The notes beneath the pieces were generated by a model. The model made no database searches. It was not told the DNA's origin and saw only the letters and a program-made list of their open reading frames with translations. Both the position numbers and the translations under genes were made by a program. From a virus: DNA of 48,969 nucleotides. Position 1 is the first letter of the stretch, and every line of letters begins with the position of its first letter. Of the stretch, positions 1 to 48,969 are shown in pieces. The DNA lies in the IMG/VR virus record IMGVR_UViG_3300027580_000002, positions 1-48,969 of that record. One strand, written 5' to 3'.

Positions 1-2
1 AA

Positions 3-77
3 GAACTTAAATATGATTATATTGATTTCATTAAAGCTTATTCTGTAGCTGAAGCTATAAAAAATTATTATAAATAG
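3..77 (+). CDS. C-terminal end of an upstream gene (partial)
   Basis: The window opens inside a reading frame that runs 24 codons to a TAG at 75-77. The visible end is rich in Lys and Tyr and finishes NYYK. The next gene starts 11 bases later, so it probably belongs to the same operon. Too little is present to name a product. Confidence 0.5.
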   Translation, partial: ELKYDYIDFIKAYSVAEAIKNYYK

Positions 78-88
78 GATGTTTAATT

Positions 89-289
89 ATGAAAATTCTA
101 AAAGTATTACTAGTTATGGTTTTAAATATAATAGCAAGTGGTACCACTTATTATTTAATTAAGGATTATTTCTTTGAAAAGATAGAGGATAATCCTGGTG
201 CATTACCAATGGCAGTAGTTATATCTATAGTTATTTTAGCTGTTTGCTTTATAGGTTATGGGATTATATTTACTATGTTGATAATGTAG
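89..289 (+). CDS. Small two-helix membrane protein
   Basis: This is a 66-aa protein with hydrophobic segments at about residues 5-24 and 40-65, separated by a short acidic loop. The shape is two membrane helices with little outside the membrane. It starts with ATG just after the stop of the upstream partial gene. Size and shape would suit a holin-like or superinfection-type membrane peptide, but no family was recognised and lysis genes are not nearby. Confidence 0.6.
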   Translation: MKILKVLLVMVLNIIASGTTYYLIKDYFFEKIEDNPGALPMAVVISIVILAVCFIGYGIIFTMLIM

Positions 290-306
290 AATAGAGGAGT
301 GGTATA

Positions 307-474
307 TTGGACTGTAAAGATATAGAGTTTATCCCTGTTGATTTTGAAAATGATGATGGTAAATTATTATTTGCTACAGAAGCAATTAATTATACATTAG
401 AAAAGATAGGAGAAAAGGAGTTTGTAAGAGTAACAGAATATAATGACCACCCATACATAGTAGTTAAAAAATAA
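307..474 (+). CDS. Hypothetical 55-aa acidic protein, TTG start
   Basis: A 55-aa frame begins with TTG at 307, preceded by a GAGGAGTGG ribosome binding site at 294-302. It fills the gap between two membrane peptides. The predicted product is a small soluble alpha/beta protein beginning MDCKDIEF and ending VVKK. The TTG is the only start candidate with good Shine-Dalgarno spacing. No family was recognised. Confidence 0.65.
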   Translation: MDCKDIEFIPVDFENDDGKLLFATEAINYTLEKIGEKEFVRVTEYNDHPYIVVKK

Positions 475-485
475 GGGGTAGTATT

Positions 486-704
486 ATGAAATATCTAAAA
501 CTTATAAAAGAATCATTTAGTGCAAAGGTAAGGCTAAAAGTATGGCAGACTATAATAGTTTATGGATTAATGGCTTTAGCTTATGCTATGCCTATATTAT
601 GTTATATTAAACAGAATATATATCCTGCCTTTATAGGTTTTATAGCTATAACCCTATCTGGCAAGCTTGCAATAAAATGGGATATGGAAAATAGAGACAG
701 ATGA
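486..704 (+). CDS. Small membrane protein
   Basis: This 72-aa protein has a basic amphipathic N-terminus (about 1-18), two hydrophobic segments (about 20-40 and 45-63) and a charged tail ending ENRDR. It follows the 55-aa gene by 11 bases with a GGGG-type ribosome binding site, so the two are probably co-transcribed. The topology is that of a two-helix inner membrane protein. No family was recognised. The structured RNA candidate begins right after its stop. Confidence 0.6.
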   Translation: MKYLKLIKESFSAKVRLKVWQTIIVYGLMALAYAMPILCYIKQNIYPAFIGFIAITLSGKLAIKWDMENRDR

Positions 705-709
705 TATCC

Positions 710-975
710 GAAAGTCTACCTAGACGAACAAATGAGAATCGTAGCCTGGCGAGCATTAAATAATTTGGGCTAGGATAACAGGATTGTTGGTTAGTAGTAG
801 GTTAACTGGCAAGGTCTATGAAAGCAAGTGGTTATAGGGGTAATCTATAACCTTGCCGATTATCCCTCGCCCAACAAATTTTTTATGAACTATAAACATT
901 GAAGTGAGAGCGAAGCAGTGATGTAGTCTAACTTTTATGTTAGGCGTCTCCAAGGATACCAAAAATGGAGGTACC
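710..975 (+). ncRNA. Structured RNA candidate of unknown class
   Basis: This 337-base gap (705-1041) has no convincing gene but is dense in pairing. Visible helices are 768-772 with 742-746; 765-770 with 869-874 and 773-778 with 860-865; 808-814 with 851-857; 830-836 with 846-852; 926-932 with 939-945 (seven pairs, hexaloop); and 948-952 with 966-970. Segment 784-790 can also pair with 871-877 and competes with 869-874, so a pseudoknot or switch is possible. GC is higher than in the flanking genes. Large phages often carry ornate RNAs near tRNA genes, and a tRNA lies 1.4 kb downstream. The 3' part has a GTAGTCTAAC string like the P7 strand of group I introns, but the rest does not fit that fold. 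Confidence 0.5.
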
Positions 976-1041
976 TATAATAACTGCTAAAAAGTCCTGT
1001 AAAAGTTTACTTACATATTTATTTTAATAAGAGGTGTTTAT

Positions 1042-1422
1042 ATGTCTAATAAAATAGAGGAGTTTAATACAGTTTTAGGTGAAGGTTTAAAGATTAAAGG
1101 TAAGACAATAAATGAAATAAAGAATATACAGAGAGAATCAAAGTCTATTTATGAAGAAGAAACTAGAAAATGGGATAAAGATGAAGCTGAAGAGTGGCTT
1201 AAAGATAATGACTTTAAGATAAGTGATTATGATAATATGTCTAACTTTCATGCCTTTAGACAAAACAACCCGGATAAATATGATGAAATAAGAGCAGATG
1301 TGGCTCCATTCGATTTTGATGAAACAGACGGTGTTCAGGTACTATACGGTTTCTTTGATGATAGCGATAAAGGGTCAGAGATACAGTCTATTAGATTTTA
1401 TCATGGTGGTGACGCTGAATAA
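1042..1422 (+). CDS. Hypothetical acidic protein
   Basis: This 126-aa soluble protein is very rich in Asp and Glu. The first half is likely helical (about 1-60). A DETDGVQVLYGFFDD stretch near residue 95 suggests a beta hairpin. It starts with ATG after an AGAGGTG site at the 3' edge of the structured RNA region. The next gene follows 14 bases after the stop. No family was recognised. Confidence 0.6.
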   Translation: MSNKIEEFNTVLGEGLKIKGKTINEIKNIQRESKSIYEEETRKWDKDEAEEWLKDNDFKISDYDNMSNFHAFRQNNPDKYDEIRADVAPFDFDETDGVQVLYGFFDDSDKGSEIQSIRFYHGGDAE

Positions 1423-1436
1423 AGGGGAGTTCATAT

Positions 1437-1706
1437 ATGTTTAAAGACAAGGTTAGTATAAGGGTAAGTGATAATAATAATTATATGTCGGAGATAAGAA
1501 TTAATGGTAAAACCATTCCTTTTATTTACTCTTATAACTTACAACAAAGAGTAGGTGAAACTCCTGTATTAGATTTAGAATTAGATGCAAGTAATTTAGA
1601 TTATAATGGTAAAGCTGATATTAATATTGATAACTTAATATGTGGTAATAAGAAAATGGCTAAGGAAATATATGATACATTGAAAGAAAAATATGATTTT
1701 GAATAA
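1437..1706 (+). CDS. Hypothetical 89-aa protein
   Basis: A short protein whose alternating hydrophobic pattern (KVSIRVS, MSEIRING, PVLDLELD) suggests a small beta-sheet domain. A helical tail (about 72-88) ends KEKYDFE. An AAAGGGGAG site precedes the ATG. It lies in a run of small accessory genes with short gaps. No family was recognised. Confidence 0.6.
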   Translation: MFKDKVSIRVSDNNNYMSEIRINGKTIPFIYSYNLQQRVGETPVLDLELDASNLDYNGKADINIDNLICGNKKMAKEIYDTLKEKYDFE

Positions 1707-1726
1707 GATATAAGGGGTGATTTAAT

Positions 1727-1906
1727 ATTCCAAACTATACTTTCATATGTGAGAATTGTGGTGAGATAGAAATTAATTTACCTGTAAAAGAAAGAAATAT
1801 AGATACTTGTCCTAAAGATAGCTGTGATGGAAAGGTAAAAAGAATATTTACAGGTCATCCTGGTATAAGATTTAAGGGTAATAATTTTTATTCGAGTAAA
1901 GAGTAA
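1727..1906 (+). CDS. FmdB-type zinc-ribbon protein with an ATT start
   Basis: A 59-codon frame runs from 1727 to TAA at 1904-1906. Its start reads ATT-CCA-AAC-TAT-ACT-TTC, giving (M)PNYTF followed by CENCG. This matches the start of FmdB-family zinc ribbons (MPxYxFxCxxCG). A second pair of cysteines follows in CPKDSC, completing a four-Cys zinc site, and a basic KVKRIF strand comes next. An in-frame TGA at 1718-1720 rules out an upstream start. An AGGGGTG site lies 8-14 bases before the ATT. No ATG, GTG or TTG fits, so initiation is probably at ATT. FmdB-like peptides are common in phages and may regulate transcription; the role here is unknown. Confidence 0.7.
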   Translation: MPNYTFICENCGEIEINLPVKERNIDTCPKDSCDGKVKRIFTGHPGIRFKGNNFYSSKE

Positions 1907-1919
1907 CAGGGGTGATTTA

Positions 1920-2111
1920 ATGAAAATTGATATAGGGGATAAAGATGGAGAGTTCTATAAAGTATATTCATGTGCTAGATGTGATAAAGACCACTATGTT
2001 AATTTCTTTGAATTTAAAGGTAAACCAATAAATGTAAATGGTATAGATAAAGAGTATTGGGGTTTATGTCCTAATACAAAAGAACCTATACTAATGCATA
2101 TTGATAAATAG
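1920..2111 (+). CDS. Small Cys-containing protein, possible zinc knuckle
   Basis: A 63-aa protein with a C-x2-C pair (CARC, about residues 18-21) followed by DKDHY, and a third Cys in LCPNTKEP near residue 50. The residues could form a minimal metal-binding turn with His25 as a ligand. It follows the FmdB-like gene by 13 bases with a CAGGGGTG site. No family was recognised. Confidence 0.6.
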   Translation: MKIDIGDKDGEFYKVYSCARCDKDHYVNFFEFKGKPINVNGIDKEYWGLCPNTKEPILMHIDK

Positions 2112-2122
2112 GAGGAAGTATT

Positions 2123-2338
2123 ATGGAAGATGAAAAAATTAATTATTCTGATACACCTATTAACGATAAACTCGAACGTTTTTATGAAATAATGTTAGCT
2201 ACTGCTGGTACAGCTTTTTCTATATACGGTGGTTTAACTGGAATGATAGATGGGATGTGGGCTGTAATAGGTTTAACTATATCGTTTGCTTTATATCAGT
2301 CTACATCAGTAGCAAAATATATAACCAAATTAAGATAA
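2123..2338 (+). CDS. Small membrane protein, holin-like shape
   Basis: This 71-aa protein has a charged N-terminus (about 1-20), two hydrophobic segments (about 22-40 and 45-62) separated by a Gly-rich turn with Asp, and a short basic tail ending KYITKLR. This is the outline of a small two-helix holin, but no endolysin is in the window, so the role is a guess. A GGAGG site sits before the ATG. It is the last gene before the tRNA and terminator. Confidence 0.6.
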   Translation: MEDEKINYSDTPINDKLERFYEIMLATAGTAFSIYGGLTGMIDGMWAVIGLTISFALYQSTSVAKYITKLR

Positions 2339-2342
2339 ATAC

Positions 2343-2418
2343 GCAGGGGTGAGGTAATAGTTATCCGTGAGGACTCCAAATCCTGCATATAAGAGTGCGA
2401 ATCTCTTCCCCTGCGCCA
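2343..2418 (+). tRNA. tRNA-Trp (anticodon CCA), degenerate D arm
   Basis: A 76-base cloverleaf with CCA encoded. The acceptor stem is 2343-2349 with 2408-2414, plus a possible eighth pair C2342-G2415. The anticodon stem is 2370-2373 with 2381-2384 around loop CTCCAAA, with anticodon CCA at 2376-2378; this loop is the one found in bacterial tRNA-Trp. The T stem is 2391-2395 with 2403-2407 around TGCGAAT. The D arm is poor: only GG (2353-2354) can pair with CC (2365-2366), and the loop lacks the usual adjacent GG. It could be a divergent functional tRNA or a decaying one. Confidence 0.7.
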
Positions 2419-2432
2419 ATTATACTATTAAG

Positions 2433-2460
2433 ACAGAGCACTAAGTTGCTCTGTTTTTTT
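2433..2460 (+). terminator. Intrinsic terminator after the tRNA
   Basis: An eight-pair stem (2433-2440 with 2447-2454) with a six-base loop runs into a T tract at 2453-2460. It ends the early small-gene/tRNA transcript and separates it from the packaging genes. Confidence 0.8.
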
Positions 2461-2480
2461 ATTTAAAAATATAAACTCTT

Positions 2481-2510
2481 AAATATATAATGTAATCTAC
2501 ATATAATTAT
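2481..2510 (+). promoter_or_regulatory. Possible promoter for the packaging/late operon
   Basis: Two TATAAT hexamers occur at 2486-2491 and 2502-2507, between the terminator and the small-terminase gene. No good TTGACA box lies 16-18 bases upstream of either, and the region is very AT-rich. This is a positional suggestion only. A phage-specific sigma or polymerase may be used instead. Confidence 0.25.
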
Positions 2511-2552
2511 TGTAGTGAAAGGGATGATTAGATATATTAAGGGGGAAGATTT

Positions 2553-3416
2553 ATGTGTAACCAAATAGTAAAAGATGAAGAAGAGGAAGAGTTTAAAAGA
2601 TTATACTACATAGAAGAAAAGACTAAAGATGAACTGGCTGAAATGTATGATACAAATAGAAGGGTTATAAATAGAACTTTTAATAGATTCGATATGGTAA
2701 AAGCTGAACATGATGAATATGAATTCACACCAGAACATATAGAAAAAGTTAAAGAAAATCTTCCTGATACTGTACAGGAAAGAACTTGGGATTTATCAGA
2801 AGAAGGAAGAAAAGCTATAAGTCGTGCTATGCAGAGAATACATACTAAACACGGTCTTTATGCAGACATACCTATTATCTGTCATAGTGATGACTGTCCT
2901 TACAGTGAGACGTGTGAGTTATATCAAGATGATGAAGAACCAGAAGGAGAAAAGTGTCCTATTGAAATAGCTACTATAATGAAATTAACTAACGAATATG
3001 CTAGTGAATTTAATGTAGAAGCTAATAATACAACAGCTTTATCACTTATAAGAGATTTAGTTAATGCAGAAATATCTATACGTAGAGCAGATAAACTAAT
3101 ATCTATAGATGGTAATCCTATAGAAGAGGTTGCTGTAGGTGCTAGTGAAGACGGTAGACCTATAACACGACCAGAAATAACTAAGCCTTATGAGTTAAAA
3201 GAGAAGTTACTTAAGAGGAAACATAGAATAATGTCTAAGTTAAATGCTACTCCTAAAGATAAAGCTAAAACAGAAAAAGAAGACGACAAAGACTTTTCTT
3301 CTTATATATCAAAGTTGTTTGCTAGTATGCAAAACAACAGCGATAATAGTTCAAATCCAGATGTTATTGTTGTTGATGATGATAAAGAAGATAATAATGA
3401 AAAAGAGGTGAACTGA
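2553..3416 (+). CDS. Probable terminase small subunit (HTH and Cys cluster)
   Basis: This 287-aa acidic protein begins the packaging cluster. Residues about 15-45 look like a helix-turn-helix (TKDELAEMYDTNRR). A Cys cluster follows near residues 108-131 (C-x4-C-x5-C-x15-C, ending KCPIE), which could bind zinc or an iron-sulfur centre. The C-terminal third is highly charged and ends in a low-complexity acidic tail. In tailed phages the DNA-recognising TerS is usually encoded just before TerL; here three small genes intervene. An AAGGGGG site precedes the ATG. The call rests on the HTH and position, not on a recognised family. Confidence 0.45.
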   Translation: MCNQIVKDEEEEEFKRLYYIEEKTKDELAEMYDTNRRVINRTFNRFDMVKAEHDEYEFTPEHIEKVKENLPDTVQERTWDLSEEGRKAISRAMQRIHTKHGLYADIPIICHSDDCPYSETCELYQDDEEPEGEKCPIEIATIMKLTNEYASEFNVEANNTTALSLIRDLVNAEISIRRADKLISIDGNPIEEVAVGASEDGRPITRPEITKPYELKEKLLKRKHRIMSKLNATPKDKAKTEKEDDKDFSSYISKLFASMQNNSDNSSNPDVIVVDDDKEDNNEKEVN

Positions 3417-3417
3417 T

Positions 3418-3921
3418 ATGAGTATTACTGGTATACTGGGTAATGCTTTTGGTGCAGTGAAAGAAAAAGGAATAATTGGTGCTAAAATTGCTGCTAGGCA
3501 GTTAACTAGAGGTACTAGGATAGCTGGTGCTGGTGATGATTTTGCTAGAAGGTTAGGTAGTTTAAATTTTGATAATGGTGATGAAATCCTTGCTGGTATG
3601 GGTGGAGTTATGAGAGGTGCTACTACTAGCAATACTACATCACGAACAGCTTCAACTATGGGTAGAAGAATGGCTAGAGGTGCTAGTAATTTACCTGCTA
3701 AACAAGTTGCACAAAACTTTACAGCAGGTGGTAGAGGTATGAGTAATCTTCCTGCTAAACAAATAGCACAAAATTTTACTCCAGGTAGAGGTACAAGTAA
3801 TATAAACTGGGGAAATGTAGCCAATCAAGGATTAACTAGAGGACAAAAAGCAGGTCTTGCTGGTGCTGGTATAGGTGCTGCTCTTGCACGTGCTGGTGGT
3901 GGAAGACGTAGAAGTAGGTAA
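3418..3921 (+). CDS. Basic Gly/Ala-rich protein with internal repeats
   Basis: A 167-aa strongly basic, low-complexity protein starting one base after the stop of the previous gene, so translation is probably coupled. A segment SNLPAKQ-x-AQNFT is repeated (DNA about 3684-3735 and 3742-3795), with a third partial start SNINW. The C-terminus has a Gly/Ala hydrophobic stretch (LAGAGIGAALARAGG) and ends in Arg-rich RRRSR. Composition suggests nucleic acid binding or an internal or ejected virion protein. No family was recognised. The mirrored minus-strand frame is a shadow. Confidence 0.6.
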   Translation: MSITGILGNAFGAVKEKGIIGAKIAARQLTRGTRIAGAGDDFARRLGSLNFDNGDEILAGMGGVMRGATTSNTTSRTASTMGRRMARGASNLPAKQVAQNFTAGGRGMSNLPAKQIAQNFTPGRGTSNINWGNVANQGLTRGQKAGLAGAGIGAALARAGGGRRRSR

Positions 3922-3952
3922 TTAGATTAAAGTAATTAAGGGGTGTTTTAAG

Positions 3953-4252
3953 ATGGCACTTTCAGATGCCTTTTCAATATCTAATAATACATTCTTAAGA
4001 ACAAATACACCTAAGAGGATAGAAAATTTATTTACTGGTGTTAAGCCTACTGCTTTCGCTCGTTCAAGTATGAGCCTTGTAGCAGGTGGTGCAATAGCTG
4101 CTAGGAGTGCTATAAGTGAAGCTCAAACTACAGTAGGTAAAAAGATACCAGGTATACAAAAAGCACCTGCTATGGGTTGGGATACACGTAATGCAACAAC
4201 TGGTACAGGTGCTTTAGCTAGAGCATTAGGTAGTATGAATTCAAGAAGATAG
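3953..4252 (+). CDS. Small basic protein in the packaging cluster
   Basis: A 99-aa basic protein with a Ser/Ala/Gly-rich middle (MSLVAGGAIAARSAI, about residues 41-55) that could be an amphipathic or membrane-active helix. It ends NSRR. Its composition is like that of its two neighbours, which suggests a set of related small proteins with a shared role, perhaps packaged in the head. An AAGGGGTG site precedes the ATG. Confidence 0.55.
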   Translation: MALSDAFSISNNTFLRTNTPKRIENLFTGVKPTAFARSSMSLVAGGAIAARSAISEAQTTVGKKIPGIQKAPAMGWDTRNATTGTGALARALGSMNSRR

Positions 4253-4268
4253 ATAGGAGTGATTTGTT

Positions 4269-4823
4269 ATGCCTGTAGGTGGTGGAACAGGAGCATACAC
4301 AGGTTGGGGATACAACCGTATGCTTGATAAGTTTTTAAGTCGTGGTATAGACCACCAAAAGTTTATGGGTAAAGAACTTACATCTAAAGGTAAAAAGATG
4401 GCAAGAAAAATATTAGGACCAAAAGAAGGTTCATTGACTAGTGGTGGTTTAAATACTGCTAAGAAGTTTGGTTTCGGTGGTATGGCACTAGGACTTGCAA
4501 TAGGTGTACCTTTAGAAATGCAACAAGGTAAAGGTTTAGGTGAAGCTATTGTAGGTGAAGCTGCTAGAGATATGATGTATGCAGCAGCACCAGAAATGAT
4601 AGGTTATCATATAGCTTATAGTCTTGCTAAGAATTACCCAAAGATGAAACGTGCTAAAGAACAGGAAAGAGATTACATACAGAATTTTAGGCAAGTCGGT
4701 GGAGACTATGTAGATAAACAATCATATTATAAATCACGTTCTCGTGCTATGGAACAGATAAAACGTAGTAGACAGAATATAAGTAATAACTTAGGTAAGG
4801 AAGCTCGTAGATTTCACAGATAA
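4269..4823 (+). CDS. Basic protein with a hydrophobic segment, upstream of TerL
   Basis: A 184-aa basic protein. A Gly-rich hydrophobic segment (GFGGMALGLAIGVPLE, about residues 68-83) is followed by a weaker one around 95-118, then a long charged helix rich in Lys, Arg and Gln to the end. Its start follows the upstream stop by 16 bases and TerL starts 16 bases after it. Similar Gly/Ala hydrophobic stretches occur in the giant tail proteins, so membrane interaction during DNA entry is one possibility. No family was recognised. Confidence 0.6.
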   Translation: MPVGGGTGAYTGWGYNRMLDKFLSRGIDHQKFMGKELTSKGKKMARKILGPKEGSLTSGGLNTAKKFGFGGMALGLAIGVPLEMQQGKGLGEAIVGEAARDMMYAAAPEMIGYHIAYSLAKNYPKMKRAKEQERDYIQNFRQVGGDYVDKQSYYKSRSRAMEQIKRSRQNISNNLGKEARRFHR

Positions 4824-4839
4824 TTAGGAGATAATATAT

Positions 4840-6537
4840 ATGGATAAATCAGTATTTGAAACAATAGATGAAAAAAAATTAGCAAAGTGGGTAAAAGACC
4901 CTGTAAATTTCGCTACTTCTGTATTAGGTATAGAACCACGTGATTATCAGAAGTTAATGCTTAATTCAGATAGTAATAAACGTATAGTAAGGTCTGGGCG
5001 TAGAATCGGTAAAACACTCTCAATGATAGTACATATGACTTGGTATGCTACAACCCACGAAAATTCCAGACAGCTTATAGTGGCTCCACGTGGTGCTCAG
5101 GTAGATGCGATATTTGAAGAACTAAGAAAAATAATTAAAGATTCAGATATATTACAGAGTTCTATAAAACATTCTAAACAATATCCACAGACAATAGAGT
5201 TTCACAATGGTGCAATTATAAAAGGTTTCTCAGCAGGAACTAGTTCTGGTGGACAAGGTAACTCTATACGTGGTCAGGGTGCAGACTGGATATATATAGA
5301 TGAGTCTGATTTCTTAGGTCCAGAAGATTTAAATGCTATTATGGGAGTCCAAATAGAAGATATAGGTAATATCGGAATATGGGCTGCTTCCACACCTTCT
5401 GGTGCTAAGAAATTATTCTATAAATGGTGTGTTAATTCTTCAGTTAAATACACCGTAGATAATTATGAAGACTTGAATTTAGTAAAGAAAGTTAGAAAAA
5501 ATGGTAATGGTTGGGTACAATTTCACTTTCCTAGTATGGTATTACCCTCTTGGGATGAAAAGCTTGAAGCAGAAATGCGTAGCTTATTTACTGAAGAAGG
5601 TTATATACGTGAGGTATTAGCTGAATTCGGTGAACAGGAAGGTGGAGTATATAATAACGATTATATAGAAATAGCTAAGAACACTGGCTATACATATAAA
5701 GATATGAAAGGTAGAGACCTTCCTATTGATAATCCACGTATCATAGGTGTTGACTGGGATAAAGCTACTAACCCAACTAATATAATTATTATGGAGTTTA
5801 TACCAGAGATAAAGAAGCTTGCTGTTGTGGCAAGAGAACAAATATCTCCAGGTGAATTTACTTACGATAATGCAGTAAGTAAAATTGTCAAGTTATATAA
5901 AAGATGGGCATGTGATTATGTCTACGCTGATGAAGGTCATGGTGAATATCAGGTAGAAATGCTCAAGAAAAAACTTGGAAGGAATACTGTACGTGGTTTT
6001 GCTTTTAACCAAAAGATAGAAGTAATGGACCCAGTTGATAAAAAGAAAGTTAAGAAAGAACTTAAACACTTTATGGTAACAGAAACAACTATAATGTTAG
6101 AAAGAAAACAATTAGCTTTTCCTAGTGATGATGAAGATTTAATAAGAAACTTCCAAAACTATGAGATAGTTAGATATACAAGAAGTGGTAAGCCTATTTA
6201 TACAGATAAAGATGAACACGCTCATGATGCAGTAACATTAGCAGTATATGGATTTAATAAAGAATATCCAGATATAACTAAACTTATAGAAAGAGCTAGG
6301 TATGCTAAGAGTGTTAAGGAAGTTAATAAAAAAATTAATGAAGTACAAGATATAGGTAAGATTTTCGGTGACTCATCTTTTGATGATGAGGAAGATAGTG
6401 AAGAAGAAAGTGATAATTATGTTAGACATATGAAAGCTATTGAAAGAGCAAATGATAAAATTGGTGATAGAGGTGGTTTTCAGAGTTGGGGTGGTAGAGG
6501 TTACAGTTCAGGACCACCCGGAAGAAGTAAGTTGTAA
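4840..6537 (+). CDS. terL: Terminase large subunit (packaging ATPase/nuclease)
   Basis: This 565-aa protein is the DNA-packaging motor. The ATPase half has a Walker A variant RSGRRIGKT (about 51-59, Lys58) and Walker B IYIDESD (Asp154, Glu155). The C-terminal RNase H-like nuclease has GVDWD (Asp305), a second acidic residue in YADEGH (Asp364) and the third in HAHDA (Asp463). It docks on the portal and cuts and pumps the genome. The extreme C-terminus (about 500-565) is an acidic then Gly/Arg-rich tail. The length is normal for the family. ATG follows a TTAGGAG site. Confidence 0.95.
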   Translation: MDKSVFETIDEKKLAKWVKDPVNFATSVLGIEPRDYQKLMLNSDSNKRIVRSGRRIGKTLSMIVHMTWYATTHENSRQLIVAPRGAQVDAIFEELRKIIKDSDILQSSIKHSKQYPQTIEFHNGAIIKGFSAGTSSGGQGNSIRGQGADWIYIDESDFLGPEDLNAIMGVQIEDIGNIGIWAASTPSGAKKLFYKWCVNSSVKYTVDNYEDLNLVKKVRKNGNGWVQFHFPSMVLPSWDEKLEAEMRSLFTEEGYIREVLAEFGEQEGGVYNNDYIEIAKNTGYTYKDMKGRDLPIDNPRIIGVDWDKATNPTNIIIMEFIPEIKKLAVVAREQISPGEFTYDNAVSKIVKLYKRWACDYVYADEGHGEYQVEMLKKKLGRNTVRGFAFNQKIEVMDPVDKKKVKKELKHFMVTETTIMLERKQLAFPSDDEDLIRNFQNYEIVRYTRSGKPIYTDKDEHAHDAVTLAVYGFNKEYPDITKLIERARYAKSVKEVNKKINEVQDIGKIFGDSSFDDEEDSEEESDNYVRHMKAIERANDKIGDRGGFQSWGGRGYSSGPPGRSKL

Positions 6538-6556
6538 ATTAGATATGTACAGGTAA

Positions 6557-6630
6557 TGACTGTAGGAACCCTTTCTTCTATGGTTTTTCTCCCCCTCCCC
6601 TTTTTCCATAGAAGTTTTATCCTACAGTCA
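6557..6630 (+). other. Long two-step hairpin with a 22-base pyrimidine loop
   Basis: In the 128-base gap after terL, an 11-base arm (6557-6567) pairs perfectly with 6620-6630, and an inner 9-base arm (6575-6583) pairs with 6606-6614. A short internal loop separates them. The apical loop (6584-6605) is 22 bases of only T and C with a C-rich centre. No T tract follows, so it is not a standard terminator. It could be an RNA processing or stability element, a translational regulator (the C-rich loop could pair with AGGGG ribosome binding sites), or a DNA signal such as a packaging site. Confidence 0.8.
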
Positions 6631-6665
6631 CCTTTTGAAAATATATATTTAGGAAGTGTTTTTAT

Positions 6666-8447
6666 ATGACAATATATTATAAACCTAAAATTTCATATAA
6701 GTTAGATGAATTACCTCCTATAGAAAAAACTGATAAAGTATTAAATCCAGATTATCATGTACCAGTAGAAGAGATAATAGATTATGATGAAGAACTTAAT
6801 CTAAATATAGATTTTATAATACACTTATGTGAAAAAGAGTTATCTAAAAAGGATGGGTTTGAAGAGTATCGTGAAGTTGCTAAAGAAAAGTATTACTGCC
6901 TTAATCCTTTAGATACTGAACAACGTTCTACACTAAATGAATTTGAGAATAGTTATCAAGATACAACTAAATATGATAATGGTGATACAAGTAATTCAAC
7001 TATAGTATCTTATTTATATCCTAGAGCATTACAGTTAAAAAGAGATATAGAAATGGATATAGAAGAAGATTATAACTTTAAAGGTAAGAGTGATGATTAC
7101 TTAATAAATTTATTTGATGATTCAATAAGTAATATAAAGAAGTATACTGATAAATTAGATGCTGAAGACTTAGGTAAGAAACTTATTATACACGAAGACT
7201 ATGACCCTGTAGATAAAAGTCACAGGGAAAAGATTAGGAAATTAAATCAGACCTTAGATGATTATGAGTATACTGAAGATAAGTTAAAAGAAGCTTATGG
7301 TAGAGCAATAAATAACGGTAATAAAAATAAAGCTAGAGATTTACAAAATGCTATTAGTAATATAAAAAGTGATAGAAGTAATCTAACACAGGAAGTATCA
7401 CACGTTGCTTCTGCTACTGAAACACTATTTAGAAAGTCTGAAGAGACAGATAGTTATATACAGAAGATGGCTTATATGTTATTAGCAAGTCCAGCTGATA
7501 AGCTTAATCAATCAGTGTGTTGTATGTTAAAACTTCTTATAAAACAATTAGATATAGAAGATGAATTAGATTCACTAGATGTAACAATAGGCAAAGACTT
7601 TTATAAAAACTTTCATAAGAATGTACCGTTAACTGAATTAAGAAAAATGATAAAAGCTATGAGGATACTTTTAACTATACAACTATATGCTTCAGGTGAT
7701 AAGTTAAATAAATTCTTAAATAAAATAGTAAATATGTTACTCTCACCAGTTAGAACAGCTTTAGATACACTTATAAATATATTAATGGATGTAAAAAGAA
7801 GAGTAGTAAGTAGAGTAGAAAATGGACTATCATCTATTTTACAAAGTAATATGGAAAACCCAGATAATATATTAGACTGTATACATTTTGAAGGTTTTGC
7901 TGATTTACTTGTTGATGGTATGGAAGATATTAATGAAGAAATAGAAGGTAGACTTTTAGATTTATATAAATTTGTTCATGAAAGAACTAAGAAGTATACA
8001 AAAGATATTATAGAGTTAGGAAAAAATGATAAGATGCGACAGATACATCGTGTCTTAGGTGATTTTGACGAACTATTAGGAGACATAGATAAATTTATAT
8101 ACAATCTATCAAGAGCAGGTAACTTAAGTGGTAAGGATGGAATAGAAAATATAGTTACTAAATTCTTACATGATATAGGATTAGATACTACCTATAATTC
8201 TACTACTGGAAGATATGAAGCTATTGATTTAGATGACTGCTTAGATACTGGTGAGGATATGGATAATTACTTCCATTACCTACCAGATAAAAAAGATGAC
8301 TTAAATGAAATAAATTTACGTGAAGATAGGCAGTATAAAGATTTTATAGAGAATAATCCTGGTGGTTTAGAAATAGCCTGTAGAGATATAGGTACACCAA
8401 AAGATTACAAAAAGGATATTGATGTAGAAGATTTTGCTAACAGTTAG
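6666..8447 (+). CDS. Unknown acidic, mostly helical protein
   Basis: A 593-aa acidic protein between terL and the phosphoesterase/portal genes. Residues about 190-255 look coiled-coil-like (KIRKLNQTLDDYEYTEDKL and on). Residues about 270-380 form a more hydrophobic helical core with a Cys pair (SVCCMLK). The C-terminal part (about 400-590) is charged. Size and place suggest a head or portal-associated structural protein, but no motif or family was recognised. It starts downstream of the pyrimidine-loop hairpin, which may regulate it. Confidence 0.6.
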   Translation: MTIYYKPKISYKLDELPPIEKTDKVLNPDYHVPVEEIIDYDEELNLNIDFIIHLCEKELSKKDGFEEYREVAKEKYYCLNPLDTEQRSTLNEFENSYQDTTKYDNGDTSNSTIVSYLYPRALQLKRDIEMDIEEDYNFKGKSDDYLINLFDDSISNIKKYTDKLDAEDLGKKLIIHEDYDPVDKSHREKIRKLNQTLDDYEYTEDKLKEAYGRAINNGNKNKARDLQNAISNIKSDRSNLTQEVSHVASATETLFRKSEETDSYIQKMAYMLLASPADKLNQSVCCMLKLLIKQLDIEDELDSLDVTIGKDFYKNFHKNVPLTELRKMIKAMRILLTIQLYASGDKLNKFLNKIVNMLLSPVRTALDTLINILMDVKRRVVSRVENGLSSILQSNMENPDNILDCIHFEGFADLLVDGMEDINEEIEGRLLDLYKFVHERTKKYTKDIIELGKNDKMRQIHRVLGDFDELLGDIDKFIYNLSRAGNLSGKDGIENIVTKFLHDIGLDTTYNSTTGRYEAIDLDDCLDTGEDMDNYFHYLPDKKDDLNEINLREDRQYKDFIENNPGGLEIACRDIGTPKDYKKDIDVEDFANS

Positions 8448-8464
8448 GAGGTAGTAATAAAAAA

Positions 8465-10033
8465 GTGGGGCTAGATTATAATATATCTTTTGATGAAATA
8501 CGTGAAGATAGAAATAAACTACTTAAGTATATTAGAGATGCAGGTGGACCACAACAATTAGCTGATAAATTAGAGGTTCCACATGATACTCTAAACTATT
8601 GGAGAATAGAAAAACACAATATAATGTATGAGGATTACAAAGACTATAAGAAAAAGTCGAATAAAGACCCTCTTAAGGAAAAATCTGACAATGAAGTATT
8701 TGATAACCAAGAGGATAATATTACTCCTTATACTCTAGAAGAAGACGGTTTTGAAGTAGACTTTGAAGCTGATGATAATAAAGGGTATGAGTATAAAGGT
8801 GACCATTATTTAATTGAAACTGAAGATGGTACCTTAAGAATTACCGAAGATATGTTAAAGAAATTCAAGAGGTTATATTCTGGTGGTGATGACTACCTTA
8901 CTAAAAAAGAGACAGCAGATGAATTAGGTATACCAAAGAAATACTTACAGATTATAAAAAATGCTTTTGATATAACTCATAATGATATAGAGTTTACCGA
9001 TGAAGAGTTGCTTAGAAATAATGATAATGAACTATTAAATAAGAAAATACTTGCTAAAAGAGATAGATTGAGAAAGAAAATAAAACACGCTGAATATGAA
9101 CAAGCTATTAAAGAGAATAAAAAGTTTAGAAAAAAGGATTATTATACCGATAAGGCTATAGATAAGGTTAATAGCTTTATAAGAAACAACGGTTTTATAA
9201 ATAATAATATAAGTTTTGTAGAAGATAATAAAGATGAAGATAGTAAGAAGACTATTGTTATTAATATAAGTGACTGGCACACTGGTAAGTTAGTAGAAGC
9301 TGGTTCAATAATAGGCTATGATGAAGGCTTTAATAAGAATATTTATGAAAAACGTATAAACAAATATCTTAAAGTAGCTATTAATCTTATAAAGAAAGTT
9401 AATCCACACCGTGTTTTAATATTAGATTATGGTGATGGTACAGATAATCCAGAAGCCAATCAGTATAACAGTCAACAGAAGTATCAGGATATTTCTTATG
9501 AAGAACAGTTTGTAAAACACGTATCTGATTTATCTTCATTTATAAGAGAAGTGGCTAAGTATTTTCCAAATTTAAAATACTCTAAGGTTAGAGGTAACCA
9601 CTCTAAAGGTGAGATTAATTGGGATTTACTTGCTGCTAAAATGATTAAAGATAGATTTAATACTATAGATAATATTGAAATTGATGCACGTAAAAAACCT
9701 ATTAAGAATCATAATATATATAACTTCAACTTGGTACAAATGCACGGAGATAATATGCCTACTAAAATAGATACACCATCTTCTGTAGCAAAGAGTTTAG
9801 GTTTAATTAATATGCAGAAGTTATACTCAAAACAAACTTATCTAGTGCAGGGTCATTTACATCACCAAGCTGAAGAAGGTGTTGGTTATAAGAGAATATT
9901 ACTTCCATCTATTGTTGGTGGTGATGATTTATCCAATAATATGATGAAAGTAACAAGTAGACCAGCACAGGAAATATTCATATTTAAAGAAGGCGAAGGG
10001 TTAACTGATAGAAAGACAGTATATTTGGATTAA
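8465..10033 (+). CDS. HTH-metallophosphoesterase (calcineurin-like)
   Basis: A 522-aa protein with a GTG start after TAGGAGGTAG. The C-terminal half has all five calcineurin-like phosphoesterase motifs: D-x-H (Asp270, His272), GD-x2-D (Asp324, Asp327), GNH (Asn378, His379), His427 in MHGD, and GH-x-H (His464, His466). These bind two metal ions, as in Mre11/SbcD nucleases and related phosphatases. The N-terminal half carries two probable helix-turn-helix segments (about 28-48 and 148-170), so it probably binds DNA. Sitting between terL and portal, it may be a packaging-associated nuclease or phosphatase. The substrate is not shown by the sequence. Confidence 0.8.
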   Translation: MGLDYNISFDEIREDRNKLLKYIRDAGGPQQLADKLEVPHDTLNYWRIEKHNIMYEDYKDYKKKSNKDPLKEKSDNEVFDNQEDNITPYTLEEDGFEVDFEADDNKGYEYKGDHYLIETEDGTLRITEDMLKKFKRLYSGGDDYLTKKETADELGIPKKYLQIIKNAFDITHNDIEFTDEELLRNNDNELLNKKILAKRDRLRKKIKHAEYEQAIKENKKFRKKDYYTDKAIDKVNSFIRNNGFINNNISFVEDNKDEDSKKTIVINISDWHTGKLVEAGSIIGYDEGFNKNIYEKRINKYLKVAINLIKKVNPHRVLILDYGDGTDNPEANQYNSQQKYQDISYEEQFVKHVSDLSSFIREVAKYFPNLKYSKVRGNHSKGEINWDLLAAKMIKDRFNTIDNIEIDARKKPIKNHNIYNFNLVQMHGDNMPTKIDTPSSVAKSLGLINMQKLYSKQTYLVQGHLHHQAEEGVGYKRILLPSIVGGDDLSNNMMKVTSRPAQEIFIFKEGEGLTDRKTVYLD

Positions 10034-10047
10034 AGGAGTTATAAAAT

Positions 10048-12012
10048 ATGAAAATAAATAAAGCTATAAAGAATTTATTTACAGGAAAATCAAATAACTC
10101 CCTCAATACAGTTGGAAGAGAGTATACAGGTGATGATGAAGAACATCCTGTTGCTAAACAGGTAAAGAAAATAAGTTATGCAGTAAGCAATATATTTAGT
10201 TTCAGGTCACAGGATTTTGTAAGACCTGAATTTTCTTTTGAAGAAATAATTAAAGCATACAATACAGATGGATATGTAAGACAAGCTTTAGATAAATATA
10301 TTGAACTGATGTTTAAAGCAGGTTGGAAGTTTATTCATAGAGATAAAAGAGTTAAAGAATACTTAAAGAAACGTATTACTATGATTTCTGATGCTATGGG
10401 TAAACCGTTTGAACAATTCCAAAGAGAGATAGCTGAAGATTTGGTTAAGTTTCATAACGTTATTATATTAAAGAATAGAGCAAGACCAGAACAGCAGTTT
10501 AATATGCCTGGTGTTAAGCTAAGAAGAATAGGCAATAAGAATCCAGTTATGGCTTATGAACGTTTACCTGTAGAAACTATGTCAGTAAAAGTTGATGAAA
10601 ATGGTAATATACTAAAATATAAACAGAGTACTAACCACGGGGTGCAGAAGTATGACCCAGAAGATATAATACATATTAAGTATAAACAACCTGCTGGTAA
10701 GTTCTTTGGTGTTCCTTTTATGATACCAGTATTAGATGATGTTAAGTTATTAAGACAGGTAGAGGATAATGTAGCTAAACTTTTATATAGACACTTACAT
10801 CCACTCTTCTTATATCACGTTGGTAAAGATGAAGAAGGTAAGGAAGCTACTGATGGTGAAATAGAATCAGCCTATAAGAAGATAGTTGATATGCCTGTTG
10901 ATGGTGGTTTAGTATTACCAGAACGTCACGATATAGATTTACTTACTAAAGAAACTGGTATTGAGGTAGGAGAATATCTAGACTATTTCGAGAAACGTGC
11001 CTTTACTGGTATGGGAGTATCAGAAACAGTAATGGGTAGGTCAGCTACTGCTAATAAATCAACAGCTGAAAACCAAGCTAAAGAAATGAGAGATAAGGTA
11101 AAAGCTTTTATGAACACTCAAGAAAACTATGTTAATCACTTTATGATTAGAGAGTTATTATTAGAGGGTGGCTTTAGACCTATACTAAATGAAGATGATA
11201 AGTCAGAGTTTAGATTCAATGAGATAGATACTGACCTATTAATTAAAGAAGAAAATCATGCAGTATATAAGTTTGAACACGATGCTACTACACATAGTGA
11301 AATGAGAAGAGAGTTAGGAATGGACCCACTTGATGATTATAGTGAGTTAAGAACAAGCTTGTTTGGTCCTATTGAAGTATCGCAGGCTGATACTGATAAT
11401 AGAAACGACCCACAAAATCAATATAATAGTAAAGAAGCATTTACATTGGAAGGTAAAATAAATCTTTTATTTAACGGTGTAGAAGAGAAGTTTAGTGACT
11501 ACGAAGAGAAACTTAAAAAAATAGCTAAAAACCACTATAATTATTCAGATAGAGAAGTTGATATGGATTATGAACAAATTTTGGACAAAACCAACGAACT
11601 TCTATCCAATAAGACTAAGATGTATACACAATTATATACAGTAAATACTATAAACGAAATGCTAGAAAATAATACTTCTGAAGATATTAGTTTCAATTCT
11701 AAGGAAGTTAAACAATATATTGAAGACAAATCCAATAAGCTTAAAGAGTTAATGGATAAAAGACTTGATGAACTATTTAAAAATGCAGAAGATGAATTAG
11801 AAGATAAAGATATAGAAAACACACTATATATTATAGAAAAAGATATAAGAACATTTATGCAATCCAATATGATTAAGGCTTACAACTATGCTAAATTTAT
11901 GTTAGAAGACGATAAAGTTAAATACAAACTAAACCAAGATGGTGATTTAAAAGAAGCTAAAGATATCAACTTTGAGAAATCACCACCTGTTATGGTTAAT
12001 ATAAAAAGTTAG
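10048..12012 (+). CDS. Portal protein
   Basis: This 654-aa protein is the likely head portal, the dodecameric ring through which DNA is pumped and to which the tail attaches. Support comes from the N-terminal YNTDGYVRQALDKYIE segment (about 68-85) and the FFGVPF...LLRQVEDNVAKL stem-like region (about 223-250), followed by a motif rich in small residues (FTGMGVSETVMG, about 318-329), as in phage portal families. A long C-terminal helical extension (about 470-620) is heavily charged. Gene order (terL, phosphoesterase, portal, protease) supports the call. A GGAGT site precedes the ATG. Confidence 0.85.
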   Translation: MKINKAIKNLFTGKSNNSLNTVGREYTGDDEEHPVAKQVKKISYAVSNIFSFRSQDFVRPEFSFEEIIKAYNTDGYVRQALDKYIELMFKAGWKFIHRDKRVKEYLKKRITMISDAMGKPFEQFQREIAEDLVKFHNVIILKNRARPEQQFNMPGVKLRRIGNKNPVMAYERLPVETMSVKVDENGNILKYKQSTNHGVQKYDPEDIIHIKYKQPAGKFFGVPFMIPVLDDVKLLRQVEDNVAKLLYRHLHPLFLYHVGKDEEGKEATDGEIESAYKKIVDMPVDGGLVLPERHDIDLLTKETGIEVGEYLDYFEKRAFTGMGVSETVMGRSATANKSTAENQAKEMRDKVKAFMNTQENYVNHFMIRELLLEGGFRPILNEDDKSEFRFNEIDTDLLIKEENHAVYKFEHDATTHSEMRRELGMDPLDDYSELRTSLFGPIEVSQADTDNRNDPQNQYNSKEAFTLEGKINLLFNGVEEKFSDYEEKLKKIAKNHYNYSDREVDMDYEQILDKTNELLSNKTKMYTQLYTVNTINEMLENNTSEDISFNSKEVKQYIEDKSNKLKELMDKRLDELFKNAEDELEDKDIENTLYIIEKDIRTFMQSNMIKAYNYAKFMLEDDKVKYKLNQDGDLKEAKDINFEKSPPVMVNIKS

Positions 12013-12038
12013 CATATTTGAAAGGAGGAAGACAATTA

Positions 12039-13298
12039 TTGAGTTATACAAGCGATGCAAATTTCCAGTTTATAAAAGAGAGTAACCAGTCCAATAAAAA
12101 GGGATTTATAACAGATTTTACTGAAAGTGTAGATAATAATGATAATAAAAAGTTTATAGCTACTATAGAAGGTATACATGTTACTACAACAGGTAACAAT
12201 ACCGAGTATACAGAATCTGAACTTAAAGGTTCTCCTAGTAACCTAACAGGTGTACACTCTTGGACTAAACCATATAACAATCCAGTATTAACACACCATA
12301 ATCAAAGAAGTGGTGAACCAATAGGTAGAGTAATAGAAGCAAAATATTCTAACTCTACTATAAGTGGTAAGCCTGGTATTGTTTTAAAAGCAAATATTAC
12401 AGATGAAGAAGCTATTGAAAAAATTCAAGATGGTCGCTATAAGACAGTAAGTGTAGGTGGTAATGTAGCTCACGCTGAATGTTCTATATGTGGTACTGAT
12501 TGGGTTACAGAAGGCTGGTGTGAACACACACCTGGACAGGTATATGAAGGCGAAGAAATGAGTCTTATAATGAGAGATATTACTTTTGTTGAGGTGTCTT
12601 TTGTTAATGTACCAGCTGATGAATATGCCAATGTAATAGCATATGATGCTATAGAAGATAGCAATGAAGATACTACTTATGAAAGTAGATATAATTCTAA
12701 AACAGCTTTTAGGGAAGATGTATTCTCTGAAGGACAAGGAGGTAACAATAATAATATGGAAGGTAAAAACAATACTTCAACTATTGAAGAAAAATTAGAA
12801 CTAAGAGAAGAAAAGATTGACCTTCTCGAAAGTAAACTTAAAGATAAGAATTCTAAGATAGAAGAACTTGAGGAAAATAATAAAGACCTTTCTGATAAGA
12901 ATGATATTTTAGAAAATGATATCGAGAATTATCAGGAAGAAATCCAGGAGCTTAATGAAAAGAATAAAAAGCTTAAGGATGAACAGGTAGAATTTCTTGT
13001 AGAAAAAATAATTGACAAGAAGTTCGAACTAGAAAGAATTTCTGAAGATATTTCTGATGAACAGAAAGAAGATATTAGAGAAAATCTTTCTGCTAAAAGT
13101 AGAGAATCTCTAAAGGATATACTTGAAGACTTAAAGTATGAAGAGAAACTTCAGAATGAAGATTATGATGGTTTCAATAAGGAAGCCGATAAAGAAGGTA
13201 ATCATAATAGTGAAGAGGATAATGTTGATACTGTTGATGAAAATGATGAAGACGAAGATGATTTTGATGTTAATGAAGAATTACAGAATTTAAATTAA
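12039..13298 (+). CDS. Prohead protease fused to a scaffold-like coiled coil
   Basis: The start is placed at TTG 12039. The earlier in-frame TTG at 12018 would put the AAAGGAGG ribosome binding site (12021-12028) inside the gene. The protein (419 aa) has a U35/S78-type serine protease domain: His86 in LTHHN, Ser138 in TVSVGG, then the typical FVEVSFVNVPAD segment. A Cys/His insert (CSIC ... WCEH) follows the Ser and may bind zinc. From about residue 240 a long coiled coil rich in Glu and Lys (to about 320) and an acidic tail resemble a scaffold. One gene therefore seems to supply both the maturation protease and the scaffold, acting inside the prohead just before the capsid genes. Confidence 0.85.
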   Translation: MSYTSDANFQFIKESNQSNKKGFITDFTESVDNNDNKKFIATIEGIHVTTTGNNTEYTESELKGSPSNLTGVHSWTKPYNNPVLTHHNQRSGEPIGRVIEAKYSNSTISGKPGIVLKANITDEEAIEKIQDGRYKTVSVGGNVAHAECSICGTDWVTEGWCEHTPGQVYEGEEMSLIMRDITFVEVSFVNVPADEYANVIAYDAIEDSNEDTTYESRYNSKTAFREDVFSEGQGGNNNNMEGKNNTSTIEEKLELREEKIDLLESKLKDKNSKIEELEENNKDLSDKNDILENDIENYQEEIQELNEKNKKLKDEQVEFLVEKIIDKKFELERISEDISDEQKEDIRENLSAKSRESLKDILEDLKYEEKLQNEDYDGFNKEADKEGNHNSEEDNVDTVDENDEDEDDFDVNEELQNLN

Positions 13299-13331
13299 AA
13301 GAAAACAATTACTTAAGGAGGAATTGCTAAG

Positions 13332-14963
13332 ATGGCTCTTTATAATGAATATCCTGATAATGTAAGAACAAAAGATGCTATAGATGATACAATTGACCAA
13401 TATTTTAGAACAAACAATCAGTTGATTAAAGATGATGGAGATAATCCATCTGGAAAGAAGTTAGTTGACCCTGACTTAAAACCATTATTTAAATATCACT
13501 TTGGTACTAAATGGGGTGACAAGAATTCACACAGTTCCGTTGGTGGAGCTGGATGGGTAGTATTACCTAAAGGTCGTGTTGTTTCTGTAGACCCTGAGAT
13601 TCAGAGAAAGGGTTGGGACCTTGAGAAGATGAATAACGTATTAACCATTTGTAATGGTGGTGCAGATTTATCTCCAGATAACGACGACTTAATGAGAAGT
13701 GATTCTATGAGAGATTATCGTGCACCTAATAAACCAGCAGGTATTTCTACCGTTAATGTATATGAAGATGAAGAAGATAGATTAACTGGTAATCTTCCTG
13801 CATATACAACACGTGCTAATATTACTTTACCATTCTTTGCAAGTAAAACACATGCTGAAGAAATTGAATGGGGTTCAGCTTATGCACTTAGTGAAATCAG
13901 TTATAGTGACCCTAGAGATATAGACTTAAATGATATTTCACTTAAGCCTGGTGACTTTGTAAAGTCTGATGAAAACGGTCGTATTACTAAGTGGACTGAT
14001 AGTGATGGTATGGAACAGATTATAGGTAGAGTTGACCAAGTTAGTACAGAGCTTGTACCACAAGATTTCTTGAAGTGGGTAATGCCTGATATGGATGGTG
14101 AAAACGTACCAGAATTACTACTTAATAAGCTTGGTTATGACCCTGAAGATATTATTGATGCTGATTTCTTTGACCCAAGTTACGCTGACGGTTATGAAAG
14201 AAATCAATATATGCCTTTAGGTATTCCTGGACTTACTGATGGTATGAATATTACTATGAGTCAGGAAGATGTAGAACTATTATCTGTTGCTTCTACTGAA
14301 GTAGGAGACACACTACAGTTAAGAGTACCTTCTGATGAAGGTAAGTTTGACCCATCAACTATTTCACTTAAAGACCAAGATGGTAATGACTTACTATCTA
14401 CTTATGCTGCTGGTGCTTTGGCTGCTGAAGGTAGTACAGATATTACAGACTTAGGTACTGTAACTATTACTGGTGGAGAACACGCAGATTATAATATGGA
14501 CTTTGTATTCGCTACAACATCTGGTACTAAAGGTACAGATGATGGTGCTGCTTATGATAGTGGTACTGATGAAGTAACAGTTACACTTGTAGATGGTGCA
14601 GATTATAATGTTAGTGAAGTAGAAAGTCTAATTCACGGTATTGGTGAAACTACACCTACTGGTGTATCAGCTTGGACTGACTTCACTGTAGCTTCTACAA
14701 ACGCTGTCTCTACTGATGCTGTTAACTTCGATGGTATTACTATTGAAGTAACTGGTGGACAGTCTGAAGGACCACAGAGATTAGAGATTACACATACTGA
14801 CCCATATAACCACCTAATCACTGTAGACGTACTTGATACACAGGATACTAATGATATGACTATCTTTGGTAGCTTTGAAGCAACACACGCTCTTCCTGGT
14901 ATTCCTACAGAATTAGATTGGGATGGAGTAGTCGGTTCAGTAGATATAGTTATTAACCTTTAA
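13332..14963 (+). CDS. Abundant head structural protein upstream of the capsid gene
   Basis: A 543-aa acidic protein directly before the capsid gene, with a strong AAGGAGGA site. Codon use (many GGT, GAC, CGT and AAC codons) resembles that of the capsid gene and implies high expression. The N-terminal 300 residues form a mixed domain; the C-terminal 230 are Gly/Thr/Ser-rich with regular beta-strand patterns (TVTITGGEH, VTVTLVDGA, ITIEVTGG), like Ig-type decoration domains. It is likely a capsid decoration or head-fibre protein, or a second capsid component. No family was recognised. Confidence 0.65.
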   Translation: MALYNEYPDNVRTKDAIDDTIDQYFRTNNQLIKDDGDNPSGKKLVDPDLKPLFKYHFGTKWGDKNSHSSVGGAGWVVLPKGRVVSVDPEIQRKGWDLEKMNNVLTICNGGADLSPDNDDLMRSDSMRDYRAPNKPAGISTVNVYEDEEDRLTGNLPAYTTRANITLPFFASKTHAEEIEWGSAYALSEISYSDPRDIDLNDISLKPGDFVKSDENGRITKWTDSDGMEQIIGRVDQVSTELVPQDFLKWVMPDMDGENVPELLLNKLGYDPEDIIDADFFDPSYADGYERNQYMPLGIPGLTDGMNITMSQEDVELLSVASTEVGDTLQLRVPSDEGKFDPSTISLKDQDGNDLLSTYAAGALAAEGSTDITDLGTVTITGGEHADYNMDFVFATTSGTKGTDDGAAYDSGTDEVTVTLVDGADYNVSEVESLIHGIGETTPTGVSAWTDFTVASTNAVSTDAVNFDGITIEVTGGQSEGPQRLEITHTDPYNHLITVDVLDTQDTNDMTIFGSFEATHALPGIPTELDWDGVVGSVDIVINL

Positions 14964-14993
14964 ATATAAGTCAATATAAATATAAATTGTACA

Positions 14994-15038
14994 ATAACAT
15001 CCCCTGTCTTTTTGGCAGGGGGTTATAAAAAAATTTTT
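14994..15038 (+). terminator. Stem-loop between head protein and capsid gene
   Basis: Arms 15001-15006 and 15016-15021 pair (CCCCTG/CAGGGG), extended by 14994-14998 with 15022-15026. A run of A then T (15027-15038) follows. It is likely a partial terminator or mRNA-stabilising hairpin that sets capsid output relative to the upstream gene. Confidence 0.6.
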
Positions 15039-15058
15039 AATTAGGAGGATATAATAGA

Positions 15059-15549
15059 ATGGCACGTAATTTTAAATTCAGAAATTATCTAAAGAATAAC
15101 TTAAAGAATAAAAGCGCACAAAAAGAAGCTATTAATTTCGTTAAAAAATATAAACCACTCGTATCCGAAGGAAGATACGACCAGTTTGATTTAAGCGAAA
15201 AAATTATGACAGTAAAAGAAGCACTCAAAATGGAAACTAGTGAAGCACTTACCAGTAGAGATGCTGCAGTATTAGTAACTACTATTATAGAAGGTGCTTT
15301 ACAGGAAGCCGCAGAACCTATGTATGTAGGTAGTAAATTGTTTGATACCGTACAGGTTGATAATAATAATAGAATTGTATTCCCGGCCATTGGGCAATTA
15401 AGAGCTCAAGAGATTGCTGAAGGACAGAGTTACCCACAGGATAATCTTGACGTTGTATTGAGAGAAGGTGCAACAGAAGTAGATGTAACTAAGAAAGGTG
15501 TAATGATACCTATTACTCATGAAATGATTGATGATTCCCAGTGGGAAGT
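15059..15549 (+). CDS. Major capsid protein, exon 1
   Basis: This exon encodes the N-terminal 164 residues of an HK97-fold major capsid protein. It starts with ATG after TTAGGAGGA. The frame enters the intron and would stop after three intron codons at TAA 15560-15562, giving a truncated 167-aa product if unspliced. Exon 1 ends GGGAAGT at 15543-15549, which pairs with intron 15571-15577 (P1, with the expected T-G pair at the cut). Joined to 16535 it gives WEVIGAHIEAAGRAMARLK in frame. The mature protein, 387 aa in total, forms the icosahedral shell and is probably cut by the upstream protease, as the charged N-terminal region (about 1-60) suggests. Confidence 0.9.
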
Positions 15550-16534
15550 AAAAGCAGCGTAACACCTATTGCTTCCCTAGAGTAGTAATACTCTACAATA
15601 AAAACAGTGCTTAAACGGGGAAATCTAAACTGTTCTAGAGAAACAGTACGACAATCCCGTGGGGTATCTCGGCGAAAGCGACTGACGAGCCCTGTAACGA
15701 CTTAACAGATTACTAAGTTAGTATAATAATAATCGGAGGTCTATTATGAATAAGAATTATATATATGATACAGAAACATATACATCACCAAATAAAAAGA
15801 GTTATTATTTATTAGGTTTAATAGCTTCAGATGGAACTATAGATGGATATCATATACAAATTCATTCTAAAGACCACAGTCTATTAAAGAAAGTTAGAAA
15901 TAGTTTAGTACCAAATAAACCATTATATTCTGATAAAAGAAATGATGTAAAATGGTTAAAGATATCTTCAAAAGAAATATTAGATTTTGTAAAAAAATCA
16001 GGTATTACAGAAAATAAAAGTTTAACATTAGAAATGAATAACAATATACTTGAAGATAAAAACTTTAATCATTTTGTAAGAGGATATTTTGATGGTGATG
16101 GTACAGTAGGTATTAGTAGAAAAACTAATGGAACCTCCGATAAATACTATTATAATATTTCTGCTAGATTTGCTAGTGGTTCAGATAAGATGTTAAAACA
16201 GATATCTAAATATTTGAATGAACACTATAATATAAATCAAAATAGTGTTACTGGTAAAAAATATTACAGATTACAATATAGAGGTAAATCAGCAGAAAAA
16301 TTATATAATGTTATTTATAAAGATTGTGATAAATTATATTTAGAAAGAAAATACAATCGTTATACTAACTTGGTACTGTTGGATAACAGCAAATTAAAAA
16401 ACTATTATGGTAAAGGTTCAGAGAAAATCTCTGAATTAGACAATAAGCTGTTATAATACGCACTGCCCTAACTGATAGGTTAGGAGAAGATATAGTCTAA
16501 CCTTTAGGGAAACCTAAAGATTAATAAGCGCCTG
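15550..16534 (+). mobile_element. Group I intron in the capsid gene
   Basis: A 985-nt self-splicing-type intron. P1 is exon 15543-15549 with 15571-15577. P10 is exon-2 start 16535-16542 with 15563-15570 (eight perfect pairs). P2 is hairpin 15578-15595. The P/Q core elements AAACGGGGAAAT and CAATCCCGT match phage group I introns such as T4 td. The R element lies near 15691-15707 and the S element AGATATAGTCTAA at 16488-16500. P9 is 16502-16508 with 16513-16519 closed by a GAAA tetraloop. The terminal G is 16534. The endonuclease gene lies between R and S, in the P8 region. The insertion falls in the most conserved, most expressed structural gene, as is typical for homing introns. Confidence 0.92.
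15746..16456 (+). CDS. LAGLIDADG homing endonuclease (intron-encoded)
   Basis: A 236-aa protein with two LAGLIDADG motifs: LLGLIASDGT (about 22-31, Asp29) and FVRGYFDGDG (about 110-119, Asp116/Asp118). The two-motif form acts as a monomer that cuts an intronless capsid allele to spread the intron. It has its own CGGAGG site upstream of the ATG, and it is more AT-rich in codon use than the exons, as expected for a mobile gene. The reading frame is intact, so the intron is likely still mobile. Some such proteins also help splicing. Confidence 0.93.
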   Translation: MNKNYIYDTETYTSPNKKSYYLLGLIASDGTIDGYHIQIHSKDHSLLKKVRNSLVPNKPLYSDKRNDVKWLKISSKEILDFVKKSGITENKSLTLEMNNNILEDKNFNHFVRGYFDGDGTVGISRKTNGTSDKYYYNISARFASGSDKMLKQISKYLNEHYNINQNSVTGKKYYRLQYRGKSAEKLYNVIYKDCDKLYLERKYNRYTNLVLLDNSKLKNYYGKGSEKISELDNKLL

Positions 16535-17207
16535 AATAGGTGCCCATATCGAAGCCGCCGGTCGTGCGATGGCTAGACTTAAGGAAGAAATTATCTTCAA
16601 GAAAATGACTAAGCATGGTCATACTGTATTTGATAATAATATGAGAGATAAGCAACCTGAAGCTGGTACTACAGGTCGTGACGAATACGGTAACTTTAAT
16701 AATACACTTAGTGTAGAAGATGTATTCGATATCGTTATTGCCTTAATGAATAACCAGTATAATCCTACTGACGTATTAATTCACCCTCTTACTTGGTCAG
16801 TATTCGTTAAGAATGGATTAGTACAAATCTTTGATAATCCTGCTCTTGGTGGTGCAGATGAAATCGGTGAAATTAATAAAGAGGTTACTGGTGGAAGACT
16901 TCCAGTTAACTTAAATATTATGGCTTCACCATTCATTCCATTCGATAGACAGAACAAACAGTTTGATATGTATTGTGTAGATAGAAATAGTGTCGGAGTT
17001 ATTATTCAGAGAGAACAAATGACTACCGATGAATTTGATGACCCATACAAAGATATCCGTAACTTAAAGATTAAATCTCGCTATGGAGTTGGAGTACTTG
17101 ATGAAGGTCGTGCTGTAACAGTAGCTAAGAACGTAGCTCTAGATACTAGCTATCCAAAGCCAGACCTTGTACGTACTATTTCTGCTGAAAACTATGAAAG
17201 TCAATAA
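16535..17207 (+). CDS. Major capsid protein, exon 2
   Basis: The exon encodes residues 164-387 of the capsid protein, starting with the last base of a split Val codon. The first residues (IGAHIEAAGRAMARLKEE) are the spine-helix region conserved in HK97-fold capsids. The P-domain and A-domain region follows (TDVLIHPLTWSVF and on). An ATG at 16569 could be mistaken for a gene start, but no ribosome binding site precedes it and the upstream codons continue the conserved capsid sequence. It ends with TAA at 17205-17207 before a strong stem-loop. Confidence 0.9.
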
Positions 17208-17232
17208 TATATAATATAAAATAAAAACCTGT

Positions 17233-17262
17233 GGGAAGGGGGTAATTCCCCTTCCTTATTTT
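17233..17262 (+). terminator. Terminator-like stem-loop after the capsid gene
   Basis: GGAAGGGG pairs with CCCCTTCC (17248-17255) across a TAATT loop, followed by TTATTTTA. It is placed to end or attenuate the capsid transcript before lower-level neck genes. Confidence 0.75.
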
Positions 17263-17293
17263 ACATAATTTATAAAACGGAGGTTTTACTAAA

Positions 17294-17803
17294 ATGAAAG
17301 AATATAAAGTTGTTATAAAAAAGGGTAATGGATATTTCGACCCACAGTTAAATATTAATATTAATTCACCACACGGTTCACAAAAGATTACTGAAAAAGA
17401 AATTATAGAAAAACCAGTAGGTAATTTAAACTTTGCAGTAAAAACTGGTGTAGTTAATGTTATAGATATGGATACTAAAGATAAGGTTATTCCTAAAGAA
17501 GTAAAAGATATACTAACTAGTGACGAAGAAGAAGATAATAGTTCTGTAGAAGAAGATAATAGTCCTAGTGATGAAGAAGATTTTGATGAAGTAGAACAGC
17601 TTCAAGTAAATAATGAAGATGAAGAAGAATCTGACAGTGATTTAGAATTATTTGATGGTGAAGGTAATCCTAGATGTCAAGCAATAACAGCTAGTGGAGA
17701 ACAGTGTTCAAATAAAGCTGTATTTCCAGAAGATGACCCTCAGTACTGTCATATTAAATCACACCAAAAAATGTATAATCCAGATTTAGAAGATGAAGAA
17801 TAA
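17294..17803 (+). CDS. Acidic head-region protein with C-terminal Cys/His zinc motif
   Basis: A 169-aa protein. The N-terminal 75 residues form a small beta-rich domain. An acidic linker (about 76-118) is almost all Asp, Glu and Ser. The C-terminus has C-x8-C ... YC-x2-K-x-H (RCQAITASGEQC, then QYCHIKSH), the compact zinc motif seen in many phage and bacterial small proteins (DUF5763-like). It follows the capsid stem-loop with a CGGAGG site. A head or neck accessory role is inferred from position only. Confidence 0.65.
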   Translation: MKEYKVVIKKGNGYFDPQLNININSPHGSQKITEKEIIEKPVGNLNFAVKTGVVNVIDMDTKDKVIPKEVKDILTSDEEEDNSSVEEDNSPSDEEDFDEVEQLQVNNEDEEESDSDLELFDGEGNPRCQAITASGEQCSNKAVFPEDDPQYCHIKSHQKMYNPDLEDEE

Positions 17804-17822
17804 CTTATAAAGGGGTATTATT

Positions 17823-19997
17823 ATGGAGAATGATGATACTAGATTTTATCATGATGAAGAGACAGTTATAGTAGACTACAAACCTGAAGATGGTGAAGTG
17901 GTGGATGTAACTTCTGATGTAGAGGTATATTTTACTAGGGATATAAATGTTAATACTCTTGATGGTAACTTCCACGTTGTAAATAAGAGTAACGGTAATT
18001 CAGTACCAGGTAGTTTTGATTACGATAAAAATAATAGTAAAGTTATTTATGAAGTGGATTTACTGGAAGAGAATACCCCTTATGAAGTTTATATAGATGG
18101 TGTAGAAGATTTATCAGGTGCCGAATTACCTGAGTTTTCTTTTGAGTTTAGAACTAATGAACTTGAAATACTTGATAAACATCCACCACAAATAGTAGAA
18201 CCTACAAACAATACAGTTGTTGAAGAACCTAAAATAGCTTGGACTACATTTAATGATTATGATGGTAACTATGATTTAGAAGTATCTACAGATGCAAGGT
18301 TTACTAATCTTGTATATAGTGTAGAAACTTCTGAAACAGAAATAAAACCTAATATAGAATATGGTAAGACCTATCACGCACGTGTTAAATATAATGATAA
18401 TATATCTGAAAGTTTAGCTAGAGAAACTATAGAAATAAATAGTACCAGTGATGATTTGAACTACGTATACTTCGAGAATTACTTTGAGTATGATTATGGT
18501 AATAGATTATACAGTATAAGTAGTGCCTATATAAAATCTGGTGAATATTTAGATATTGTAGATAGTGGACAGTCTGATAAAGGTGATGTGTATATAAATC
18601 CTAATCAGGAAGATAAGGTAATAATAGATAAGAAGTTAAATGAAGAAGATATTATCGTAATAGACTTATACCACTATGTAGAATCAGAAAGGAAATGGTC
18701 TAATTCAGTATCATTTTATGTTAAGGATTTAGAATATGGTGATTTAGATTCTATCTTTGAAGATGATAATGCTAGTAGTAAAGATACAAACTTTATACAG
18801 ATAGTAGAACCTAAAGAAGAAGATTTAGTATCACCAAATATAGATAGTATTAGGCTAAGAATAAATTCAGATATGATAGAAAAAGAAGATATAGATATTA
18901 ATATTACAGGTATAGCTAATGATATGCCAGAGTTCCAACATTTTGCAGAAGAAGAAAAAGTTGAAGGTTCTATTGAAAACTTTATACAGAAGAACGGATA
19001 TACAGAATTCGATTTTGTATTTAAGTATAAAGATAAAGGTGATGTAAGAAGTTTTATAGTAGAACTTAAAGATAGTATTGGTAGTATAAATAGCTTTAAT
19101 ACTTCTAAATATAGTCATACAGGTCAAGTAAATAATTTGACTACACTTATTATAGAGTCTATAGGTAGTACAAATAATTTTACTACATCTTATGGAATAG
19201 ATGATACAGAACCTTATTCTGTACGTAACTATAATGATTTAGAAAGAATAGGTACAGGTGATTACGGATGGACTCTAGATTCTAATTATATACAGGAAAA
19301 TGATATAGATTGTAGTGGTAATACTATAGAACCTATTGCTTTAAATGATTCATTTACAGGAAGTTATGATGGACAGGGTAATACTATAAGTAACTTTAAC
19401 GTAAATGAAGGTACTAGTTATGCAGGCTTATTCTCTGAAAATAATGGTACTATAAAAAATCTTGTTATAGATAATGCTAGTATAAATACTACAATAGACA
19501 ACTCTGGTATTTTAATAGGTTATAATGGAACTAGTGGTGTAATAGAAAAAATTGGTGTAGAAAATTCAAGTATTACAGGTGTTAATAGAGTAGGTGGTTT
19601 AATAGGTACCAACTCAGGACAAGTATTAAATTCCTATACACAGGCAAGTATAGAAGGTGAAGACCATCTTGGTGGTGTAATAGGAATGAATTCATCAAGT
19701 AATGTAGGTAATATATACTCTGCAAGTGATATAACATCAAGTTTAACATCACCTAGTTATATAGGTGGATTAGCTGGTGAAAGTACAGAGTATTTAGATA
19801 GTAATACTTGTTTTTGGGATACAGATGTTGGACCTAATAACAGTAGTAATGGTGGAGACGGTTTACCAACTACAGATATGCAAGATTATTATACCTACGA
19901 TTTTTGGGATATAGATTTTGCAAGTGATAAAAACACACCTTCTACAAATAGTATATGGAGTATTGTAGATGGAGAAAGTTATCCGTTCTTATTTTAA
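17823..19997 (+). CDS. Adhesin-like virion protein: Ig-like domains and GLUG beta-helix
   Basis: A 724-aa protein with three parts. Residues about 15-118 form an SbsA/Big_5-type Ig-like domain (VVDYKPEDGEVVDVTSDVEV ... FRTN). Residues about 120-210 resemble a fibronectin-III fold. From about 470 to 645 there are GLUG-type repeats (AGLFSENNGTIKNL, GGLIGTNSGQVLNSY, GGVIGMNSSSN, GGLAGEST), which build a right-handed beta-helix in bacterial adhesins. Sitting between capsid and neck genes, it is likely a head fibre, whisker or decoration that sticks to host surfaces or glycans. An AAGGGGTA site precedes the ATG. There is no signal peptide. Confidence 0.7.
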   Translation: MENDDTRFYHDEETVIVDYKPEDGEVVDVTSDVEVYFTRDINVNTLDGNFHVVNKSNGNSVPGSFDYDKNNSKVIYEVDLLEENTPYEVYIDGVEDLSGAELPEFSFEFRTNELEILDKHPPQIVEPTNNTVVEEPKIAWTTFNDYDGNYDLEVSTDARFTNLVYSVETSETEIKPNIEYGKTYHARVKYNDNISESLARETIEINSTSDDLNYVYFENYFEYDYGNRLYSISSAYIKSGEYLDIVDSGQSDKGDVYINPNQEDKVIIDKKLNEEDIIVIDLYHYVESERKWSNSVSFYVKDLEYGDLDSIFEDDNASSKDTNFIQIVEPKEEDLVSPNIDSIRLRINSDMIEKEDIDINITGIANDMPEFQHFAEEEKVEGSIENFIQKNGYTEFDFVFKYKDKGDVRSFIVELKDSIGSINSFNTSKYSHTGQVNNLTTLIIESIGSTNNFTTSYGIDDTEPYSVRNYNDLERIGTGDYGWTLDSNYIQENDIDCSGNTIEPIALNDSFTGSYDGQGNTISNFNVNEGTSYAGLFSENNGTIKNLVIDNASINTTIDNSGILIGYNGTSGVIEKIGVENSSITGVNRVGGLIGTNSGQVLNSYTQASIEGEDHLGGVIGMNSSSNVGNIYSASDITSSLTSPSYIGGLAGESTEYLDSNTCFWDTDVGPNNSSNGGDGLPTTDMQDYYTYDFWDIDFASDKNTPSTNSIWSIVDGESYPFLF

Positions 19998-20009
19998 GGT
20001 GGTGTTCTA

Positions 20010-20642
20010 ATGTTTCTAAAATTTTCACACGATTATGATATAAATATAGAGATAGATGGTAGTACTTATACTAAATCTTTCACCACTGCACCAGACCCAG
20101 TATATGCTTCCTATCAGTTTATAAAAGATAGTAGTTATTATGGAATGATAGAAAGTGTTGATAAAACTGTTATCGTAAGTTCAATGCACGAGAACTCTGT
20201 AAGAGCAGAAAATATAGCTATGGAGTTTGAGAATATATGGTGGGATGTAGGTAAAAAAGAAGAACAGAAATATTCTGAATTACCTTATTATGTAAGTGAA
20301 TACGTTACTTTAAAAACTGTTTATGATTTAATTAAATTCAGTGTATATGGTGTTAATCAGTCTATAGATAGTGCATCATTAGCTGACTTTGATATAGATA
20401 TAGGTGATATGGAAAGAATAAAACCAGTATTAGATAATCTTAGAGAACGTATTGATGACCTTCTTGATTTGATTAAAGGATTAGGTACACGTGGTAACGC
20501 TGAACCTAAAGTATTTACTCCTGGTGAAAAAGGAGACCCTTATCCATTAAGACCAAGAACTATGAGGTCATACAAATCCTTTGCAAAAAGAAATTATGAA
20601 AAACGTAAAAACATTTTCTTGCGTAGAAATCCATTCTTTTAG
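20010..20642 (+). CDS. Probable neck / head-tail connector protein
   Basis: A 210-aa protein in the connector gene position, after the head genes and before the tail sheath. The N-terminal 85 residues are beta-rich. Residues about 90-150 are helical. The C-terminal 45 residues are very basic (RPRTMRSYKSFAKRNYEKRK) and might contact DNA or the portal. It overlaps no gene and follows the previous stop by 12 bases with an AGGTGGTG site. The assignment is from context; no family motif was recognised. Confidence 0.5.
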   Translation: MFLKFSHDYDINIEIDGSTYTKSFTTAPDPVYASYQFIKDSSYYGMIESVDKTVIVSSMHENSVRAENIAMEFENIWWDVGKKEEQKYSELPYYVSEYVTLKTVYDLIKFSVYGVNQSIDSASLADFDIDIGDMERIKPVLDNLRERIDDLLDLIKGLGTRGNAEPKVFTPGEKGDPYPLRPRTMRSYKSFAKRNYEKRKNIFLRRNPFF

Positions 20643-20652
20643 GTGATTTATT

Positions 20653-21381
20653 GTGAGTATAATTAAAAGGAATTATGAAAAATTTAAGGATGAACATTCA
20701 CATAATATAATACTAAAACATTCTATCAAATCTGAACATTTACAGTGTGATTGTGTTAATCATAATACTGGTGAAGCTAATCCATATTGTCCTCAATGTT
20801 TTGGTACAGGTTTAGTATATGAAAGCGATAGACATAAAGTAAGAAGAAATACAGCAGGTTCTTATAAAACTGATTCTATAGAGTTTGAAGATGAACCTAA
20901 AAGTTTTAATGTAAGATTTAATTATTTCTTTGATGTTGATGTAGAGATAAAACCTAAAGATATTATTATAGATAGAAAAGTTGATGAAGAAAAGTTTGAG
21001 TTATTTATAGTTATTAACTGGAGCCAAGAGAATGGTGATAAAGGTATTCCAGCTTTTAAAGTAGCTGTAGCCAATAAACTCCATAAACCACAGCAAGTTA
21101 TAAAGGAATCAATATACAATATCAAAAAAGAAATGAAGATAAAAACTAAGATAGATAAATATATTAGTAAGGAAGCTATTAGTATAATAGAAAAATATCC
21201 AGAAAAAGCTGAAGAAAGTAAATATATAGAGAGAATAATATACGATATATTACGTTATGAAGATATAAAGAATGTTGATGATAGTTTTATAAATTTAATA
21301 GAAGTTAAATATGATTTCGATAATGCTAGTGATATAGAAAATATAATCAAAAGCATAGCAGCAGAATATTTATCTTCTTAA
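20653..21381 (+). CDS. Probable head-tail joining protein with zinc ribbon
   Basis: A 242-aa protein with a GTG start at 20653 after TTAGGTGA. Residues about 31-55 contain four cysteines in C-x-C ... YCPQCFGTG, a zinc-ribbon segment seen in connector-region proteins of large phages. Beta strands and a helical C-terminal domain follow. It lies ten bases after the previous connector gene, so the two are probably translated together. Function in neck assembly is inferred from place and motif. Confidence 0.5.
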   Translation: MSIIKRNYEKFKDEHSHNIILKHSIKSEHLQCDCVNHNTGEANPYCPQCFGTGLVYESDRHKVRRNTAGSYKTDSIEFEDEPKSFNVRFNYFFDVDVEIKPKDIIIDRKVDEEKFELFIVINWSQENGDKGIPAFKVAVANKLHKPQQVIKESIYNIKKEMKIKTKIDKYISKEAISIIEKYPEKAEESKYIERIIYDILRYEDIKNVDDSFINLIEVKYDFDNASDIENIIKSIAAEYLSS

Positions 21382-21403
21382 AGAAGTACTGGAGTGTTGA
21401 TAT

Positions 21404-22891
21404 ATGCCAGATACATTTAGTCCAGCAAGAACTATGTGTATAATAGACAAAAGTTCTAAAGGACCTATATTAGAACCATATTATGCTGAAGGAAGTAGAA
21501 CAGTATCACGTTCTATGTCTAATTTTGAAACAAGTGAAGATGTAAGAACAGTATTTGGTAACGGTAGTTTAGTAAACGCTTTCTTTGAAGCTACTAAAAT
21601 AGGTGTAGATAATCTACATCTTATACGTATAGAACCAAGTACTGACTTAGAAGAATATAAACAGATAAAAGAAGCCTATGAAATATGTGATTCATTAGGT
21701 GTAGATATAATAATACCAGCTACATTGAATATAGATGACCAAGTATTTTATTATGATGACTTCAAATTAGCTAACGAAGAGTTTACTCTAACCGAAGATA
21801 CAAATAGAATAGAATTAGATTATGAACCTAAAAATATAGAATCTTTTAAAATAAATGAAGAAAATGTATATAATTATTCTATCGAAGGTAATTATGTAGA
21901 ACTTCCCTATAATGTAAGTAAAAATTCATATGTATCAATAAGCTATCATGTATATAGTGAAATGACTATAAACTTTAGATTAATAGCTAGAGACAATAAT
22001 CAAATATTAAAGAAGATAGAAATGGAAAGAGACTTTAATCCAGAAGAAGATGAATATATTACTATAGATAATGCTATTGATTATTTTGATATAGATATAG
22101 ATGATTCTGTTAGTTTTTATGTAAACCACGATATAAGATTTCTTGAAATGTATGTATCTGATGATGGTTATTCTAGAATTTATGCCAATATAAACGATGA
22201 AGAATATATAGAATCTACTATAGAAAAAGCTGATATTTATGATGAATTAGCTAGTGCTTCAAAAGAAATAGGTGCTATAACAATATTTAATCCACCTAAA
22301 GAAGAGGATTATATAGAGTTTTCTAACAAGATTAAAGATAAAGATTATACTCTTTTAAGGCACGTTATATCACCAGTTACAGAAGGTAGTGGTATTTATA
22401 CAGATAATATATCAGTAATAATAGGTTGTAATATGGCTATTAGGTCTAGTGAAATTAGTCTTACTAATAAAAATTTAAATGGCTTAGAGTCTTTCAGTAA
22501 TGAACATCTGGAATTATCTTCAGATGATTATATAGATGCTGGATATCTTTATATAGATGATACTATCAGAAACGGAACTGTTATCTTAAAAGCACAGACT
22601 TTTGATACAGGAACATTCCGTGATTTAAAAACAATAAGAATATCACTAGATTTTGCAAGAGTTATAGATAGAAAGATAATGTATCATATAATAGGTAAAC
22701 CAAAATCAAACTACAATATATTACAGAAATTATACTATGAAACATTAGATGAATTTATGAACAATAACAAGATAAGAAATTATGAAATAAACTTTAACTC
22801 TACTAAACTAACTAACTTATCTATAGTAATAGACCGTTCGATAAACTTGATAAGACGGAGTATAATATCGGAGGATATGACTTATGCCTAA
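21404..22891 (+). CDS. Tail-sheath-like paralogue
   Basis: A 495-aa protein whose N-terminus resembles the true sheath downstream: GPILEP here, GPVLEP there; then a VRTVFG/AMNIFG segment; then DNLHLIRI/DNITLMRI. Its middle (about 125-190) has one beta repeat of the kind inserted in the sheath. The C-terminal 100 residues follow the sheath closing domain loosely. It is encoded before the tail terminator and sheath, so it may cap or start the sheath. It could also be a degenerate duplicate. A GGAGTG site precedes the ATG. Confidence 0.6.
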   Translation: MPDTFSPARTMCIIDKSSKGPILEPYYAEGSRTVSRSMSNFETSEDVRTVFGNGSLVNAFFEATKIGVDNLHLIRIEPSTDLEEYKQIKEAYEICDSLGVDIIIPATLNIDDQVFYYDDFKLANEEFTLTEDTNRIELDYEPKNIESFKINEENVYNYSIEGNYVELPYNVSKNSYVSISYHVYSEMTINFRLIARDNNQILKKIEMERDFNPEEDEYITIDNAIDYFDIDIDDSVSFYVNHDIRFLEMYVSDDGYSRIYANINDEEYIESTIEKADIYDELASASKEIGAITIFNPPKEEDYIEFSNKIKDKDYTLLRHVISPVTEGSGIYTDNISVIIGCNMAIRSSEISLTNKNLNGLESFSNEHLELSSDDYIDAGYLYIDDTIRNGTVILKAQTFDTGTFRDLKTIRISLDFARVIDRKIMYHIIGKPKSNYNILQKLYYETLDEFMNNNKIRNYEINFNSTKLTNLSIVIDRSINLIRRSIISEDMTYA

Positions 22892-23465
22892 TTTAAATAA
22901 TGCTGATACATTAAAAGATGAAGATGTTACAGTAATGAGACTTTTTGATAATATAAAAAGAAACTTTGATAAACTAGCACAGGGTAGTAAACTACACCCT
23001 GATGTTTCAATATATATGCCAGACTATGAAGTAGAGGTACCTTTCTTTACCTATAAAATAGAAGAAAGAAAAGTTAGTGAACAGACAGGATATAAACCAA
23101 GACATTTAAATACTGATTATGAGAACCAAATTAAATATCTAGGACAGATGTATAAGTCAGAAATAGAGTTTGGTGTCTATGGTAAAGATTATAAAAGAGT
23201 TAATGAAGAAAGAAACTGGTTTGAAGAATTTATGCAAAAAGAAAAGAAGAATGTTAGTGATTATATAGTTAAATTCTTCTTTATGAAACAAGATACTGAT
23301 GATGTAGTAGAAGTTAATGAAGATACTTATATTAAACAGACATTGAAATATCATCTTGTACATCAGCGTATTTATGCTATACCTTTTGACTTAATAGAGT
23401 TTGAAAGCATAGAAACACAATTATCTAGATTAGACCCTGATAATGAATTTATGCCTAAAAAATAA
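22884..23465 (+). CDS. Probable tail terminator / tail completion protein
   Basis: A 193-aa protein that overlaps the end of the previous gene by eight bases, which suggests translational coupling; its GGAGG site lies inside that gene. It has a helical start, beta strands around 45-60 and 95-115, and a helical hairpin. The size and place just before the sheath match tail terminator proteins of contractile-tailed phages. No diagnostic motif was recognised. Confidence 0.5.
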   Translation: MPNLNNADTLKDEDVTVMRLFDNIKRNFDKLAQGSKLHPDVSIYMPDYEVEVPFFTYKIEERKVSEQTGYKPRHLNTDYENQIKYLGQMYKSEIEFGVYGKDYKRVNEERNWFEEFMQKEKKNVSDYIVKFFFMKQDTDDVVEVNEDTYIKQTLKYHLVHQRIYAIPFDLIEFESIETQLSRLDPDNEFMPKK

Positions 23466-23504
23466 AGTCACGCTAAAATATTAGTATGAGGAGGAATATT
23501 TATA

Positions 23505-26500
23505 ATGAAAGAAGACATTTTTAATCCTACTCCTGACCTACCACAAAATAGAGTAACACTTAGAGATGGTGTTAGGAACAAGGGTGCTGAAAATCGTACT
23601 TCTGATAAAGTTGTACTCTTAGGTACAGCTACAGATGGACCGGTTTTAGAACCTATCACAATAGAAAATAAAGACGACGCTATGAATATCTTTGGTCGAT
23701 ATTTTGACGAAAACGGTATGCCTAATGGTGCTACCTTAACTAGATTTACATCAAGACTTTTAGATGATGATGTAAATGACCCAGATAATATAACTCTTAT
23801 GAGGATATCTGGTAAAGAAGCCGAAGGTGAAATAGAATTATATCCAGAAACCAAAAGAGATTTTGTAGAAGAAGAATTATATTTAGGTGAAGTTAGAGGT
23901 AATGATGATTATGTTATTCATATCTCTATACCAGATGGTGAACACGAAGTAAATGGTATAAGCTTTGATGATGCAAGAATTAATAATGTATCTATTCAGG
24001 GTGATGGTACTCCTTTACCTTCTGGAAACTATAAAGTTAAAAACAACGTTGGTGACATTCTTCTTTATGAAGATGCTACTAACCCAGGTGCAAATCTATA
24101 TATAGAGTATATTAAAGAACACATTAGAAGAATAGAGATTACTGAAGAACTACATTCTTATGATGAAGGTAGTCAAGGTGAAGAGTATAAGCTTGATAAT
24201 GAAAATATTATACCAGATACAGAAACAGTTTATATAAGTCCTGACCCATTGGATGACCCTGATGGTGCTTGGACAAAACTTGATAAAGAAGATTATGAAT
24301 TTAATTTTGATACTGGTATATTAAACCTTGACCAAGATATTTATTCAGAACCTAATGTACATGTTGATTATACTTATGAAGAGATTGAAACAGAAGAAGA
24401 AACAATGACACATACAATAAATGGTGGAACACAGTATCTATATCTAGAACATAATGCTGACCCAAGAAAAGATTTAGAGGTTACAGCAGATGGTGAACCA
24501 TTAAATCCTAGATATGACTACGATGTAAACTATGATAGGCTTTCTGTAACAGTAATAGAACTTAACGAAGATTCACCTAGAGTAACAAAAGGTTCTAAGT
24601 TAAGGGTTAATTATTACTGGCAGAGAGAAGAAACATTTATACCTGCTATTAATGTACGTTCTATCTATGGTGGTAGTCTATATAATAATGTAAGACTACA
24701 GGCTAGAGATAAACTAACACTTAAAAATGATAGAATTGTAAAAGATGCAAGTATAAGTGGTTCTGAAGAAATGTTAGTGGATATAAATAATGACAATGTA
24801 TACTATTTCCCTAATGAGGAAAGAGGTATTATTAAAGAATCAGTTGAATTAAAATTAATCCACGATAGTAAAGCAGATAATAATCTTACAATAGAAAATG
24901 ACTTCACAGTAAATGAATCTAAAGGTATAGTAACTGTACCAGATAGTATTGTAGAAGATATTAATGTTAATGGTTATACATTAGTTACTACAGCTTATAG
25001 TTACACTGAAGTAAACGAAAGACCATTTACAACAGTTAAAGGAGATTATGATAGAGATAATCTAGAATATACTGGTGAAACACTTGATAAAGAAAACCGT
25101 GAAGAAGCTATCTTTGAAAATAGAAATATTGTACCTAATAGTATAGACCTTGTTATGGTTGAAGATGGTACAGAAACATCATTAGCTGAAGGTACAGATT
25201 ATGAAGTAAACTATTCTGATGGTATTATTGAAGTTACTTCCGATAGTGTATATCCATTAGATAGTTCTAAGAAACTTATTGCTAATGAGTATAAGTATTA
25301 TAACGTTAGTGGTAAAGAATTAACAGTAATTAAACCTGCAAGTAAAGCAAAAGAAGATACATCAAGACGTATTACTTTTGACCTTACTGAAGATTATACT
25401 AACGTTGCAAGTCTAATACAGGCTATAAATAATCATAGAGATAATAATGTTATCAGAGTAAGTGCTGATGATGATACTATGAGAACATCTACTATGATGA
25501 TTAAAACACCTGATAGAAAAGTAGATATTGATGGAGATATTATTCCAGAAGAATTTGATATGTCAGGTGGAAAAGATGAAGTTGATTTAAGTAAAGAAGA
25601 AATATATGACAAGCTTGGTGGTAAGTATAATGACCAAGGTGAAAAGATAGAACTTGGTGCTTATGATGTATTAAAAGATTATAACGCTGCTAAGTATGTA
25701 GTACCTCTAGGAGTATATGCTAACGATGATTTAGATAATGATAAAAACTTTGCTCAACAGTTAGCTAACTTCTGTGCTTCTACTTTCTATGCTAACAACG
25801 AACTGTTTGGTTATATTGGATTTAAACCACTCCAAGAACCATCACAGGTTAATGTAATAGATAGAGTAAGAGAAGCTGAAAGATTCGGTACTGACTTCTT
25901 CTTACAGAATAAAGATGGAGAATATTTAACAGATAATAATAACAATTATGTAGATGCTGGTAAAACTATCAGTATTGTTAATCTTGACTTAAGAGTTAAT
26001 GACCCTCATTTAGTAGGTACAACAATAGAAAACGCTGCACCTATGATAGCAGGTATACACTCTACTCTAACAAGAGTTAATTCAATCAGTAACGAAGCAT
26101 TTGGTGTAGGTACATTAGCATATCAATTATCACCAAGACAGCAACAGAGACTACTTAGAAATAAGATTATGTGTGGTAGGAACGTATATGGTGAACCACG
26201 TATTGTAGAAGGTAGAACCTGTGCTGTAAAAGAATCTGGTTGGGAATTAAGTCAAACAATAGATATAGCCTATGATACTATGGAAGACTTAAGAGCTATA
26301 TATGATAAGTACAGTGGTGATGGAAACTCACTACCTAAGAGAAACTCACTGGATGCTGAGATAGAACAATCACTTAAAGAAAATCCAGGTCTAGTAGATT
26401 TCGAGCACGAACTTATCATGACTTCCAAAGATAGAAGAATAGGCAGAATGATAGTAAGACTCTATATCGTACCAGTATCAGAATTCAGACAAATACACAC

Positions 26501-26528
26501 CGTAGTATCAATAAATGAAGAATTGTAA
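23505..26528 (+). CDS. Tail sheath protein with inserted beta repeats
   Basis: This 1007-aa protein is the contractile tail sheath. The N-terminal sheath domain has GTATDGPVLEP (about 40-50) and ITLMRISG. The C-terminal domain (about 720-1007) carries the conserved closing part, ending with IGRMIVRLYIVPVSEFRQIH, which links subunits. Between them, about 145-600, lie roughly five beta repeats of 60-70 residues that share a YE-x-N-x(3)-GI-x-V core and end in strands like VDYTYEE. This explains a length well above the usual 400-700. The repeats probably project outward on the tail surface. A GAGGAGG site precedes the ATG. Confidence 0.88.
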   Translation: MKEDIFNPTPDLPQNRVTLRDGVRNKGAENRTSDKVVLLGTATDGPVLEPITIENKDDAMNIFGRYFDENGMPNGATLTRFTSRLLDDDVNDPDNITLMRISGKEAEGEIELYPETKRDFVEEELYLGEVRGNDDYVIHISIPDGEHEVNGISFDDARINNVSIQGDGTPLPSGNYKVKNNVGDILLYEDATNPGANLYIEYIKEHIRRIEITEELHSYDEGSQGEEYKLDNENIIPDTETVYISPDPLDDPDGAWTKLDKEDYEFNFDTGILNLDQDIYSEPNVHVDYTYEEIETEEETMTHTINGGTQYLYLEHNADPRKDLEVTADGEPLNPRYDYDVNYDRLSVTVIELNEDSPRVTKGSKLRVNYYWQREETFIPAINVRSIYGGSLYNNVRLQARDKLTLKNDRIVKDASISGSEEMLVDINNDNVYYFPNEERGIIKESVELKLIHDSKADNNLTIENDFTVNESKGIVTVPDSIVEDINVNGYTLVTTAYSYTEVNERPFTTVKGDYDRDNLEYTGETLDKENREEAIFENRNIVPNSIDLVMVEDGTETSLAEGTDYEVNYSDGIIEVTSDSVYPLDSSKKLIANEYKYYNVSGKELTVIKPASKAKEDTSRRITFDLTEDYTNVASLIQAINNHRDNNVIRVSADDDTMRTSTMMIKTPDRKVDIDGDIIPEEFDMSGGKDEVDLSKEEIYDKLGGKYNDQGEKIELGAYDVLKDYNAAKYVVPLGVYANDDLDNDKNFAQQLANFCASTFYANNELFGYIGFKPLQEPSQVNVIDRVREAERFGTDFFLQNKDGEYLTDNNNNYVDAGKTISIVNLDLRVNDPHLVGTTIENAAPMIAGIHSTLTRVNSISNEAFGVGTLAYQLSPRQQQRLLRNKIMCGRNVYGEPRIVEGRTCAVKESGWELSQTIDIAYDTMEDLRAIYDKYSGDGNSLPKRNSLDAEIEQSLKENPGLVDFEHELIMTSKDRRIGRMIVRLYIVPVSEFRQIHTVVSINEEL

Positions 26529-26540
26529 ATAAAATATAAT

Positions 26541-26562
26541 GCCCCGACTTAATTGTCGGGGT
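26541..26562 (+). terminator. Stem-loop after the sheath gene
   Basis: CCCCGAC (26542-26548) pairs with GTCGGGG (26555-26561) around a TTAATT loop. No T tract follows, so it may act as an attenuator or mRNA 3'-end stabiliser rather than a full terminator. Confidence 0.6.
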
Positions 26563-26599
26563 GTACATTAACTTATCAATTAAAGGAGGATTTATAGAT

Positions 26600-27295
26600 A
26601 TGCCTACATATCAAAGTTTTTCAGGTTCAGATATGGTCGCAACTTTCGGAGGTAGGGTTATTGGTGAATTGTTACAATTAACATATAGTTCAACAAGAGA
26701 AAAAGCACCTACTTATACAATGGGATATTCAGCACCACGTGGTTTTGCTCGTGGTAGAAGGGCTATTTCTGGTGATTTAGTATTTGCAGTATTTGATAGA
26801 AACGCACTATTAGAAGAAATGAGACATGCACAGACTAGAGGTGGAAGAGAAGTAAGCCAGTTCCAGTCCTTTAAAGCTGGTGATACATTTATGGAATCAG
26901 ACCCAGATAGAGCAGTACATGATACAAATAAAATAGAAACCTGGCAACCAAATGATTTCAACGAATTGTTATCAAGAGAAGTACAAAATAATCATGATTT
27001 ATTAGAAGAAGCAGTAGACTGGAATACAAGTCCTACTCACGCTGACCAATTGCAACCATTTAATATAACAGTAAATGCAGCAAACGAGACCGGAGCAAAA
27101 GCACAGTTTACTCTTGTAGATGTTGAAATTATGAATGAAGGAATGGGTGTCGGTATAGAGGACTTGGCTGTATCACAACAATACAGATTTGTAGCAAGAG
27201 ACATACAGCCACTTCATAGTCACGGTAAAGAAGATGTTACTAAAGACCAAGATGACAGTACACAGAATTTAGGTAAATTCCAACAGAAGATGTAG
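26600..27295 (+). CDS. Tail tube protein
   Basis: The start is ATG 26600, not the in-frame GTG at 26561, because AAAGGAGG at 26582-26589 lies between them. The 231-aa product has the tube signature of contractile phages: MPTYQSFSGSD, then STREKAP and the strand RGRRAISGDLVF (about 51-62), with a closing DLAVSQQYRFVARDI near 195. It polymerises inside the sheath. Gene order (sheath, tube) is standard. The following stem-loop and strong ribosome binding site fit high expression. Confidence 0.88.
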   Translation: MPTYQSFSGSDMVATFGGRVIGELLQLTYSSTREKAPTYTMGYSAPRGFARGRRAISGDLVFAVFDRNALLEEMRHAQTRGGREVSQFQSFKAGDTFMESDPDRAVHDTNKIETWQPNDFNELLSREVQNNHDLLEEAVDWNTSPTHADQLQPFNITVNAANETGAKAQFTLVDVEIMNEGMGVGIEDLAVSQQYRFVARDIQPLHSHGKEDVTKDQDDSTQNLGKFQQKM

Positions 27296-27335
27296 AAAAA
27301 TAAAAGGACAGTTGTTAGTCCTCAATAAATAATAA

Positions 27336-27365
27336 AAGAAGGGGGTAACCCCTTCTTAAGTTTTA
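27336..27365 (+). terminator. Terminator-like stem-loop after the tube gene
   Basis: AAGAAGGGG pairs with CCCCTTCTT (27349-27357) around a GTAA loop and is followed by AAGTTTTAT. A smaller hairpin (AGGAC/GTCCT) lies just upstream at about 27305-27322. The pair probably lowers transcription of the tube paralogues compared with the main tube. Confidence 0.7.
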
Positions 27366-27381
27366 TCTGGAGGTAAATTTT

Positions 27382-27912
27382 ATGCCAAGTTATGACGCTT
27401 ACAGTTCACATGATATAGTACCTGTTTTTAGATATCCTGATATACTGGATACTAAGCCTATGGTTTTTGGTGAAGTAGCAACAATATCTTATTCTTATTA
27501 TAGAGATAGGTTTCCAGTCAGAGCAACAGGACACGTACAGGCAAAAGGATATACAGCTGGTCCTAGAACAATAGCTGGTAGTTTAGTATTCAGACTATTA
27601 AATAAATCTGTTATAAATAAATTTATATATTCTTTATATAAAAACATCGACAGTGATTTATCATTAGTACCTGATGAATTACCACCTTTTTCTATAGATA
27701 TGACTTTTGCTAATGAATACGGTTCTACTACTAAACAATCTATAATAGGTGTACAGATTACAGAAGGTAATCAAATTATGAGTGTAGACCAGCTTACAAT
27801 AAGTGAACAATTTTCTTTTGTAGCACAGGATATAAAACAGATAGACAAGAATATAGAGAAAGATTTTAAAGAAAAAGAAAGAATGATAGAAAACGAGAGA
27901 AGATATCGTTAG
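27382..27912 (+). CDS. Tail tube paralogue 2
   Basis: A 176-aa protein built like the tube: MPSYDAYSSHDI at the start, the strand PRTIAGSLVFRL (about 67-78) and the closing QLTISEQFSFVAQDI near 140. The tail end is a charged helix. It is shorter than the main tube and lies right after its stem-loop. It may form a tube-end ring, such as a tail initiator or a tail completion ring that joins the tube to baseplate or neck. Confidence 0.7.
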   Translation: MPSYDAYSSHDIVPVFRYPDILDTKPMVFGEVATISYSYYRDRFPVRATGHVQAKGYTAGPRTIAGSLVFRLLNKSVINKFIYSLYKNIDSDLSLVPDELPPFSIDMTFANEYGSTTKQSIIGVQITEGNQIMSVDQLTISEQFSFVAQDIKQIDKNIEKDFKEKERMIENERRYR

Positions 27913-27924
27913 AGGGTGAGTTCA

Positions 27925-28632
27925 ATGCCAAAACAACAACGAGACAGGTTTAGTGGAAGTAATGTAAACTACGAAAGATTTCCTCCTCAATATTTTTCTG
28001 GTAGTAATGTTTACATATACTTTGAAGATATATTTATTGATGAAATAGAGGTAATGCAATTTGAACTAAAAGAAACTATTATGCCTATCTATGGATATAA
28101 TTCTTTTCAATTTGACCGTATGTTAAGAGGTACTAGATTAGTACAGGGTTCGTTTAAGATAAACTTTAAAAACGCAAATTACATATCATCAGCAGTAGAT
28201 GCAATACTAGATAACCCCGAAGATTTCGATATAAGTGAAGAACAGCTCAAAGATGTTAATTCAGATAATATAAATAACTTATATGATTTCGCTAACAGGG
28301 GTTGGTCTACTGAATTTCAACAGTATAGTGAAGACTTTAAACAAAAAGTATGGGGAGATAATCCAAAAAGAAGTATGTATAGAGATGATAGGGAAACTTA
28401 CTTTAAGCATAAGAATAAAGGTTTTGATATAAGAATATCTTATGGTGACCACGACCAACCTGTTTCTAAATGGGCTCCAGAAATAAACTTTAGAAAGAAC
28501 GTTAATACAGGCACAGTAAAATCTATCAATAATGTTCATATACAGAGTGTCACACAGTCAGTAGATATGTCTGGTCAACCTGTTAAAGAAATATATACAT
28601 TTTTAGCACGTGATTTAGATAGACGAGTATAA
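27925..28632 (+). CDS. Tail tube paralogue 3
   Basis: The ATG at 27925 is chosen because the in-frame GTG at 27916 lies within the AGAGGGTGAG ribosome binding site. The 235-aa protein has the tube-like elements FSGSNVYIYFEDI, RGTRLVQGSFKINF (about 70-83) and closing VKEIYTFLARDL. A helical insert (about 95-150) is unique to it. It starts 12 bases after paralogue 2. It is probably a baseplate-proximal tube ring or tube initiator. Confidence 0.65.
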   Translation: MPKQQRDRFSGSNVNYERFPPQYFSGSNVYIYFEDIFIDEIEVMQFELKETIMPIYGYNSFQFDRMLRGTRLVQGSFKINFKNANYISSAVDAILDNPEDFDISEEQLKDVNSDNINNLYDFANRGWSTEFQQYSEDFKQKVWGDNPKRSMYRDDRETYFKHKNKGFDIRISYGDHDQPVSKWAPEINFRKNVNTGTVKSINNVHIQSVTQSVDMSGQPVKEIYTFLARDLDRRV

Positions 28633-28659
28633 TAAATAACAAGGGGTGTTTTATTAATT

Positions 28660-29262
28660 ATGGATAAAGAACAGAAAAAGACTCAAGAAAATATTCAGAA
28701 AAAAATACAGGAAGCTAAAGAAAAGAAAAAGAATATGGAGAAACAACCTAGTGAAGAACCTAAAGAACAACCAGCTGAGAACGCTATGCAACAACCTAAT
28801 CCTAACCAACAGCCAGCACCTAATGCTGGACAAGCACCTAATCAACAAGGTATGTTTCCAGGTGGAGGATTAGCAGGTGGACAACAGCAATACCAAGAAC
28901 CACCTAAAAAGGATATAGAAAGTATTCCCGAAAACCAACCTATATTTCCAGGTGGACCTACTAGAAATAAAGTAGAAGAATGGAAACAAAAATACGGTGA
29001 GATATTCAGTATAGAGTTTGGTGATGAAACTTATATCTACCGCTCTATAAATCGTATGGAATACAAGAATATTCTTAATACTGAAGGTAATGCTACACGT
29101 TTTTGGAGAGAAGAAAGAATGACAGAACTTGCTGTACTCTGGCCTGAAGATTATAATAACAATGATATAGCAGAAGGTAAAGCAGGTGTTCCTACCGTAC
29201 TTTCAGAGTGGGTAATGAGGTCTTCAGGATTTGAAGCTACTTCAGGACCAACAAAACTTTAA
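28660..29262 (+). CDS. Tail assembly chaperone 1
   Basis: A 200-aa protein. Residues 1-30 form a charged helix and 30-95 a Pro/Gln/Gly-rich low-complexity linker. Residues about 100-200 are a folded domain (YGEIFSIEFGDETYIYRSIN) that closely parallels the next gene. Two tail assembly chaperones before the tape-measure position are standard in long-tailed phages, where they bind the tape measure during tail assembly. Here they are separate genes, not frameshift products. Confidence 0.75.
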   Translation: MDKEQKKTQENIQKKIQEAKEKKKNMEKQPSEEPKEQPAENAMQQPNPNQQPAPNAGQAPNQQGMFPGGGLAGGQQQYQEPPKKDIESIPENQPIFPGGPTRNKVEEWKQKYGEIFSIEFGDETYIYRSINRMEYKNILNTEGNATRFWREERMTELAVLWPEDYNNNDIAEGKAGVPTVLSEWVMRSSGFEATSGPTKL

Positions 29263-29282
29263 TAAAAGGTCGGTGGGTATCT

Positions 29283-29942
29283 ATGCAGAAATTAGAAAAT
29301 GTAATATTTGAGTTAAAAAAAGAATACAATGATATATTTCACATACAAATAGAGGGCGAGAATTTTATATTCCGCCCTCTTAATCGTTTTGAATATGAAG
29401 AATTACTTGTAAAGAGAGAACTTAGAGAAGATGTTCTTGCTGAAACTATCTGTAGTGTATGTACTTTATATCCTAAAGAATATGATTTTAGTACACCACA
29501 TATAGCAGGGATTCCAGAATCATTGTCAGAACAGATAATATATTATTCAGCGTTTGAAAATCCAGATTATATAGATGAAATACTTGCTGAAAAGAAAGAA
29601 GAATTAGATAATAATGTATTTACTATGATGGAAAATGTTATATCAGTAGCCTTTCCAGGTGTTAGTATAAAGGATATGAAGAATATGACAGCCTATCAAT
29701 TAATAGATTATTATTCCAGAGCTTCGTGGATTATAAGAAATATGTATGCTAATGTAAAAGTTCCAGATAAAATACCTGGTGAGAATAGTAAACAGATGCC
29801 TAAACAACAACAGCAGGCTAATCCACAACATATGCAGTCAGATAATCCTATGCAGTTTAACAATAATCAGCAAGGTAATCTACATCAAGTTGCTATGCAG
29901 AAACAGACTATGGGAGATAATCTAGATTCTAATTTTCAGTAA
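29283..29942 (+). CDS. Tail assembly chaperone 2
   Basis: A 219-aa paralogue of the previous gene: YNDIFHIQIEGENFIFRPLN here parallels YGEIFSIEFGDETYIYRSIN there, and RFEYEELL parallels RMEYKNIL. A helical domain follows (about 85-160), then a Gln/Asn/Met-rich tail (about 165-219). It starts 20 bases after chaperone 1 with its own ribosome binding site, in the same relative position as the longer chaperone of other phages. Confidence 0.75.
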   Translation: MQKLENVIFELKKEYNDIFHIQIEGENFIFRPLNRFEYEELLVKRELREDVLAETICSVCTLYPKEYDFSTPHIAGIPESLSEQIIYYSAFENPDYIDEILAEKKEELDNNVFTMMENVISVAFPGVSIKDMKNMTAYQLIDYYSRASWIIRNMYANVKVPDKIPGENSKQMPKQQQQANPQHMQSDNPMQFNNNQQGNLHQVAMQKQTMGDNLDSNFQ

Positions 29943-29962
29943 ACCTTTAGGGGTGGTATGAA

Positions 29963-32900
29963 TTGAATCCTTATCTAAAAAAACATGAAAATAGATTACT
30001 TAAAAGAGAAGAAGAAAGAGAAAGATATTTAAGAAGACAGGAAAATGCTACTAAAAGAAACTTAGCTAAAGCAGCTATGGTAGGTGTAGGTGCCACAGCA
30101 CTTGTACATACTGCCCACCCCAGAGGTATAGCTGGTGCTGTTAATGATGTAGCAGCTTCAGTTATATCTACTAAACGAGCAGGTAGTGATGTAAAGCAAT
30201 ATATAAGTAGAAGTACAACAACTACTGATATGTTTTCTAGAACTATGGAGTCTCCCAAACGCTTTGCTAATAAGTTTAGTGATGAATTGGGTAAGTTAAA
30301 TAGTATAGGTGGAGACAATATAGCTATAGAAAAAACACGTATATCTATAAAAGAAGGTTTAAATGAATTACGTTATGAACAGGCAAGACAGAAAAGATAC
30401 GATTACATAGAAGAACAATTAAAGAAAATGGAAAAAGAGGGTGGCGAAGTCACCCAAGAAAATATTCAGAAACTTAGAAATAGATATGGTTCTAGACTAG
30501 CTGATATGGCTGCAGAAATAGGTGGTAAATCATCTACCAGTCGTGGTGCTAGAGGTCCAGCTGCAGTACAATCAGAGTTATCTAGAGCAGGTTTCAATGA
30601 AGACCAACAGGATGCTATAAGAAAATTACTTAGGGATTCATACGAAAGTGTAGATGTTGATAGTGACGATTTTGCTAGAAAACAACAAAAGTTTAGAGAA
30701 CGTATTATAGAAAATATTATAGAAAGAAGACAGAAAGATTTAAATCCTAGTAGAGTAAGTGTAACACAGAAAGCTAAAGATGCTGTATCAAGTAAAATAA
30801 GAAGTGCTTTTGGTTACAGGCAAGCTACTGCACGTGACTTAATTAAAAAACATAATAGTACTGAAAGTGCTATTGAACTTAATGAAGAAACATTAAGATT
30901 CTTAAAAGAGATAGAACAATCTGGTGGAGATATGCGTAAATTCGTACCAGATGAAAACTTACTTATAGATGGTTCAGGTCGTATAGTTAATACACGTTCT
31001 ACCAGTAAAGTAAAAGATGCCTTTGATGAAGTTACATCCAGTGGTATAATAGGTAGAGTAATGCTCAAACAAAGACCAGAAGAAGACCAGCCTATGTATA
31101 TATTACGTTCTGGTAAACATCAACCATTTCTATCTGATATTGATGAAGTTGATGATAATTATAGATTACAGGAAACAATGGTTGGTATAGGCGACCAAGT
31201 ATTTAAATTGTCTGACCCTTCACAACCTGTAAAGCAAGGGTTACAGTTTACATCAGGTCGATATGGTACAATGAAAAGACTTGGTGTACAGATGTCTGGT
31301 ATAGAAACTAAAGAAGATGATTATGTACTAGGTAAGTTTGGTAAAACACTAGGTCTTGAAAAACAGAAACATCCTGGTATATATACTAGAGTTAAGTCAG
31401 CATTTACTAAAGGTAAAGATGAAGATTATCTAAGAAATAAAATAGCTAGACTATATGCAGGAGAGGAGTTCGACCGTGATTTAGCTTATGATGTATTTGA
31501 TACATTAAGAGTAGACTCACCTGCACCAGATAAAAATTTACTTAATGCTTGGACTAATCAATTAGATGATACTGTATTAAATGCTAATAAATTTGAAACA
31601 CAGGAAGACTTAGTAAATGCTTATGTAAGATTACAGAAAGACTTGGCACCTACAGGTAAATTGGATTACATAGATGATACTGATAAGTACTTTAAAGATA
31701 AAGCTTATAATATATTAAGTCGTTCAAGAGTACGTACGAGAAAAGGTTTCGCTCAGAGTAATGAGCTTGAAACTGGTGAAGATATACTACGTAAAAGAAT
31801 AGGTGGATTGTTAAGTGAACGTGAAGGTTATACAGAGTCTGCTCATACTCTAAGTAAATTAAGGAAACAGGGTGTCATAAGCCAAGCACAGAAACAAGCT
31901 GGTGATATGACAATAGGTACTCAAATATTTGAACAGGGTTTAGCACAAAATAGTATAAACTTTGATGATTCCACCAAGAGATTATTTAGGGGTACTGGTG
32001 ACGATGTAGATATATTAAGAGAAAGTCTCACCAACATGGCTAAAGAGACACGACCTAGATTTGGTTATGGTAATCTAGGTAGTGCAGATAGTATATATCG
32101 TGGCGACACTTTAGCAATGAATAAAATGACTGACCTAAGTCCTAGCAGTATATTAAATACATTTACTGCTGGTCGAGGTAATATGCATCAAGCCCACCGT
32201 GGTACTATGAAATTTTATGGTGTGGCTACTAGAATAAATAATCTAGCTAGAGAGATAGATGTACCTCCATTTAATAGAGTTTCAGTAGGATTACCCGATG
32301 AAGATATGGGGTCATCTGGTGCTTTTGCTAAAAACGTAATGCTTAAAAGAGTTCTTCCAGTTGCTGCTGGTTATACTGGTGTTAAGTGGGCTAATGACCA
32401 TCTTAAAGATATAACTGGTTATACTGGTGAACAACATTACGAAAGAGCAAAAGCTTCTACTAGATTTAAAGTAGCTGATATAAAAGAGAGTTTAGGTATA
32501 CAGTCAGCTATAGAATATATGGATAGAGTTACACCAGGTAGTGAAGGTGTAGAGTCAGCATTTTATAGTGTTCCATTTATAGGTTGGGGTGCAGATATAA
32601 CAGGTATTACCTCAACTAAAACACGTGAAGATTGGATAGATTATTATAGACACGGTACAGACCCAGTACGTAAAAGTAGATGGTGGCCACTAGGTTCTAC
32701 ACCTTGGATGGGGGAAGAAATAGCATACCATAAGCCAAACAGTTATAAAATGGCTATGGCAGAACCCGAATATACAAGTACAGTTTGGGGTGACAGAGAA
32801 CAATACTGGTCACACCACTGGATGCCTACTCCCTCTAATCCATTATCACCAATACGTAGATTTGTTACAGACCCATATTGGTGGGAAGAATATCATAAAG

Positions 32901-35900
32901 AACGTAGACCCTATCCACGTTCTGGTTCACTATTTGGTAGGAATACACCTTGGGGTCCAATACTCAATCAAACTATAGGTAAAGTATTAAAACCTACAGT
33001 TGATTATGGTGCTGGTGCTGATGAAAGTACTATAAGAAGATTAGAACAGGAAGAAGAATACGATAGTGCAGTTATACCAGTACATAAAGGTGGTACTGTA
33101 AAACTAAAAAGATATATACCTAAGTCTGGTATGAACACCAGAGATATAGAGAAAATATATAAAGAAGGAAAAATAGCTGTAAGTGCTGGAGGTGAAGTAC
33201 GTGAGACGGCTTCAGAAGGTATTGTAGCAGGTGGAAGAAACCAGGTAGGTATATACAAAGGTGGACAATCTAAATCGGCACAGCAGGCTACTATCGGCGA
33301 ATTAGAGATTTCTGATGCACAGCTAGCCAACATAAAGAAAAGTAGAAGACTTGCTGGTGATAAAGCAACAGTTATTGGTGGAGAAGGTTTACCAATACAT
33401 ATTAGTAGTGGACACGGTATAATAAGTAAACATCCAGTACAGGGTGAAGCTATTAAGACAGCAGGTACTTTAAATACAGATAGAGGACAAAAAGGTACAG
33501 TTAATTTAGGTGGACAGGAAATACGTATAGAAAATATCCAAAAACTAAATCAAGCACTAAGAAATAACTCTGGTGGTGTAAGTGATTTAGATACTAGGAT
33601 ATTAGAACAATCAGGATATTTTATAGACTATCGTCAACCTTGGAATACTGGTACGTTAGATAAGAAACCACAGGAACCAGATAGTATAAGTATGGTTCTT
33701 GATAGATTAAAAGAGACGATGTACAGGATGCCAGGTGCAACTGGTTTTATGACAAGAGCCTTAGTAGGTGACACTGGTTACGGTGAAGGTGAAGTTGTTC
33801 TTGAGTCAGCTGAAATGGCTTATGCCGAATCCAATAGATTTAATAGAAGTGGACTCGGTGGTAGAGGTATGAGATTTTCAGAGGTTGCAAGACGTTTTAT
33901 GCAACCATCTCCTGGACTAAGAGAAACAGTCAATAGAAGACCTAATACTATGCCTAGATGGTTACCCGATAGGTATACTAAAGGTGACCCTTATAGGAAA
34001 GTACAGGGTGGTGCAATAAGACTTCCCGGTGAAGCTTATGAAAGTTTAAATAAATTACACCCAGATGAATTCGGTAAATATGGTGCAGTAGATAGAGCAG
34101 CAATACTTGCTGATGTTGCACCTTGGTCTGACCAGTATAAGATGTGGTTAGATATAGCACGTTCTAAAGACTTAAGTCCAGAATCAGAAGCCTTTTTACA
34201 GAGAAGACTTAAGCGTTCTAGAAAACAGAGAGAGCCTTTCCATATAACTGAATACGAGTTTTTAGGTAAGAATACAAATAAAAAAGAAACTTCAGTTATA
34301 GAGTGGGTTGATGAAAATAGATTTAGAGTAGAGAATGGTGAAACAACTTATAGAATAGCAGGTGTATATGGTTCATTCAGTGATGAATCTAAATCTGGTA
34401 GTAGTATGTTAGAAGTACTAGAAGAAACTATGATGCCAGGTAGTGACATAAGAATAGCTACACCACAGAACCATCCTGGTTATAGTGATGATATGGCTAG
34501 TGTACCTGCCGTGGTTTATTCCGATGGTGTAAATGTAAGTAAGAAATTAAGAGAAGCTGGTGTTAAAGAACGTGAAGAAAGTAGTGTTATAGAAAACGAA
34601 ATAAATCTAGGTAAAGCTGGTAAAGCTATAGGTAGTGCTTGGGAGTTATTTTCTCATTCAGAAATACCTGTAGTAAGTAATAAAATAGTTAATGTTGATT
34701 CAGCATTAGAAAAATATAAAAAGAGTACAGTCTATGGTAAAGACTATCAATCATGGACTAAGCCAGTTGATGACTTAGCCAAACCTACTATGAGAATGAC
34801 AGCTTCTAAACATCCTTTAACAGCTACTATGACAGGTGCTTTTGCTGGTGCTGTAACAGGAGTGCTTACAGGTGGTAGTTACTTAACCAAACCATTTGCT
34901 GCAATAGGTGCAGTAGCAGGATTAGGATTTTCATTCTGGAGGATAAACAAAGAGCAGAAATCTGGTGATGCTTGGATACCAGATAATATAGAAAAGAGAA
35001 GAGAAATGCAGGAGTATTTTGATAAGTTAAAGTACGTCAAAAACTCTATGTTATATAATCGTTATAAGAAACTTGCTAAAGAAAAAGAAGGAACTAATAT
35101 AAGCAAGATAGTAGAAGAAATGGAAAGAACTAATTCAGAAATTAAAAATGAAAGAGAAAAACTACAGGATTATGTTAACGAATTAAGAAATGAAGATATA
35201 TCTAAAGAACAATCAGTAAAACAATTTATTAATGAACAGGGTAGAATAGAAAAAGAAGTACAGGATACAGAAGATTATATTGATAAACGTAAAGATAAAG
35301 TAGATAAAAGAATAAATCAGATAAAAAATAAAGAAGTATTTGCTAGTGTAGGACCTCTTGCAAAAAGAGCATTAATGTATAGAGACCGTATGGAATCCAC
35401 AATGGTAGCTATAGATAGTGACTCTACATTTACACAGATGATTAGAGCACTACCCGATGAAGAGAAAGATTACTTTAGATATTTTGCTAATATACATGAC
35501 CCTGAGAAACAGCAGAAAATTCTCAAGTACCTACCAGAAGAGGTTGGTGAAGTTTATAAACATGCTTGGGGATTAGAATATGATGAAAAAGATGTAGAAA
35601 AAATAAAACTAGAAGATTATTTTGACGATTATCACTTACCTAACGAAGACTGGGCAGGATGGGAAGAAGGAGTAGACCTAAGTATATCTGAAAGAAAACT
35701 TCTTGAAGAAGAAGGTTTTGACCCTAAAGACTTTGGATTTTGGGAACAGAATACTAAGGAAGAAGAATTAACTCCTTCACCTGTACATCCTGGTGACAGT
35801 TACAAATCACAGAACTTAAGTCAGGAAGAAGTACAGAAGTTACTAGAAGATATTATGAAAGAACACGATATAGAAGATATAGAAATAATGACAGAACCTA

Positions 35901-36037
35901 GTGAAGAACCAGGGATTAATATAGATATGAATATAGGTAAAGATTTAAGAGCAGATGCTGAGAGACAATTAGAAAATGTATTGATGGATACAGGAGACGT
36001 ATCACGACCAGCATCTGTATTAGGAGGTATTAACTAA
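29963..36037 (+). CDS. Giant tail protein (tape-measure position) with degenerate nuclease-like domain
   Basis: A 2024-aa protein with a TTG start at 29963, 6 bases after AGGGGTGG; the ATG at 29958 leads at once to a stop. The N-terminus is a basic helix (1-33) then a hydrophobic stretch (about 34-52). A Gly/Ala hydrophobic pair of segments lies near 1618-1660, followed by a coiled coil (about 1685-1780). A conserved-looking block near 1340-1395 (IRLPGEAYE, AILADVAPWS) was not assigned. Residues about 1438-1560 resemble a staphylococcal nuclease fold (TYRIAGV, MLEVLEETMMPGS, PAVVYSDGVNVSKKL) without its catalytic acids. It could be the tape measure or an ejected cargo protein. Its stop overlaps the next start (TAATG). 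Confidence 0.6.
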   Translation: MNPYLKKHENRLLKREEERERYLRRQENATKRNLAKAAMVGVGATALVHTAHPRGIAGAVNDVAASVISTKRAGSDVKQYISRSTTTTDMFSRTMESPKRFANKFSDELGKLNSIGGDNIAIEKTRISIKEGLNELRYEQARQKRYDYIEEQLKKMEKEGGEVTQENIQKLRNRYGSRLADMAAEIGGKSSTSRGARGPAAVQSELSRAGFNEDQQDAIRKLLRDSYESVDVDSDDFARKQQKFRERIIENIIERRQKDLNPSRVSVTQKAKDAVSSKIRSAFGYRQATARDLIKKHNSTESAIELNEETLRFLKEIEQSGGDMRKFVPDENLLIDGSGRIVNTRSTSKVKDAFDEVTSSGIIGRVMLKQRPEEDQPMYILRSGKHQPFLSDIDEVDDNYRLQETMVGIGDQVFKLSDPSQPVKQGLQFTSGRYGTMKRLGVQMSGIETKEDDYVLGKFGKTLGLEKQKHPGIYTRVKSAFTKGKDEDYLRNKIARLYAGEEFDRDLAYDVFDTLRVDSPAPDKNLLNAWTNQLDDTVLNANKFETQEDLVNAYVRLQKDLAPTGKLDYIDDTDKYFKDKAYNILSRSRVRTRKGFAQSNELETGEDILRKRIGGLLSEREGYTESAHTLSKLRKQGVISQAQKQAGDMTIGTQIFEQGLAQNSINFDDSTKRLFRGTGDDVDILRESLTNMAKETRPRFGYGNLGSADSIYRGDTLAMNKMTDLSPSSILNTFTAGRGNMHQAHRGTMKFYGVATRINNLAREIDVPPFNRVSVGLPDEDMGSSGAFAKNVMLKRVLPVAAGYTGVKWANDHLKDITGYTGEQHYERAKASTRFKVADIKESLGIQSAIEYMDRVTPGSEGVESAFYSVPFIGWGADITGITSTKTREDWIDYYRHGTDPVRKSRWWPLGSTPWMGEEIAYHKPNSYKMAMAEPEYTSTVWGDREQYWSHHWMPTPSNPLSPIRRFVTDPYWWEEYHKERRPYPRSGSLFGRNTPWGPILNQTIGKVLKPTVDYGAGADESTIRRLEQEEEYDSAVIPVHKGGTVKLKRYIPKSGMNTRDIEKIYKEGKIAVSAGGEVRETASEGIVAGGRNQVGIYKGGQSKSAQQATIGELEISDAQLANIKKSRRLAGDKATVIGGEGLPIHISSGHGIISKHPVQGEAIKTAGTLNTDRGQKGTVNLGGQEIRIENIQKLNQALRNNSGGVSDLDTRILEQSGYFIDYRQPWNTGTLDKKPQEPDSISMVLDRLKETMYRMPGATGFMTRALVGDTGYGEGEVVLESAEMAYAESNRFNRSGLGGRGMRFSEVARRFMQPSPGLRETVNRRPNTMPRWLPDRYTKGDPYRKVQGGAIRLPGEAYESLNKLHPDEFGKYGAVDRAAILADVAPWSDQYKMWLDIARSKDLSPESEAFLQRRLKRSRKQREPFHITEYEFLGKNTNKKETSVIEWVDENRFRVENGETTYRIAGVYGSFSDESKSGSSMLEVLEETMMPGSDIRIATPQNHPGYSDDMASVPAVVYSDGVNVSKKLREAGVKEREESSVIENEINLGKAGKAIGSAWELFSHSEIPVVSNKIVNVDSALEKYKKSTVYGKDYQSWTKPVDDLAKPTMRMTASKHPLTATMTGAFAGAVTGVLTGGSYLTKPFAAIGAVAGLGFSFWRINKEQKSGDAWIPDNIEKRREMQEYFDKLKYVKNSMLYNRYKKLAKEKEGTNISKIVEEMERTNSEIKNEREKLQDYVNELRNEDISKEQSVKQFINEQGRIEKEVQDTEDYIDKRKDKVDKRINQIKNKEVFASVGPLAKRALMYRDRMESTMVAIDSDSTFTQMIRALPDEEKDYFRYFANIHDPEKQQKILKYLPEEVGEVYKHAWGLEYDEKDVEKIKLEDYFDDYHLPNEDWAGWEEGVDLSISERKLLEEEGFDPKDFGFWEQNTKEEELTPSPVHPGDSYKSQNLSQEEVQKLLEDIMKEHDIEDIEIMTEPSEEPGINIDMNIGKDLRADAERQLENVLMDTGDVSRPASVLGGIN

Positions 36038-39000
36038 TGGCAGATTTAAATGGAATGAACAATTCAAAAAGAAATACATTAAGGGGGTTGGGGGTTAGCG
36101 TTATCAATCCTCCTGATAATCCTCACCCTTCTTATTCTTTAATCGCACCTTATGGTTCAGATGAAGCATATAATTTCAATGAAGATGCTATGGCTAGAAA
36201 TGCTAAAATATTCAATGAAATAAAAAACAATGCTTTCAATACTAGTAGTAGTAGTCCTATAATGAGAGATGCACATACAACGTTTTATAAAAATGCACCA
36301 CAACAGCATATAAGAAACTTTCGTAGATTTATAAATCAGGAAGATAGTAGAAGACTAGTAACATTTGATATCGAAACTGTTGGTGATTTTAATGGTGAAC
36401 AGATGGACACATTCTCACCTACAGAATTCTTTTTCAGCCAACGTCAATTAAATAAAGCAGATAATGCTTTTAATCTAAGTAGTGCAAATAATATGAAAGG
36501 ATTCTTAATATCACCTAGTGAAGAAACTGCTCAGAGTTTGCGTAAAGTTTTAAGAAAAGCTGAACAGGGAAGGTCTTTAACTAAAATGGAAAGTTTATCT
36601 TTAGGTACACTTGTTAGATATAGTGGTGATATAGAAACAGATAATAATGGTATAATTTCACATAACTTAGAAGCATTGAATGAATTTACTTCATCTACTA
36701 ATAGTGGCAGGCATCTTATAGATACAAGTAATCCACAATCTATCAGTGCTGCAAGAAGTGGTTTAAGAAATCTTATGAAAAAAGGTATGGACCCAGAACA
36801 GGCTGCACAAGAAATAGGTAATTACCTTAATGACAGTAAGATAAATGGGGCTTTCTTTTCTGGACACAATATAGGTAAATTTGATGTTAATGTTATGGAA
36901 AAGTTTCTTGGTCAGTATGATGTTAATACAGGTAATATACCAAATGCAAATAAACAGTTCGATACTTATGGTCTTATGAAAAGTATATTTCCAGAACCTA
37001 TGTCACTTACACGACTCGAGGGTGTAAGTACAGAAGATGTATTACAAGCAACTGAGAAAACTGGTGGTGGTTTCACTTTAGATGCTGTAGCTGAAACTAT
37101 ACTTAATGAAGAAGAATTAAAACAGTTTTATGCACACAAAGCTTCCAGTGATGTAAAAGCTAATGAACTAATAACACAGAAACTATTCTTTGAAAAAGAT
37201 GCTTTCAATTATATAACAGAAGATGTAATAAGAGAGCCAGGTTCTGGTACAGCTACAACACCAGCTTATTCATTTGATATAGGTAATATAAAACAAAACG
37301 AATTATTATTTTCTACAAGAGGTTATAGGGCTAGTCAAGAAGATAGTATGAGTTTTGTTGCTGAACAAACTATCGAAGGTGATATGAGATTAACTAATGA
37401 TAGATGGGTATTACCTTCACAAAAACCACTTATGTTTCAGAGAGCTTATGAAACTGAAAGTGGTGCTTTTGGTGTAGAGTTATATAATCCTTATGATAAA
37501 ACATATCATTACATAAATAAAGAGTCACGTGAAGAAGTAGAAAATTTTGTTAATAGGTATATGAAAACCACAGATGATATGAGTTATAATCAGATAAGAA
37601 GATATACTGAAAATGCTAGAGATGACGCTGCCAGAAGAACTATAGGTAAATTATTTCATACTCCATCTACAAGAGGTTTTCAGCATTTAGATAAATTTAT
37701 GCAGGCTGCTGAAGAAGAACAATATATAAGAGCAGGTAAAGGTAGTATGGATATTAATGAATTCTATAAAAGTAGACTACCAGAAATATTTAGTTTCGAG
37801 AATAAAAAAGGCGAAAAAGTTTATATGGATAGTTTCGTAGATAAGTATAAGCGTGTTAATGATAGACTTATGAGTGAACACGCTTTTGTACGTTCTATGA
37901 TGAATACTATTGAAGAAGAAATACCTACTGATACTGATAATAAGTGGGAAGCATTAAGACAAAGACATCAAGCTTTTGTTGAAGCTTATTCACAATACGA
38001 AAATGATTTCGGTGCTTTTAAAAGACTTAACGAAGTACCTGATTATAGACAGTATTCAGCTAAATTACCTGGACCTCAAGGTGGACAAAAATATGTACCT
38101 TTAAATAAACTTGATGATACACGTGGTAGATTAATGTCAGTATTTAATGATATAAGTCCAGCTAGGTCAGTATCATCTAGTGACCAAAGAGCATACGCTA
38201 GGTCATTAGTAAATACAATAGAAGGACAGGTTAACACTTTCGATGATGCTTTAAATAATCTAAGTAGAGCAGAGAGGTTAGCTTTTCCAGAAAAATTATC
38301 TAGTGGTGAAGCTGCTAGGAGAGCAGCACAATATAGTGATGATAGAATGAATCAAGCTGCACAAGAAACAATAAAATTTCTCAAGAAAACTAAAAATTAT
38401 TTACCAGAAGAAATTGATGCTGAAGAAAGAATAAAACAATTATATGATGACCCAGCTGTAGCAAGACAACAGATAGATGTTATATCTAAACAATTAGGAT
38501 TACAGACAGATGATGGTATAAGAAGTAGTGTACAAAATAAAGATAAAATACTTAGTGAATTAAATGATGTAAGAAGATATGTAGAAAGACAAAATTCTGC
38601 TTTCTATATGGCTGGTGCTATGTCTAGGTTTATGCATCAATATAAAGAAGATATACCTGGATTTAATAGACCGTTTAGAGAAGTAGAAAGTATAAGTTCT
38701 GCACCACAAAGACGTATTGATGATGCTTTAAATGTAGCTAATCAATATGCTAGAGAGGGTGTAGAAAAAGCTAAATTTACTAAAGAGTTAAGTAGAAAAG
38801 GTACTAAACTTGATAGTGCTTTTGATTTAGATAAAAATTTAAGAATATTAGATGAAAATATGAATAGAACTTATAGAGAATTAGGTATAGACAATACACC
38901 TACAACAATGAGAAGACAAACAAGAGATTTGATAGATAAATTCAGTAATTATATGGGTGATGTAAATATAGAAGGTCACCCTAATGGTAGATTAGGTATG

Positions 39001-42000
39001 AATGTTTTCTTTGAAGGTAGTATAGATAATAATCCTAAAGTAACTATGGCTTTATATGATGCAAATAGATATGATACACTAAAAGGTAAGCAGTTAGAAG
39101 ATTTAAGAAATATGGATAATGTTGCTACTATAGATGTACCACTTATAAGTACAGACCAGTATATAAAACATGGTAACCAAAAAGTTATATCACCAGCAGC
39201 TATAGTAGATAGAAGTGCTGACGATATATCTAGACGTATAGCAAGTGGTGAAGAAATAAAAGTACAAAGTGCATTTGATGTAATATCTAATAACTTGAAA
39301 AACCGTGCTAATAAGATTACTGCTGCTATTAAACAGGGTGATGTTCGTGAAGCTGAACGTACTGCTAATAGAGCAGTTAGAGGTTCAATAGAAGAATTTA
39401 CTGGTGCTAATAATCCATTCTCTGATATGGATAGGACAGCAAGTGGTGATATATCAGATGAATTTAAGAAGAGTCATATAATGTTTAAAGGTTTGTTCGA
39501 GGATGAAGACGGTAACTGGTATAATGTATTTAATCCAGATTCACAAGGTAGACTATCTAGAATGGGACCTAAAGATAAGATAAGATTATTCCAAGACCAA
39601 AATGGTTTTAGAAGTGACTTTAATGATTTTTTACGCAATACTCTAGGTAAAGATGTATCAGTTAATATAGCTGGTACTAGAGGTAAAAATATAGGTAAAG
39701 GTGTACTTGCTTTAAGAGATGTTAGAGATTACACCACTATGGGTTATTATAATAATCCAGGTCGTGAAAGAATGTTACAGGCTTTTGGTATAAGAAAAAT
39801 AACTGATAGAAGTAAAAAAGCTATGTCAGAAATGAGTGGTGTAACATTTAACCCATTAATGAGTTCACAGACTATGGATGAAGCTTTTGGTGTAGGTGAA
39901 ACTTTAGAAGAGACTATGTATAATGCACCAGGTTTTCAGTCAAGAGTTGCATTTGTTAATGAAGACACTATGTTAGGTGAGTTAAAAAGAGCTCTTGATG
40001 AAGGTTATGGTAACGAAGCAGATAGAAAATTATTTGAGAAATTAGAAACTACACCTACTATATTTGAAGACCAAGCTTTAGGTTCACGTGAGTTACTTAA
40101 TCAATACGAAGCACAGACAATTAAAGAAAAAACTATTAGTGGATATAAAAACCCTGACTTAGTTGACAAGATAAAAAATGAAATAGATAATAATGGTAAA
40201 TATAAATTAGGTTATATGGAAGATATGGTAGAAACTTCTGGTGAAACTTTACAGTCTGAATTTAGGTCACAACATTCTATTATAGATTACAGAAAAGAAG
40301 GCGACGATTTAGTATTAACCTTACAGGAAGAGTTTTCAGACAGACAGGGTTTTACTTCCGTGATGTTAGGTCAGGAAAAACAAACTGTTACTAGAAGATT
40401 ATCTGATGATTTAATACAAGCTGCTTTTGGTGATGGTGTTAAGTTTGTTGCTGCTACTGGTCAGAAAAGTCACGGTGCTTATGGTGACGTACTCTCTGGT
40501 ACAGTTAAAGATGCTATAAGACAAATAAATGAACTTGATATAAAAAGAGCAGAAAAAAGTAGACGTTTAAGACAAGTTGAAAGATTAACTAATGAAATAT
40601 TAGGATTAAATGTACAGGTAAAAGAAATGCGAAGTGGAGACGAGATATTAGGTAGATTAGTATATCCAGATACATCTGGTAAAGATGTAATAGATATGGG
40701 GCAGAAAGATTTATTAGATGAATTAAATAAAGTAGAAGGTATAAGTCTAGACCCTAATATCTTAACAGTTGATACTAGATTTTTAGAAAATGAAGAAAAT
40801 ATGAACTATCTCTCTATGTTTGGTGGTCGTGGTAAGAAAGGTATGAGAGCTACACCACAGTTAGCACAACGAATGAGAGATATGAAGTATAATGAATATG
40901 CTAAATATTTACAAGATGAGATAATTAGAAATGTAGATGAGGGTAAACAACAACTTGTTATAGATGAAACTATTATGCAGGAACATTTATATAATGCTTC
41001 ACAGCAAGCCAATCCCAACTATATGCCAAAAGGTAAAACTGCTATGAGTTACTCCAACGTAATAGAAAACTTCGATAGAGTACCACAGGGTACTTATGTA
41101 GCTGAAGGTAATAGAACCACATTTAAACAAGGTACATATTATATGGAAGACTTAAAAGGTACTATATTAGACCCCGAAAGAGACGGTATGTATATAGAAT
41201 TACCAGAACAGGTAGATGTACAGGTAGACAAGCGTACTGGTAAAGAAAAATATAGTAGTATAAAGAAACTGTTTATGACTACACCAGATGTTAATGCTAC
41301 TGAAGAAATAGGTCGTGGTGATTTATATACAGCTGGTCCTTTAGGTAAACATCAAAGAAATATTATAGAGACTGTTAAAGATTATAATATGGCTAAAACT
41401 CAAAGTGAAGCTTGGGAAGAAATGGCTCAAAGCAAATATGGTACTACTGATAATGCTAAAAGTTTACGTAGAATAAAAAATAAACTACAACGTGAAGTAC
41501 AACAATATTATGATAGAGCTTTGAAAGATGTAACATCTTCTAGAAGTCAAGGTGGTCGTGCTGCTGAAAGTGTAGTAGGTACTGAAGCAACAGGTAGTGG
41601 TTATTTCATACTACAGGGTAGAACACCTATAGAAGATGCTATGCCAAATTCATCTTATGCTGATGAATTAAGTAAGGTTAAGGCTAAACATGCAAACAAC
41701 TTAGCAGCAAATGATGTTCTTATAAGTACAGATGATGCTAAACGTATGGTAGGATATGATTTTGATAAAGGTGAATTTATAAATGAAGATGCTAAAAAAA
41801 CATTTAAACAAATGACAGAAGGTGAGGGTGTTTACGGTACTAGTGTTAGATATCCTACTACTCACCCAGGTTCAGCTGTACCAGTAAAGGTAAAAGCATC
41901 TGATGATGTAGGTAGTGGAGTAATGCAACAATCATCTATTATGACTACACAGATGCAGAAAGGTGATTACGATACTGACCACGGTGCATTGTTCTTGATA

Positions 42001-43359
42001 CCAGGACAAGGAACTGAAGCTGCTAAAAATCGCAATATAGACTTCGACGAACTAGAGAGACAGTATCAAAAAGTACAGGATGACTTATATAATCAGAAGT
42101 TTGGTAGCGACTTAACACCTGCACAAAAATTTAGAAATGATATACAGGAAGAAGTTAATACATCACGTGGATATAATATAATAGGAGATTCTGATTCTGA
42201 TATCGTAAAACGTATGGAAGGTTCAGCAGGTGTAGCTAAAAACTTTGCCGACAATTTAGCTGAAGCAAAGATGCGTAATGCAGCCTATACTGGTATGATA
42301 ACTAACCTATCAGATAAAGCAAGAAGAATAGGTATGAATAATCTAGGTGAAGCTGGATATGATAAATACGGTAGAGATTTCTTAAGTGCTATAGGTGATA
42401 TAACAACCCAACCTATTGATGCTAAACACTTTATGGATGTATCAAGTTCTGGTACTACAAAGACTGTAAGTAAAGCAGACCCTATAGAAGTATATGATGC
42501 TATGCGTAATGCAGATTGGGATAAACTTGAAACCTTATTACATCAGGGTGATGATGCTGTACTATCAGACAAACAATGGACAGCATTTGAAGCAGCACTT
42601 GGTAATACTTCAAGAAACGAAATGCAGGATTTGGCTACTGACATACACAAGTCAACACGTATGCTTGATAGAGGGTTAGAACCTGCTATAAGTGCTATAA
42701 AGAAAAACTCCGATAATGTCTCTATGCAGAGAGAAATGATGGATAAGTTTGTATTCGGTCAAGTAAAAGACGACCTAGTAAATCAAGGAAGTCAGTATAG
42801 TTACGGTCAACAAGCTGGAAGGTTTATGGGTGAAACTGCTGATAGAGCTAAAAATTTAGATAGAATACAGAAAGAATTAGGTAAAGTTACAGCAGAAGCA
42901 GCAACCTCTTCTGGATTCGGTTTAGGATTAGGTGCTGTAGCAGGTGCATTTGCTGGTGGTGTAGCTTTATCAGAACTAAGTAGTACACAAGACCCACTTC
43001 CTATGGATTATCTAGACCAACCAGCTATGCAACCAGCACCAGATACAGGAGAAAGAGAAAGTTATCAACATATACAGGGTATGTCTGGATTTAAACAAGC
43101 ATTAAGTTCAGCTGGTGGTAGTTCTAATATACAGGGACCTACTGATATACCAGATATGGTACGACAGGAAAATATGAATATGGTAGTAAGAGGAAAGACT
43201 ACTATCGACAAAGACCCAGATGAATTAGCAAGAGTAGTTAATGAAGAATTTAAAAATGAACTACAATTTCCTATAAATATAAATGTAAGAACAGAAGATG
43301 ATAGAAAAGGATTATCACAAGACTGGGCTGAAAAAAGAGTATTAGATATGATTAATTAG
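36037..43359 (+). CDS. Giant exonuclease-RNA polymerase-like virion protein
   Basis: A 2440-aa protein with two enzymatic parts. N-terminal: a DEDDh 3'-5' exonuclease with FDIET (Asp111, Glu113), GHNIGKFD (Asn278, Asp283) and H-x4-D (His367, Asp372). C-terminal half: motifs of the two double-psi beta-barrels of multisubunit-type RNA polymerases in order. These are FED-x4-S (1343-1350, like beta NFEDSILVSE), K-x7-K (Lys1469/Lys1477, like beta KMAGRHGNK), RYPTTH (1938-1943, like beta-prime RAPTLH) and D-Y-D-T-D (1977-1981, like DFDGD, the metal site). IDAKH near 2127-2131 recalls a later motif of single-chain polymerases. A Gly/Ala hydrophobic helix is at about 2293-2311. It starts inside the previous stop, so is co-translated with a tail gene. 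The likely role is a virion polymerase that transcribes early genes on entry; activity is inferred. Confidence 0.75.
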   Translation: MADLNGMNNSKRNTLRGLGVSVINPPDNPHPSYSLIAPYGSDEAYNFNEDAMARNAKIFNEIKNNAFNTSSSSPIMRDAHTTFYKNAPQQHIRNFRRFINQEDSRRLVTFDIETVGDFNGEQMDTFSPTEFFFSQRQLNKADNAFNLSSANNMKGFLISPSEETAQSLRKVLRKAEQGRSLTKMESLSLGTLVRYSGDIETDNNGIISHNLEALNEFTSSTNSGRHLIDTSNPQSISAARSGLRNLMKKGMDPEQAAQEIGNYLNDSKINGAFFSGHNIGKFDVNVMEKFLGQYDVNTGNIPNANKQFDTYGLMKSIFPEPMSLTRLEGVSTEDVLQATEKTGGGFTLDAVAETILNEEELKQFYAHKASSDVKANELITQKLFFEKDAFNYITEDVIREPGSGTATTPAYSFDIGNIKQNELLFSTRGYRASQEDSMSFVAEQTIEGDMRLTNDRWVLPSQKPLMFQRAYETESGAFGVELYNPYDKTYHYINKESREEVENFVNRYMKTTDDMSYNQIRRYTENARDDAARRTIGKLFHTPSTRGFQHLDKFMQAAEEEQYIRAGKGSMDINEFYKSRLPEIFSFENKKGEKVYMDSFVDKYKRVNDRLMSEHAFVRSMMNTIEEEIPTDTDNKWEALRQRHQAFVEAYSQYENDFGAFKRLNEVPDYRQYSAKLPGPQGGQKYVPLNKLDDTRGRLMSVFNDISPARSVSSSDQRAYARSLVNTIEGQVNTFDDALNNLSRAERLAFPEKLSSGEAARRAAQYSDDRMNQAAQETIKFLKKTKNYLPEEIDAEERIKQLYDDPAVARQQIDVISKQLGLQTDDGIRSSVQNKDKILSELNDVRRYVERQNSAFYMAGAMSRFMHQYKEDIPGFNRPFREVESISSAPQRRIDDALNVANQYAREGVEKAKFTKELSRKGTKLDSAFDLDKNLRILDENMNRTYRELGIDNTPTTMRRQTRDLIDKFSNYMGDVNIEGHPNGRLGMNVFFEGSIDNNPKVTMALYDANRYDTLKGKQLEDLRNMDNVATIDVPLISTDQYIKHGNQKVISPAAIVDRSADDISRRIASGEEIKVQSAFDVISNNLKNRANKITAAIKQGDVREAERTANRAVRGSIEEFTGANNPFSDMDRTASGDISDEFKKSHIMFKGLFEDEDGNWYNVFNPDSQGRLSRMGPKDKIRLFQDQNGFRSDFNDFLRNTLGKDVSVNIAGTRGKNIGKGVLALRDVRDYTTMGYYNNPGRERMLQAFGIRKITDRSKKAMSEMSGVTFNPLMSSQTMDEAFGVGETLEETMYNAPGFQSRVAFVNEDTMLGELKRALDEGYGNEADRKLFEKLETTPTIFEDQALGSRELLNQYEAQTIKEKTISGYKNPDLVDKIKNEIDNNGKYKLGYMEDMVETSGETLQSEFRSQHSIIDYRKEGDDLVLTLQEEFSDRQGFTSVMLGQEKQTVTRRLSDDLIQAAFGDGVKFVAATGQKSHGAYGDVLSGTVKDAIRQINELDIKRAEKSRRLRQVERLTNEILGLNVQVKEMRSGDEILGRLVYPDTSGKDVIDMGQKDLLDELNKVEGISLDPNILTVDTRFLENEENMNYLSMFGGRGKKGMRATPQLAQRMRDMKYNEYAKYLQDEIIRNVDEGKQQLVIDETIMQEHLYNASQQANPNYMPKGKTAMSYSNVIENFDRVPQGTYVAEGNRTTFKQGTYYMEDLKGTILDPERDGMYIELPEQVDVQVDKRTGKEKYSSIKKLFMTTPDVNATEEIGRGDLYTAGPLGKHQRNIIETVKDYNMAKTQSEAWEEMAQSKYGTTDNAKSLRRIKNKLQREVQQYYDRALKDVTSSRSQGGRAAESVVGTEATGSGYFILQGRTPIEDAMPNSSYADELSKVKAKHANNLAANDVLISTDDAKRMVGYDFDKGEFINEDAKKTFKQMTEGEGVYGTSVRYPTTHPGSAVPVKVKASDDVGSGVMQQSSIMTTQMQKGDYDTDHGALFLIPGQGTEAAKNRNIDFDELERQYQKVQDDLYNQKFGSDLTPAQKFRNDIQEEVNTSRGYNIIGDSDSDIVKRMEGSAGVAKNFADNLAEAKMRNAAYTGMITNLSDKARRIGMNNLGEAGYDKYGRDFLSAIGDITTQPIDAKHFMDVSSSGTTKTVSKADPIEVYDAMRNADWDKLETLLHQGDDAVLSDKQWTAFEAALGNTSRNEMQDLATDIHKSTRMLDRGLEPAISAIKKNSDNVSMQREMMDKFVFGQVKDDLVNQGSQYSYGQQAGRFMGETADRAKNLDRIQKELGKVTAEAATSSGFGLGLGAVAGAFAGGVALSELSSTQDPLPMDYLDQPAMQPAPDTGERESYQHIQGMSGFKQALSSAGGSSNIQGPTDIPDMVRQENMNMVVRGKTTIDKDPDELARVVNEEFKNELQFPININVRTEDDRKGLSQDWAEKRVLDMIN

Positions 43360-43374
43360 CAGGAGGTATTATAA

Positions 43375-46300
43375 ATGCCTGATTTATTTTATATAGACGG
43401 ACAACCAAAAGCAAGAGAAGGTAGATTAGTAAAAGGTATAGCTAATCATATAATAGACGGAGGTACATTACATGTAACATTTAATGAAAATTCTATGCTT
43501 GGACCAGATATTAAGAGGAACGGTTTAGAAAATACCGTTCCTCTGAAACTTACTGGTGTAGATGCACCATCTTTAGGAGATAAGATAAATGAATCTATTT
43601 ATGAAAATGATGAAGTAGATTTATTTGAATCAGAACGTGGTCGTTATATAAATTCTGAACCAAATGCACATCGTGCTGCATCTCTTTTAGTAGATTTAGT
43701 AGAAGGTAAAAATGTACTTATAGATTTACGTACAGAAAACGGTAGCTCTACTGGTCGTGCTATAACTGGGAGAAAAGGTTTACCCGAAGGTATAGTTTAT
43801 TACAAAGATGGAAATAAATGGGTTAATTTGAACAGAACAATAATTACTAATGGTTATGCTGATTTAGCAAGTCTTGACCACTCTAATTTAGAACAACCTA
43901 AAAAGAATGAATACTTACTTGATTCAACCTTAGGTATATTTAAAGATAATCGTGAAGAGATAGAGAATAACCTTAAAGAAGAACGTGACGATTTTCTCGG
44001 TGGTTTTGATGTAGATAAAAACGCTAGAATAGGTGATACTATTTTACCTATACCACCAGAGAATATAAGTATGATTAGTAAAAATCAGCAAGACCCTATA
44101 TCAGTAATGAGAAATAGTAATCAGATGATGCCTTCATCTGGTAGTAATGCTAAACAAATACAATTAGATTTTTACTTCGACCAAAAACAACAGATTAATG
44201 GTTATAGAAAAGAGTCAGACTGGCAGGTAAAGAAAAATAATAATGGTGAAGAAAAGAAGATACATCCTACATATTACATAAATGGTTTACGTTCTCTTAT
44301 AGCACAGTTTAAGCTTACACCATTCCTACCAGTAGAAAATACTACACTTAATTTTGAGTTTGATGTAGAAGCTATTACATTACAGAACTTAGTTGTAACA
44401 AATCTCGAAGAATTTCCTAATGTAATACAGGTATCAGTTATAGCAAAAGAGTTTAACTATAAACCTTATATGGATAGTGAACGACCTTTTAGTTATTTCT
44501 TTGACTGGAAATTATTTAGATTCTATTATCAACGTATGCTTAAAGGTACTGATTTAGATTTTGATGGAGATAAATTACCTCTCTATGAATCAAACAATGA
44601 TAACTTAAGTATAGATATAATGGATATGAGTTCACTACAGGAACTTGAAGAAGCTGTACATACTATGAGGAAATCACCTAATGATACAGCTATGAATTAT
44701 GCTGAAGGTGATACAGCTTACGAAAGATTAGTACACGATTATTTGCTTATTAGAACTGCCAAACAGCAACGTACTAAAGCTAATGAACTTATGGATAAAT
44801 ATAATATAACTAGAGATAATTTTAATGATAAGGGTAAACGTAGTGATGTAAAATCGTTTATACAGGAATATGTACAGTACTGTGCTGATGAAAAGAATAA
44901 TCCTATATATAAAGATTTCGACGGATATGATTATGCCTTTGAACCATTAGTAGGTTTTATGGAAAACTTCTTAGGTGAAGCTGATAGTTACAAAACTAGG
45001 TTTGTTTTCTATAGACCATTTACAGGTATTAATACTTTTAGGTCACCTTTCTCTGAATTTAAATATGACCCACATTTTATGATAAGATTAAGGTCTCCAA
45101 ACTCTGTTAATACTATAAATGTATTGGTAGAAAATACTACAAACTATTATAATCCTACACCATCTGGTGATTATTATTCTTTACAGGATAGGTATATAGA
45201 AGATTTACCACCAACATTAAAGAATTATTCTACTAGAATGAAACAACCTATAACATCAAGTGTCTTTACAAGTTTTAAAGATTCTTATGGAGAATTTAAT
45301 TCAAATAAAACTAGAACAGCTTTTATACCAAATTATTTCTTTGAGTTAGTAGAAGACCAAATAGCTTTAAAAGGTAAAACTAAAAAACAACAGAGAGATA
45401 AAGCTATAAAATTATCTAAAGATGAAGAAATGGATTATAACTGGCAGACACTAGATTTAAGTGAGTCTTTTTTACAGGATGTTACAGTATCATTACAGAA
45501 TAGAGTAACAAAACAGGATATTAGTATGGAGACTAAAGCTACACATCAATATCTTGGTGCTAAGATGGCTAATATAAATATACAACTTGTTACTCAAAAT
45601 CCTTTTGATGTTAATAAACTTACATCACTGGTCGACTATGCTAAAGTATTACAGAAAAAATTCAATACTGTTATAGATAGACCTATATTAAAACTTGATA
45701 ATAACATAGTAAACCTATTTGGCTTTTATGGTGTACAAATAAATGAACTTGAAGTACAAACAGTAAAAGATTTACCTAATACATATGATGTTAAGATATC
45801 TTTCTTGGGTGTATTCAAGCCACCAGAGAATTTCCAAAGTATATCAAAAATATATTCAGAACAGTTAGATGACCCTGATGCTGGACTTATAGAAGATACA
45901 GAATCTGGTCGTTGGTTTAGTTTCCCTAATGTAGATGTAAGTGGAAGAACACAGGATATTGATGATTACCTAAAACTTAAAGAACAGTTAAAGTATATAA
46001 ACTTGTATCCCGATTTATATCTACCTAAGTATTCAGAGTTACCTGTAGAATCAGATTTATATGAGGAGAATAGTGATGTATTTGTCGACCCTGATTTCTA
46101 TACATTAAGTAAGAGTAATTTATTTGTTAAGAAAACACTTAATGTATTAGAAGGATTTGAATCTGAAGTTAATACTCAGGATTCTAGTGGTAATTATATA
46201 AAAGCATTAGTGGATGAACTAGGTAATGTTGATTTATCTAATATGGAAAACCTTACTGGTAATGATGAAGAACTTGAAATAGATGGTTTGGATAATGATA

Positions 46301-48969
46301 AGAATACTAAAGAAAAAGAAACTTACAAAAATAACAATTCAGTTAAAAAGTTATATAGAATAATGAGTAATAAAATAAACTCAAACGAATTCGAGGTAAG
46401 AGATAATACAGACTATAGTATAAGAGATACTATAAATGTATTTCAAAGACACAATCATACTTATTATAATGGATACGATATATCAAATACTATCGTAGAT
46501 AATAGAGGACAGGATACAGTAGCAGTATTTATAGCAGCTAACTGGTCACAAAATCAAGAAGTAAATGATATAGAAGGACCAAGAGTATTATTTGATAAAG
46601 ATGGTAATCCTTTACCCAGCAGTGATTTAAATAATGCTGAATTTCTAGGTTTACCTCTGACAAGAAAAGATGTAGTAACAGATGATATGTCTGAATTCTT
46701 AAGAAACAGGGGTATAAGTGGCAACACTAGTAATAAAATATATGACTATATGGCTAAAGACCCTAGATTCAATGGTCTTGTACTAGCAAGTGCTGCTCAA
46801 AAATACTATTCATATTACAGTGAATACTTAAGCAATTTATCTACTTCAGATATAGCAAAAGAAGTTACTGCTGAAACTGAAATGGATACTATGTTTACAA
46901 GTGGTTGGTCTGGTACTAATGCAGAATATACTACTCCTAAAGTTGTAAAAGAAATGATTATGAGTTCAGTACACGAAAATAATCTTGATACTATATTTAA
47001 GATAATAAGTTTATTAAATGCTAAAGGTTATAGTATACAGGAAATAGCAGATGGTAATGAAACTACTACAACTATATTAAATAATATGTCTACTTTATAT
47101 AAAGATTTAGTTAATTCAAATTCTGGTACTATATTACCTATGGATAATTATACAGATGCTGATGAAGATTCATTAAGGTTTCTCGTACAGAAAACAGCAC
47201 AGGCTATAATGAATAAAGATGATAAAGAAGTATATAATATGGTAAAAACTAATAGTGAAAAAGATACTAAAACACAGGGTAGTACTAAAGAACGTATTAT
47301 AAACGCTTATAAAGATATGTTAGAGTATGACCAACGTGGCAGGTTATTAAGAGCATTTCCTTCATATTATTTAATGCTTATTGACGAAGGTCATGAAATG
47401 TTTATATGGAGTCTACAGGATGTATTTTATCACTATGATGGTGTTAAAAGTATAGATGTTGTAAAGGATAAGGAAAATATAGCTGATGCTGCTTATATAG
47501 AATTGTTTAATACTAAAATGAATTTAAGTGACCCTACTGGTGGGTTTGCACAAAAAAATAGTGACCTAGAATTAGTAGATATAATAAAGGATATTATACC
47601 TTTTGAAAGTTATGAAATATCAAGGAACAAGAGAGAACAGGAACCAGTCTCTGTACAGCTCAATACAGGTGCTAGGATACATTTACGTATGGGTTATGGT
47701 TCAACACCAGCACAACTACCAATAGTCTTTAATGGTACTATTACAGAGATACAGTTAGGACAGGTAGTAAAGTTTGTTGCACAGGGTGATGGAGTAGAAT
47801 TATCAGACCCTCTTTTAGCTGGACCTAAAGAAATATCTGAAGGTGGTTTATACGAGGGTAATTTACTTACTAAAAGAGCTAATCCACAGGAAATATTATT
47901 ATCACCACTTACAGATTTAGATGGACTATGGTCTAATATGTGGAGAGGTATTGGTAGGTCAATAGCAGAAGTAGGTTTTGATTCTAATGTAGCACCATTC
48001 AACGAAGAGTCAGAATATGGACCTAGTTATATAGGTGCTAATTACAAACCCGACTTTTGGGAAGGACCTATATCAATGAGACAGCCTATGAAAGATGAAC
48101 AGTTTATGGATTTTATAAGACCTAGTGCTGTTACTTATGAAAGAGCTCAGAATATATATAGTCCTAATTCAAAGAACGGTGGTAATGAAGAGATTAAATT
48201 CTCTATGTTTTTGTACGGTAAGACAGTTTATGATGTTTTACAGACCTGTGCTATGACAGTACCTAACTGGATAGGTGATGTTCACCCATTCGGTATAAGA
48301 AGGAGTACAATATTTTATGGTCATCCATCATTTGAGTTAGCTTATGATTATAAACGTTTAAGAGAAGATGATACTAGAAATAGTATATATGATAATATGA
48401 AACTTAAGGAATTAGAAAGTGGTAAATCTGTAATAGAAGAAGTAAAAACTTACAGACAGTATAAAGTATATGGTAGTTATTCAGATATAATAGCCAATAA
48501 TATAAGATTATCACAGGAAAATATTGTTACAGCAGTTAAACCTATAATGTATGCTAGAGATAAAGAAGAAATAAAAGAACTAGACCCCGTTTTTCTAGAT
48601 ACTGATATTTACACTGAATTCCAAACACAGATAACTGTAGATACTGCTATTAAAACACCTAACCTTGGTACAAGAGTTTTAGACTGGACAAAGTATAATA
48701 GAAATAGAGAAACACAGTCAGCTATAAACTATTCTATATCTACTATGCAACAACATATTGATAGTATGTATAGTGGTGAATTATTAATAATGGGTGACCC
48801 TACAGTAAAACCTTACGACCAAGCACATATATATGATTTGGAAAGAAAAATGTCTGGTCCTATAGAAGTCAATCGTGTAACACTAAGTATGGATTCAGAA
48901 ATAGGTTTTGTAACTTCTATAAATCCTAATCCAGTATCAACAGCTAATAGAGGATTTAAAAAAGATATA
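43375..48969 (+). CDS. Giant baseplate hub-type protein with N-terminal SNase-like domain (partial)
   Basis: The open frame of 1865 codons runs off the window end. It starts with ATG after AGGAGG. Residues about 10-180 form a staphylococcal-nuclease-like domain: IIDGGTLHVTF, PLKLTGVDAP, HRAASLLVDLV, STGRAI and WVNLN...NGYA. Two catalytic positions are changed (DGD becomes DGG, and the Glu after DAP is Ser), so it is probably inactive. A structural block starting IGDTILPIPPENI follows near 218. A hub-like segment (ARIHLRMGYGSTP ... FNGTITEI) lies near 1430-1465, as in baseplate hub proteins of contractile tails, and a matching beta segment lies near the end. Likely the central baseplate hub. 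Confidence 0.7.
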   Translation, partial: MPDLFYIDGQPKAREGRLVKGIANHIIDGGTLHVTFNENSMLGPDIKRNGLENTVPLKLTGVDAPSLGDKINESIYENDEVDLFESERGRYINSEPNAHRAASLLVDLVEGKNVLIDLRTENGSSTGRAITGRKGLPEGIVYYKDGNKWVNLNRTIITNGYADLASLDHSNLEQPKKNEYLLDSTLGIFKDNREEIENNLKEERDDFLGGFDVDKNARIGDTILPIPPENISMISKNQQDPISVMRNSNQMMPSSGSNAKQIQLDFYFDQKQQINGYRKESDWQVKKNNNGEEKKIHPTYYINGLRSLIAQFKLTPFLPVENTTLNFEFDVEAITLQNLVVTNLEEFPNVIQVSVIAKEFNYKPYMDSERPFSYFFDWKLFRFYYQRMLKGTDLDFDGDKLPLYESNNDNLSIDIMDMSSLQELEEAVHTMRKSPNDTAMNYAEGDTAYERLVHDYLLIRTAKQQRTKANELMDKYNITRDNFNDKGKRSDVKSFIQEYVQYCADEKNNPIYKDFDGYDYAFEPLVGFMENFLGEADSYKTRFVFYRPFTGINTFRSPFSEFKYDPHFMIRLRSPNSVNTINVLVENTTNYYNPTPSGDYYSLQDRYIEDLPPTLKNYSTRMKQPITSSVFTSFKDSYGEFNSNKTRTAFIPNYFFELVEDQIALKGKTKKQQRDKAIKLSKDEEMDYNWQTLDLSESFLQDVTVSLQNRVTKQDISMETKATHQYLGAKMANINIQLVTQNPFDVNKLTSLVDYAKVLQKKFNTVIDRPILKLDNNIVNLFGFYGVQINELEVQTVKDLPNTYDVKISFLGVFKPPENFQSISKIYSEQLDDPDAGLIEDTESGRWFSFPNVDVSGRTQDIDDYLKLKEQLKYINLYPDLYLPKYSELPVESDLYEENSDVFVDPDFYTLSKSNLFVKKTLNVLEGFESEVNTQDSSGNYIKALVDELGNVDLSNMENLTGNDEELEIDGLDNDKNTKEKETYKNNNSVKKLYRIMSNKINSNEFEVRDNTDYSIRDTINVFQRHNHTYYNGYDISNTIVDNRGQDTVAVFIAANWSQNQEVNDIEGPRVLFDKDGNPLPSSDLNNAEFLGLPLTRKDVVTDDMSEFLRNRGISGNTSNKIYDYMAKDPRFNGLVLASAAQKYYSYYSEYLSNLSTSDIAKEVTAETEMDTMFTSGWSGTNAEYTTPKVVKEMIMSSVHENNLDTIFKIISLLNAKGYSIQEIADGNETTTTILNNMSTLYKDLVNSNSGTILPMDNYTDADEDSLRFLVQKTAQAIMNKDDKEVYNMVKTNSEKDTKTQGSTKERIINAYKDMLEYDQRGRLLRAFPSYYLMLIDEGHEMFIWSLQDVFYHYDGVKSIDVVKDKENIADAAYIELFNTKMNLSDPTGGFAQKNSDLELVDIIKDIIPFESYEISRNKREQEPVSVQLNTGARIHLRMGYGSTPAQLPIVFNGTITEIQLGQVVKFVAQGDGVELSDPLLAGPKEISEGGLYEGNLLTKRANPQEILLSPLTDLDGLWSNMWRGIGRSIAEVGFDSNVAPFNEESEYGPSYIGANYKPDFWEGPISMRQPMKDEQFMDFIRPSAVTYERAQNIYSPNSKNGGNEEIKFSMFLYGKTVYDVLQTCAMTVPNWIGDVHPFGIRRSTIFYGHPSFELAYDYKRLREDDTRNSIYDNMKLKELESGKSVIEEVKTYRQYKVYGSYSDIIANNIRLSQENIVTAVKPIMYARDKEEIKELDPVFLDTDIYTEFQTQITVDTAIKTPNLGTRVLDWTKYNRNRETQSAINYSISTMQQHIDSMYSGELLIMGDPTVKPYDQAHIYDLERKMSGPIEVNRVTLSMDSEIGFVTSINPNPVSTANRGFKKDI

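Follow-up and report, generated by a model that had tools for sequence, protein, structure and literature searches.

A giant contractile-tail protein that probably joins a single-chain two-barrel RNA polymerase to a DnaQ-type exonuclease

Does a structural-looking protein of a contractile-tailed virus also carry an enzyme that makes RNA? The question is raised by the window, the whole stretch of 48,969 nucleotides of viral DNA analyzed here, in which a preliminary description had read four RNA polymerase motifs in one 2440-residue protein. All four were found where it had placed them: FEDQALGS at residues 1343-1350, KFVAATGQK at 1469-1477, RYPTTH, matched just once, at 1938-1943, and DYDTD at 1977-1981, with the described spacing of 39 residues from R1938 to D1977. 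The gene is a single open frame with a 2024-aa tail protein encoded before it and the baseplate hub after it, and it does belong to a contractile-tail module, as had been claimed and as is borne out by the sheath match listed below. Proteins of this type have so far been labeled only as structural, hypothetical, or tape-measure proteins. The tail genes to which we refer are as follows.

23505..26528, plus strand: tail sheath (PHROG 16991, E 5e-89)
29963..36037, plus strand: 2024-aa protein upstream of the giant ORF, by position only a possible true tape measure
36037..43359, plus strand: giant tail-module protein, 2440 aa (ORF; family comparison)
43375..48969, plus strand: baseplate hub/lysin homologue that runs off the contig, the anchor for finding relatives (PHROG 20474, E 8e-149)

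A Pfam search of the window hub (43375-48969) gave no match; its N-terminus may contain a staphylococcal-nuclease-type domain, and a homologue on a Cytobacillus plasmid is annotated "nuclease." A second DFDGD string (DLDFDGD) occurs at nt 44557, within the hub ORF, and lacks an R-x-P at a suitable distance. Elsewhere the window holds a DNA repair exonuclease gene (PHROG 284, E 2e-37) at 8465-10033, between the terminase and portal genes, and a tRNA-Trp gene (anticodon cca) at 2343-2418.

Searched alone, the 2440-aa protein had no Pfam match, and phmmer against the PDB returned only unrelated helical matches. Its only relative in the phage database (tblastn) was gp034 of Bacillus phage KLEB27-3, a 2434-aa protein annotated, as a label only, as structural; the two aligned pairwise with an E value of 2e-22 across the N-terminal 670 residues, and gp034 carries the motif in its canonical form (RYPTINQ ... 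LKADYDGDF). Neither protein, used singly as the query, found relatives among the IMG/VR viral contigs, and an alignment built from the motif alone was too variable for scanning. The family was reached instead via the neighboring hub gene (43375-48969), which is better conserved than the giant protein: an alignment of the hubs of the window, KLEB27-3, Moorella phage MTATph1, and Acinetobacter phage ME3 led to 45 related viral loci. These loci were selected on the hub alone, and in 32 of the 45 the pattern R-x-P-x(28-48)-DxDxD is present in the gene immediately preceding it; several of the remaining loci lack an upstream gene because the contig ends. As controls, 2.3% of shuffled copies of the family proteins and a single one of 73 further long ORFs from these loci showed it. 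Looser forms of the motif (GDFDGD, DTDGD) were seen at loci L045 and L034. At locus L025 the protein upstream of the hub (L025:3243-9908) had a detectable exonuclease (E 5e-8) and lacked the R-x-P...DxDxD pattern, as if, judging from sequence, the polymerase were cargo that is dispensable for tail building. At L014:1405-8681 the polymerase gene is broken into two frames, of 2026 and 419 aa, in comparison to L015 and L019. When GTDB contigs were scanned with the hub, only two loci were recovered. One relative (L062, NZ_CP065512.1) lies on a 240-kb Cytobacillus plasmid with an identical tail gene order. That plasmid is perhaps a phage-plasmid, and another related tail module was noted on a 220-kb Bacillus velezensis plasmid. 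The family appears to span many large phages with contractile tails, among them the cultured KLEB27-3 and ME3, and in it the giant protein keeps a constant position beside the hub in the tail gene order; overall identity among its members is 11-26%.

Further features were placed within the giant protein by alignment of the family and by modeling.

36322..37230, plus strand: predicted DnaQ-type DEDDh 3'-5' exonuclease domain, residues 96-398 (AlphaFold; Foldseek; VIA)
36367..36375, plus strand: exonuclease D111-x-E113, invariant in 17 aligned relatives
36883..36885, plus strand: exonuclease D283, invariant in 17 aligned relatives
37135..37152, plus strand: exonuclease H367-x4-D372, invariant in 17 aligned relatives
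39766..40809, plus strand: predicted beta-like half (DPBB-B side), residues 1244-1591 (VIA-align of the model)
40063..40086, plus strand: FEDQALGS, residues 1343-1350, candidate equivalent of beta NFED (column [YF][ED][GQD])
40354..40380, plus strand: K-x7-[K/R] column pair 1440/1448, T...K in the window (family alignment)
41848..41979, plus strand: beta'-like core R1938-x-P1940 ... D1977-x-D1979-x-D1981, with metal-binding loop DYDTD (motif; profile; structure match)
42409..42429, plus strand: Q-P-I-D-A-K-H, residues 2125-2131, after the beta' barrel (family alignment)
42913..42969, plus strand: hydrophobic, Gly/Ala-rich stretch at residues 2293-2311; no other 19-mer of the protein is more hydrophobic
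43168..43356, plus strand: C-terminal segment conserved with KLEB27-3 gp034 (E 4e-4)

The R, the P, and the three D residues of the beta'-like core were invariant across a 24-member alignment, in part by construction, since rows were kept for carrying R-x-P...DxDxD; the KLEB27-3 and ME3 homologues, which were found without using the pattern, carry it too. The fourth loop residue, before the last D, was G in 16 of the 24 members and T in the window only, so the earlier view that DYDTD marks a divergent lineage holds for the window member and not for its family. The FED position is supported and reads [YF]-[ED]-[GQD] in most relatives. The assignment of K1469 and K1477 as the catalytic lysines had to be abandoned: the first is K in 1 and the second in 2 of the 24 rows, and the conserved pair lies at columns 1440/1448. 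Column 1440 is K in 14 of the 24 members (T in the window), column 1448 is K or R in 22 (K in the window), and a K-H motif follows at columns 1478/1479. K-x7-K is the lysine spacing in cellular beta. On the basis of this spacing and of motif order, the 1440/1448 pair is the best candidate for the beta catalytic lysines. Beyond the beta' barrel, the [IV]-[DS]-x-K-[HK] stretch (residues 2127-2131) resembles the Q-T-R-E-I-D-A-A-K-T-G of YonO/QDE-1-type enzymes that relatives encode.

Structure prediction with a fold search, and a search with RNA polymerase profiles, had been proposed as checks in the preliminary description. From the 24-member alignment and without templates, AlphaFold gave a model of window residues 1150-2280 that was of modest quality overall (mean pLDDT 56.6, pTM 0.39), with core blocks at pLDDT 70-89. 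Foldseek against the PDB gave 290 matches at E <= 0.001, of which the best 50 of 290 were all RNA polymerases; the top match among those listed was the beta' subunit (chain d) of the AR9 non-virion polymerase (E 7.6e-6). With VIA-align, model residues 95-442 (window 1244-1591) were superimposed on RNAP beta/RPB2 (Z 12-12.9, 210-265 residues, rmsd about 4). Matches to beta' and to beta within one model indicate a beta-like half followed by a beta'-like half on one chain. QDE-1, phi14:2 gp66, and P23-45 gp96 were not among the matches listed in the PDB structure searches. In a viral structure library, a "minor tail protein" of a siphovirus-labeled contig came first (E 3e-20) and ME3 gp36 third, followed by many RNA polymerases. 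The profile search gave weaker results and succeeded for the family, not for the window protein alone: RNA_pol_Rpb1_2, the Pfam family with the largest number of matching members, was hit by 4 of 24 (best E 0.0012), and the family profile matched beta' chains of the PDB weakly, in register at the motif (phiKZ PHIKZ055, E 0.018; bacterial beta', E 0.11). In-register alignment was also obtained between the family profile and the YonO/QDE-1-type polymerases that the relatives encode (E 0.0069, compared to 0.79 for a hub control). The recurrence of the motif, the in-register beta' profile matches, and the structure matches to beta' and beta uphold the single-chain two-barrel core first proposed from the motifs, and residues from about 1244 to 2150 very likely form such a core.

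The N-terminal part of the protein was modeled with greater confidence, residues 85-400 reaching a pLDDT of 86 and a pTM of 0.86. The best Foldseek match of this model was E. coli exonuclease I (E 5e-5; VIA Z 16.4), and it also matched TREX and Pol III epsilon (Z 14-16). The window domain has the fold and all catalytic residues in common with these DnaQ-type DEDDh exonucleases and differs from them in sharing a tail-protein chain with an RNA polymerase core. The predicted domain looks like an intact DEDDh exonuclease, with the full catalytic set on a DnaQ fold, and is presumably active. The domain is not universal in the family: the exonuclease profile did not hit ME3 (L048) or L051 significantly (E 1.9 and 1.2, respectively). 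In MTATph1 (L003) it is found in a 1309-aa protein that ends right before a transposase gene, and the stretch examined there (L003:17487-23755) contained no polymerase motif. We know of no earlier pairing, on one chain, of a polymerase of the two-barrel kind with a DnaQ-type exonuclease.

Near the other end of the protein, the most hydrophobic 19-mer is Gly/Ala-rich and lies 117-155 residues before the C-terminus in nearly all members; it may insert in the membrane or pack in the tail tube. The predicted layout of the 2440-aa protein would then be exonuclease, uncharacterized stretch, two-barrel RNA polymerase, hydrophobic segment, and C-terminal tail. Taken as a whole, the protein is likely a single-chain two-barrel virion RNA polymerase in a contractile tail, fused to a DnaQ-type 3'-5' exonuclease, and we think it likely that the polymerase carried in the virion is active. 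A more specific version is put forward only tentatively: a virion-borne nucleic acid polymerase of the two-barrel kind would have a covalently attached exonuclease that proofreads or end-trims, correcting or trimming the product of the polymerase itself, and in some members of the lineage DNA ends may be the substrate of this enzyme pair.

Three other explanations were weighed against a virion polymerase. The protein could be a tape measure protein with vestigial or structural enzyme-like domains, comparable to its positional equivalent in phage 0305phi8-36. Its position between tail genes and the hub favors this, and so does the conserved C-terminal stretch, given that 0305phi8-36 orf146, whose designation as a tape measure came chiefly from the length of the tail, could be aligned to the BtI1 counterpart over its last 60 residues only (PMC2147016). 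A structural rod, however, would not need the catalytic residues of both enzymes, which are invariant at 11-26% overall identity, and the separate 2024-aa protein upstream could itself be the tape measure. We consider a purely structural role unlikely, and a tape measure is in any case not exclusive with a polymerase, as P23-45 illustrates (PMC10770324). Alternatively, the two-barrel core could belong to a DNA polymerase or primase with a proofreading exonuclease, acting on incoming genome ends. The exonuclease I-type (DnaQ) domain on the same chain would suit such an enzyme, but the structure matches listed are RNA polymerases, for replication KLEB27-3 has a DNA polymerase III alpha and primases of its own, and to our knowledge all phage virion two-barrel enzymes characterized so far are RNA polymerases. 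Archaeal PolD does show that a two-barrel core can make DNA (PMC4996933), and the idea draws on analogy with it; we rate a DNA-synthesizing enzyme as quite improbable here. Motif coincidence, with no relationship to RNA polymerase, is hardly credible: the loose motif does arise at a chance rate of 2.3% per protein and the window protein alone has no Pfam match or meaningful PDB sequence match, but the family-wide recurrence and the structure matches to both beta and beta' argue against it.

Comparison to known systems places the preferred reading, a virion RNA polymerase, close to phage P23-45, a precedent that, like the N-terminal DEDDh exonuclease and the conserved C-terminal hydrophobic segment, was absent from the preliminary description. 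The closest experimental precedent is P23-45 gp96, a virion RNA polymerase fused to the tail tape: in this phage, which has an extremely long non-contractile tail, the polymerase makes up the N-terminal portion of a tape measure 5,002 residues long that also has a metallopeptidase (PMC10770324). Both proteins have a single-chain two-barrel core inside a giant tail protein and an R-x-P ... DxDxD motif of similar spacing, and the family profile aligned with gp96 by hhalign at E 0.033, in register across 53 columns at the motif only. P23-45 also has a pair of virion and non-virion polymerases, and several relatives of the window likewise encode a second polymerase. The tail here is contractile, the polymerase occupies the C-terminal half, and an exonuclease lies at the N-terminus, whereas no DEDDh exonuclease is described for gp96. 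The phi14:2 gp66 protein of a crAss-like phage is another single-chain two-barrel virion polymerase (PMC10770324, PMC7886860); it is encoded in a transcription gene block, unlike the window gene, which adjoins a contractile-tail hub, and no sequence match between it and the window family was found. YonO, QDE-1, and 0305phi8-36 gp99 (PF05183) share two barrels on one chain and a related motif after the barrel; the window tail protein had no PF05183 match in the Pfam search, and relatives carry a PF05183-type enzyme separately. In 0305phi8-36, likewise, gp99 is a known YonO-like enzyme separate from orf146 (PMC7824862), the protein in the same position as ours; the structural genes of ME3 were annotated by similarity to this phage. 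The multisubunit virion polymerases of phiKZ and AR9/PBS1 are also two-barrel enzymes but are split over several proteins rather than carried on one chain. The best sequence-profile and structure matches among those listed were the non-virion beta' subunits of phiKZ and AR9.

Other transcription genes were sought in 23 related records. Of these, 8 encode a PF05183-type polymerase as a separate protein, and 4 others, none of them among those 8, gave a sigma-70 region 2 match. Cellular-type beta (PF00562) was absent from all 23 records, which may be fragments, so that absences are soft; beta' (PF04997) was absent from KLEB27-3 and MTATph1. A second polymerase or a sigma-70 match in relatives is expected if another enzyme takes over after the virion polymerase, and the second polymerase fits, by analogy, a division of labor. 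A search for promoter motifs ahead of the genes presumed early in KLEB27-3 turned up nothing phage-specific, only enriched Shine-Dalgarno words (ribosome-binding sites); a host-type promoter, TTTACA-17-TATAAT, lies upstream of the right-end gene (L083, OM634661.1 216403-216579). We envisage that the protein would be assembled inside the tail and ejected together with the DNA, the hydrophobic segment and the C-terminus holding it at the tail or the membrane. The polymerase half would then transcribe the first genes, or might help pull the DNA in, and the exonuclease would most likely trim the 3' ends of nascent RNA or of incoming DNA. Later, control could pass to the polymerase of the host, to a sigma factor of the phage, or to a second polymerase that the phage encodes.

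Outside its group 1, a 2021 survey of jumbo phages names only the YonO-like enzymes of 0305phi8-36 and c-st; the group that includes KLEB27-3 and ME3 thus appears to carry a virion polymerase missing from that survey (PMC7824862), and the supplementary survey of the P23-45 paper may list it. The finding would extend tail-carried polymerases from a long-tailed Thermus siphovirus (P23-45) to contractile tails, with an exonuclease added on the chain. Whether 0305phi8-36 orf146 was rightly called a tape measure becomes testable, and the cultured phages in the family make direct tests possible. Large phages of this widespread group probably deliver a transcription machine of their own into the cell along with their DNA.
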